Positions 1 to 39,123 of a DNA stretch of 39,123 nucleotides are shown here, piece by piece. Source of the stretch: a virus; the IMG/VR virus record IMGVR_UViG_3300021356_000054, positions 1 to 39,123 of that record, one strand, 5' to 3'. Position numbers and translations under genes: made by a program. Position 1 is the first letter of the stretch; the number at the start of each line of letters is the position of its first letter. The notes under the pieces are model-generated. The model saw only the letters and a list, made by a program, of their open reading frames with translations. It searched no databases and was not told where the DNA came from.

Positions 1-1377
1 GATTATCAAAAGTTCCTAGAGCAAAATATTTTAAAACTTAATCATAAATCGTTTCACCAAGTAGTTGTATTAGGGAGTAGTTCATTTATTCCATTTATGC
101 AATTGCCTGCATGGTCTCGTAGAGCTGTTATTGAAGATCTATTGGATATTAACATCTTCTCAAAGATGAATATGTTACTGAAAGAACGTAACGCAAAGAT
201 CAGAGACGAGTTAACAGAAATTAACCACGCGTTAGAGCTATTTAAAACCAAGATAGATGCGCAGACGAAGTACATAAAAGACCTACAATCTATCAATAAC
301 GATATGATTGAATCTAAGGAAGAGTCTGTAAAATCATATGAGCTTGAAATAAAAGAATTGTTTAATGAATCTAAAGAGCTTGGTGAAAACCTTACAACAT
401 TAGTTGAAGTTGAATCTAAAAGACAAGATGAATTAAATCAAGAAGCAAATCAACTTAAGTCATATCATTTACAATTTAAATCTAAAATTAAAGATTTAGT
501 TGGCCAAGGAAAATTCTTTGAAGAACACGATCAATGTCCTACATGTGATCAATCTATTGATGCTGAAATTAAGCAAGAAAAAATTAGTGCAATACAAAAG
601 TCAGCCGCTGAAGTTCAAAAAGGAATGGAAGAATTAAAACAACAAGTTAGTAAAAATACTTCAGCATTTGAAGAATGTAAAGAAAATATGTCAGGTCTTT
701 TACAAAGGCAAAGACATATTAATTCTAATAACGATAAAATTTTATTGATTCAAAAAGAAATTGAAAAAATTCAAAGAGAGATTGGTAACCTATTACAATC
801 ATCTGGTGATGTTAAAACTGCTAAAACTGAATTAGAAAACATGAGAACTAGTAAAGATTCAGTTACTGAGAAAAAACTAGAGTATGTAGAGGAAAGAACA
901 TATAATGAAGTAATTGGTGAAATGCTAAAAGATACTGGTATCAAAACAAAAGTCATCAAACAATATTTGCCAGTAATGAATCGACTTATTAATCAATACC
1001 TACAAGTTTTAGATTTCTTTGTTGCGTTCCATTTGGATGAAAACTTTAATGAAACTATTAGATCAAGACATAGAGATACATTTAACTATGCGTCTTTTTC
1101 TGAAGGTGAAAAGCAAAGAATAGACTTAAGTCTACTATTTACATGGAGACAAATTGCTAAAATGAAAAATAGTGCAGCAACTAATTTGCTAGTACTAGAC
1201 GAAACATTTGATTCCTCTTTGGATCATGATGGTATTGATAATCTAACCAAGATTTTGAATACATTGGAAGATGGAACAAATGTCTTTATTATATCTCATA
1301 AAGGCGATATCCTAGAAAACAAATTTAGATCAAAAATTGAGTTTATTAAAGAGAGGAATTTTTCAAAGATCAAGTAG
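1..1377 (+). CDS. 46: gp46, SbcC/Rad50-like recombination exonuclease subunit (5' end missing)
   Basis: The reading frame is open from the first base, so the true start and Walker A lie upstream of the window. What is visible is a long coiled coil broken by a CPTC zinc hook (535-546), followed by a second coiled-coil arm, the ABC signature SFSEGEKQR (about 1096-1122) and a Walker B/D-loop reading LVLDETFDSSLD (about 1189-1224). This is the Rad50/SbcC architecture. In T4, gp46 works with the nuclease gp47 to resect DNA ends for recombination-dependent replication and to degrade host DNA. It is the first of the replication genes in the window, in the T4 order before gene 45. Confident assignment. 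Confidence 0.93.
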   Translation, partial: DYQKFLEQNILKLNHKSFHQVVVLGSSSFIPFMQLPAWSRRAVIEDLLDINIFSKMNMLLKERNAKIRDELTEINHALELFKTKIDAQTKYIKDLQSINNDMIESKEESVKSYELEIKELFNESKELGENLTTLVEVESKRQDELNQEANQLKSYHLQFKSKIKDLVGQGKFFEEHDQCPTCDQSIDAEIKQEKISAIQKSAAEVQKGMEELKQQVSKNTSAFEECKENMSGLLQRQRHINSNNDKILLIQKEIEKIQREIGNLLQSSGDVKTAKTELENMRTSKDSVTEKKLEYVEERTYNEVIGEMLKDTGIKTKVIKQYLPVMNRLINQYLQVLDFFVAFHLDENFNETIRSRHRDTFNYASFSEGEKQRIDLSLLFTWRQIAKMKNSAATNLLVLDETFDSSLDHDGIDNLTKILNTLEDGTNVFIISHKGDILENKFRSKIEFIKERNFSKIK

Positions 1378-1448
1378 CCCTTATAACTTCTGGTTCTATC
1401 CATATAACAAAAAAGTTTAAAAAAAGTGAATTATTTTCACCAAAACCG

Positions 1449-1477
1449 TTTACATATGTGTAGAAGCGTGGTATAAT
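1449..1477 (+). promoter_or_regulatory. Sigma70-type promoter before the VWA protein
   Basis: TTTACA at 1449-1454 and TATAAT at 1472-1477 with a 17-base spacer; TGG before TATAAT makes an extended -10. It is preceded by an A-tract and a small inverted repeat (GTGAA/TTCAC, 1426-1440). Probably an early promoter using host RNA polymerase. Confidence 0.85.
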
Positions 1478-1502
1478 ATACATATATTGATAAGGACCTA
1501 CT

Positions 1503-3665
1503 ATGTACGATAACTCAGCACTTCCAAAATTACTAGCTAAAGAAAATCTTACCATTCGCCATGGTAACTACCATACGGCTTGGTTTGATATTAAGAATCG
1601 TGTTCTTGGTCTTCCCATGTGGAAGGACATGCCAAAAGACGTTTATGATCTATTTGTTGGTCATGAAGTTGGTCATGCATTGGAAACACCATTTGAAGGT
1701 TGGCATGATAGCCCTGAAAAACTAGAGGGTTGTCCACGTTCTTATATTAATGTTATTGAAGATGCTAGGATTGAACGTAAAGTTAAATCTAGATATCCAG
1801 GTCTTGTTGGTCCATTCTCAAGAGGTTACAAAAAGCTATTTGAAGATAACTTCTTTGGCGATGTTGCTGAAATGGATATTGCAAATCTAAAACTTATCGA
1901 CAAAATTAATCTAAAAGCTAAGATTGGTCAGCTAATTGAAGTTCCATTTACTGATGAAGAACAAGTCTTTATGGATAGAGCAAATACTACCCAAGACTTT
2001 CCAGAAGTATTACAACTTGTTAAAGACATCTTGGCTTACACAAAAGAAAATGAACCTGAAAAGGTAACACCTCCACAAGATGAAGAGTCAAATGAAGATC
2101 AAAATGACGATAATGGTCAGGAACAAGATGTAGAAAATACTCCATTGACTGAAGATGAGTGGAAAGAATTACTTGGTGAAGAACCAGAGCCTCAAGAAAC
2201 AGAAAGTAACGATGAATCTGAATCTCAATTTGAAGTTGAAGCTGAATCAAATGTGACAGTACTTGAACCTGAGCATGATGAATCAATTACTGACAATGCT
2301 TTTAGAAAAGCTGAAAGAGAAATGTTTGATGCTGTTGAAAATGATTGGGGTGGTACTTCACATCCACTTGTTATAAATGATGTCTCCAAAGAAATTGTTA
2401 AAAAGGCTGTTATATCATACTCTGATCTAAAGGATCAAAGAAAGAAAACCAATGATTTGTATGGTGATGCCGAATACGTTAAAAGTTGTGTACAAAGACT
2501 TGAAACTGAATGGCCATCATATATCAAAGGCGTGAAAAGAGGTGTTCAATTAGCAGTTAAAGAATTTGAAATGAGAAAGGCTGCTGAAAGATGGGCAAAG
2601 GCTCAAACAGCTAGAACTGGTATCATTGATGTAAATAAACTACATGCTTACAAAACTAATGATGACATTTTCTTACAAACCACTAGGTTACATAATTCTA
2701 AAAACCATGGTATGATCATGTTAGTTGATTATTCTGGTTCAATGTGTGATTCATTGGAATATGTACTTGATCAGCTGATTCACTTGGTAATATTTTGTAA
2801 GCAAATAAATATCCCGTTTGATGTTTATGCTTTTACTTCAACAAATCAAAAATTACATTGGCACGAATTAAGAGAATCTGGTTTAATCCATGATGGTGAT
2901 CTTGAAATGGATAACTTGGCAATGCCATTGATTTGTTCTTCAAAGCTAAGCAAAAAAGATTTTGATGATTCTATCAAACATATGTACCTAAGATCAAAAG
3001 GTGATTATTATACAACTCAATCTATTTTGGCTAGGGACGAAGAGTATGGCTCAACTCCTTTGAATCAAGCGTTGATTGTATCACATCACCTAGTTAAAGA
3101 ATTTAAAATTAAGCACCAAGTTGAAAAAATGAATTTTGTGGTTTTTTCTGATGGTGATGCTAATAACACTAATGCTTACCATGATAGCAAATTAGAAGAT
3201 AAAAAAATTCAAGGTTATAGAAAAAATGGTATGACATTTATGATTGATGGTAAGGCATGCAAAATCACCCATGGCGCTGGTACTAAAATTACAGCAGGCC
3301 TTATTGAAAACCTTGCTAAAAGATACAACACAAATACTATTGGCTTTTTCATGGCAGATAATAATCGTCATTGGAACTCAAAGCTTGGCCAAATTGCGTG
3401 GGATAGCGATCTTGGTTGGGAAACTCTAAAGGCCGATGCTAACAAATCATACAGAAAAAACAAATGCTTTATTATGAATGACACATTAGGTTACAATGAG
3501 TTTTATCTCATCAAAGGCGGTAAATCATTATCAGCTGAAGATGATGAGTTTGGAGTAACCTCTGATCAAACTAAAGGTCAAATGGCCAATGCATTTAAAA
3601 AGTACTCAAAAAGCAAAAAGCAAAATAAAGTACTTATGACTACATTTGGTAGAGCGGTAGCGTAA
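1503..3665 (+). CDS. VWA-domain protein with HExxH metallopeptidase-like motif (CobT-like)
   Basis: A 720-residue protein. The N-terminal third has HEVGH at residues 54-58 and, further on, a VIEDARIERK segment that could give a third metal ligand. The middle (about residues 190-270) is acidic and low complexity. The C-terminal half is a von Willebrand A domain with the MIDAS motif DYSGSM at 409-414. The next gene is a MoxR/CobS-type AAA+ ATPase, and VWA plus MoxR pairs act together as metal-inserting or remodelling machines (cobaltochelatase CobS/CobT is one example). I infer a phage ATPase-driven remodelling pair; cobalamin synthesis itself is not supported. The start follows an AAGGACC ribosome site. 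Confidence 0.75.
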   Translation: MYDNSALPKLLAKENLTIRHGNYHTAWFDIKNRVLGLPMWKDMPKDVYDLFVGHEVGHALETPFEGWHDSPEKLEGCPRSYINVIEDARIERKVKSRYPGLVGPFSRGYKKLFEDNFFGDVAEMDIANLKLIDKINLKAKIGQLIEVPFTDEEQVFMDRANTTQDFPEVLQLVKDILAYTKENEPEKVTPPQDEESNEDQNDDNGQEQDVENTPLTEDEWKELLGEEPEPQETESNDESESQFEVEAESNVTVLEPEHDESITDNAFRKAEREMFDAVENDWGGTSHPLVINDVSKEIVKKAVISYSDLKDQRKKTNDLYGDAEYVKSCVQRLETEWPSYIKGVKRGVQLAVKEFEMRKAAERWAKAQTARTGIIDVNKLHAYKTNDDIFLQTTRLHNSKNHGMIMLVDYSGSMCDSLEYVLDQLIHLVIFCKQINIPFDVYAFTSTNQKLHWHELRESGLIHDGDLEMDNLAMPLICSSKLSKKDFDDSIKHMYLRSKGDYYTTQSILARDEEYGSTPLNQALIVSHHLVKEFKIKHQVEKMNFVVFSDGDANNTNAYHDSKLEDKKIQGYRKNGMTFMIDGKACKITHGAGTKITAGLIENLAKRYNTNTIGFFMADNNRHWNSKLGQIAWDSDLGWETLKADANKSYRKNKCFIMNDTLGYNEFYLIKGGKSLSAEDDEFGVTSDQTKGQMANAFKKYSKSKKQNKVLMTTFGRAVA

Positions 3666-3700
3666 AAAAAGTGAAAAAAAGTGAAAAAAAGTGAAAAAAA
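3664..3700 (+). repeat. 10-base tandem repeat, phased A-tracts upstream of a promoter
   Basis: GTGAAAAAAA occurs three times in exact tandem (3671-3680, 3681-3690, 3691-3700), preceded by another run of seven A (3664-3670). The A-tracts repeat once per helical turn and end three bases before the -35 box of the next promoter. Such phasing is known to bend DNA and can act like an UP element. Confidence 0.85.
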
Positions 3701-3703
3701 CCG

Positions 3704-3732
3704 TTTACAAACAGTTCAAACTATGGTATAAT
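3704..3732 (+). promoter_or_regulatory. Sigma70-type promoter before the MoxR/CobS-like ATPase
   Basis: TTTACA 3704-3709, 17-base spacer, TATAAT 3727-3732 with an extended -10 (TGG). The leader down to the start codon is nearly identical to that of the promoter at 28294-28322. Confidence 0.88.
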
Positions 3733-3763
3733 ATACCTATATTAAATGATAAGGAACTACATT

Positions 3764-4900
3764 ATGAAAGACTTGAAAATATCAACCCAAAACATCCTTA
3801 AGGAACTGGCTACTAAGTATCCAGATCAAAAGGAGTTTCGTAAAAATATTATTGAAAGTACCGCAAAGGAAATGGGGTACACCGGCAAAGACTTTGTCCC
3901 GCTACTTACAGCTGAAAACAGAGTCAAAATTGGTACTTATGATCTAAGTGCTTTGTTACAACCTGTGGATAACAACGTTGTGAATATTACTCCAGTTGCT
4001 AAAATGCAATCAATCGTAAACGAGGAAAAAACTTTTGCTAAAGCTGATCCTACGTTTGTTCCCTGGGGTGCATTCCACGATATCGTTAAAGTTGTAAAAT
4101 CCAAAATGTTCTATCCAGTTTACATTTCTGGTTTATCAGGTAATGGTAAAACATTCATGGTTGAACAGGCATGTTCTAAACTAAATAGGGAGTTTATACG
4201 TGTTCAAATCAATCCAGAAACAGATGAAGATGATTTGCTTGGAGGTTTCAGGCTTATCAATGGAGAAACTGTCTTTGCTAAAGGACCGGTTCTCAAAGCA
4301 ATGGAGAACGGTGCGGTTTTATTGCTCGATGAAATCGATAGAGCTACAAATAAAATTATGTGCCTTCAAGGTATATTGGAAGGCAAGCCTGTTGTGGTTA
4401 AAAAGACGGGTGAAACAATTACTCCTGCGGCTGGCTTCAATGTTATAGCAACAGCCAATACCAAAGGTAAAGGTTCTGAAGATGGTAGGTTTACAGCTGC
4501 TTCAATTATTGATGAAGCTTTCCTTGAAAGGTTTACCATTGCGATTGATCAAAAGTTTCCATCACCTTCGATTGAAACTAAAATTCTTAATAACCACATG
4601 TCTAAGTTTGGTGTTGAAGATAGCGACTTTGTTGAAAAGCTAGTTACATGGGCTGACATTATTAGGAAAACATTTTATGATGATGGCGTTGATGAAGTTA
4701 TTTCAACACGTAGGCTATGTCATATTGCTCAAACCTTTTCGATCTTTAAAAACAGATCTAAAGCAATTGATCTTTGTATCGCAAGGTTTGATGAAGATAC
4801 AAAATCAGCATTCTTGGATCTCTACTCAAAAGTTGATGCTGGTGTAGAGATTGAAATGACTGAATTACCAGAGGAGTCAAATGAAGAAACCAGCTATTAA
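3764..4900 (+). CDS. MoxR/CobS-like AAA+ ATPase
   Basis: 378 residues with Walker A GLSGNGKT at about 123-130 and Walker B LLLDEID at about 186-192, followed by a sensor-like ATAN. This layout matches the MoxR/CobS branch of AAA+ ATPases; homologues in marine T4-like phages are usually labelled cobS. An in-frame ATG lies 18 bases upstream at 3746, but ATAAGGAAC stands at the right distance only for 3764. The gene follows the VWA protein and probably works with it, ATPase and VWA adaptor together remodelling or loading metal into a target. The target is unknown. Confidence 0.82.
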   Translation: MKDLKISTQNILKELATKYPDQKEFRKNIIESTAKEMGYTGKDFVPLLTAENRVKIGTYDLSALLQPVDNNVVNITPVAKMQSIVNEEKTFAKADPTFVPWGAFHDIVKVVKSKMFYPVYISGLSGNGKTFMVEQACSKLNREFIRVQINPETDEDDLLGGFRLINGETVFAKGPVLKAMENGAVLLLDEIDRATNKIMCLQGILEGKPVVVKKTGETITPAAGFNVIATANTKGKGSEDGRFTAASIIDEAFLERFTIAIDQKFPSPSIETKILNNHMSKFGVEDSDFVEKLVTWADIIRKTFYDDGVDEVISTRRLCHIAQTFSIFKNRSKAIDLCIARFDEDTKSAFLDLYSKVDAGVEIEMTELPEESNEETSY

Positions 4901-5174
4901 TTACAAGTTTAACGAGGGAACTCTTATCAAAGAGTTCCAATCGTATATCGATTCTACATACGGAGCGCACTATTGCCAAGGAGGATTCCAATCCTCTGAA
5001 GTAATTGTTGATCGTGGCCATGGATTAGGATTCTTCCTAGGCAACGTTGATAAATATAATGCTAGGTATGGTAAGAAAGGAACCGTAGAAGATCATCGTA
5101 AGGATTTGATGAAGGTACTACATTATGCATTGCTCGCCTTAAATGAGCATGATCGTCTAAATAAAGGAAAATAA
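4881..5174 (+). CDS. DUF3310-like small protein
   Basis: 97 residues, overlapping the ATPase gene by 20 bases, with its ribosome site GAGGAG inside that gene. The core has G-FFLGNVDKYNARYGKKG followed by DLMKVLHYALLAL. This fits the DUF3310 (SaV-like) pattern of F-x-x-GN-x-x-KY-x-R-x-x-KG followed by DL-x-K-A-x-x-YL, found in many phages and sometimes called nucleotide kinase-like, though the biochemical role is unsettled. It sits between the ATPase and the sliding clamp gene. Family placement is from memory of the motif. Confidence 0.5.
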   Translation: MKKPAINYKFNEGTLIKEFQSYIDSTYGAHYCQGGFQSSEVIVDRGHGLGFFLGNVDKYNARYGKKGTVEDHRKDLMKVLHYALLALNEHDRLNKGK

Positions 5175-5176
5175 TT

Positions 5177-5842
5177 ATGAAAATCTCAAGTGAAACTATT
5201 AGTATACTCAAAAACTTTGCTGGAATTAATTCCAACTTAGTATTTAAACCAGGAAAAGAACTCAAAACTATTTCTGAAGCTAAAACGATTATGGCAAAAG
5301 CTTCTATTTTGGAAGACTTCCCTGGCGAATTTGGTGTATATGACCTTAACGAGTTTCTATCTCTTTACAATCTTATGAATGATCCTGATCTTACATTTAC
5401 AGATCACTATTTGTTAATGTCTGATGGATCTCAAAAGATTAAATATTTCTATTCTGAAATTGATATTCTAACACAACCAAGCAAAGATATTAATATGCCT
5501 GAATGCGAAGTTGTTTTTGATATCACATCCGATACATTGGATAAAATTCGAAAAGCAGCTGCTGTTCTTGGTCATTCGGAATTGAAATTTGCATGTGATG
5601 GTGATCAAATCGTGGCATCAGTATTCGATGAAAAGGATTCAACTGCTAACACGTTTGATATTGATCTGGGTGTCTCATCATCGTCAACGTTTAATTACGT
5701 CTTTAGTATTTCTAATTTAAAAATGCTACAAGGCGACTACAAAGTTTCGATCTCATCAAAGCTTATTTCTAATTGGAGAAATGCTGATAATCCTTTGGAT
5801 TATTATATCGCTTTGGAGAAATCGTCAAGTTTCGGTGTATAA
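5177..5842 (+). CDS. 45: gp45, DNA polymerase sliding clamp
   Basis: 221 residues, close to the T4 clamp length (228). The sequence shows the gp45 pattern: an N-terminal MKISSETISILKNFAGIN, LTFTDHYLLMSDGSQKIKYFY in the first clamp domain, and a C-terminal segment with isolated aromatic and acidic residues. gp45 forms a trimeric ring that tethers gp43 to DNA and, in T4, also activates late transcription. The gene lies two bases after the DUF3310-like gene and before gp44/gp62, which load the ring. Its stop codon overlaps a TATAAATA late-type box. Confidence 0.92.
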   Translation: MKISSETISILKNFAGINSNLVFKPGKELKTISEAKTIMAKASILEDFPGEFGVYDLNEFLSLYNLMNDPDLTFTDHYLLMSDGSQKIKYFYSEIDILTQPSKDINMPECEVVFDITSDTLDKIRKAAAVLGHSELKFACDGDQIVASVFDEKDSTANTFDIDLGVSSSSTFNYVFSISNLKMLQGDYKVSISSKLISNWRNADNPLDYYIALEKSSSFGV

Positions 5843-5845
5843 ATA
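5838..5845 (+). promoter_or_regulatory. T4-type late promoter box TATAAATA
   Basis: Exact match to the T4 late -10 consensus, overlapping the stop codon of gene 45 and about 100 bases before the small acidic protein. A second AT-rich stretch (5881-5889), just before the conserved hairpin, could be an alternative start region. Confidence 0.6.
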
Positions 5846-5889
5846 ACTATGCACAGAAAAAATTCTCATAATACTATGAGGATAATATT

Positions 5890-5913
5890 GGAAATGCCGA
5901 TGGTCGGGTTTCC
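5890..5913 (+). promoter_or_regulatory. Conserved leader hairpin, copy 1
   Basis: Outer stem GGAAA (5890-5894) pairs with TTTCC (5909-5913). Inside is the core TGCCGATGGTCGGG, in which CCGA pairs with TCGG around the loop TGG. The hairpin ends 33 bases before the start codon of the small acidic protein. The same core with a different but complementary outer stem occurs at 10711-10734. Probably a structured mRNA leader that controls stability or translation. Confidence 0.7.
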
Positions 5914-5946
5914 ATCAATTAGTCTACTTTGCAAAGGAGAAGAAAA

Positions 5947-6228
5947 ATGACTGAAGAAGTAACTGCAGCAACTGAAGCTGCACCAGAGGAGCAAGCCGCT
6001 CCAAGCCTTTCACTACAAGATATTGCTACTGTAGCGCAAATTATCGATATTTGCTCTAAGCGTGGTGCTTTCGAAGGTGGTGAATTGGAAGCAGTTGGCG
6101 CTGTAAGAAATCGTGTTGTAGCATTCCTACAAGCGGCAGCACCAGCACAAGGTGAGGAAGTACCAGAAGGTGAAGTACCTGCTGGGGATGATCTTCCTGC
6201 CGATGAAGCTGACGAAGACGCAGCTTAA
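5947..6228 (+). CDS. Small acidic conserved phage protein, probably late or virion-associated
   Basis: 93 residues; start chosen at 5947 because AAAGGAG precedes it at the normal distance. The middle (LSLQDIATVAQIIDICSKRGAFEGGEL, given here in parts) predicts helices around a RGAF turn. The tail is very acidic and rich in Pro, Glu, Ala and Asp (about residues 68-93). Similar short proteins with a conserved RGAF segment occur in marine T4-like phages, from memory, without known function. A late-type promoter, a structured leader and a strong terminator of its own indicate a separately and perhaps highly expressed late gene inside the replication cluster. Confidence 0.75.
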   Translation: MTEEVTAATEAAPEEQAAPSLSLQDIATVAQIIDICSKRGAFEGGELEAVGAVRNRVVAFLQAAAPAQGEEVPEGEVPAGDDLPADEADEDAA

Positions 6229-6243
6229 TCTAATTAGCTTAAT

Positions 6244-6277
6244 GCAGGGGTAGCTCCCCTGCGCACTTTTAATTTTA
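6244..6277 (+). terminator. Rho-independent terminator
   Basis: GCAGGGG (6244-6250), loop TAGCT, CCCCTGC (6256-6262), followed by a T-rich stretch. It closes the single-gene late unit of the small acidic protein before the clamp-loader genes. Confidence 0.85.
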
Positions 6278-6293
6278 TTATGAAGGATATATT

Positions 6294-6551
6294 ATGGATC
6301 GCACTGAAAACGCACGCTTAATCGAAGCACTCAAAAAAGGTACAGTAACTGTAACATTTCAAAAGATTGACTCAGATGAAATTCGAGTCATGCCTTGTAC
6401 TCTCAACCCAACTGTTTTAAAAGCCAATGGAATCGAAACGGTAATTGAAAGTGTCAACCCTGATACTGATCATATTGCAGTTTGGTCTCTTGACAAAGAT
6501 GCATGGAGGTCATTTCGTGTATCAACAGTTCTTGGTTGGGAGGTACTATAA
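6294..6551 (+). CDS. WYL_2/DUF2693-type SH3-like small protein
   Basis: 85 residues. GTVTVTFQKID near the N-terminus, RVMPCTL in the middle and VWSLDKDAWRSFRVSTV near the end match the pattern of DUF2693 (Pfam WYL_2, an Sm-like SH3 barrel), a short family found just beside clamp-loader genes in T4-like phages. The role is unknown; a small nucleic-acid or protein-binding barrel is likely. It has an AAGGAT ribosome site and its stop codon shares one base with the gp44 start, so it is translationally coupled to the clamp loader. Confidence 0.6.
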   Translation: MDRTENARLIEALKKGTVTVTFQKIDSDEIRVMPCTLNPTVLKANGIETVIESVNPDTDHIAVWSLDKDAWRSFRVSTVLGWEVL

Positions 6552-7486
6552 TGACAGAATTTCTATGGGTTGAAAAGTATCGTCCACAAAAAATCAAGGA
6601 TTGTATTTTACCAAAACACATTAAATCCACATTTGAAGATATTGTCAAAGGAGGTGACCTACACAATATGCTTCTTACCGGTTCAGCCGGGCTAGGTAAA
6701 ACTACTGTTGCTAAAGCTTTATGTAACGAACTTGAATTGGACTACTTACTTATCAATGGATCTGAAGAATCTGGCATTGACACTTTGCGTAATAAAATTA
6801 AACAATTCGCTTCATCAGTATCACTACAAGGTGGCTATAAGGTAGTCATACTTGATGAAGCGGATTACCTTAATGCGCAATCAACTCAACCAGCACTTCG
6901 TGGATTTATTGAAGAATTTTCATCTAATTGTAGGTTTATTCTAACCTGTAATTTTAAAAACCGAATTATTGATCCACTACATTCTCGTTGTACAACAATT
7001 GAATTTAATGTATCTAAAAAAGATTCAGCCACTCTATGTGGTCAATTCCTTAATAGGGTTGGTGATATATTGGAAAATGAAAATATCACCTATGACAAAA
7101 AGGTAGTTGCTGAATTAATTATGAAGCACATGCCTGATTGGCGTAAAGTTCTAAATGAATTACAACGATATTCAAGTAGTGGCGTAATTGATACTGGTAT
7201 TCTGGTATCTTTATCTGAAGTTTCCTTAAATGATTTGATGATTCATCTAAAGGAAAAAAACTTCAAAGCAATGCGTCAATGGGTTGCTAATAATATTGAT
7301 TCTGAACCAGCTGCAATTTATCGTAAGATATATGATAACATGTCTGATTATATTGAACCGTCAAGTATACCACAATTGGTATTAATCTTGGCTGATTACC
7401 AATATAAAAACTCTTTTGTTGCTGATCATGAATTAAACACTGTTGCTTGTTTAACTGAAGTTATGGCTGGGGTTCAATTTAAATGA
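6551..7486 (+). CDS. 44: gp44, clamp loader ATPase subunit
   Basis: 311 residues, T4-like length. The N-terminal FLWVEKYRPQ is the usual RFC-type opening. Walker A is GSAGLGKT at residues 44-51, Walker B is ILDEADYL, and the SRC arginine-finger motif (HSRCTTIEF) follows. gp44 and gp62 form the complex that opens and loads the gp45 ring with ATP. The ATG at 6551 is chosen over an upstream ATG at 6503, which would overlap the previous gene by 49 bases and lacks a clamp-loader sequence before FLWVEKYRP. Confidence 0.95.
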   Translation: MTEFLWVEKYRPQKIKDCILPKHIKSTFEDIVKGGDLHNMLLTGSAGLGKTTVAKALCNELELDYLLINGSEESGIDTLRNKIKQFASSVSLQGGYKVVILDEADYLNAQSTQPALRGFIEEFSSNCRFILTCNFKNRIIDPLHSRCTTIEFNVSKKDSATLCGQFLNRVGDILENENITYDKKVVAELIMKHMPDWRKVLNELQRYSSSGVIDTGILVSLSEVSLNDLMIHLKEKNFKAMRQWVANNIDSEPAAIYRKIYDNMSDYIEPSSIPQLVLILADYQYKNSFVADHELNTVACLTEVMAGVQFK

Positions 7487-7863
7487 ACCCATTTGAATAC
7501 CTAAACGCAATCAACACAACTAAAAAGGACATCATGGTGGATGATGTAGCTGAAAAAGCATACACTCCATTCATGGTTAATCGAGGACTGTCTTATTTTC
7601 CAGATACAGTTCTATTTGCTAATGAAATGAATTTAAATCATCATCTTGACAATCGTCTTCAATTCGATTTTTTTATAAATATAATCAGAAAGAAGAAAAG
7701 GTTTTCTAAATGGGCTAAGGCCAGTGAGTTAGAAAATATAGATGTCATTAAAGAATATTATGGTTATAGCAATGAAAAAGCTAAATCCGTTTTACCATTA
7801 TTTAATGATGAACAAATTGAAATTATAAAAACAAGGATTTATAAAGGTGGAAAACGAAAATAA
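7483..7863 (+). CDS. 62: gp62, clamp loader small subunit
   Basis: 126 residues, shorter than T4 gp62 (187) but like the form in marine T4-like phages. The segments MNPFEYLNAIN, FMVNRGLSYFPDTVLFANEMN and LQFDFFINIIRKKKRFSKWAK are typical. It forms the clamp loader with gp44 (one gp62 to four gp44 in T4). The start ATG overlaps the gp44 stop by four bases (ATGA), the usual arrangement for coupled expression of the two subunits. The end overlaps the regA start. Confidence 0.9.
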   Translation: MNPFEYLNAINTTKKDIMVDDVAEKAYTPFMVNRGLSYFPDTVLFANEMNLNHHLDNRLQFDFFINIIRKKKRFSKWAKASELENIDVIKEYYGYSNEKAKSVLPLFNDEQIEIIKTRIYKGGKRK

Positions 7864-8272
7864 TGTAGAAATCTCTTGGTCACCAGCTTCCATGCTGGAG
7901 ATCACACTAAATGAACCTGATGACTTTTTAAAAATCAGGGAAACCCTAACTCGTATTGGAGTGGCTTCAAGGAAAGATTCAAAACTATATCAGTCTTGTC
8001 ATATATTACATAAACAAGGCAGATATTTTATTGTGCACTTTAAAGAGTTATTTTTATTAGATGGAAAACCATCTAACTTATTGTTAAATGATATTCAACG
8101 TAGAAATACAATTGCTACGTTATTAGCAGATTGGGGATTAATTACTTTTGTTAATGCTGAGCAAGCTAAAGATATTGCTCCATTGAGACAAATTAAAGTA
8201 ATACCATATAAAGAAAAAGCTAATTGGGACTTATGCCCTAAGTATAATATAGGCAATAGTAATAAGGAGTAA
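7847..8272 (+). CDS. regA: RegA translational repressor
   Basis: 141 residues. From residue 16 on it follows T4 RegA closely: MLEITLNEPDDFLKIRETLTR, LYQSCHILHKQGRYFIVHFKE, and near the end W-x-L-x-PKYNIGN. RegA binds start regions of early mRNAs and blocks ribosome binding. The start used here is GTG at 7847 with AAGGA upstream. An in-frame ATG at 7892 would give a product starting exactly where T4 RegA starts but has no visible ribosome site, so the N-terminus is uncertain by 15 residues. The gene overlaps gp62 by 17 bases. Confidence 0.92.
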   Translation: MENENNVEISWSPASMLEITLNEPDDFLKIRETLTRIGVASRKDSKLYQSCHILHKQGRYFIVHFKELFLLDGKPSNLLLNDIQRRNTIATLLADWGLITFVNAEQAKDIAPLRQIKVIPYKEKANWDLCPKYNIGNSNKE

Positions 8273-8275
8273 GTT

Positions 8276-9028
8276 TTGGCTATTACATCCAGTGGACAAG
8301 TTAGTATATCTGATGTAGTTAGTGAGTTTAATTTAGGCACTAGTCAGGGTGTGGATTTTGATGACTTAAGATATATTGATCCATGGTTAGCTAGACCCCA
8401 AAGAATTAGTTTTGAACAAATACATATGACTGACTTTTATTCTGCTAGTGTAAAAAGCGCAAACATAACAATGAGGCCTCAAAATAACGATGATGAAATC
8501 AATAGAGCTGGTTATGGAACTTATAAAGGGCATGGTTTTACTATTACTGGTGGAGAATCTGGAGCCTCAGTAGGTTCATTTGGAAGTATAAGTAGAAATT
8601 TATATTTTAGTACAGGTCAACAACTAACCGGTATAGTCTTTGAAGGTACTGTCGACTCATCAACAGGTACTACTGGTGCAGTTAATATTTTTAAACGTGG
8701 CAGTGGAAATAATGGTTGGTCTAAAATAAAATTTAGATTTAATGATAAACCATGGAGATATGGAGATGTTACGAGTGACACCACCATCGTGAATTATGAT
8801 TTAGAACTTAATCGATCTGATGCAGATTCGTTTTCTCAAGTATCTGGTACTCAGCATAATGGGATTTATGCTTATGGTTGGAGATATGCATGGACCAACT
8901 ATAATTCAACTTCAGACGTTGGAAAAATTGCATCTATGATGAGAACAGGTCTTAGTTCTGGTCAATGGAACTCTAGCACCAATACCTATAATAGCAATGG
9001 TTATTTTGCAATTAAAATAATTGTATAA
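8276..9028 (+). CDS. Fibre-like or minor structural protein, TTG start
   Basis: 250 residues, opening with MAITSSGQVSISDVVSEF and later RISFEQIHMTDFYSAS. This SSGQVS...SDFY pattern is common at the N-termini of phage tail fibre and minor virion proteins. The rest is rich in Gly, Ser, Thr and Asn with no Cys and no membrane segment, as in beta-structured adhesins. The start is TTG at 8276, with a strong AAGGAG seven bases upstream and no in-frame ATG that would keep the conserved N-terminus. It follows regA directly and begins a late-looking cassette whose Arg codons are mostly AGA, unlike gp44 or gp43. Confidence 0.6.
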   Translation: MAITSSGQVSISDVVSEFNLGTSQGVDFDDLRYIDPWLARPQRISFEQIHMTDFYSASVKSANITMRPQNNDDEINRAGYGTYKGHGFTITGGESGASVGSFGSISRNLYFSTGQQLTGIVFEGTVDSSTGTTGAVNIFKRGSGNNGWSKIKFRFNDKPWRYGDVTSDTTIVNYDLELNRSDADSFSQVSGTQHNGIYAYGWRYAWTNYNSTSDVGKIASMMRTGLSSGQWNSSTNTYNSNGYFAIKIIV

Positions 9029-9043
9029 ATTTGGGAGAAAAAA

Positions 9044-9583
9044 ATGTATAATGATTATCAAATAATTTCAATTGATACTACAGAAAAATGTGTTACAATG
9101 AGATTTACTGCTGAAGGCAGAAGAGCATATGTAACTCAAAGACACTATTCGGAAGATTTAGAAATCAGTGATAGTTTAATTTTAGAATTAGTAAAGCATG
9201 CTCAACCAGAAGCTTATGCTTTTTATCAACAAGATGTGGCATCCGAAGCATATGTTCCAGCAAGTTGGAATGGATCTTTAAAACCATTGGTACTAACAGA
9301 TTTTCCTGATTATAATCCAAACTTTGAAAAATTAGAAGAAGTGTGGAGTGAAACTGATGAAAATAGAACTAGATCATTTAATATTGTTCCATTGTCAGAT
9401 CATGAAATAAATTTAAGAGTTAGAGCTAAAAGAGCTAGGCTACTTGAAGAAACTGATATTGAAGGCCTAACTGATAGAACTATGTCAGTACAATATAGAG
9501 AATATAGACAGCAATTAAGAGACATAACAGAGCAAGAAGGATATCCTAGAGATATTATTTGGCCTGTAAAACCAATTGGGTAA
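9044..9583 (+). CDS. Tail assembly chaperone-like protein (Phage_tail_APC type C-terminus)
   Basis: 179 residues with GGGAG upstream. The C-terminal third (RAKRARLLEETDIEGL, then YREYRQQLRDITEQEGYPRD and WPVKP) matches the pattern R-x-x-R-x-x-LL-x-x-(S/T)D ... YRQ-x-LRDI ... (F/Y)P-x-x-I-x-WP-x-x-P of the phage tail assembly chaperone family (PF16778 from memory). The N-terminal part is unfamiliar. Lying just after a fibre-like gene, it probably assists assembly of that fibre. Nearly all its Arg codons are AGA. Confidence 0.6.
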   Translation: MYNDYQIISIDTTEKCVTMRFTAEGRRAYVTQRHYSEDLEISDSLILELVKHAQPEAYAFYQQDVASEAYVPASWNGSLKPLVLTDFPDYNPNFEKLEEVWSETDENRTRSFNIVPLSDHEINLRVRAKRARLLEETDIEGLTDRTMSVQYREYRQQLRDITEQEGYPRDIIWPVKPIG

Positions 9584-9586
9584 ACT

Positions 9587-10597
9587 ATGGCTAAACTAAA
9601 GTACTATGCGTTGTGCTCTAGAAATATGCACACGACCAAAAGGCACTTAGATACTATACCAAAGGAAGATTTGGTAATAGTCATCAATACCCTATTAGAC
9701 ACAGAAGAAAGAGTAGCTTATAAAAATGAAGCAGTTGCTTGGTGTCAAGCAGAAGGTGTCGAGTACTATGTCACTGAAAGTGATGGTACTCCATCAACTG
9801 GAAAAAATTCAGTATTTGATATTTTTCAAGATTCAGATAATGATTATATGGTATTGGTTGATGGTGATGATTGGATTACTCCTCATGGTATTTGGTTATA
9901 TGATAAAATAGCACAAAGCGAATCACCGCCAGATGTTATTGCTTTAGAATATCAAATAGGAGTTTTGGCTGCGGCGGAATGGTCAATGCCTGAATCCAAA
10001 ACTCAGGCTACATTTAATCCTGCTTATATTCCAGCTTTTGCATATAGAACATTTTTACATACAAAAAACTGGTGGGAAAAAACATTAGAAGGTACATATA
10101 TTCCTTATTTACCAAACGATGAATATTCAAGACGATTAAATGCAGCGCATACTAGAATATATTCATTTGCTTATAATTACATAAATAATTGGGAACCGCA
10201 TTTAAGAATTACTTTTTATTCTAAAAAAGCTTGTACTTCAGAATTTAGAATGGATCCTGAATTATTAGTTGGCGAAGATACTATGCAATATTGTAATTTA
10301 AAATTTGCTTGGTCTAGAGGAAGAATTGATTTAAGGCATTTACATGAAACGTATCCAACTTATGTTTACGATCAAAGATTAGAAGGAATTGTTGATTACG
10401 CAAACAGAAGAGATGAAGATTGGGGTGCGGTGCTATGGATGGATAGATTGGCAGAAGCTTATGATGAATTTTTAAGTCAAGGTAAAGGATGTACCACAAA
10501 GCCAGACTATGTTGACTTGCCAGACTTTCCAGAAGATTACATTGCAGATACAAGTGGATTAGTAAATTATCCAATTAGATTTATAAAATACTTATAA
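9587..10597 (+). CDS. GT-A-type glycosyltransferase-like protein
   Basis: 336 residues. The first 110 resemble a family 2-type Rossmann-like domain: MAKLKYYALCSRN, VIVINTLLD, PSTGKNSVFDIFQDSDND and YMVLVDGDDWITPHG, where DGDD supplies the metal/sugar-nucleotide motif. The remaining two thirds are not recognised. Its position after a fibre-like protein and a tail chaperone suggests sugar addition to a virion protein; modification of host surface or DNA cannot be excluded. The start overlaps nothing and lies three bases after the previous stop. Confidence 0.6.
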   Translation: MAKLKYYALCSRNMHTTKRHLDTIPKEDLVIVINTLLDTEERVAYKNEAVAWCQAEGVEYYVTESDGTPSTGKNSVFDIFQDSDNDYMVLVDGDDWITPHGIWLYDKIAQSESPPDVIALEYQIGVLAAAEWSMPESKTQATFNPAYIPAFAYRTFLHTKNWWEKTLEGTYIPYLPNDEYSRRLNAAHTRIYSFAYNYINNWEPHLRITFYSKKACTSEFRMDPELLVGEDTMQYCNLKFAWSRGRIDLRHLHETYPTYVYDQRLEGIVDYANRRDEDWGAVLWMDRLAEAYDEFLSQGKGCTTKPDYVDLPDFPEDYIADTSGLVNYPIRFIKYL

Positions 10598-10598
10598 T

Positions 10599-10682
10599 AT
10601 GAATATACTAAAGAAGTTACACAAATTAATGAAATCAGGTAGAATCCATAAAATTTGGAATCGCCTACTAAAGAATATTTAA
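10599..10682 (+). CDS. Possible 27-residue cationic peptide
   Basis: A short frame from ATG 10599, just after the glycosyltransferase. The product is rich in Lys, Leu, Ile, Arg and His (starts MNILKKLHKLMKSGR) and would form an amphipathic basic helix. There is no clear ribosome site, so it may not be expressed. Confidence 0.2.
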   Translation: MNILKKLHKLMKSGRIHKIWNRLLKNI

Positions 10683-10699
10683 ACTGGCAAGTTTGCTGG

Positions 10700-10707
10700 T
10701 ATAAATA
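10700..10707 (+). promoter_or_regulatory. T4-type late promoter box TATAAATA before hsp20
   Basis: Exact T4 late consensus, three bases upstream of the conserved hairpin at 10711. Transcription would start at about the 5' side of the hairpin, so the hairpin may lie at or very near the mRNA 5' end. Confidence 0.6.
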
Positions 10708-10710
10708 TAT

Positions 10711-10734
10711 TTGCATGCCGATGGTCGGGTGCAA
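10711..10734 (+). promoter_or_regulatory. Conserved leader hairpin, copy 2
   Basis: Outer stem TTGCA (10711-10715) with TGCAA (10730-10734) encloses the same core TGCCGATGGTCGGG as copy 1 at 5890-5913. It also ends 33 bases before a start codon, here that of Hsp20. The outer stem sequence differs from copy 1 but remains fully paired. Confidence 0.7.
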
Positions 10735-10767
10735 TATTAACCTTGCTATATATAGGAGGAAACTAAA

Positions 10768-11220
10768 ATGGTAAGAAGTACTATGAACGTCCCACGTTCA
10801 CTATTCATTGGTTTTGAACCAATACTAAACGAGCTTGAAAGGATACATTCAGCCGGTAGAGCTCAAGATAACTATCCGCCCCATAACGTAGTAAAAGTCG
10901 ATGATGAAAATTTTATTATCGAACTAGCAGTTGCGGGTTTTTGCCAAGATGATATTTCAATCGAGGTAAAAGATGGCATTCTTTTAGTTAAAGGAGAACA
11001 TCAAGCAGATGATGAACGTGAATACGCGCACAAAGGTATCTCATCCCGCAAATTTGAGAAGAGCTTCCGCCTCTCAGAATTTGTCGTAATAGATGGTGCC
11101 GATCTTGTGAATGGTATACTCGTGGTAAATGCCAGGGTTGAAGTTCCAGAAGAAAGGCGTCCTAGGAAGATCGAAATCGGGTCTACTGGGGCATCAAAGA
11201 AAAAGACTATTCTAGGATAG
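10768..11220 (+). CDS. hsp20: Hsp20-family small heat shock protein
   Basis: 150 residues with TAGGAGG upstream. The alpha-crystallin domain is clear: NVVKVDDENFIIELAVAGF, DISIEVKDGILLVKGEH, the KFEKSFRLSEFVVIDGADLVNGIL stretch with the conserved NGIL turn, and a C-terminal RKIEIG in the I-x-I position. Small heat shock proteins hold unfolding proteins in soluble form without ATP. Such genes are common in marine T4-like phages and usually lie near gene 43, as here. A late-type box and the conserved leader hairpin indicate late or separate expression. Confidence 0.93.
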   Translation: MVRSTMNVPRSLFIGFEPILNELERIHSAGRAQDNYPPHNVVKVDDENFIIELAVAGFCQDDISIEVKDGILLVKGEHQADDEREYAHKGISSRKFEKSFRLSEFVVIDGADLVNGILVVNARVEVPEERRPRKIEIGSTGASKKKTILG

Positions 11221-11273
11221 TTTTGACAGCGAAAACCCAGTAGGTTGTAATAATCAATTTACTGGAGTTAATC

Positions 11274-11402
11274 ATGGGTTATATACGTAAAAATAAGCAT
11301 GAAATTAGACACGGATTCGAAGCAATTTTAATTATGGGAACGGCATTAATGCTGGCCCCTGTAACAATTGTGATTGCTGCCTATCCAAGTCTCTTGATCT
11401 AA
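11274..11402 (+). CDS. 42-residue single-pass membrane protein
   Basis: A short gene with CTGGAG at the right distance upstream. Basic N-terminus (MGYIRKNKHEIRHG) then a hydrophobic stretch (about residues 17-36) and a short tail. It lies between hsp20 and a terminator-like hairpin, so it probably shares the hsp20 transcript. Function unknown. Confidence 0.55.
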   Translation: MGYIRKNKHEIRHGFEAILIMGTALMLAPVTIVIAAYPSLLI

Positions 11403-11407
11403 AAAGC

Positions 11408-11428
11408 GGGAGGGTGAAATTCCCTCCC
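11408..11428 (+). terminator. Terminator-like hairpin
   Basis: GGGAGGG (11408-11414), loop TGAAATT, CCCTCCC (11422-11428). It lacks a long T-run, but its position between the hsp20 unit and the gene 43 promoter fits a transcription end. Confidence 0.6.
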
Positions 11429-11436
11429 ATCTACCG

Positions 11437-11465
11437 TTTACATTACGTTTAAAATGTGATATAAT
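11437..11465 (+). promoter_or_regulatory. Sigma70-type promoter before gene 43
   Basis: TTTACA 11437-11442, 17-base spacer, TATAAT 11460-11465 with extended -10 TGA. Confidence 0.87.
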
Positions 11466-11495
11466 ATAACCTTATTATTTGGATATGTTTACACT

Positions 11496-14000
11496 ATGAA
11501 TTTTTACACATCAGTTTCTAGATTTGGCAACAACCTTCTTTATCGTGGTTATGACAACGGTAAAAAAGTCCAAAAGAAAATAAAATACCAACCAACGTAT
11601 TTTGTTAATACACCAAAGTCATCTAATTGGATTGCCCTTGATGGTACTAAGGTTGCACCAATTAAATTTGATTCCATGCGTGATGCTAAAGAATGGCTAC
11701 AAACAAATCAACAAGTTGTTGGTCGTCACATATATGGAAACAACAAACACATTCCAGCCTTCATCAATGAAGAGTTTCCTGGAAATATTAAATTTGATCG
11801 TAATTTAATTAATGTTACTTCAATTGATATTGAGGTACAATCGGATTCTGGTTTCCCAGAACCTGAAGAGGCAGCACATGAAGTAACTGCCATTTGTATG
11901 AAAAACAATATTGACAATACATACTATGTCTGGGGTTTACAACCTTACGATGTTGAAAATAGTATTATGCAGGAAAATCGTGTTGTCTATGAAGAATGCG
12001 CAAGTGAATCTGAATTGCTACTTAAGTTTGTAGCTCATTGGGCTTTACCATCACAATGTCCAGATGTTGTGACTGGTTGGAACTCAAGATTCTTTGATAT
12101 TCCATATCTTATTAATCGTATACTGCGTCTTCATGGTGAAGAAGTTGCCAAACGATTATCACCCTGGGGATTAATTGATCGCAGGGATGTAACAACAATG
12201 CAACGTAAACAATGCGCTTTTGAAATTCAAGGTATTGCTCAAATGGATTATCTTGACTTATTTAAAAAGTTTGGTTACTCTTATGGTCCACAAGAATCAT
12301 ATAAACTAGATCATATTGCGCATGTTGTTCTAGGTGAAAACAAGCTTTCGTATGAAGAGTTTGGTAACCTACATACTCTTTACAAATATGATCACCAAAA
12401 GTTTATTGACTATAATATCAAAGACGTGGACTTGGTTGATCGTATTGAAGACAAAATGGGTTTGATTACATTGGCACTTACTATGGCTTATCGTGGTGGC
12501 GTTAACTATGGTGATGTAATGGGAACCACAGCTATTTGGGATGCAATCATTTATCGTAATCTATATGCTAACAATGTGATTGTTCCATTTGGCGAAGAAA
12601 AGTTTAAATCGCCATACCCAGGTGGTTATGTAAAAGATCCACATGTTGGATTACACAACTGGGTAGTATCATTTGATTTGAACTCTCTATATCCATCAAT
12701 TATTATGCAATACAACATGTCTCCAGAAACAATCATGTCTGGTCAAGTTCTTAATTTGGATGTTGATAAATGCTTAAACAAAGTCCAAGTTGATACTGAT
12801 AACAAATGTGTCGCAGCTTCTGGACAATATTTCCGTACAGATCGTCAAGGTATATTACCACAAATCATTGATGAAATGTACAGCGAACGTGTTGTTATTA
12901 AAAAGCAAATGCTTAGTTCACAACGTGAATTGGAAAAAGTTGACAAAACCGATAAACAGGAATTGTATCGAATCCAACGGGATATTGCCATTGCTGAAAA
13001 CCAGCAAATGTCTATTAAGATTCTACTCAACAGTCTTTATGGTGCTCTTGGTAATAAGTACTTTAGGTTCTTTGATCAACGTATTGCTGAAGGTATTACA
13101 CTAACTGGTCAGCTAACAATTCGCTGGGCTGAAAATGCTATTAATGATTACCTCAACAAAGTTCTAAAAACAAACAAAGATTATGTCTTGGCCATTGATA
13201 CTGATTCGGTTTATGTTACCCTTGATGATCTTATCAAAGCAGTGAATCCCAAAAATCCTTTGGAGTTTCTTGACACTGTATGTAACGAAAAGCTAGAACC
13301 AGTACTGGCTAAAGCATACGATCAATTGTTTGATATGCTTGGTGGTATTGATAATCGCATGGTAATGAAACGTGAAGCTATTGCTGATCGTGGAATATGG
13401 ACAGCCAAGAAAAGGTATATCCTCAACGTACATGATAATGAAGGTGTACGTTATGCAAAACCTAAACTTAAAATTATGGGTATTGAAGCTATCAAATCTT
13501 CTACTCCAGCTCCATGTCGTGAGGCATTGAAACAAATGTTTACTACTATTATGACTGGATCTGAATCGGAAGTTCAACGCGATATTGAATTGTTTAGGAC
13601 CCACTTTAAAACATTACCACCAGATCAAATTGCTTTTCCACGTGGTATAACTAATTTAACGCAGTTTATGGATAAGCAAACAATTTATCGAAAAGGTACA
13701 CCGATCCATGCTCGTGGTAGTATCTTATACAACAAAATGATTACTGATTTGTCTTTACAAAAGCAGTACAACAAAATTCAAAATGGCGAAAAGATCAAAT
13801 TCATTTATCTTCGTACGCCAAATAAAATCAAGGAAAATGTAATATCTTTCTTGGATTATTTGCCGGAGGAGTTTGGCCTTCATCGTTATATTGACTATGA
13901 CGTTCAATTTAACAAAACGTTCTTGGACGTAATTGAACCTATACTTTCAGCCATTGGTTGGAACTCTAAAGAAGTGGCAACATTGGATGAATTTTTTTAA
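11496..14000 (+). CDS. 43: gp43, family B DNA polymerase
   Basis: 834 residues (T4: 898). The exonuclease domain has SIDIEV with D111 and E113, then GWNSRFFDIPYL and a YNIKDVDLVD segment. The polymerase domain has motif A DLNSLYPSI (D394), motif B KILLNSLYGALG, and motif C DTDS (D568, D570). It ends in LDEFF, a typical clamp-binding tail. It is the replicative polymerase working with gp45 and gp44/62. Arg codons are mostly CGT, unlike the late genes. No strong ribosome site precedes the start codon. No intein or split was seen. Confidence 0.97.
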   Translation: MNFYTSVSRFGNNLLYRGYDNGKKVQKKIKYQPTYFVNTPKSSNWIALDGTKVAPIKFDSMRDAKEWLQTNQQVVGRHIYGNNKHIPAFINEEFPGNIKFDRNLINVTSIDIEVQSDSGFPEPEEAAHEVTAICMKNNIDNTYYVWGLQPYDVENSIMQENRVVYEECASESELLLKFVAHWALPSQCPDVVTGWNSRFFDIPYLINRILRLHGEEVAKRLSPWGLIDRRDVTTMQRKQCAFEIQGIAQMDYLDLFKKFGYSYGPQESYKLDHIAHVVLGENKLSYEEFGNLHTLYKYDHQKFIDYNIKDVDLVDRIEDKMGLITLALTMAYRGGVNYGDVMGTTAIWDAIIYRNLYANNVIVPFGEEKFKSPYPGGYVKDPHVGLHNWVVSFDLNSLYPSIIMQYNMSPETIMSGQVLNLDVDKCLNKVQVDTDNKCVAASGQYFRTDRQGILPQIIDEMYSERVVIKKQMLSSQRELEKVDKTDKQELYRIQRDIAIAENQQMSIKILLNSLYGALGNKYFRFFDQRIAEGITLTGQLTIRWAENAINDYLNKVLKTNKDYVLAIDTDSVYVTLDDLIKAVNPKNPLEFLDTVCNEKLEPVLAKAYDQLFDMLGGIDNRMVMKREAIADRGIWTAKKRYILNVHDNEGVRYAKPKLKIMGIEAIKSSTPAPCREALKQMFTTIMTGSESEVQRDIELFRTHFKTLPPDQIAFPRGITNLTQFMDKQTIYRKGTPIHARGSILYNKMITDLSLQKQYNKIQNGEKIKFIYLRTPNKIKENVISFLDYLPEEFGLHRYIDYDVQFNKTFLDVIEPILSAIGWNSKEVATLDEFF

Positions 14001-14008
14001 AAAAACAG

Positions 14009-14037
14009 TTTACAAATGCAGAAAACTGTGTTATAAT
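14009..14037 (+). promoter_or_regulatory. Sigma70-type promoter after gene 43
   Basis: TTTACA 14009-14014, 17-base spacer, TATAAT 14032-14037, extended -10 TGT. A T-run followed by an A-run just upstream, overlapping the end of gene 43, may serve as a weak terminator or UP element. Confidence 0.87.
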
Positions 14038-14096
14038 ATAACTAATATTACCGGCTACGATAGTGTGTAATATAATTAACTACATAGGAGGTGGAC

Positions 14097-14384
14097 ATGT
14101 CCACAAAACTGATTAGGTTAACATCAGGCGAAGAAGTAATCGCAAATGTTACCAAGGAAGACGACTCAGTCGTTCAATTTGATAAACCAATTGTACTAAT
14201 TCCAGCAGGCGAAGGTAAACTTGGCTTTATGCCATTTATGCCATATACCAAAGCTGAAGATGGATTGACTATTTCAAAGCAATTTGTTGTTTTTATTGTT
14301 GATCCAATGGATGATTTAGTTGAACAACATAGATCAGCAACTAGTTCAATTCAGCTTACACAACCTCAAGGTATAATCACATGA
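14097..14384 (+). CDS. Conserved phage protein, possible Sm/SH3-like barrel
   Basis: 95 residues. ATG 14097 is preferred over GTG 14091 because TAGGAGG ends at 14092. The opening KLIRLTSGEEVIANV, then a VQFDKPIVLIP strand pair, is the style of small Sm/SH3-like beta barrels. No catalytic motif is visible. It begins the operon of nucleotide-handling genes after gene 43 and its stop overlaps the next start (ATGA). Confidence 0.45.
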   Translation: MSTKLIRLTSGEEVIANVTKEDDSVVQFDKPIVLIPAGEGKLGFMPFMPYTKAEDGLTISKQFVVFIVDPMDDLVEQHRSATSSIQLTQPQGIIT

Positions 14385-14782
14385 GCAAAGATTGGGTAAA
14401 AGATATTAATGATATGCACAAAAAGTATGGCGTGCATGAATGGGTAAAAAATAATCCAGATAAATTGGAACAACTACTTCATTTCCGTATTGCATTTGTT
14501 GAAGAAGAGTTTAAAGAAACTTTTAAAGCAGCAGGTGAAAAGGATGCTGAAGAAATCGTTGATGGTCTAATTGACTTATGCGTTGTTGCAATTGGAACTC
14601 TTGATGCCTTTGGTGTTGATCCATATAAAGCTTGGGATGAAGTCCATAAAGCTAATATGGCTAAAGAGGTTGGAGTAAAAGAGGAAAGACCTAATCCTCT
14701 AGGTTTGCCTGATTTGGTAAAACCTGAAGGTTGGGTTAATCCATCACATAGTGGAAATCATGGTATCCTTAACGATATTTGA
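14381..14782 (+). CDS. MazG/HisE-like all-alpha NTP pyrophosphohydrolase
   Basis: 133 residues. LHFRIAFVEEEFKETFKA, then DAEEIVDGLIDLCVVAIGTLDAFG, gives the EExx(E) ... ExxD metal-binding layout of the all-alpha NTP-PPase fold. These enzymes split NTPs or dNTPs to the monophosphate and pyrophosphate. In T4 the dCTPase-dUTPase gp56 has this general fold, so a dCTP-clearing role is possible here because gp42 is nearby. Related cyanophage proteins are labelled phosphoribosyl-ATP pyrophosphohydrolase-like. The C-terminal tail after residue 100 is rich in Pro and Gly. Confidence 0.65.
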   Translation: MSKDWVKDINDMHKKYGVHEWVKNNPDKLEQLLHFRIAFVEEEFKETFKAAGEKDAEEIVDGLIDLCVVAIGTLDAFGVDPYKAWDEVHKANMAKEVGVKEERPNPLGLPDLVKPEGWVNPSHSGNHGILNDI

Positions 14783-15677
14783 CAGTATATACGATAACAA
14801 AACTGAAAAGCGAATGGATTATGATTCGTTTGAAGATTTTGAAAAAGTATTATACAAGTTAGCAGGTGGCAATAAGTATCAAAAGAAAACTGATGCTCCA
14901 TTGATTTCACCAGCTACATATAAGACCGGAACCACCCGAGCAAATAGTAATGTTACAGGCTGGGGTGGTTTCGGCATTGTTGATGTTGATGATTATGAAG
15001 GTTCAATTGATGATATTCATGAAAAATATTCTAAATACAAATACGTTTGTTATTCAACAGCAAGTTCTACTAAAGAACATCCAAAGTTTAGATTGGTATT
15101 TCCATTAACTGAACATGTTCCAGTAGATAAAATCAAACATTTTTGGTATGCTTTAAATAAAGAAATAGGAGACATTGCAGATGCTCAAACCAAAGATCTC
15201 AGCAGGATGTATTACGTTCCATCAAAATACAAAGGAGCCTATAACTTCATCTTTACCCACGACGGATTTGTTATGGATCCCACCAAGCTCATGGAGCAAC
15301 ACAGATACGTCGTACAATCTGAATCATTTTTCGATAGGCTTCCAGATGCCATCAAGCAAGGACTCATCGAACACAGAAAAGGTCAACTACAAAATACTAA
15401 CTTTACGTGGACAGGATATAGAGACTGCCCTTTTGTAAATCAAAAACAAATAGAAGAATACAAACAAATTACTGGTTCTGGTTGGTACTTACAAATGTAC
15501 AAAATTATGGTATCAACAGCCGGTAATGCAATGCAAAGAGGTTATCCAATATCAGCAAAAGAAATTGCTTGGATATGCTCTGACCTTGATAACGAAACAG
15601 GTAGTTGGTATGGTAAACGTGATATGATAAAAGAAGCCGAACGAGCTATTGAATTTGTATTTAGAAATAATATATAA
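14760..15677 (+). CDS. AEP-type primase-polymerase-like protein
   Basis: 305 residues from ATG 14760 (GTG 14751 is an alternative). GFGIVDVDDY carries a D-x-D pair (D75, D77). YSTASSTKEHPKFRLVFPL has H107 and R111. DLSRMYYVP has D146 and R149. This set (DxD, S-x-x-H-x-x-x-R, D-x-x-R-x-x-Y-x-P) is the pattern of archaeo-eukaryotic primase-like replication proteins in phages and plasmids. The C-terminal 100 residues look helical, as in PriCT-type domains. It may prime DNA or act in repair beside gp43/gp41. No DnaG-type gp61 is in this window. The start overlaps the MazG-like gene by 23 bases. Confidence 0.55.
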   Translation: MVSLTIFDSIYDNKTEKRMDYDSFEDFEKVLYKLAGGNKYQKKTDAPLISPATYKTGTTRANSNVTGWGGFGIVDVDDYEGSIDDIHEKYSKYKYVCYSTASSTKEHPKFRLVFPLTEHVPVDKIKHFWYALNKEIGDIADAQTKDLSRMYYVPSKYKGAYNFIFTHDGFVMDPTKLMEQHRYVVQSESFFDRLPDAIKQGLIEHRKGQLQNTNFTWTGYRDCPFVNQKQIEEYKQITGSGWYLQMYKIMVSTAGNAMQRGYPISAKEIAWICSDLDNETGSWYGKRDMIKEAERAIEFVFRNNI

Positions 15678-15680
15678 ATA
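15673..15680 (+). promoter_or_regulatory. T4-type late promoter box TATAAATA before the DUF4278 mini-gene
   Basis: Exact late consensus overlapping the stop codon of the AEP-like gene. A 5-bp hairpin (CGCAT 15708-15712, ATGCG 15719-15723) and a TATAAT at 15736-15741 follow before the mini-gene. Confidence 0.5.
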
Positions 15681-15760
15681 ATTATAGTATAGTCCGCTTT
15701 AGAGACTCGCATTGGTTCATGCGTTAAAAGAATCGTATAATCCAGAATAGGAGAATTACG

Positions 15761-15847
15761 ATGACTGTAGAACTAACGTACAGAGGCGTATCGTACACCA
15801 AACAAGTTGCTAAAAAAGCATCAGGTGTAGAAAAAGCTTCTAAATAA
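15761..15847 (+). CDS. 28-residue DUF4278-like mini-protein
   Basis: A short gene with a good AGGAG site. The sequence MTVELTYRGVSYTK matches the opening of DUF4278 proteins, which start M-x-L-x-YRG-x-x-Y and are frequent in cyanobacteria and their phages. Only the N-terminal motif and a basic tail are present. Its leader with a late-type box and hairpin suggests real expression. Function unknown. Confidence 0.5.
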   Translation: MTVELTYRGVSYTKQVAKKASGVEKASK

Positions 15848-15904
15848 AAAAACTAGGTGGAAAAATTTTAAGAGCCATGGAAGGCTTTCAAAATGAGGTA
15901 AATT

Positions 15905-16168
15905 ATGAAACATACATTGAGAAGTTATCAACAAGTGCTTTGCGTTACAATGGAAGAATGTGGAGAACTTACTCAAGCATGTAGTAAATATTTAAGATTT
16001 GGAAATACCGAAGAAATCAAAAAAGAAGCTGGAGATGTTTTGGCTATGATTGATTTACTGGTTGAGTACGGATTTGTAACTAAGGAAGAACTTGAAAAAA
16101 GGAAGCTTGTCAAGTTTGATAAATTAACAAAATATAGTGATATACTATGGAGCAAAACAAATGATTAA
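15905..16168 (+). CDS. MazG-like NTP pyrophosphohydrolase
   Basis: 87 residues. TMEECGELTQACSKYLRF followed by EEIKKEAGDVLAMIDLLVEYG gives the EExxE ... ExxD motif of MazG-like all-alpha NTPases, single-domain and very short. Marine T4-like phages often carry such a gene; proposed roles are dNTP clean-up or changing host nucleotide alarm signals. It has GAGG upstream and overlaps the GroES-like gene by eight bases. Confidence 0.75.
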   Translation: MKHTLRSYQQVLCVTMEECGELTQACSKYLRFGNTEEIKKEAGDVLAMIDLLVEYGFVTKEELEKRKLVKFDKLTKYSDILWSKTND

Positions 16169-16418
16169 AATGATTGGAACCAATGTGCTTGTAACCGAAG
16201 TACAAAAAGAAAATACATCAGCCGGTGGTATTATTTTATCTGGTGATGTAAGTAAAGGAGCAAAACCAGGATTAGTTTTAGCTGTAGGACCTGAAGCAAC
16301 TCATCTAAAACAAGGCGATCAAATCTTTTTGAGATGGGACAAATCAATGCCAGTTGATGTTGATGGAAATGCTGCAGTGATTGTTGATATGGAACATATT
16401 TCGGCGGTGCTATCGTAA
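16161..16418 (+). CDS. GroES-like co-chaperonin (gp31 counterpart)
   Basis: 85 residues. The ATG at 16161 has a GGAG site; an upstream in-frame ATG at 16137 lies deep in the MazG gene. The pattern is that of GroES: TNVLVTEVQKE, then NTSAGGIIL, GLVLAVGPEA, GDQIFLRWDK and VDMEHISAVL. T4 gp31 replaces host GroES to fold the capsid protein gp23; this protein is closer to ordinary GroES than gp31 is. With Hsp20 it makes two chaperones in one window. It is coupled to the MazG-like and SNase-like genes by overlaps. Confidence 0.82.
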   Translation: MIKMIGTNVLVTEVQKENTSAGGIILSGDVSKGAKPGLVLAVGPEATHLKQGDQIFLRWDKSMPVDVDGNAAVIVDMEHISAVLS

Positions 16419-16840
16419 TGTATACTTATAAAGTTTACGTAACTCGAGTAGTAGATGGAGATACAGTTGATGTAGATATTGACTTAGGCTTTGGAATGAT
16501 TTATAAAAAGCAACGAGTTCGAATGATGGGTATTGATACTCCAGAATCTAGAACACGCGATCTTGAAGAAAAGTTTTATGGTAAACAATCTAAAAAGTTT
16601 TTAGAATCACTTTTAAAAGATAAAAAAGTAACACTCGTATCTCATGACAAAGGTAAGTTTGGTAGAATCCTTGGTGAATTGTTTATTTCATATAATTCAA
16701 TGTCAGTAAATCAATTGATGATTGAAAACTATCACGCCGTTCCATATTATGGAGATTCAAAAGATAAAACTGAACAACACCATTTAAATAATCGTATAGC
16801 TCTAAACGAGCAAGGTATAAAATATGACTCAAATTCATGA
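16418..16840 (+). CDS. Staphylococcal nuclease (thermonuclease) family protein
   Basis: 140 residues. VTRVVDGDTVDVDIDLGF, RVRMMGIDTPESRTRD and KFGRILGELF match the SNase fold, with the active-site set D (VDGDT), R (VRMMGIDTPE) and the downstream E/R. No signal peptide is seen, so it would act in the host cytoplasm, perhaps on host DNA or RNA. It shares one base with the GroES-like gene stop and overlaps the next gene by 17 bases. Confidence 0.85.
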   Translation: MYTYKVYVTRVVDGDTVDVDIDLGFGMIYKKQRVRMMGIDTPESRTRDLEEKFYGKQSKKFLESLLKDKKVTLVSHDKGKFGRILGELFISYNSMSVNQLMIENYHAVPYYGDSKDKTEQHHLNNRIALNEQGIKYDSNS

Positions 16841-17300
16841 ATTGATTGATAGAATTAATAACCATAGATATATTGTTGATGAATGGTTACTTAATGCATT
16901 AGAGCAAGAGTATAGAAAAGGTTCTTATAGTAATAGAAATAACGTTGAAGCTTTAGCTCTTGAATTTACATTATACAAAGCTGGTGGATTTAAAAGACCA
17001 GCAACTTGGAGACATGATCTTCAATTATCAGAATCGTTATTCATCGATTTAAAAAGAAGACCTAAGTGGTCAAACAACATTTCTCTATCAAATAAAGGTA
17101 GATTAGAAGAATCTTATAACATGGGTCAATTAACTCATATTGTAAGTTTTACTCAAAATATTGAAACTAATTATAAATTAGGAGACGTTCTCACTTTTAA
17201 AGCTGATGGGTATTTACCTATTATGGAAGCACTACGTGTTGCTCAAACTAAAATGAGAAGTTATAAATTACTTGATAAAAACCGTTTACAAGTCGCTTAA
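16824..17300 (+). CDS. Unknown protein, possible PD-(D/E)XK nuclease fold
   Basis: 158 residues. ALALEFTLYKAGGF, WRHDLQLSES and LFIDLKRRP could supply the E ... D ... DxK residues of a PD-(D/E)XK nuclease core, which would suit its place after the SNase-like gene. This is only a motif-level guess. The last codons contain the -35 box of the next promoter. Confidence 0.35.
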   Translation: MTQIHELIDRINNHRYIVDEWLLNALEQEYRKGSYSNRNNVEALALEFTLYKAGGFKRPATWRHDLQLSESLFIDLKRRPKWSNNISLSNKGRLEESYNMGQLTHIVSFTQNIETNYKLGDVLTFKADGYLPIMEALRVAQTKMRSYKLLDKNRLQVA

Positions 17301-17313
17301 TTTGTGTTATAAT
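17285..17313 (+). promoter_or_regulatory. Sigma70-type promoter before the dATP/dGTP diphosphohydrolase-gp42-cd operon
   Basis: TTTACA 17285-17290 lies inside the previous gene; 17-base spacer; TATAAT 17308-17313 with extended -10 TGT. Confidence 0.87.
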
Positions 17314-17341
17314 ATAGCTATATTATTGGAAAGGTACTGTA

Positions 17342-17650
17342 ATGGCAAAATTTGACGATAAAAAACCACCTCTTGGTTTAATTCCACCTGAAGCTCTTAT
17401 TGAAATATCAGAAGTTTTTGGCTTTGGTGCTAAAAAGTATGGTATGAACAATTGGCGTGATGATGGTGATAAAACAAGCTGGATTCGGACATATTCATCT
17501 ATTCAAAGACATCTTAATGCGTGGCATAGTGGCGAAGATGTTGATCCCGAATCTGGTAAAAGCCACCTAGCTCATGCTGCCACGCAAATCATGATTCTCA
17601 TGATGCACTCAATTGAACACCCAGAAGTAGATGATAGGTATGGCAAATGA
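17342..17650 (+). CDS. DUF5664-type dATP/dGTP diphosphohydrolase (N-terminal domain family)
   Basis: 102 residues with AAAGG upstream. KPPLGLIPPEALIEISEVFGFGAKKYG-x-NNWR, then a RHL-x-AW-x-SGEDVDPESGKSHLAHA stretch, is the signature of the phage DUF5664/MazZ-like family, all-alpha diphosphohydrolases shown in some phages to remove dATP and dGTP. Here it opens an operon with gp42 and dCMP deaminase, so a role in shaping the dNTP pool for modified DNA is likely. The stop overlaps the gp42 start by four bases. Confidence 0.75.
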   Translation: MAKFDDKKPPLGLIPPEALIEISEVFGFGAKKYGMNNWRDDGDKTSWIRTYSSIQRHLNAWHSGEDVDPESGKSHLAHAATQIMILMMHSIEHPEVDDRYGK

Positions 17651-18297
17651 ATATATGTGATGTAAGAAACCATTTTCGTAATGAATTACTAAACAAAAAT
17701 TTTACTGTTGATCGTAATGGTGGTAAAACCATTGAATTGCTTGGTGCATCTTTTCATGCAACTGAACCAGCAATCTTTGGTAAACCTAATCAAGATTATA
17801 TTGATGCTGAATTGGCATGGTATGAATCTCAATCAACAAATATTAATGATATTTACATTGACAAAGATCCACCAAAGGCATGGCAAATGACGGCCAATCG
17901 TCATGGTGAAATTAATTCTAATTATGGTCATCTTATTTTTAGTGATAAGTACCATAATCAATTTGATCAAGTTGTAAATGAGTTACGTAAAAATAAAGAT
18001 TCTCGTAGAGCATCAATGGTATATCAACGCCCTTCAATTTGGCTTGAATACAATGATCAATGTAAGAATGATTTTATTTGTACTAATTCTGTAACATATT
18101 ATATTCGTGATAATGAATTACATTGTGTTGTACAAATGCGTTCCAATGATGTTATCTTTGGTTATCGTAATGATTTTGCATGGCAAGAATATGTTCTTTG
18201 CGCATTGGCTGATGAACTTGGAGTCGATGACGGCGAAATATATTGGCAAGTTCAAAACTTACATGTATACGAAAGACATTTCGATTTGGTGAAATAA
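17647..18297 (+). CDS. 42: dCMP hydroxymethylase (T4 gp42-like)
   Basis: 216 residues of the thymidylate synthase fold. It follows T4 gp42 rather than ThyA: KTIELLGASFHATEPAIFG, GEINSNYG, DSRRASMVYQRPS, DFICTNSVTYYIRD and MRSNDVIFGYRNDFAW. The catalytic Cys is C145 (T4 C148). Asp176 stands where ThyA has the dUMP-reading Asn, matching T4 Asp179, which selects dCMP. The product would be 5-hydroxymethyl-dCMP, made with methylene-tetrahydrofolate. T4 gp42 is longer (246), and a short loop near the C-terminus is missing. The next gene is dCMP deaminase, and an Agt-like glucosyltransferase follows 2 kb later. Confidence 0.85.
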   Translation: MNICDVRNHFRNELLNKNFTVDRNGGKTIELLGASFHATEPAIFGKPNQDYIDAELAWYESQSTNINDIYIDKDPPKAWQMTANRHGEINSNYGHLIFSDKYHNQFDQVVNELRKNKDSRRASMVYQRPSIWLEYNDQCKNDFICTNSVTYYIRDNELHCVVQMRSNDVIFGYRNDFAWQEYVLCALADELGVDDGEIYWQVQNLHVYERHFDLVK

Positions 18298-18758
18298 TGA
18301 TTCTCAAAAAGTTTAATTATAAGTGGGATAAACGCTACTTAAATCTTGCTCAACATATTGCGTTATGGTCAAAAGATCCATCACGTAAAGTTGGTGCTAT
18401 TGCTGTTGGAGAAAAGGGCCAAGTGTTGGCTCAAGGATACAATGGCTTTCCACGTGGTATTAAAGACAATCCAGGCAGATACAAAGACAAAACAACTAAG
18501 TATCGGTATGTAGTTCATGCTGAAATGAATTGTATATATAATGCTACCTATAATGGAACATCACTAGATGGTTCCACCATGTACATCTGGGGTTTGCCAG
18601 TTTGTTCAGAATGTGCTAAAGGTATTATTCAAGTTGGTGTAAAAAGAGTGGTAACAAAGGCGATAGATAATTCAATGCCTGAAAGATGGATTGAATCTAC
18701 CGAATTAACTAAAGCAATGTTCGAGGAGGCTGGAGTCATTTATGACTTCATATCATAA
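18297..18758 (+). CDS. cd: dCMP deaminase
   Basis: 153 residues. The zinc-binding CDA motifs are VVHAEMN (H74, E76) and PVCSEC (C103, C106). DPSRKVGAIAV and YNGFPRGI are typical of dCMP deaminases. The enzyme converts dCMP to dUMP, the substrate of ThyX encoded at 27596. The start shares one base with the gp42 stop, so gp42 and this enzyme compete for dCMP in a single coupled operon. T4 Cd is longer (193). The end overlaps the next gene by 17 bases. Confidence 0.9.
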   Translation: MILKKFNYKWDKRYLNLAQHIALWSKDPSRKVGAIAVGEKGQVLAQGYNGFPRGIKDNPGRYKDKTTKYRYVVHAEMNCIYNATYNGTSLDGSTMYIWGLPVCSECAKGIIQVGVKRVVTKAIDNSMPERWIESTELTKAMFEEAGVIYDFIS

Positions 18759-19053
18759 CATGAAAGAAGGTAAAGATCGATTTGATTTAGAAGACGACAT
18801 TATGAAATGTTGGAATGTAACTGAGGATTTAGACATGGTATTAGAACGAGTACTTGATAGTCCAAAGTTTAAAGATATGCCACCAGAGTTAGCTGATAAA
18901 ATAGCTAATATTTTAATTGGAATGAAAGAGCTCTATGAAATGCGCTTTGAGCGGTTATGGGAAACATTTGAGTCTATGATTAAAGATAGAAAATTAGATT
19001 ACTATTACGATGAATATGCTCAAATGGATAAAGATATAAAAGACAGATTTTAA
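18742..19053 (+). CDS. Conserved phage protein of unknown function
   Basis: 103 residues, charged and helical. EDDIMKCWNVTEDLDMVLERVLD, and later ANILIGMKELYEMRFERLWETFE, looks like a conserved family of small T4-like marine phage proteins without assigned role. Its ribosome site GAGGAGG lies in the end of the deaminase gene. It ends six bases before the tRNA-Arg gene. Confidence 0.6.
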   Translation: MTSYHNMKEGKDRFDLEDDIMKCWNVTEDLDMVLERVLDSPKFKDMPPELADKIANILIGMKELYEMRFERLWETFESMIKDRKLDYYYDEYAQMDKDIKDRF

Positions 19054-19059
19054 GAATTT

Positions 19060-19136
<77 letters not shown>

Positions 19137-19151
19137 AAAAAGGAGACTAGT

Positions 19152-19334
19152 ATGAGATTTTGTGGATATGATTTTATAGTAGAAGAAGATGGCACTATTA
19201 TATTCGATAAAGAAGTTACTTTACGAATGCTAGATTTAGAAATGGGAGACACCTTCTTTATTACACGAGATGAAAGTACAGGTCAAGTAATTTTAAAAAG
19301 AGACAGAAAAATAGATTTTGATGTCATAGCCTGA
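19152..19334 (+). CDS. Small AbrB-like protein between two tRNAs
   Basis: 60 residues with AGGAG upstream. DGTIIFDKEVTLRMLDLEMGDTFFITRDESTGQVILKR follows the AbrB/SpoVT swapped-hairpin pattern (a strand, K-E-x, L-x-(L/I)-x-x-GD-x-F-x-I, then x-V-I-L). This would imply DNA binding, but the match is by eye only. The stop codon TGA at 19332-19334 lies inside the tRNA-Leu acceptor stem, so gene and tRNA overlap by six bases. Confidence 0.5.
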   Translation: MRFCGYDFIVEEDGTIIFDKEVTLRMLDLEMGDTFFITRDESTGQVILKRDRKIDFDVIA

Positions 19335-19416
19335 GTGGTGGAATTGGTAGACACAAGGGACTTAAAATCCCTCGATCGTAAAGGTCATGCCGGTTCAAGT
19401 CCGGCCTCAGGTACCA
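19329..19416 (+). tRNA. tRNA-Leu (anticodon UAA)
   Basis: 88 bases, class II with a long variable arm and encoded CCA. Acceptor GCCTGAG (19329-19335) pairs with CTCAGGT (19406-19412), with one G-U pair at the end. Anticodon stem GGGA/TCCC has loop CTTAAAA, giving UAA. It reads UUA, common in AT-rich genes. Confidence 0.93.
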
Positions 19417-19429
19417 AATAGGAGAAAAA

Positions 19430-19891
19430 ATGGTAAACGTAGTATTTCAAGAAGAAAAGTATATTGATATTAAAGAAGAGATGGCACCTTTGTTATATGA
19501 ACATTGGAAAGCAATCGCTTTATATCAGGACAAAATTCCTCTTGATCCAAACCATGAACAATACATTTCTGCTAATGAAGCTGGTTTAATTAAAATATAC
19601 ACAGCTAGAAAAAACGAAGAATTGGTAGGATATTTTGTTTTACAAATATATAATCACATGCATTATAATTCAAATAAGTTTGCATTGTGCGATGTTATAT
19701 ACGTAAAGCCTGAACATAGGGCAGGTGGAACAGGACCAAAACTTATAAAGTATTGTGAAGAAAAAATGAAAGAGCTAGACGTTGATGTTATAGCAATTAA
19801 CACTAAAGCTCATGCTCTATTTGATAAACTATTAGAAAAAATGGATTATCAATTAGCAGATTTATTTTATAGTAAATGGATAGGTAAATAA
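19430..19891 (+). CDS. GNAT-family N-acetyltransferase
   Basis: 153 residues. The acetyl-CoA site is seen in CDVIYVKPEHRAGGTGPKLIKYCEEK (the R-x-x-G-x-G/A loop), preceded by the LVGYFVLQIY strand. Substrate unknown. Some T4-like phages carry such enzymes beside tRNA genes. It has GGAG upstream and the next gene starts one base after its stop. Confidence 0.82.
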   Translation: MVNVVFQEEKYIDIKEEMAPLLYEHWKAIALYQDKIPLDPNHEQYISANEAGLIKIYTARKNEELVGYFVLQIYNHMHYNSNKFALCDVIYVKPEHRAGGTGPKLIKYCEEKMKELDVDVIAINTKAHALFDKLLEKMDYQLADLFYSKWIGK

Positions 19892-20074
19892 ATGAGTAAC
19901 TGGCATGGTGGAAAAGGTAGTAAACAAAGACCTACCGACACCAAAAAATACCAAGATAACTGGGATGCTATCTTTGGTAAGAAAGATAAACCAAGTGCAG
20001 TTGATGACTGTGCCACAACCAAGGAAGAAAGTGCAATTAATGAAATTAAAAAAAGAGCTAAAAAAGATGACTGA
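19892..20074 (+). CDS. Short conserved phage protein (WHGGKGSKQRP type)
   Basis: 60 residues starting MSNWHGGKGSKQRPTD, then YQDNWDAIFG, with an acidic/basic tail. The basic Gly-rich opening recurs in small proteins of T4-like phages with no known function. The start follows the acetyltransferase stop directly; the end overlaps the next gene by eight bases. Confidence 0.6.
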   Translation: MSNWHGGKGSKQRPTDTKKYQDNWDAIFGKKDKPSAVDDCATTKEESAINEIKKRAKKDD

Positions 20075-20321
20075 GTTTACAACTCCAAAACAAACTTTAG
20101 ACTGGTACGTAAAATGGGTAGCATCTATTTTTGTATTACTAGCAATGTCTTTAAGAGGCATCGATGAAATGATCATGTGGGATTTAACATTATCCATCAT
20201 TGGTATTTCATTATGGTTATGGGTTTCTATTTTATGGAAAGATAGAGCTTTAGTACTATTAAACGGGGTAGGGCTGATGTTTTTAATAAAAAACTTGTTC
20301 TCTACTATTTACATTATTTAA
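20067..20321 (+). CDS. Small membrane protein with two to three transmembrane segments
   Basis: 84 residues from ATG 20067; the longer frame from 19905 is a shadow of the previous gene. Hydrophobic stretches cover about residues 15-30, 38-56 and 62-82. No conserved motif is recognised. It could be an inner-membrane protein affecting superinfection or lysis, but nothing shows this directly. Confidence 0.55.
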   Translation: MTEFTTPKQTLDWYVKWVASIFVLLAMSLRGIDEMIMWDLTLSIIGISLWLWVSILWKDRALVLLNGVGLMFLIKNLFSTIYII

Positions 20322-20336
20322 AAAGTGTGATATAAT
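20308..20336 (+). promoter_or_regulatory. Sigma70-type promoter of the glycosyltransferase operon
   Basis: TTTACA 20308-20313 (inside the previous gene), 17-base spacer, TATAAT 20331-20336, extended -10 TGA. The start codon at 20346 is only nine bases after the -10 box, so the transcript would be nearly leaderless. Confidence 0.87.
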
Positions 20337-20345
20337 ATACATATT

Positions 20346-21749
20346 ATGAAAATTTCTTTTATTTTTGGAAAAGGCATCGATGGTTGCGGAGTAACTAGAG
20401 GTGCTTTGATATATGAAGACTGGTTAAGAAAACAAGGACATGATACTGTCATTCTTGACTTTGACAATGGCCAATCATTTGGTAGAGCAAAACATGCTAA
20501 TTGGATTGGTGAAGTACTAAAGGTTAACAAAAAAGATGATGAAGTTGATTCTTCTATTATTAATGAAATCAACTCATGTGATATTGCTATTTTCCATTCT
20601 CATCCAACACGCAAACAATCAATTTACGCTGATAGATATCGAAAGTTTTTAGAAAAGATTGATAATCCAATCAAAGTAATTCACGATCATTCTATCGCAA
20701 AAACAAATATTAATGCTATACCACAAGCTTGTGAAATCTTTGCACACGCTGATGTCGCAGTTATTCAAAGTCTTGATGGTTATAGTAAAGAAGCTTATAC
20801 TAATTTTGATCCAGGTTTATCAAATAGATTAATTGAAAATCCTATTTGGATTGTACCACAAGATTATGATAAGTTCAACCGGTCCTTTGATGAAAGAGAC
20901 GACCATTTATTATATCTTGGTAGGATGTCCCCTTTAAAAGATCCTGCTATGATTTGTAGAATACAACCTCACATGGAAGATTGGAAGTTGTCAATCATTG
21001 GTTGTGAAAACTCTATTTCATCAGTGAGTATGTATGATGAAGACTTGGCTGTAAATCCTGCGCCATATACGCCAGCCTTTAGACCAAGAATTTATCAACA
21101 TACTCTAGCCAAGGATGGAACGTACAAATTATCCGATAAGGAAAAAGCAAAAGATGGTGTAATTAATTCTTATGATAGTTATCAATACGAGTTTGGTATG
21201 AACTCTCTTGGTACTTCAAAAGCTTCTTGGTGTGGATATAAACTATCTAATCCAGATGAGTATGGTAATAGAATGGAATATACAATGATTGAATCATTCC
21301 TTCTTACATTACCAATTATGAATCGTCATTTTGCTGAACATGGGGTTTCACCTGAAGGTAAAAAGTGGGGTGAATATTATGGTCCACTTATTTCTCAAGC
21401 AAGAGAAGAAACTGAATTGGCTGAAGTACTAAAAACAATGTCAGCTGAAGAATGGACTAAAAGAACAAAAGCTTGTAGAGATTTAATATTTAGATTTAAT
21501 GATATTGAATCTATTGGTCAAAAGTTTTTAGATGATGTAATCAAAATGGGTAAAAGAGAAAATAAAGTTGTACCTATTGATGTAATCTCTGAATACTTTC
21601 CATCGGCAAAAGAAAGACGTGCTAATGGAGAACTTGTAATGTCGTCAGCAAATGGAACACTTAAACAAACACCAATGATTATGGAAGAAGGCAAACAAGT
21701 TATTGTAAAAGAAAAGCCTATAACTAATACATTGGAGGAATTTTTTTAA
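20346..21749 (+). CDS. agt: T4 Agt-like DNA alpha-glucosyltransferase (GT-B fold)
   Basis: 467 residues. The first half follows T4 alpha-glucosyltransferase: MKISFIFGKGIDGCGVTRGA (T4 has a GLEGCGVTK loop), then GHDTVILDFDNGQSFGRA, NSCDIAIFHS, IKVIHDHS and a HADVAVIQS segment. The second half has LLYLGRMSPLKDP and MEYTMIESFLLTLPIMN, the donor-binding area of GT-B enzymes. T4 Agt puts glucose from UDP-glucose on 5-hydroxymethylcytosine in DNA. With gp42 nearby this is the likely role. It is longer than T4 Agt (400), with a tail after about residue 405. It ends in LEEFF, like a clamp-binding tail. Confidence 0.72.
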   Translation: MKISFIFGKGIDGCGVTRGALIYEDWLRKQGHDTVILDFDNGQSFGRAKHANWIGEVLKVNKKDDEVDSSIINEINSCDIAIFHSHPTRKQSIYADRYRKFLEKIDNPIKVIHDHSIAKTNINAIPQACEIFAHADVAVIQSLDGYSKEAYTNFDPGLSNRLIENPIWIVPQDYDKFNRSFDERDDHLLYLGRMSPLKDPAMICRIQPHMEDWKLSIIGCENSISSVSMYDEDLAVNPAPYTPAFRPRIYQHTLAKDGTYKLSDKEKAKDGVINSYDSYQYEFGMNSLGTSKASWCGYKLSNPDEYGNRMEYTMIESFLLTLPIMNRHFAEHGVSPEGKKWGEYYGPLISQAREETELAEVLKTMSAEEWTKRTKACRDLIFRFNDIESIGQKFLDDVIKMGKRENKVVPIDVISEYFPSAKERRANGELVMSSANGTLKQTPMIMEEGKQVIVKEKPITNTLEEFF

Positions 21750-22771
21750 TGTACCATAAAAGAATAATTGTCGATTTCGATGACACCTTGGCATTTACTA
21801 CAAATCGCCAATGGGGTAATGCAAAGCCAAATAAACCACTTATTGAAAAGCTTAATAGCTTATATGATGAAGGTTGGAGAATTGATATTTTTACAGCACG
21901 TGGAAGTATTTCTTGTAAAACCAGAAATGAAGCTGCACGTAAGTATCAATATGGAATGGAAAAGTGGTTAGAAAAGCACGGTGTAAAATATAATATGCTA
22001 TCGTTTGATAAACCACTTGGTGCGTATTACATTGATGACAAAGGTATTTCACCAGAAGATTTTATAACAAAAAATATTAGAAATCTTGAAGGTGGATTGT
22101 CCGGATCTGACATTTATACTGATGGAACATTAGTCCATAAAACAGATTCAAATGCTCATGAAGTTGCTAAGTGGTTTGAAACCGTTTGGCAAAATACGGT
22201 ATTAAATGTACCATCAATTGAAAGAGTGGTTGGTGATACTATTACAATGGAATACATTGAGCATTCTGAAGATTTCTTTGAATGGAATCTTTATTTAGCT
22301 TTAGGTTTAATCCAAGAAACTTTAAAGGAAATGAAAAAATTACCAGTTGAGCATGAATATGATTTTGATTCATACGTAAGTAGAATTGAAGACCATGCTC
22401 AACTAGCTAATAGACCAACATTTGATAATGTTGTTGAAGCACTTCATACAATGCATTTTGAACCATCATTCTCTCATGGAGATTTTGGTATTAAAAACAT
22501 GTTGTTTAGCAATAAAGAATTATATTTAATTGATCCAATTCCAAATATGTTTGGATGTACAGAATTGGATGCTGCTAAACTTTGTGCTTCTCTTATTATT
22601 AACAAATATGATAGTGATATAGTTCAATTGACTTTAGAAACTATGTCCGTATATAATAATATAAGCTATGATAACTTATGTGTTTTAACATGTGCAGAAA
22701 TGATAAGAGTCTACAAATATCATCCAAACAAAAACTTTATTTTGGAGTGTGTAAAAAATGTTTTTGAATAA
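21749..22771 (+). CDS. Fusion of HAD-like phosphatase and choline kinase/APH-like kinase
   Basis: 340 residues with two domains. Residues 1-110 carry the HAD motif DFDDTLAF (D9, D11), then FTARGS and a YYIDDKG motif. Residues about 130-340 are like small-molecule kinases of the choline kinase/aminoglycoside phosphotransferase group, with the Brenner motif SHGDFGIKN (H243, D245) and LIDPIP (D262). It shares one base with the Agt-like gene and overlaps the cytidylyltransferase gene by 14 bases. A kinase and a CTP-dependent transferase side by side suggest that a small alcohol or sugar is phosphorylated and then activated. The substrate cannot be told. Confidence 0.65.
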   Translation: MYHKRIIVDFDDTLAFTTNRQWGNAKPNKPLIEKLNSLYDEGWRIDIFTARGSISCKTRNEAARKYQYGMEKWLEKHGVKYNMLSFDKPLGAYYIDDKGISPEDFITKNIRNLEGGLSGSDIYTDGTLVHKTDSNAHEVAKWFETVWQNTVLNVPSIERVVGDTITMEYIEHSEDFFEWNLYLALGLIQETLKEMKKLPVEHEYDFDSYVSRIEDHAQLANRPTFDNVVEALHTMHFEPSFSHGDFGIKNMLFSNKELYLIDPIPNMFGCTELDAAKLCASLIINKYDSDIVQLTLETMSVYNNISYDNLCVLTCAEMIRVYKYHPNKNFILECVKNVFE

Positions 22772-23186
22772 AAATAGTTTACCAGATGGAGCCAAGGTTG
22801 GATTTACATGTTCAACCTTTGATTTGTTTCATGCTGGTCATATTGTAATGCTACAAGAAGCAAAATCAATGTGTGATTACTTGGTTGTTGGATTATTAAT
22901 TGATCCAACGGTTGATAGACCTGAATCTAAAAACGCGCCCGTACAATCACCATTTGAAAGATATGTTCAACTTTCAGCATGTCGTTATGTTGATGAGGTA
23001 ATACCATTTACCACTGAACAAGAATTAGTTGATATGATTTTAACAATTAATCCTGATATTAGAATTGTTGGTGAAGAATATAAAGATGTAGAACATACAG
23101 GAAAAGGATTATGTCCAGTTCATTATAACAAAAGACGTCATTCTTTTTCATCAAGCGATCTAAGAGATAGGGTTAAAAAATCATGA
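22758..23186 (+). CDS. Cytidylyltransferase-like (GCT/TagD type) nucleotidyltransferase
   Basis: 142 residues. FTCSTFDLFHAGHIVML has the H-x-G-H motif (H25, H28). SPFERYVQLSACRYVDEVIPF and a C-terminal SSSDLRDR (the ISSTxxR-type motif) complete the family of glycerol-3-phosphate/ethanolamine-phosphate cytidylyltransferases. It would form a CDP-linked compound from CTP and a phosphorylated substrate, presumably the product of the neighbouring kinase. The start has a weak GGAG site inside the previous gene; the end overlaps the methyltransferase start by four bases. Confidence 0.75.
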   Translation: MFLNKNSLPDGAKVGFTCSTFDLFHAGHIVMLQEAKSMCDYLVVGLLIDPTVDRPESKNAPVQSPFERYVQLSACRYVDEVIPFTTEQELVDMILTINPDIRIVGEEYKDVEHTGKGLCPVHYNKRRHSFSSSDLRDRVKKS

Positions 23187-24379
23187 ATTATGCTTCAATA
23201 GTTCCGTTGATCGGAGGGGAAACACTTGCTATGGAGCAGGTGTTTGGAAAAAGACCAGAGTATATTATGTCTTATGATGGTTTTTTCAATAATGATAAAC
23301 ATTTACTGGAACATTATAATAATGAAGTTCCGTATTATAATTTATCAAATGTGACTGAGAAGATGAAACATGTAGATGTCGTAAATGCGGTATGTCCATG
23401 TGCTGGTCTTTCTTCCTTGTCTCCTTCGGCAGCATCAGATAATTCAGCCAATGATTGGATGGTTGAAAGCGCTAAATATGTTTTGGGTACAGTTCAACCA
23501 AAAGTATTCTGGGGAGAAAATGCTCCAAGATTAGCAAGTAAGATGGGTGAACCTATTGTTGAAAAGCTACGTAGAATTGCATCTCAAAATGGTTATACAT
23601 TTTCATTATTTAAAACAAAATCTAAACTTCATGGTTTATCTCAAGTACGTGATAGATCATTTTATTTCTTTTGGAAAAGTGATAGAACACCACTTATTAA
23701 ATATACATATAGAGATCATCAAACAATTGAAGATTTAATTCTTTCAGTTGAAAGAAGAGAAGATGATCCAATGAATATATTAACCAATAAAAAGAAACCA
23801 ACTGACAATCCATATTATAAATACATTCTGGAAGAAATACATCCAGGAATGACACACAAAGAATTTGCTGCGCAATTACCAAAGTCTGAAAATGTATTGA
23901 GTTACATTGAAGAAAAGCTTGGTAGAACTACAGCATATAACAAAGTTGGCGAATGGATGCAAGCCAAAGGGTATGAAAAGGAAGTACTTAAGTGTAAGCG
24001 AATGTACGCTAAGTTGAAAGCTGGTGGTAACATCATGCGTAAAACTACAGAAATTCCTAAAGATTATATTGGTGCTTTTGTAGGTCATATGCCAACTATG
24101 TTAACACATCCTGTTGAAGATAGATATCTTACCATTCGCGAATGTTTAACTATTATGAAACTACCAGACGATTTTATTCTCCAAGGTGGTTTATCAAATC
24201 TAAATCATATATGTCAAAACGTTCCAGTTACAACAGCTGCCGATATGGCAGAATCTATCAAGCTATTTTTAGAAGGAAGATTAGAATCAGTTGATTCAAG
24301 TTTTGTAATTCAAGACAACAAAAATAAAACTGAATCTTTTGTAAAAAATAGTTTACAATTGACTGAATTTATGTTATAA
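23183..24379 (+). CDS. Divergent DNA cytosine-C5 methyltransferase-like protein
   Basis: 398 residues. The catalytic loop is VCPCAGLS (C73), motif VI is GENAP (E112), motif VIII is QVRDR (Q154, R156, R158), and a motif X-like [13 protein letters not shown] lies near the C-terminus. Motif I is unusual ([15 protein letters not shown] rather than DLFAG-x-GG). The family transfers a one-carbon group to cytosine C5. If most cytosine in this phage is already hydroxymethylated, the substrate is not obvious. It is the last gene of the Agt-like operon; its stop codon lies inside the -10 box of the bS21 promoter. Confidence 0.72.
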
Positions 24380-24380
24380 T
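24352..24380 (+). promoter_or_regulatory. Sigma70-type promoter before bS21-uvsX
   Basis: TTTACA 24352-24357 and TATAAT 24375-24380 with a 17-base spacer and extended -10 TGT, entirely inside the end of the methyltransferase gene and including its stop codon. Confidence 0.87.
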
Positions 24381-24411
24381 ATACATTATACTAACCAATA
24401 GAAGAGGAAAT

Positions 24412-24696
24412 ATGCCAAGTATAAATTTGAAAGCACAACCCCAAAGAGCGGGGAAGTTTAAAAAAGGTCGTAAAGGTAAAAGTCCACAAGACATGCCTTT
24501 CGAAGTAGCTCTTAGAAAATTTAAGAAGGCTGTAGAAGCTGCAGGTATTCTCCAAGAATGTCGTAAAAGAGAATACTATGAAAAGCCTACAGCAAAACGT
24601 AAAAGAAAGAAAGCCGAAGCAATTGCGCGTCATAAACGACAATTAAATTCTGTGGAGCAAACACAATTCGGAAGGAGAAAGAAAAAATGGGCGTAA
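24412..24696 (+). CDS. rpsU: Ribosomal protein bS21 homologue
   Basis: 94 residues with GAGGAAA upstream. The bS21 core is clear: [19 protein letters not shown], then [19 protein letters not shown], followed by a basic tail. The N-terminus and the last 25 residues extend beyond a usual bS21. Phage bS21 genes are known in Pelagibacter and other aquatic phages. In bacteria bS21 sits near the anti-Shine-Dalgarno site of the 30S subunit, so the phage copy may steer ribosomes to phage messages. It overlaps the uvsX start by ten bases. Confidence 0.9.
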
Positions 24697-25748
24697 TGGA
24701 TAAACTCAAGAAAAACTCTAAAATCAAGACATCAGATGTTTTATCTGATTCAGTATTTTTTAGTGATAAGGATATGACTCCAACAGATGTACCAATGATT
24801 AATGTTGCTTTATCAGGAGATCCAGATGGTGGATTAACTTCTGGTTTGACAGTATTGGCTGGTCCATCAAAACACTTTAAAACTTCATTTGCATTGCTAA
24901 TGGCAAGTGCTTATATGAAACAACATGATGATGCAGTAATGTTATTTTATGATTCTGAATTTGGTTCACCACAATCATACTTTACTTCATTTGGTATTGA
25001 TACTTCAAGAGTATTACATACACCAATTACTGATGTTGAACAACTTAAATTTGATTTGGTTGGTCAATTAGATAATATTGAACGTGGTGATAAAGTTGTA
25101 GTTGTTATTGATTCAATTGGTAACCTAGCATCTAAGAAAGAATTGGAAGATGCATTGAATGAAAAATCAGTTGCTGATATGTCTAGGGCAAAAGCACTTA
25201 AAGGTCTATTTAGAATGGTCACACCTTATTTGGCTATGAAAAATATTCCATTGTTGGCTATTAACCATACATATCAAGAAATGGGTCTATTCCCTAAAGC
25301 TGTAGTTTCAGGTGGTACAGGTATTTATTACTCAGCTGATAATATCTGGATTCTTGGTCGTCAACAACAAAAACAAGGTACCGAAGTTAAAGGTTACAAC
25401 TTTGTAATTAATGTTGAAAAATCAAGGTTTGTAAAAGAAAAATCTAAAATTCCAATTGGTGTAACATGGGAAGGCGGTATTGCACAATACTCAGGTCTAC
25501 TTGATGTTGCATTGGCTGGTGGTTATGTACAAAAACCAAGCAATGGTTGGTATTGTAGAGTTGATCAAGAAACAAGAGAATTGATTCAACCTAAGGTAAG
25601 AGAAAAAGATACTCTAACTGCAGAGTTTTGGAATCCTATTTTTGAAGAAACTAATTTTAAAGAGTTCTTAATTGGTCACTATCAAATTGGTCACAAGCCA
25701 TTATTTGATGTAGAAATTGATGTACAAATGGATGAAAGTGGTGTATAA
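24687..25748 (+). CDS. uvsX: UvsX, RecA-like recombinase
   Basis: 353 residues, T4-like length. Walker A is GPSKHFKT (residues 59-66), as in T4 UvsX GPSKSFKS. Walker B is [11 protein letters not shown], then [11 protein letters not shown] and a [11 protein letters not shown] loop. It forms filaments on single-stranded DNA for strand exchange and recombination-dependent replication, together with gp46 and gp41. AAGGAG lies nine bases upstream. It ends two bases before the next gene. Confidence 0.95.
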
Positions 25749-25750
25749 TA

Positions 25751-26071
25751 ATGGATGATCATTATAAAATTGTAGAATCTCCAAACTCAAGCTTTTATGC
25801 TTTACAGTTTCATGATCCATCTCCATTCCCTGGAGTAAGAGTTATTTATGGAACAGTATCGATTAAAGAAAATGTTGAAATGGATTTAGCTACATTGTCT
25901 TTTACTTACAACATTAGTGACCCAGGAGATTGGGATCATGATGATTTAAGAGAAAATAAAACTTTTAATGATTACCTAGGAGATGTATTATCATCAATTT
26001 TAGAAAATACTGTAGAGGGACAAATTGGAAAATCAACTGACGACACACATACTGAGTCACCTACTCAATAA
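25751..26071 (+). CDS. Conserved small protein between uvsX and gene 41
   Basis: 106 residues, acidic. ALQFHDPSPFPGVRVIYGTVSI, and a C-terminal SPTQ tail, give no known motif. A protein of similar size sits in this place in other marine T4-like phages, from memory. Its position suggests a replication accessory role. It overlaps gene 41 by 47 bases. Confidence 0.6.
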   Translation: MDDHYKIVESPNSSFYALQFHDPSPFPGVRVIYGTVSIKENVEMDLATLSFTYNISDPGDWDHDDLRENKTFNDYLGDVLSSILENTVEGQIGKSTDDTHTESPTQ

Positions 26072-27413
26072 CGAAGATTATTGCCGTAGAGTAATTCCGT
26101 ATATTCAAAAAGAATATTTTGAAGGCACAGACAAATTAGTATTTGATCTAATTGTAGACTTTGTTGCTAAAAATAATAAGCTGCCAACTGGTAGAGTTTT
26201 GGATTTGGAATTACAAAAAGTATCAGCACCAGAAGATGTATTGAATCAAGCATCTAGACTTATTAATGAAATATCTACTAAGACTGATGTTGATACTGAT
26301 TATTTGATTGGTGAATCCGAAAAATGGTGCCGTGATCGTGCGGTCTATAATGCCATTATGGATTCTATTCAAATTATTGATGGGAAGGATAAAGAAAAAA
26401 CTGAAGGTGCAATACCTGAAATTCTTTCCCAAGCTCTTGGTGTATCATTTGATCAAGCAATTGGTCATGATTACATTGATGATTCGGATGATCGTTTTGA
26501 ATTTTATAATAAAGAAGAAACCAGAATACCTTGGGATTTGGATTACTTCAATAAAATCACAAAAGGTGGTATTCCAAATAAAACATTGAATATTTGTTTG
26601 GCTGGTACAGGTGTTGGTAAATCATTGTTTATGTGTCACAACGCAGCATCTGTTTTACAACAAGGTAAAAACGTTTTATATATCACTATGGAAATGGCTG
26701 AAGAAAGAATTGCTGAACGTATTGATGCTAACCTTATGGACCTACCCATTCAACAATTGGAATCACTTCCAAAAACTGTATTCTCTGAAAAGATTGGTAA
26801 GATTGCGCAAGCTTCTATTGGTAAACTAATCATTAAGGAATATCCTACAGGTGCTGCTCATTCAGGTCACTTTAGGGCTTTGTTGAATGAATTGAAATTG
26901 AAAAAGAACTTCAAACCAGATATGATATACATTGATTATCTAAACATTTGTTCTTCTTCAAGAATGAAAGCAATGGGTGGTAGTATAAATAGTTACTCAT
27001 ACATTAAAGCAATTGCTGAAGAATTAAGAGGTTTGGCTATTGAATTTAATGTACCAATTATGTCAGCAACTCAAACAACAAGATCTGGTTTTAGTAATAC
27101 CGATGTAGGCTTGGAAGATACTTCGGAATCATTTGGTTTGCCAGCAACAGCTGATTTAATGTTTGCATTAATCGCAACTGAAGAACTAGATGAATTAAAT
27201 CAAGTAATGGTAAAACAATTAAAGAATCGTTATAACGATCCAACCAAATATAAAAGATTTGTAATTGGTATTGATCGAGCAAGAATGAAGTTATACGATG
27301 TTGAAGAATCAGCTCAATCAGATATTGTATCAGATATGAGCATCCCCGATAAACCAATTGCAACGTGGGGGGATAATGAGAAAAAAGACACGTTTGCAGA
27401 TTTTAAAATATAG
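26025..27413 (+). CDS. 41: gp41, replicative DNA helicase
   Basis: 462 residues (T4: 475). It follows T4 gp41: ILSHLLNNEDYCRRVIPYIQKEYFE at the start, Walker A AGTGVGKS (about 193-200), VLYITMEMAEERIAERIDANLMD, LNELKLKKNF and a C-terminal ESFGLPATADLMFALI. It unwinds DNA ahead of gp43 as a hexamer. The start is TTG 26025 with AGAGGGA upstream: no in-frame ATG occurs before the conserved N-terminus. It overlaps the previous gene by 47 bases. Confidence 0.94.
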   Translation: MENQLTTHILSHLLNNEDYCRRVIPYIQKEYFEGTDKLVFDLIVDFVAKNNKLPTGRVLDLELQKVSAPEDVLNQASRLINEISTKTDVDTDYLIGESEKWCRDRAVYNAIMDSIQIIDGKDKEKTEGAIPEILSQALGVSFDQAIGHDYIDDSDDRFEFYNKEETRIPWDLDYFNKITKGGIPNKTLNICLAGTGVGKSLFMCHNAASVLQQGKNVLYITMEMAEERIAERIDANLMDLPIQQLESLPKTVFSEKIGKIAQASIGKLIIKEYPTGAAHSGHFRALLNELKLKKNFKPDMIYIDYLNICSSSRMKAMGGSINSYSYIKAIAEELRGLAIEFNVPIMSATQTTRSGFSNTDVGLEDTSESFGLPATADLMFALIATEELDELNQVMVKQLKNRYNDPTKYKRFVIGIDRARMKLYDVEESAQSDIVSDMSIPDKPIATWGDNEKKDTFADFKI

Positions 27414-27422
27414 GAGAAAAGT

Positions 27423-27587
27423 ATGTTAGATTGGGTAAAAGCTAGACTAGTAGAAAGAACAACTCTTGATGGGGTTGCTCTAATCTTAGCATGTGGATCC
27501 GTTATTCTATTCGGCGGCTTAGCTAAATTATTAGCTTGGGTTGGTTTAGTATATGGTGTCTATACATTAATTAAAGAAGAGGATTAA
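27423..27587 (+). CDS. 54-residue membrane protein (ERTTLDG type)
   Basis: A short gene with TAGGAG upstream. MLDWVKARLVERTTLDG is followed by hydrophobic segments (about residues 17-34 and 35-48) and a charged KEED end. Similar mini-proteins with an ERTT-x-DG motif occur in marine T4-like phages, from memory. It could be a small holin or other membrane protein; no proof. Confidence 0.65.
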   Translation: MLDWVKARLVERTTLDGVALILACGSVILFGGLAKLLAWVGLVYGVYTLIKEED

Positions 27588-27595
27588 TATTAAAA

Positions 27596-28255
27596 ATGTT
27601 TAATGTTCGTGTTATTTCGCACTCCAAGCCAGCTATTGGCGTTGAATTAAAAGACGATTTGCTACAAATGGTAGCATACTGTGCCCGCGTATCAAATCCA
27701 AATAATCAAAATAATGAGGAAACTGCGGAAAAACTAATTAAATATTTGATTAAACATCAGCACTGGTCTCCATTAGAGATGGCCAGTGTTTGCATGGAAA
27801 TCGAAACCACAAGGGATATTGCTCGCCAAATTCTTAGACATAGATCATTTTCATTCCAAGAGTTTAGCCAGCGATATGCCGATCCTACCAAAGATTTGTC
27901 TTTTACAACTAGAGAAGCTAGGTTACAAGATCCTAAAAATAGACAAAATTCTACTCCACTTCCATTAGAAGATTCAATTAATCATATATGGGAGTCATAT
28001 CAAGAGGTTATTATTGAGCGATGTAAGCATGCCTATGAATGGGCTATCAATGCTGGTATTGCTAAAGAACAGGCTAGAGCAATTCTACCTGAAGGACTTA
28101 CAATGTCTAGAATGTACGTCAATGGAACGTTACGTTCGTGGATTCATTATATCCAATTAAGAGCTGCTAATGGTACTCAAAAGGAACACATGGATATTGC
28201 TAAAGCTTGTGCTGAAGCTATATACCAAATATTTCCTTTGGATGATGTCATTTAA
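27596..28255 (+). CDS. thyX: ThyX, flavin-dependent thymidylate synthase
   Basis: 219 residues. RHRSFSFQEFSQRY (from R81) is the ThyX motif RHR-x-x-S-x-x-x-x-S-x-RY. YCARVSNP, HWSPLEMASVCMEIE and NGTLRSWIHYIQLRA are also typical. It makes dTMP from dUMP with FAD, NADPH and methylene-tetrahydrofolate. The dUMP can come from the dCMP deaminase at 18297. As the ThyA-fold protein here is gp42-like, ThyX is the only thymidylate synthase seen in the window. Confidence 0.95.
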   Translation: MFNVRVISHSKPAIGVELKDDLLQMVAYCARVSNPNNQNNEETAEKLIKYLIKHQHWSPLEMASVCMEIETTRDIARQILRHRSFSFQEFSQRYADPTKDLSFTTREARLQDPKNRQNSTPLPLEDSINHIWESYQEVIIERCKHAYEWAINAGIAKEQARAILPEGLTMSRMYVNGTLRSWIHYIQLRAANGTQKEHMDIAKACAEAIYQIFPLDDVI

Positions 28256-28293
28256 TATATACAAAAAAAATATACTTTTTTTTAAAAAAACCG

Positions 28294-28322
28294 TTTACAA
28301 AGGCTGTAAACTGTGTTATAAT
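28294..28322 (+). promoter_or_regulatory. Sigma70-type promoter before the small-gene cluster
   Basis: TTTACA 28294-28299, 17-base spacer, TATAAT 28317-28322, extended -10 TGT. It follows an AT palindrome (T-run then A-run, 28276-28290) and shares its leader with the promoter at 3704-3732. Confidence 0.88.
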
Positions 28323-28353
28323 ATACCTATATTAAATGATAAGGAACTAAATT

Positions 28354-28554
28354 ATGAGTAATATGAATAACGAAATCGTCATGGAAGCAATTGTTGAAAA
28401 CATTGAAGACATGAGTCAAATGGAAATAGTTAACGCTTTGGATATAAAGCCAGGAGCTGCATGGGAATCATATGATGAAATGCTAGCTAATGCTGATTTT
28501 GATGTTTTAAAAGAAAAATTAGCTTGGCAAATGTTCGAGGAGGCTGCATTGTGA
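28354..28554 (+). CDS. Small acidic protein of unknown function
   Basis: 66 residues, first gene after the promoter, with ATAAGGAAC upstream. Acidic and helical (AIVENIEDMSQMEIVNALDI). No motif recognised. The end, encoding MFEEA, carries the ribosome site for the next gene. Confidence 0.55.
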   Translation: MSNMNNEIVMEAIVENIEDMSQMEIVNALDIKPGAAWESYDEMLANADFDVLKEKLAWQMFEEAAL

Positions 28555-28721
28555 AAAATCTAGAACAAGTAATCGCTGAATTGGTAAATGAAACCTTAAG
28601 CGAAGATCAAGTAAGATCTATTGTTGGTGCACCAAGTATCGAAGAAGACAAACTTTGTTCATGTGGAAAAGAGTTAGATGCATGTAACGAATCTTATGAA
28701 CACATGACTCACGGGGTATAA
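28551..28721 (+). CDS. Small protein with CxC...C cluster, GTG start
   Basis: 56 residues. GTG 28551 is chosen because GAGGAGG (28537-28543) is seven bases upstream; the in-frame ATG at 28524 would read through this site. LCSCGKELDACN may bind a metal. Function unknown. Confidence 0.5.
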   Translation: MKNLEQVIAELVNETLSEDQVRSIVGAPSIEEDKLCSCGKELDACNESYEHMTHGV

Positions 28722-28722
28722 T

Positions 28723-29037
28723 ATGAGAACTGACAGTTATATAATGACAGCACATTGCGCTAGTGCAGGTGATATGTTAGAAGTGGAAACAATCAGGGCC
28801 ACAGTTAAAGCTATTAATAAAATGGCTAAAGAAACTGATCGTATGAATGAATACAGGGTTGATCATGGTTATGATGATTATTGGGTAGAAACTCCAAAGT
28901 ATAGAGTTACATTAATGCCAAGAGGTCCAAGAACTGCAGCGGCAATTGCAGATGGTAGACATCCAAGAGCATATGATTCTACTCTACCAATGAGACATGC
29001 CGAAAGACTTGATGTTTATATTCATAGGAAAAGATAA
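28723..29037 (+). CDS. Unknown 104-residue protein
   Basis: Starts two bases after the previous gene. AIADGRHPRAYDSTLPMRHAERLDVYIHR near the end is rich in Arg and His. No family recognised. It is coupled to the next gene by a one-base overlap. Confidence 0.5.
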   Translation: MRTDSYIMTAHCASAGDMLEVETIRATVKAINKMAKETDRMNEYRVDHGYDDYWVETPKYRVTLMPRGPRTAAAIADGRHPRAYDSTLPMRHAERLDVYIHRKR

Positions 29038-29255
29038 TGGCTTTAAGAGCGTTTAAAGAAATAACTAAGTGGGATGATAATACACCAAACCACACTTATA
29101 TCTTAAATGAACAAGGACATTTAGTTGGATATAGAAAAACAAGTACAAAAGAATATATCCAATTTAAAAGTCCTATGAAACAATTTTCAAAAACTCGTAG
29201 AAAGTTTATAGAATTAAAACCAGTTGAAAAATATATGGGGTTACAAAATGTCTAA
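29037..29255 (+). CDS. Unknown 72-residue phage protein
   Basis: FKEITKWDDNTPNHTYILNEQGHLVGYRK, then FSKTRRKF, resembles a short family seen in marine T4-like phages (from memory), of unknown role. Basic overall. Overlaps the next gene by eight bases. Confidence 0.5.
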   Translation: MALRAFKEITKWDDNTPNHTYILNEQGHLVGYRKTSTKEYIQFKSPMKQFSKTRRKFIELKPVEKYMGLQNV

Positions 29256-29418
29256 TCAAATCGTAGCAGCACTAGTAGCAAGCTTAGTATCATTTTTTAT
29301 TGGAGTGGTTATCGCGGCATCTTCCGTTCAAAATTCTTGGAGACTAGATGCGGCAGCCACCGAATGTGCTCAATTTAATCCATTGCATGGACACTTTGAA
29401 TGGTTACAAGAGGAATAG
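29248..29418 (+). CDS. Small single-pass membrane protein
   Basis: 56 residues from ATG 29248, preceded by GGGG. The first 26 residues are hydrophobic (MSNQIVAALVASLVSFFIGV) like an uncleaved signal anchor; the rest is soluble. An earlier in-frame ATG at 29224 would add eight residues inside the previous gene. Confidence 0.5.
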   Translation: MSNQIVAALVASLVSFFIGVVIAASSVQNSWRLDAAATECAQFNPLHGHFEWLQEE

Positions 29419-29419
29419 T

Positions 29420-29569
29420 ATGAAATCTAGTTTTAAAGTATTTGCAATTAGTCCAAAAGATAAAAAGTGCGTAGCCGAATATTTGTTTGCAGAGTTACAA
29501 GAAGCAATGAAGTTTGAATTGGGTATGCGTAAAAAAGGTTATGAAACTAGAATAGAAAGATCTCTATGA
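29420..29569 (+). CDS. Unknown 49-residue protein
   Basis: Starts at ATG 29420 with AGAGGAA upstream. MKSSFKVFAISPKDKKC, then a helix. The MKSSFK opening slightly resembles the capsid tag of later genes, but no L/I-x-E site follows at the usual place. Its stop overlaps the next start by four bases. Confidence 0.45.
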   Translation: MKSSFKVFAISPKDKKCVAEYLFAELQEAMKFELGMRKKGYETRIERSL

Positions 29570-29757
29570 CAGAGTTTTATTTAATACTATTTGCATCTAT
29601 TATTGGTGTAGGATATACATCATACAAAATTGGCCATTTTGAAGGATCGGCCAAAATGCTCGAAATGTTAGAACACATTGGTATAATTTATTACGATGAA
29701 GAAGATAATGTTATGCCAAATAGTTCATATAGGCCAAAAAACAGAGTTAAAAAATAG
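29566..29757 (+). CDS. Small membrane-anchored protein
   Basis: 63 residues. Hydrophobic N-terminus (MTEFYLILFASIIGVGYTSY) followed by a soluble acidic then basic part. Function unknown. Last gene of the small-protein cluster. Confidence 0.5.
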   Translation: MTEFYLILFASIIGVGYTSYKIGHFEGSAKMLEMLEHIGIIYYDEEDNVMPNSSYRPKNRVKK

Positions 29758-29765
29758 TATAAATA
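29758..29765 (+). promoter_or_regulatory. T4-type late promoter box TATAAATA before the virion gene cluster
   Basis: Exact late consensus just after the stop of the small membrane gene, 39 bases before the first capsid-tagged gene. Confidence 0.6.
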
Positions 29766-29769
29766 GTAT

Positions 29770-29798
29770 TGTACATTTAAATAACGGAGTGTTATAAT
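29770..29798 (+). promoter_or_regulatory. Sigma70-type promoter overlapping the late promoter region
   Basis: TGTACA 29770-29775, 17-base spacer, TATAAT 29793-29798 with extended -10 TGT. The start codon at 29805 lies just downstream, so its own transcript would be leaderless. Tandem with the late-type box. Confidence 0.6.
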
Positions 29799-29804
29799 AC
29801 TAAT

Positions 29805-31199
29805 ATGAACAGTTTTTTATCTCATCAAATAAACGAAGCGGTGGCTCTTTCTCCGGCTCAACTTGATAAACCCAATTCAAGTACCGGAGAATCCCGTGCC
29901 GACATTCTTATAAGATTAATCAAAGGTGGTAAACCAATAGAATTGGCCAAGGGTGGTACAGTTACTATTGAAAATACTCCTGAATTAATCAGTCAAATAG
30001 AAAAATGGCGTGATGATGATTCAGATAAAAAATCTCCAATTCCAATGTTAACTGTTGATGGACAAGCAATTACTACATCTAAGTTAGCTAAATCAAAAGT
30101 TTTTGGTGGTGGTACCGGTGGAGCCGGTGGTGGCACTGAAAATACTAAAATCACAGAATCTCATCAGTGTGTTTTATTGCAAGCAATGCTTGATTATGGT
30201 ACACATGATGCAGACTATTACACTCCAGAAATTTTAACAAAAGCATATAAAAAAGTATTTGTTGATGCTTCAATAAAAGAAATTTTAAGCGTTGACGATA
30301 CATGGTTTATGTCTTCATATAAATCAGCATTATATCTTGTTAAAAATAAATACGTAAATAAGAATCACACATTCCATAGAAATGATAAAGTGATGAATGG
30401 TATTTACGCGCTTAAATCAGCAGCATTTAAAAACTCTGGGTTCCCTAATTTAAAAGATGATAAGTGGAACCCTGGTGATATATGGGCTGTAGAAAAAGGA
30501 TTTAAATTAAAAGAGTTGCCCTCTGATTCTGTTAAATCCTTAAATGAAAAAATATTAGAACTATTTGCTACCAGAAGATTGGTAGGTATTTCCCTTAAGC
30601 AGATCAAATCAAAGAAAGCTGACGCTAAAGGAAAAGAATATAATGTAAAAAGACCGCCCGATACTGACGATCATAAAGTATTTAAAGTATTATTACAAGG
30701 CGAGCAACGTGGAACATTTTGGTCAAGTAAAGGTTCCACCATTCAATTTGATAAGGGCCAAGGCGCATTAAATCTAAAAGATAATAGCCCTGGTGCTGCA
30801 GTTAAAGCTGAAATTAAAGGTAAGTCTGCTCGTGGTGGAGGCGCATCATGGGGTGTAATGCAAGATGCAGCTAGACAAGTATTTAGAAAGAAAATACCAG
30901 ATCACAAAGCTGGCGTTTTTAAAATTGCTAAGAAAATTAAAAGAGGTGATAAGAAAGCAGTCAATGTTATGTGGACTCTTTTTAATCATTTCTATAGAGA
31001 TGTTAGTAGAGAAGAATTTGAAAAGGAATTAGCATTGAAAGACTTTAATTGGATTTCAGCTAAATTAGGTTCTTTGTATATTTGTTATTATGTGTCAATC
31101 AACACTGGACCAAAAGCAAATAGGTTTATTACAAAAATTGTTAATTATGCTGGATCTAAATCAGAAGATTCAAGCGCGTACATTAAGGTATACGAATAA
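29805..31199 (+). CDS. Capsid-tagged internal protein, possible nuclease fold
   Basis: 464 residues starting MNSFLSHQINEAVAL, with INE/A as a candidate prohead-protease site. A Gly-rich linker lies near residues 104-113. Then DKWNPGDIWAVEKG, later GISLKQI, could form the D ... S-x-K centre of a PD-(D/E)XK-like fold, but the motif E is unclear. The end is a conserved-looking helical part. I do not know the exact family; marine T4-like phages have a similar large protein beside the ligase-fold protein that follows. The stop shares one base with the next start. Confidence 0.5.
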   Translation: MNSFLSHQINEAVALSPAQLDKPNSSTGESRADILIRLIKGGKPIELAKGGTVTIENTPELISQIEKWRDDDSDKKSPIPMLTVDGQAITTSKLAKSKVFGGGTGGAGGGTENTKITESHQCVLLQAMLDYGTHDADYYTPEILTKAYKKVFVDASIKEILSVDDTWFMSSYKSALYLVKNKYVNKNHTFHRNDKVMNGIYALKSAAFKNSGFPNLKDDKWNPGDIWAVEKGFKLKELPSDSVKSLNEKILELFATRRLVGISLKQIKSKKADAKGKEYNVKRPPDTDDHKVFKVLLQGEQRGTFWSSKGSTIQFDKGQGALNLKDNSPGAAVKAEIKGKSARGGGASWGVMQDAARQVFRKKIPDHKAGVFKIAKKIKRGDKKAVNVMWTLFNHFYRDVSREEFEKELALKDFNWISAKLGSLYICYYVSINTGPKANRFITKIVNYAGSKSEDSSAYIKVYE

Positions 31200-32446
31200 T
31201 GAAATCATTTAAAAATCAATTGGCGGAACAGGCTGGCAAGAATACTCATATGACTCATTTAGAGGATTTGATTCTTGACGGTGGCGTTAAGGGGGCCCGC
31301 CAGGCTATCCTCGCACTTAGATCATTGCGAGATATGTTACAAGGTAACTCAAAATCTGCAGTCGATGTTACAGTCAAGTGGGACGGGGCCCCCGCTATAT
31401 TCGCAGGTGAAGATCCCAGAGATGGTAAATTCTTCATTGCTAAAAAAGGTGTATTCAATAAAGATCCAAAGGTATATAAAAGCCATGAAGATATTGAAGC
31501 CGATAATGCAGGTAAAAAAGAATTAATTAAAAAATTAAAAATAGCATTTGATAACTTAAAAGGTCTTGGAATTAAAGGTGTTATCCAAGGCGACTTTATG
31601 TTTGATAAGTCAGATATTAAAACTGATACAATTGATGGTCAAAAGTTTATTACCTTCCATCCAAATGCTGTTGTTTATGCTGCACCAGTTGGTAGTGAAT
31701 TAGCTAAAAGTATTCAAAAAGCTAACATGGGTATTGTCTGGCATACAGTTTATAGTGGTTCTAGTTTTGAAACTATGACTGCAGCTTTTGGTAAAGAAAT
31801 TAGTTCAAAATTAAAACAAACATCAAAGGTGTGGATGCAAGATGCAACCCTTGATGATTTATCAGGTACCGCGACATTAACAGCTAAAGAAACCGCTGAG
31901 CTAAATAAAAAATTATCAGAAGCTGGTAAAATATTTAGAACAATTTCTTCTTCAACTCTTAAAACAATTGAAGGGAATAAAGAACTTAATCTTATGATTA
32001 ATGTATATAATAATACTAAAGTAAGAGCAGGTCAAAAGGTAACAGATACTAAAAAGCATGCAACTGGATTAGTTATGTATGTCCAATCCAGATACCAAAA
32101 AGAAATTGACAAAAGAAGTAGTCAAGCTGGTAAGGATAAACAAATTGCAAAAAGAGATGAGATATTAAAGTTTTTTGACAAATCTAACCTAAAAAACTTA
32201 AAATTAATATTCGATTTGCAAAATTTAGTTGTAGATAGCAAATTAATTATTATAAATAAACTAAACAAACTTAGCAAAATTGGTACGTTTGTTAAAACAA
32301 AATCCGGATTTAAAGTAACCAGTCCTGAAGGCTTTGTTGCTATAGATCGTATGGAAGGTGGAGCGGTTAAACTTGTTAATAGAATGGAATTTTCTACTAA
32401 TAACTTTAGCAAAGATATTATCAAAGGCTGGGACAGTCCAGGCTAA
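31199..32446 (+). CDS. Capsid-tagged ligase-fold nucleotidyltransferase-like protein (DUF6267 type)
   Basis: 415 residues starting MKSFKNQLAEQAG; LAE/Q is the candidate cleavage site. VDVTVKWDGAPAIF has the K-x-DG motif I of ATP-dependent ligases and capping enzymes (K60, D62, G63). GVIQGDFMF fits motif III, EGFVAID motif IV and AVKLVNR motif V. This suggests a covalent nucleotidyl-lysine enzyme. I recall similar cyanophage proteins labelled DUF6267. If packaged, it might seal or cap nucleic acid on entry. Not close to T4 gp30 or the T4 RNA ligases. Confidence 0.6.
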   Translation: MKSFKNQLAEQAGKNTHMTHLEDLILDGGVKGARQAILALRSLRDMLQGNSKSAVDVTVKWDGAPAIFAGEDPRDGKFFIAKKGVFNKDPKVYKSHEDIEADNAGKKELIKKLKIAFDNLKGLGIKGVIQGDFMFDKSDIKTDTIDGQKFITFHPNAVVYAAPVGSELAKSIQKANMGIVWHTVYSGSSFETMTAAFGKEISSKLKQTSKVWMQDATLDDLSGTATLTAKETAELNKKLSEAGKIFRTISSSTLKTIEGNKELNLMINVYNNTKVRAGQKVTDTKKHATGLVMYVQSRYQKEIDKRSSQAGKDKQIAKRDEILKFFDKSNLKNLKLIFDLQNLVVDSKLIIINKLNKLSKIGTFVKTKSGFKVTSPEGFVAIDRMEGGAVKLVNRMEFSTNNFSKDIIKGWDSPG

Positions 32447-32464
32447 TGGGAACCGAGGATAACG

Positions 32465-32854
32465 ATGAAAAGTTTCAAAGAACATGAGGCAGAACTATCT
32501 GCCGATTCTCCAGATACATCGGAAGCAATGACGATGCAGCAGAGAATGAAAGCAAAAGCTACATTCCGAAAAAATAAAGCCAAAATAGCATTAGGCAAAA
32601 AGAAAGCCGCAAAAAGACTAGCATCTGATGAAAAAATTAAAGCACGCTCAGTTAAGAAAGCGCGTGAACTCATTATCAAAAAACTTCTTAAAAATAAAAA
32701 GAAAGCAGATTTATCTTTCTCAGCTCGTCAAGGGTTAGAGAAAAAACTTGATAAGAAAAAAGGTGCAATCGCAAGGATTGCTAAAAAGTTAAAGCCTCAA
32801 GTGAAAAAAGCCGATAGAGAAAAATTAAAAAGAAATAAAGGTGGTTCTAAATAA
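32465..32854 (+). CDS. Capsid-tagged, very basic internal protein
   Basis: 129 residues beginning MKSFKEHEAELSAD. After residue 25 it is almost all Lys, Arg and Ala with short hydrophobic repeats (KATFRKNKAKIALGKKKAAK), so it should bind DNA. Such a composition fits an internal virion protein packed with the genome, like T4 IPI-IPIII. No L/I-x-E is present right after the tag; AELSAD or SEA may serve. AACGATG context with GAGGATAA upstream as ribosome site. Confidence 0.65.
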   Translation: MKSFKEHEAELSADSPDTSEAMTMQQRMKAKATFRKNKAKIALGKKKAAKRLASDEKIKARSVKKARELIIKKLLKNKKKADLSFSARQGLEKKLDKKKGAIARIAKKLKPQVKKADREKLKRNKGGSK

Positions 32855-34194
32855 TGATTAAAAGTTTTAGCGATTATTTATCAGAAGCAAAAGGTGACGT
32901 ATATTTCGTGTTTGGTAGATTTAATCCACCAACAAATGGCCATGAGAAATTATTTGACAAGCTAAAATCTACGGCAGGTAGTGGCACCTATCGTATCTAT
33001 GCATCTAAGTCACAAGATCCAAAAAAGAATCCTCTATCATTTAAAGACAAAATAAAGTTCCTTAGAAAAATGTTCCCTAAGCATGCCCGTAGTATTATGG
33101 CTGATGCTGATGTTAGAACTGCATTGGATATTGTAGTTAAATTATATGACCAAGGATATACATCGGCAACTATGATTGCTGGTTCAGATAGAGTAAAAGA
33201 ATTTGAAGCACTATTAAACAAATATAATGGTGTAAAATCAAGGCATGGTTTTTATAACTTTGAAAAGGGTATTAAAGTTATTTCAGCCGGCGAAAGAGAT
33301 CCTGATGCAGACGATGTATCAGGTATGTCAGCTTCTAAGTTAAGAGCTTATGCTACAGATAATGATTTAGAAAACTTCTCAAAGGGAATGCCTAAGGGAT
33401 ATAAAGATGCTAAATCATTATTTAATGCAATTAGAAAAGGAATGGGATTAAAAGAATCTCATGATCATCGCAAACATTTAGAACTAAAACCTGTATCTGA
33501 AACAAGAGAAAAGTTTGTACAAGGTGAATTATATAATGTTGGTGATGAAGTTGTATTAAAAGAAAATGGTAGTATTGGTACAATTCAAAGATGCGGTACT
33601 AACTTTCTAGTAGTTGAATTTGGAGAATGGAAAAAAAGAGTTTGGTTAGACCAAGTTGAACTATTAGAAAAAGACGAAAGAAAGAAAAAACAAAAACAAG
33701 ATCAAGATATTAAAGATCGCCCTGGGACACAGCCAAAAGATTACTATGGTAAAGATGCCAAAGGTAAAGAAATGTCAAAGGGGACTAAGCAAGCAAGAGC
33801 CAGACACTTTGAGAAAGGTGCTAAAATGGATGATGATAATCCAGCAGCATATAAAAAGGCTCCAGGCGATGCATCCGCAAAAACAAAACCATCAAAGCAT
33901 ACTAAGAAATACCAAAAAATGTTTGGAGAAGAAACATTATCTTTGGCTGAGTTTATGATGGACGAAGGTAAAGCAGATGCAGCATTAAAGAAAAAAGCCG
34001 ATAAGACCGGTATGCCTTTAGGTATCTTAAGACAAGTATTTAATCGTGGTGTAGCAGCTTGGAGAACAGGCCATAGACCAGGGACAAATTCAATTCAATG
34101 GGGATTAGCAAGAGTTAATTCTTTTGTTACTAAATCAAAAGGTACATGGGGCGGGGCTGATAAAGACCTAGCCGCTAAGGTAAGAGGAAGTTAA
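32854..34194 (+). CDS. Capsid-tagged nucleotidyltransferase (TxGH type) with C-terminal GHRPGT domain
   Basis: 446 residues starting MIKSFSDYLSEAKGD; LSE/A fits prohead cleavage. Residues 15-200 are a NMNAT-like nucleotidyltransferase: VYFVFGRFNPPTNGHEKL (T27-H30), then AGSDR and GMSASKLRAYA as the ISSTxxR motif. The middle (about 230-275) looks like a KOW/SH3 barrel (GDEVVLKENGSIGTIQR). The end has GMPLGILRQVFNRGVAAWRTGHRPGTN, a small phage domain of the DUF5824 kind (name from memory). Whether it makes NAD or another dinucleotide is open. One-base overlaps on both sides. Confidence 0.65.
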   Translation: MIKSFSDYLSEAKGDVYFVFGRFNPPTNGHEKLFDKLKSTAGSGTYRIYASKSQDPKKNPLSFKDKIKFLRKMFPKHARSIMADADVRTALDIVVKLYDQGYTSATMIAGSDRVKEFEALLNKYNGVKSRHGFYNFEKGIKVISAGERDPDADDVSGMSASKLRAYATDNDLENFSKGMPKGYKDAKSLFNAIRKGMGLKESHDHRKHLELKPVSETREKFVQGELYNVGDEVVLKENGSIGTIQRCGTNFLVVEFGEWKKRVWLDQVELLEKDERKKKQKQDQDIKDRPGTQPKDYYGKDAKGKEMSKGTKQARARHFEKGAKMDDDNPAAYKKAPGDASAKTKPSKHTKKYQKMFGEETLSLAEFMMDEGKADAALKKKADKTGMPLGILRQVFNRGVAAWRTGHRPGTNSIQWGLARVNSFVTKSKGTWGGADKDLAAKVRGS

Positions 34195-34613
34195 TGAAAT
34201 CATTTAAAGAACATAAAGTTCTAGATTTAACAGAAATGACAGATGCTGAAATAGATGCGTATGCAAGAAGTTTATCTGAAGAGCAATTAGATGAAATCAT
34301 TGGTAAACTTGTTAAAGGTGCTGGTAAACTGGCATTTAAAGGTGCAAAGGCTGCATATAAAAGGTATGGTACCACGGATGGCAAAGCTAAAGCTGCTGCA
34401 CAAAAAGTTGTAAAAATGAAAAAGAAAAGAGAAGCTTTAGAAAAATTACAAGCAGCTCGTGATCAAATTAGAAAAGAAAAAGAAGAATTAAAAAAGAAAA
34501 AAGAATCAGGTAGAATACCACCTAATACAATCGATAGAATTAGAGCTATGATTAAGAAAAAAATAGCTAAAGTTAATGATGCTGAAGAAAAAGTAAAAAA
34601 GGCTACTAAATGA
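34194..34613 (+). CDS. Capsid-tagged basic coiled-coil protein
   Basis: 139 residues starting MKSFKEHKVLDLTEMTD; LTE/M is the candidate cut site. Residues 40-65 have GKLVKGAGKLAFKGAKAAYKRYG, then a long Lys/Glu-rich helix. AGAGGAAG lies upstream. Likely a DNA-binding internal virion protein. Overlaps the next gene by four bases. Confidence 0.6.
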   Translation: MKSFKEHKVLDLTEMTDAEIDAYARSLSEEQLDEIIGKLVKGAGKLAFKGAKAAYKRYGTTDGKAKAAAQKVVKMKKKREALEKLQAARDQIRKEKEELKKKKESGRIPPNTIDRIRAMIKKKIAKVNDAEEKVKKATK

Positions 34614-35122
34614 AATCATTTAAAGAATTTAACGAAGACAATTTACAAGAAATTGATTTTCAAAAATGGCTTGGTAAAACTTTAGATAGAAAATTAAATT
34701 CTAAAAAGTATGCTAAAGCTATTAGAGTTTATTTAGATTGGAGAAAAAAGCATCCAAAACAAGGCTCAATGGGTTTATCTAAAGCTGCTGGTATTACGGG
34801 CGTAGATATTAAACAGCTCCAAAGAGTTTTACATCAGATGATTGATGCTGGTAAGTTACCAAAGCATTTGGCTACTAATCCAAATATGCTAAAAAAAGAA
34901 AATGTACAGGAAGGTCCAGGTGGTAGCGAATCTTGGGAAGCTGGCTTTAAAAGAAGAGTTGTAAAAACTACTAAACCAGAACATAAAGAGAAAGGTTATA
35001 ACTGGAGAATTAAAGGTAAGGAAAGACCTGAGGTAACAATTAAGTTGTATAAAAGCAAGCCAGATTTTGCTGAGTTCAAAAAGCAAATGAAAAGAGTTGC
35101 TGGCCACGAGTTTGGTGGTTAA
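34610..35122 (+). CDS. Capsid-tagged protein of unknown function
   Basis: 170 residues starting MKSFKEFNEDNLQEID; LQE/I is the likely processing site, and a second, NVQE/G, lies near residue 99. Between them KAIRVYLDWRKKHPKQGSMGLSKAAGITGVDIKQLQRVLHQMI looks like a helix-turn-helix. The C-terminal part is basic (KPEHKEKGYNWRIKGK). DNA binding is inferred. Confidence 0.55.
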   Translation: MKSFKEFNEDNLQEIDFQKWLGKTLDRKLNSKKYAKAIRVYLDWRKKHPKQGSMGLSKAAGITGVDIKQLQRVLHQMIDAGKLPKHLATNPNMLKKENVQEGPGGSESWEAGFKRRVVKTTKPEHKEKGYNWRIKGKERPEVTIKLYKSKPDFAEFKKQMKRVAGHEFGG

Positions 35123-35133
35123 TAAATATAACT

Positions 35134-35802
35134 ATGAATAACTTTAAAGAACATAGTAGTTTAATGGAAGGTGTTAACGATCCTTCTATTTTTAAAGCGG
35201 TTTTCCTTGCTGGTGGTCCGGGAAGTGGTAAATCGTTTGTTGTTGGTAAAACTGCATTAAAGGCTTTAGGCTTTAGATTAATTAATTCAGATGATGCATT
35301 TGAAAAGGGATTAAAAAAAGCCGGATTGACAATGGACCCTGATGATATTTTTTCAGCTCAAGGTCAAGCAGTAAGAGCAACAGCCAAAGCTATAACTGGT
35401 AAAGTAATGACTAGAGCTATTGAGGGAAGAATGGGTTTGGTTATTGATGGTACAGGTAAAGACTATGCTAAGATTAAAAAGCAAGTAGATTTACTTAGAC
35501 AAATTGGGTATGCTGTTCATATGATTTTTGTGAATACAGATTTAGAAACAGCATTGGATAGAAACGATAAACGTCCAAGATCATTACCAAAGGATGCGGT
35601 AACTAAAATGTGGAAGGACGTACAAAAGAATATTGGTAAATTCCAAGCATTGTTTAGAAATAGAATTACTATTGTAGATAATTCAGAAGGATCAGATATT
35701 GAAAAACAATCATTGGAAGCATATAAAGACATTAAGACGTGGGCAGCAAAACCCCCAGAAAATGCTATCGCCGTCAAATGGATTAAAGGACAAAAGAAAT
35801 AA
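35134..35802 (+). CDS. Capsid-tagged P-loop kinase (zeta toxin-like)
   Basis: 222 residues starting MNNFKEHSSLMEGVN; LME/G is the candidate cut. Walker A is FLAGGPGSGKS (27-34), followed by FRLINSDDAFE, VIDGTGKD and an NDKRPRSLP lid segment. This is the layout of zeta toxin-type and related small-molecule kinases. It could phosphorylate a nucleotide, sugar nucleotide or RNA end in the newly infected cell. The substrate is not predicted. It shares one base with the next gene. Confidence 0.65.
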   Translation: MNNFKEHSSLMEGVNDPSIFKAVFLAGGPGSGKSFVVGKTALKALGFRLINSDDAFEKGLKKAGLTMDPDDIFSAQGQAVRATAKAITGKVMTRAIEGRMGLVIDGTGKDYAKIKKQVDLLRQIGYAVHMIFVNTDLETALDRNDKRPRSLPKDAVTKMWKDVQKNIGKFQALFRNRITIVDNSEGSDIEKQSLEAYKDIKTWAAKPPENAIAVKWIKGQKK

Positions 35803-36179
35803 TGCATACTTTTTTAGAACACATTGAAGAAAGATTTGGTTTATATGAAGGGCAACACGTTCCTTTGGAACAGCCTATGATTGAAATTGACGAGGAAAAA
35901 CAGCCCGAGTTAAATAAACCAAAAAGATCAAGTGGTAAAAAGAAATATGTAGTTTACGTTAAAAATCCACAAACTGGTAACGTAAAGAAAATAGAATTTG
36001 GAGATGAAAAGGGTGGACTATCATCTAAGATAAATGATAGAGAAGCAGCTAGGAACTTTGCGTCACGCCATAGCTGTGATACCAAGAACGATAAATTATC
36101 GCCTGGGTATTGGGCATGTAGATTGCCACGTTACGCAAAAGATCTGGGGTTAAAAGGTGGTGGAAATTACTTTTGGTAA
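35802..36179 (+). CDS. Capsid-tagged DUF5872-like protein
   Basis: 125 residues starting MHTFLEHIEERFGLYEG; LYE/G (or IEE/R) may be cut. From residue 46: KKYVVYVKNPQTGNVKKIEFGD, then NDREAARNFASRHSCD and YWACRLPRYAKDL. This FG ... R-x-x-F-x-x-RH-x-C ... YW-x-CR pattern occurs in small phage proteins named DUF5872 (from memory). Conserved His and Cys may bind metal. Overlaps the next gene by 23 bases. Confidence 0.6.
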   Translation: MHTFLEHIEERFGLYEGQHVPLEQPMIEIDEEKQPELNKPKRSSGKKKYVVYVKNPQTGNVKKIEFGDEKGGLSSKINDREAARNFASRHSCDTKNDKLSPGYWACRLPRYAKDLGLKGGGNYFW

Positions 36180-36453
36180 GCCATATTGGGAAGAAGAAGG
36201 TCATATAAGAGTATTTGATCCTTCTGAAGAAGATGCTGAATTTGTCTGGCATCGCGATATGGAAGACAGAGAAATAGAGGTTTTAGAAGGCGAGGGTTGG
36301 CAGTTCCAAGTGGAAAAATGCTTACCGTGGCTTTTAAAAAAAGGAATGGTATTCGATATTCGAAAGGGAGAATATCATAGATTAATAAAAGGGGTTACTC
36401 CCCTCAAATGTAGGGTTTATTTATATGCCAACAGCGCAAGAACAGAGAGCTGA
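36157..36453 (+). CDS. Cupin-like small protein, GTG start
   Basis: 98 residues from GTG 36157 with AAAAGG upstream. EVLEGEGWQFQVEKCLPWLLKKGMVFDIRKGEYHRLIKG is the cupin pattern (G-x-GW, later G-x-x-(F/Y)-x-I-x-x-G-x-(Y/W)HR). Such small cupins are found in T4-like marine phage structural clusters. No capsid tag. Confidence 0.55.
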   Translation: MVEITFGKPYWEEEGHIRVFDPSEEDAEFVWHRDMEDREIEVLEGEGWQFQVEKCLPWLLKKGMVFDIRKGEYHRLIKGVTPLKCRVYLYANSARTES

Positions 36454-36724
36454 GCAATCAGCCAGACTCGATAGAATCGAGCAAAAAATCGACCAAATGT
36501 CGGAGGCAATTATTGCTTTGGCTCGTGCCGAGGAGAAGATAATTACCCTTACAGAATTTGGAAAACAACAAGGAGAACAGATATTAACTCTTATAAATAG
36601 AGTTGATAAGCTTGAAGAATTGGTGCGTAAAAACGCATCAACTGTAGAAATTATTAACCGACTATTCTGGATAGTAACCGCGGCAGCAGCCACAGCTATT
36701 ACAGGAATGCTTTTCATACAATAG
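36425..36724 (+). CDS. Coiled-coil protein with C-terminal membrane anchor (XhlA-like)
   Basis: 99 residues. Residues 8-70 form a coiled coil (RLDRIEQKIDQMSEAI, LINRVDKLEELV); residues 78-97 are hydrophobic (RLFWIVTAAAATAITGMLFI). The layout is like XhlA-type proteins of phage lysis cassettes. Role in lysis is only suggested by topology. It overlaps the cupin-like gene by 29 bases. Confidence 0.5.
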   Translation: MPTAQEQRAEQSARLDRIEQKIDQMSEAIIALARAEEKIITLTEFGKQQGEQILTLINRVDKLEELVRKNASTVEIINRLFWIVTAAAATAITGMLFIQ

Positions 36725-36734
36725 GAGAAAAATT

Positions 36735-37445
36735 ATGAAAATGAAATCGACAGATAAGATTACCCAAAGCGTTGCTGAAACAGTGAGCGCTGTAGTAGAG
36801 GGTAAGTACAAAAAGAAAGAGAAAGAGGAAGCAGTAAAATATCCTCATATGATGTACGATCCAAAAACCGGTAAAGGTGTAGAAGCTAAAAATGAAAAAG
36901 ATCATGACGAGCTTTCTAAAAAGGGTTATACACATGATAAACCAGAAAAGGTTGACGAAGTAGAAGAACCAAGAGCTAAAGGCGAAAAAGATTTTAAAGC
37001 CAAGCATAAGGTTAAAAAGTCAGGCGAAAAAGAAGATGGTACTGTAGTTAAAGAAGAAGATGAGGAAGAAAAAGAAGATGAAGTTGAAGAAGCTTTTTCA
37101 GCCGCTCAAATTAAAAAAGCAGTAGCCATGGCTAAAAAGTCTGGTGGTCAAATGACACCCGTTTCTAAAAAGATTGATAAAATCAAGAAAGGATTGTCCG
37201 ATCATCCTGATGTAAAAAAGGCTCTACAATTAGCTAATGAATCTTTTGAAGTTGAAGCAGCTCAGGCTGAAGCAATTAAAATGAACGAAGCTATTGATAA
37301 GAAAGCAGCATATCAAAAAGTATTCCAAGCAGCTTTGAAAAAGTTTGGTGTTAAAGGCCCAGGCGAATTAAAAGGTGATAAGAAAAAAGAATTTTTTGAT
37401 TACGTTGATTCTAAATACGACGCAGGCGAAAACGAAACTGACTAA
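36735..37445 (+). CDS. Highly charged virion-type protein
   Basis: 236 residues with TAGGAG upstream. KYPHMMYDPKTGKGVEAKNEKDHDEL is followed by a long Lys/Glu-rich region (about 75-120) and a C-terminal helical part (AAYQKVFQAALKKFGVKG, FFDYVDSKYD). The opening is MKMKSTDK with AVVEG near residue 22, a variant of the tag and cut site. It may be an internal or core protein. Function not known. Confidence 0.55.
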   Translation: MKMKSTDKITQSVAETVSAVVEGKYKKKEKEEAVKYPHMMYDPKTGKGVEAKNEKDHDELSKKGYTHDKPEKVDEVEEPRAKGEKDFKAKHKVKKSGEKEDGTVVKEEDEEEKEDEVEEAFSAAQIKKAVAMAKKSGGQMTPVSKKIDKIKKGLSDHPDVKKALQLANESFEVEAAQAEAIKMNEAIDKKAAYQKVFQAALKKFGVKGPGELKGDKKKEFFDYVDSKYDAGENETD

Positions 37446-37446
37446 A

Positions 37447-37465
37447 ATTATCTAGTATAGATAAT
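37447..37465 (+). other. Perfect inverted repeat before a start codon
   Basis: ATTATCTA (37447-37454), loop GTA, TAGATAAT (37458-37465). It begins one base after one stop and ends two bases before ATG 37468. No Shine-Dalgarno site is visible there. It may act as a weak processing or regulatory hairpin. Confidence 0.6.
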
Positions 37466-37467
37466 AT

Positions 37468-37839
37468 ATGATGAAAGTATTTGATAAACTAACGCATAAA
37501 AACTTTGAGCTCTTCGCATCACAGCATTATAATAATCCAGAATGCACAAGTGTTGAAGAGTTCAAAGAAGATTTAAGTAGATTTAAGTATCTAAAAAGAT
37601 TACTTAAACGCTATGAGCAAACAGGTGATTTGCAGGAAAGACTAATTCTAAACCATCTTATAGTATTATATAATGTGTTTGGAATTAAAGCGGCAAATCG
37701 AATGATGTGGTATAAGGTTGAAGAAGCTCACTGGCCAGTAATTAAAACTTTTTTAGTTTTTTTACATTACTTACCAGAAGATTATAAAATCGAAGTACCA
37801 TTGGATAAAATAGTAATAGATAGGTTAAGAAAACTATAA
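37468..37839 (+). CDS. Conserved phage protein of unknown function
   Basis: 123 residues, helical. FKEDLSRFKYLKRLLKRYEQTGDLQERLILNHLIVLYNVFG, and later KTFLVFLHYLPED, look strongly conserved among marine T4-like phages (from memory) but have no assigned role. No capsid tag. It shares one base with the next gene. Confidence 0.65.
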   Translation: MMKVFDKLTHKNFELFASQHYNNPECTSVEEFKEDLSRFKYLKRLLKRYEQTGDLQERLILNHLIVLYNVFGIKAANRMMWYKVEEAHWPVIKTFLVFLHYLPEDYKIEVPLDKIVIDRLRKL

Positions 37840-38432
37840 TGGGAATCATTTCAAGAACAGGTGATTTATTTTATGCCTTTAGGTTCCTAAAGCTTTTAGT
37901 GACGCCTTGGGAAAAAACAGTAGCATTTGAGCTTGGGATTATTGATGAGAATGGTAAGGTACTTAAGAAAGGTTCTCAAAGAAATACTCCTGAAGAAAAA
38001 TCAGCATATACTGTTTTCCATAGATTAGTTTTTAATTTAAAAAGACTACTTAATAAATTACCATTTGGTAAATCAAAGTTAGCTTCATATGCATCAGCAT
38101 TATTTCTTATTAAAGAAGAAACTGGAATGTCTGATGAACAAATACGTAAAATTTTAAATGATGTATTTGATGATTTAGAAGAAACAATTGATTTATCTGA
38201 AAGTGCAGCTTGGTTTGAAAAAGATGGAAAATTGGCACCAGGGACATATACATTGGTTGAAGAAATTGCTTCACCGATGACAGGTGAAATCGTTGGACGT
38301 ATAAATAATAAAGTAAAGGTATTAGATTTTGTTGATTCAAGCGGTACTATATTTGGTTTAAACGTTTATCAAGTTGAACACGTAGAGACAAAACAAAAAT
38401 TATTAGTTACAAGCCAGGATTTAAAGAGATGA
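37839..38432 (+). CDS. Conserved phage virion-region protein
   Basis: 197 residues. TGDLFYAFRFLKLLVTPWEKTVAFELGIID, then SAYTVFHRLVFNLKRLLNKLPFGKSKLASYASALFLIKEETG, is a conserved helical block; the C-terminal third (FEKDGKLAPGTYTL, EIVGRINNKVKVLD) is beta-type. No enzyme motif. It resembles hypothetical proteins kept beside the previous gene in marine T4-like phages. Overlaps the next start by four bases. Confidence 0.65.
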   Translation: MGIISRTGDLFYAFRFLKLLVTPWEKTVAFELGIIDENGKVLKKGSQRNTPEEKSAYTVFHRLVFNLKRLLNKLPFGKSKLASYASALFLIKEETGMSDEQIRKILNDVFDDLEETIDLSESAAWFEKDGKLAPGTYTLVEEIASPMTGEIVGRINNKVKVLDFVDSSGTIFGLNVYQVEHVETKQKLLVTSQDLKR

Positions 38433-38656
38433 AAAGTTTTAAAGATATGTGGGAAGATGCAGCAGCTAATTCAGCCGGTGGCGGTGGAATTGATGGTATT
38501 GGCATTGGAGCAAAGGGCGAACCTGGGGTTAAGAAAAAAGACAAAAAGAAAAGAATTTACGATGGTAGAACTAAAGAAGGTCGTAAATTTGTAGAAAGAA
38601 TATTAGCCAGAAGAAAGGCTGCTGAAAATAAAAGGGTAAAAAATGAAACAGTTTAA
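38429..38656 (+). CDS. Capsid-tagged small basic protein
   Basis: 75 residues starting MKSFKDMWEDAA. A Gly-rich stretch (GGGGIDGIGIGAKGEPG) follows, then a basic helix (KKKDKKKRIYDGR, FVERILARRKAAENKR). MWE/D could be the processing site. Likely a packaged DNA-binding peptide. Confidence 0.55.
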   Translation: MKSFKDMWEDAAANSAGGGGIDGIGIGAKGEPGVKKKDKKKRIYDGRTKEGRKFVERILARRKAAENKRVKNETV

Positions 38657-38873
38657 AGACTTAAGAGAAGATAAGTTCGACGTATCAAAAGAAAAGAATG
38701 TAGACCAATTAGCTAAAAAGCTTCAAATGTTGAGTGTACATGTTAGCAATTTAGAAAAGTTAGATAAGCAAGGCGAAGGTAAAGGCGAAATGGCCAAAGA
38801 TCTTAAAGTCTTCAAAGCTAAATATCTTGAACTACAAAAGGCTTTAACAAAATTAGAAAATAGATTAGTATAA
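38643..38873 (+). CDS. Capsid-tagged small coiled-coil protein
   Basis: 76 residues starting MKQFKDLREDKFD; LRE/D fits the cleavage pattern. The rest is a coiled coil (LAKKLQMLSVHVSNLEKL, YLELQKALTKLENRL). It overlaps the previous gene by 14 bases. Confidence 0.55.
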   Translation: MKQFKDLREDKFDVSKEKNVDQLAKKLQMLSVHVSNLEKLDKQGEGKGEMAKDLKVFKAKYLELQKALTKLENRLV

Positions 38874-38877
38874 AATT

Positions 38878-39123
38878 ATGTCAAAAATATTGATTGGAAT
38901 TATTGTTGCTATGGGTTTATCAGGTATATTATATTATCAGTTCTCTGTGGTACCCATGAAGAACAAACTCGAAGAACAGGCCAAGGTTATCTTGGCCCAA
39001 GATCTTCGTAATCAAGAGCAAATCGCTACAATCGAAGCAATTCAAAATAATCTCCAACAAACTACACAAGCTCTCTCTGGCCTTCAGGTTCAAAATCAAC
39101 AATATGAAGCTGAAATGTCAGAA
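38878..39123 (+). CDS. Membrane-anchored coiled-coil protein, 3' end outside the window
   Basis: At least 82 residues, open at the right edge. The N-terminus is a signal anchor (MSKILIGIIVAMGLSGILYY), followed by a Gln-rich coiled coil (KLEEQAKVILAQDL, IEAIQNNLQQTTQAL). This topology is that of an inner-membrane spanin (Rz-like) or a periplasmic tether; the missing end prevents a decision. Confidence 0.55.
   Translation, partial: MSKILIGIIVAMGLSGILYYQFSVVPMKNKLEEQAKVILAQDLRNQEQIATIEAIQNNLQQTTQALSGLQVQNQQYEAEMSE

Follow-up and report, generated by a model that had tools for sequence, protein, structure and literature searches.

Why do ten genes in one region of a viral contig begin with variants of the same short peptide when the proteins behind it differ? 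The window analysed here is the whole 39,123-nt stretch of IMG/VR record IMGVR_UViG_3300021356_000054, and the tagged-gene module lies at positions 29805-38873. We consider it very likely that these N-termini are T4-type capsid-targeting sequences (CTS) and that the injection model as a whole holds. The idea itself is already known: the CTS was named by Black's laboratory, whose work on it and on the T4 internal proteins (IPs) has been reviewed (PMC9026906, PMC3012670), and one review suggests that the CTS loads varied proteins in T4-like phages (PMC9026906). The module is given below, where the first coordinate of each tagged gene is its ATG start and a slash marks the predicted cut.

29805-31199, + strand: tagged cargo 1, 464 aa, phrog_1462, slot-1 protein; tag MNSFLSHQINE/ at 29805-29837
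31199-32446, + strand: tagged cargo 2, 415 aa, DUF6267 (PF19782, 7.6e-101), KWDG; tag MKSFKNQLAE/ at 31199-31228
32465-32854, + strand: tagged cargo 3, 129 aa, pI 10.7; tag at about 32465-32503
32854-34194, + strand: tagged cargo 4, 446 aa, cytidylyltransferase/NMNAT-like with DUF5824; tag MIKSFSDYLSE/ at 32854-32886
34194-34613, + strand: tagged cargo 5, 139 aa, basic; tag MKSFKEHKVLDLTE/ at 34194-34235
34610-35122, + strand: tagged cargo 6, 170 aa, basic; tag MKSFKEFNEDNLQE/ at 34610-34651
35134-35802, + strand: tagged cargo 7, 222 aa, P-loop kinase (Zeta_toxin/AAA_33); tag MNNFKEHSSLME/ at 35134-35169
35802-36179, + strand: tagged cargo 8, 125 aa, phrog_7595, basic; tag MHTFLEHIEE/ at 35802-35831
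36157-38432, + strand: five untagged neighbours (36157, 36425, 36735, 37468, 37839), mostly non-basic, serving as internal controls
38429-38656, + strand: tagged cargo 9, 75 aa, pI 10.2; tag MKSFKDMWE/ at 38429-38455, non-canonical M-W-E
38643-38873, + strand: tagged cargo 10, 76 aa, basic; tag MKQFKDLRE/ at 38643-38669

The original prediction was that at least nine genes share an M-x-S-F-K-x-H-like start, mostly with an L/I-x-E within about 17 residues, and this was borne out by ten N-termini, as written at their ATG starts. All ten begin M-(K/N/H)-(S/T/N)-F-x-x-(H/F/Y/Q/M/L). A strict L/I-x-E lies within 14 residues in eight of them (INE, LAE, LSE, LTE, LQE, LME, IEE, LRE) and is absent from 32465 (ELSAD) and 38429 (MWE); candidate cut sites fall at residues 9-14 in nine of the ten proteins. 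The targeting half of 32465 (MKSFKEH) is intact, and its canonical processing site seems, from the degenerate ELSAD, to have been lost; many orthologs carry ELSE. Counted as M.{1,3}F..[FYHMWQL], the tag core was present in 11/15 module genes versus 2/45 window genes elsewhere (Fisher p = 2.7e-7), and shuffling the first 60 residues of each protein (20,000 trials) gave a mean of 0.5 core matches and a maximum of 5. Of the 11 matches, that in 37468 (MMKVFDKL...) is unlikely to be a tag because its orthologs, which sit in the same module in cyanophages, lack the remaining tag residues. The tagged genes are not strictly contiguous, with the five untagged genes separating 35802 from 38429.

The same residues recur beyond the window. 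A logo from about 80 related contigs gave F at position 4 (22.7x), H/F/Y/M at position 7 (H, 21x) and E at position 10 (6x), together with K2, S/T/N3 and E/D6; F4 was nearly universal among the related tags. An L/I-x-E-type site was found in 89% of tagged members versus 25% of untagged-family members, where for L/Y-type tags the tagged definition itself partly uses the site. In T4, CTS mutations at residues 4 and 7 affect targeting, and those at 8 and 10 affect processing (PMC9026906); the window tags agree with the T4 CTS position by position at these residues. The N-termini of T4 IPI, IPII and IPIII also match the tag, as the original prediction had proposed to check, and IPI (MKTFKEF...ITE) has a long spacer like that of cargo 5 (34194). 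Orthologs of cargo 1 (29805) keep I-x-E/AV with a varying spacer length, and those of cargo 6 (34610) begin MKTFEQYFTEG or MITFKDYITEG. In cargo 2 (31199), conservation is lower in the tag than in the body.

The sequence behind the tag had been described as unrelated from gene to gene. BLASTP of residues 15 onward among the tagged bodies returned nothing below E = 0.15, and the bodies were assigned to different families, in agreement with that description. The tagged cargo is basic throughout (10/10, pI 9.3-10.9 versus a median of 5.5, p = 6e-7). The motif, its T4 match, its recurrence on unrelated bodies and the cargo basicity are direct observations of this work. For 31199, in which KWDG (residues 60-63) is invariant, VIA gave Z scores of 6.7 to Trypanosoma brucei RNA editing ligase 1 (1xdn) and 6.5 to T4 Rnl2, with other RNA ligases also among the matches; Foldseek alone was not significant. 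These matches are suggestive of an RNA-ligase-like nucleotidyltransferase fold. The AF2 model of 31199 is helical at residues 2-12 with low confidence, and that of 29805 has pLDDT below 50 at residues 1-11 and an ordered body from residue 12. A D...GISLK stretch in 29805 was spotted by eye as PD-(D/E)XK-like; Foldseek and VIA found no structural relative of its model (pLDDT 84), and the assignment is therefore a motif-level guess. Searched by sequence against solved structures, 29805, 31199 and 32854 had no useful match and 35134 had weak P-loop kinase matches alone; polynucleotide kinase is a distant match to 35134. A DNA search with the right half of the window found no near match in phages.

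A tag-first scan of IMG/VR recovered at least 120 contigs and at least 45 unrelated body families, including a tagged anti-CBASS Acb1. Among the scan matches, 120/125 open an ORF of at least 40 aa with fewer than 60 open codons upstream, and a T4-like core gene is present on 84/120 scan contigs. Control scans with residue 10, 4 or 7 changed recovered 25, 8 and 17 contigs, respectively.

From these data, we infer core binding, cleavage after L/I-x-E and injection. Late in infection, a face formed by F4 and H/F/Y7 would bind the prohead core, and each tagged protein would therefore be built into the prohead. A homologue of the prohead protease gp21 would then cut after L/I-x-E, and the basic mature proteins so released would remain on the packaged DNA and pass with it into the next host. 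Tag and cargo would evolve as separate modules, so that one signal could serve nuclease-like, ligase-like, cytidylyltransferase, kinase and small basic proteins. The genes gp21-gp23 were not found on the 39-kb contig, itself a fragment; gp21 (PF03420) is present in five of ten related contigs, mostly fragments, and gp23 too occurs in close relatives. Presumed gp23 cut sites in close relatives (NYISE/A, NFLGE/A, NFMTE/A) appear, from sequence, to be of the same form as the tag sites. Our survey of the literature found no report of a neo-N-terminus after the predicted tag sites. Enrichment of TATAAATA-type late promoter sites over chance was not clear and gives no timing evidence.

The tag could instead be a core-binding (scaffold-interaction) peptide without injection, its cargo helping head assembly or DNA condensation and staying, or being degraded, inside the head. 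Such a role would fit the small size and strong basicity of many cargos, the effect of T4 IPIII on head morphogenesis (PMC9026906) and the position of a tagged protein beside the protease gene in phage C48C1. In T4, however, ejection carries the IPs, Alt and reporters fused to the CTS into the host cell (PMC9026906), and several enzyme cargos have host-side substrates (SAM hydrolase, cytidylyltransferase, Acb1), which makes retention in the head unlikely.

Under the preferred reading of the tags as a T4-type CTS, tagged proteins should occur in virions. Several tagged homologues have been detected there, in relatives and in others' data. In the published S-CREM2 proteomics (PMC10665884), the strict motif occurs in 4/52 virion-detected versus 0/167 undetected genes (p = 0.003); all four strict-motif genes are thus detected, and their products include a SAM hydrolase, a kinase and the cytidylyltransferase. 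Predicted S-CREM2 cut sites directly follow MKNFSSFLTE in gp154, MKRFDAFLTE in gp14 and MKDFDSFLEE in gp6. With Leu allowed, one undetected gene matches, and a looser long-spacer rule gave p = 0.03 with two undetected matches. F/Y at positions 3-5 alone showed no enrichment in S-CREM2, and therefore an aromatic residue by itself is not the signal. The virion-detected, Cas9-like S-CREM2 gp12, left out of the motif counts, has LRFASFMAEA from residue 17, behind a CTG codon. Tagged orthologs of 32854 were detected in the virions of S-CREM2 (gp154, PMC10665884) and S-SZBM1 (140, PMC9146016), and a cytidylyltransferase was also detected in S-SM1 (PMC3037559). As a second enrichment test, S-SZBM1 was not significant: its tagged 191 and 192 were undetected and its untagged 139 and 136 were detected, so a tagged protein is not always detected, and proteins can also reach the virion without the tag. 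The S-CREM2 authors themselves considered carry-over possible (PMC10665884), and with the S-SZBM1 result this could mean that detection reflects abundant proteins and that the N-terminal match reflects common descent of a few genes. Carry-over predicts no shared N-terminus, however, and the detected tagged proteins differ in annotated function while the strict motif is absent from the undetected S-CREM2 genes. We regard this explanation as very improbable.

Slightly less probable still is another destination, such as a replication compartment, a membrane or docking to a cell partner. Short N-terminal amphipathic peptides are capable of this, and the low-confidence helix in DUF6267 would fit, but the tag lacks a hydrophobic signal-peptide core, matches the experimentally defined T4 CTS and heads homologues detected in virions. 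Least probable is that the shared start reflects translation initiation or the mRNA (an AT-rich context at the start, early codons rich in Lys) and carries no peptide signal. The genome is indeed AT-rich, and the operon often shows K2 and overlaps of start and stop codons. Conservation, however, is at the residue level (aromatic i/i+3 spacing, E/D6, E10), the pattern extends to T4 and to S-CREM2, which is richer in GC (47.9% G+C, PMC10665884), the tag accompanies basic cargo and virion detection with 2/45 occurrences in other window genes, and the residue-10, -4 and -7 control scans already made it unlikely.

The original prediction of a modular T4-type capsid-targeting peptide is thus supported by the residue match, the relatives' gp23 sites, the basic bodies, the exchange of one body for another behind the tag, and the published mass spectrometry of relatives' virions. 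In relatives studied in the laboratory, a removable label of this kind marks proteins for head loading, and the phage therefore probably delivers a prepared set of enzymes into bacteria together with its DNA. The cargo would serve protection or takeover early in infection, with nucleic-acid repair and counter-defence among its roles. We think it somewhat likely that T4-like phages at large share the tag as a general, exchangeable signal for loading, and that this phage group pre-loads dozens of unrelated enzymes through it, RNA repair and counter-defence among them. If so, kinase and ligase would form an RNA repair payload, Acb1 would act against CBASS and SAM hydrolase against restriction, host defences would be met ahead of any phage gene expression, and injected effectors would be predictable by their tag from sequence alone. 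Such a rule would list the injected proteins of marine T4-like phages, which are abundant and carry many genes of no known function. Cyanophage virion enzymes, hitherto unexplained and suspected of being possible contaminants, would be accounted for by a shared T4-type targeting peptide. The tagged Acb1 and the tagged virion SAM hydrolase point to early injected counter-defence, and the long-standing proposal of the CTS as a general loading mechanism becomes directly testable.

Comparison with known systems places the module closest to the T4 IPs. Both have a 10-19-residue N-terminal peptide with an aromatic at position 4 (and 7 in T4) and an L/I-x-E end, and in both this peptide heads unrelated basic bodies. 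The window has ten tagged genes in one region versus three IPs in T4, and position 7 is mostly H or Q rather than F; H7 was not found among the T4 CTS substitutions described in the literature consulted. Its cargo includes large enzymes (ligase-like, cytidylyltransferase, kinase), whereas the T4 IPs are only small inhibitors. Across relatives, the slot ahead of DUF6267 is occupied by differing tagged proteins, and such swapping is consistent with the sufficiency of the T4 CTS, as the IPIII CTS sends a foreign protein into the head (PMC9026906). T4 Alt, an ADP-ribosyltransferase that is gp21-processed and injected (PMC9026906), is like the window cargo a head-packaged enzyme, but its N-terminus (MELITELFDED) departs from the F4/F7 pattern. 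Phage C48C1 has a similarly tagged protein (MRTFKELRE, compare cargo 10) between its portal and protease genes. P1 Dar and the ejection proteins of the giant phages SPN3US and phiKZ are also capsid-packaged; several are trimmed by a prohead protease and some deliver anti-restriction functions (PMC12810830, PMC10052503). These belong to other phage lineages and are set beside the window by their descriptions. The cytidylyltransferases of S-CREM2 and S-SZBM1 are homologous to 32854 and bear the tag, as do the S-CREM2 SAM hydrolase and kinase; the authors of the S-CREM2, S-SZBM1 and S-SM1 studies reported the virion enzymes without a targeting signal. We thus read the system as the T4 CTS, which marine T4-like phages have broadened to carry a large payload of enzymes.

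The shared N-terminal peptide (M-x-S-F-x-x-H type, then L/I-x-E) described in the original prediction proved real, opening 10 of the 15 genes of one module. Judged by its ORFs, the window covers the replication half of a genome of T4 type, encoding clamp, clamp loader, gp43, UvsX, and gp41, with gp41 helicase followed by thyX, a run of small genes, and the 15-gene block. The expected L/I-x-E was found in strict form within 14 residues in 8 of the 10 tagged genes, and was missing in 32465 (ELSAD) and 38429 (MWE; genes named by start coordinate). The core M.{1,3}F..[FYHMWQL] matched 11 of 15 module genes vs 2 of the 45 remaining window genes (p=2.7e-7), and shuffled sequences gave at most 5 matches; 37468, among the 11, is probably a chance match. 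Separately, tRNA genes Arg-TCT and Leu-TAA lie either side of a small gene (window 19060-19416).

As proposed, the tag was compared with the N-termini of T4 internal proteins. T4 IPII and IPIII indeed start MKTYQEFIAE↓A. IPI starts MKTFKEFTSTTTPVSTITE↓A, and its 95-19=76 residues fit the 76-residue mature IPI of PMC3012670. The tag logo, built from orthologs in ~80 related contigs (K2, S/T/N3, F4 (22.7x), K5, E/D6, H/F/Y/M7, L/I8, and E10), agreed with T4 at positions 4, 7, 8, and 10; mutational work in T4 assigned targeting to residues 4 and 7 and processing to residues 8 and 10, with propeptides of 10-19 residues cut after L/I-x-E (PMC9026906). The distance from the F..H core to L-x-E varied inside single families, as the spacer length differs between IPI and IPIII. 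In two aligned families, conservation was 0.57 for the tag vs 0.78-0.89 for the body and 0.47 vs 0.64-0.69, respectively. The AF2 model of 29805 (pLDDT 84) had low confidence exactly through residue 11, the predicted cut.

The genes gp21-gp23 were absent from the window, a 39,123-base fragment that is the entire IMG/VR record. Protease (PF03420) and gp23 were both present in 5 of 10 related contigs, most also fragments. The gp23 N-terminal sites of related contigs (NFLGE↓A, NYISE↓A, NFMTE↓A, and NFIAE↓D) share the form of YLSE↓A and QINE↓A, at which two of the tags end, and of the T4 gp23 site SFLTE↓A; S-CREM2 gp23 has LLTE↓A. By analogy with T4, these would be the gp23 cut positions in related contigs and S-CREM2.

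CTS-like starts were also seen outside the listed T4 internal proteins and in phage C48C1:

NC_000866 18966-19130, T4 gp61.1, starting MKTFKEFIKED
NC_000866 114210-114440, 76-aa frame within annotated T4 uvsW, starting MLLEFKQFLYEAS
OQ984149 14434-14631, ORF between portal and protease genes, GTG start, MRTFKELREAK

Relatives in T4-like isolates read MKSFKEVIYEAS/MKTFKEVIQEAS. The OQ984149 annotation uses a later start for its ORF, which occupies the interval held by gp67/gp68 in T4.

The tagged bodies were unrelated from gene to gene, as claimed, with no mutual similarity below E=0.15 from residue 15 onward (BLASTP). Family scans gave phrog_1462 (29805), DUF6267 (31199), cytidylyltransferase plus DUF5824 (32854), and a Zeta-toxin/AAA_33 P-loop kinase (35134); the remaining bodies had weak matches at most or fell in phage families without known function. 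With the first 12 residues removed, all 10 bodies had a pI of 9.3-10.9 vs a median of 5.5 in the remaining 50 genes (p=6e-7), a difference in the bodies that does not depend on the tag itself; T4 internal proteins have been described as basic too (PMC9026906). KWDG is invariant in DUF6267, and RNA ligases were the best structural matches to its AF2 core (Z 6.7 and 6.5). Taken with the P-loop kinase, this would point, as a guess, to end repair of RNA or DNA. The slot ahead of DUF6267 was filled in related contigs by various tagged proteins (phrog_1462, phrog_3060, phrog_13937, and one unassigned family), including:

L014 8540-9988, tagged protein in the 29805 slot, 5' of DUF6267
L051 3744-4862, tagged protein in the same slot
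L066 9000-9998, tagged protein in the same slot

Each of these three has a D...SLK/SHK motif, which may be nuclease-like.

Scanning IMG/VR with degenerate DNA encoding MK-(S/T)-F-x-x-(F/Y)-h-x-E-A matched at least 120 contigs. Among the 125 matches listed, 120 stand first in a frame measuring at least 40 aa and are preceded by fewer than 60 open codons; the bodies formed at least 45 families (BLAST single linkage) with a median pI of 9.4 vs 6.3 for the remaining ORFs on those contigs (p=2e-9), and 84 of 120 contigs (median 9 kb) carried a T4-like core gene. Complete control scans with residue 10 changed to Asp, residue 4 to Val, and residue 7 to Asp/Val matched 25, 8, and 17 contigs, respectively, several of which look like genuine tag variants. 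Cargo among the matches listed included adenylate kinase, GNAT, a DPBB domain, an RNA ligase slightly under the Pfam cut-off, a lysozyme with a weak nucleotidyltransferase match, and:

L211 2104-2571, anti-CBASS Acb1 (PF23474, E=2.8e-23), tag MKTFREYLAE↓A

Judged by its tag, this Acb1 is possibly packaged and injected. The same contig has a tandem array of paralogous small genes (3978-8389, ~80 aa each, MNxxELKPGDYxRIT...LTPEEVMEIELSR).

Published cyanophage proteomes place the module cytidylyltransferase in virions of S-CREM2 and S-SZBM1 (CsCl-purified), a citidylyltransferase in S-SM1, and NMNAT-like proteins in S-SCSM1 and S-CBWM1 (PMC10665884, PMC9146016, PMC3037559, PMC9602691). Across all 219 S-CREM2 N-termini, a strict rule (an aromatic residue, any two residues, F/Y/H, a hydrophobic residue, any residue, E) selected four genes, all virion-detected:

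gp6, SAM hydrolase, MKDFDSFLEE
gp14, APH-like kinase, MKRFDAFLTE
gp136, MQTFSMFFSE
gp154, cytidylyltransferase, MKNFSSFLTE

None of the 167 undetected genes matched (p=0.003), and permitting Leu at the first position added gp13 (detected) and gp175 (undetected; p=0.003), these p values being somewhat optimistic since several motif versions were tried. The S-CREM2 authors warned of carry-over and are not known to have named a targeting signal (PMC10665884). A virion-detected non-structural cluster in S-CREM2 (OR473000 3837-13331: SAM hydrolase, Cas9-like nuclease, gp13, APH-like kinase, and gp15) has the look of a counter-defence island whose members are tagged; in gp12, the motif LRFASFMAEA begins at residue 17, which may reflect a misplaced start. 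S-SZBM1 is a weaker test: 140 was tagged and detected, 191 and 192 were tagged and absent from the detections, and two untagged module proteins were detected. Its DUF6267 homologue starts MAKNTHLEHLEDD, the point where the window tag region stops (MKSFKNQLAEQAG↓KNTHMTHLEDL), so the tag acts like a prefix that can be cleanly removed.

The most likely reading, drawn from T4, is that the tag would attach to the prohead core, the protease would trim it off, and the basic cargo would travel with the DNA and be injected. A role in takeover or counter-defence on the host side fits the SAM hydrolase and Acb1 examples. Among the open-access papers searched, we found none tying a CTS-type signal to marine T4-like phages or cyanophage virion enzymes. 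In T-even phages, the CTS and its modular use are already known, and all three T4 internal proteins inhibit GmrSD restriction enzymes (PMC12373910); the CTS has been proposed as a route by which T4-like phages load varied proteins (PMC9026906).
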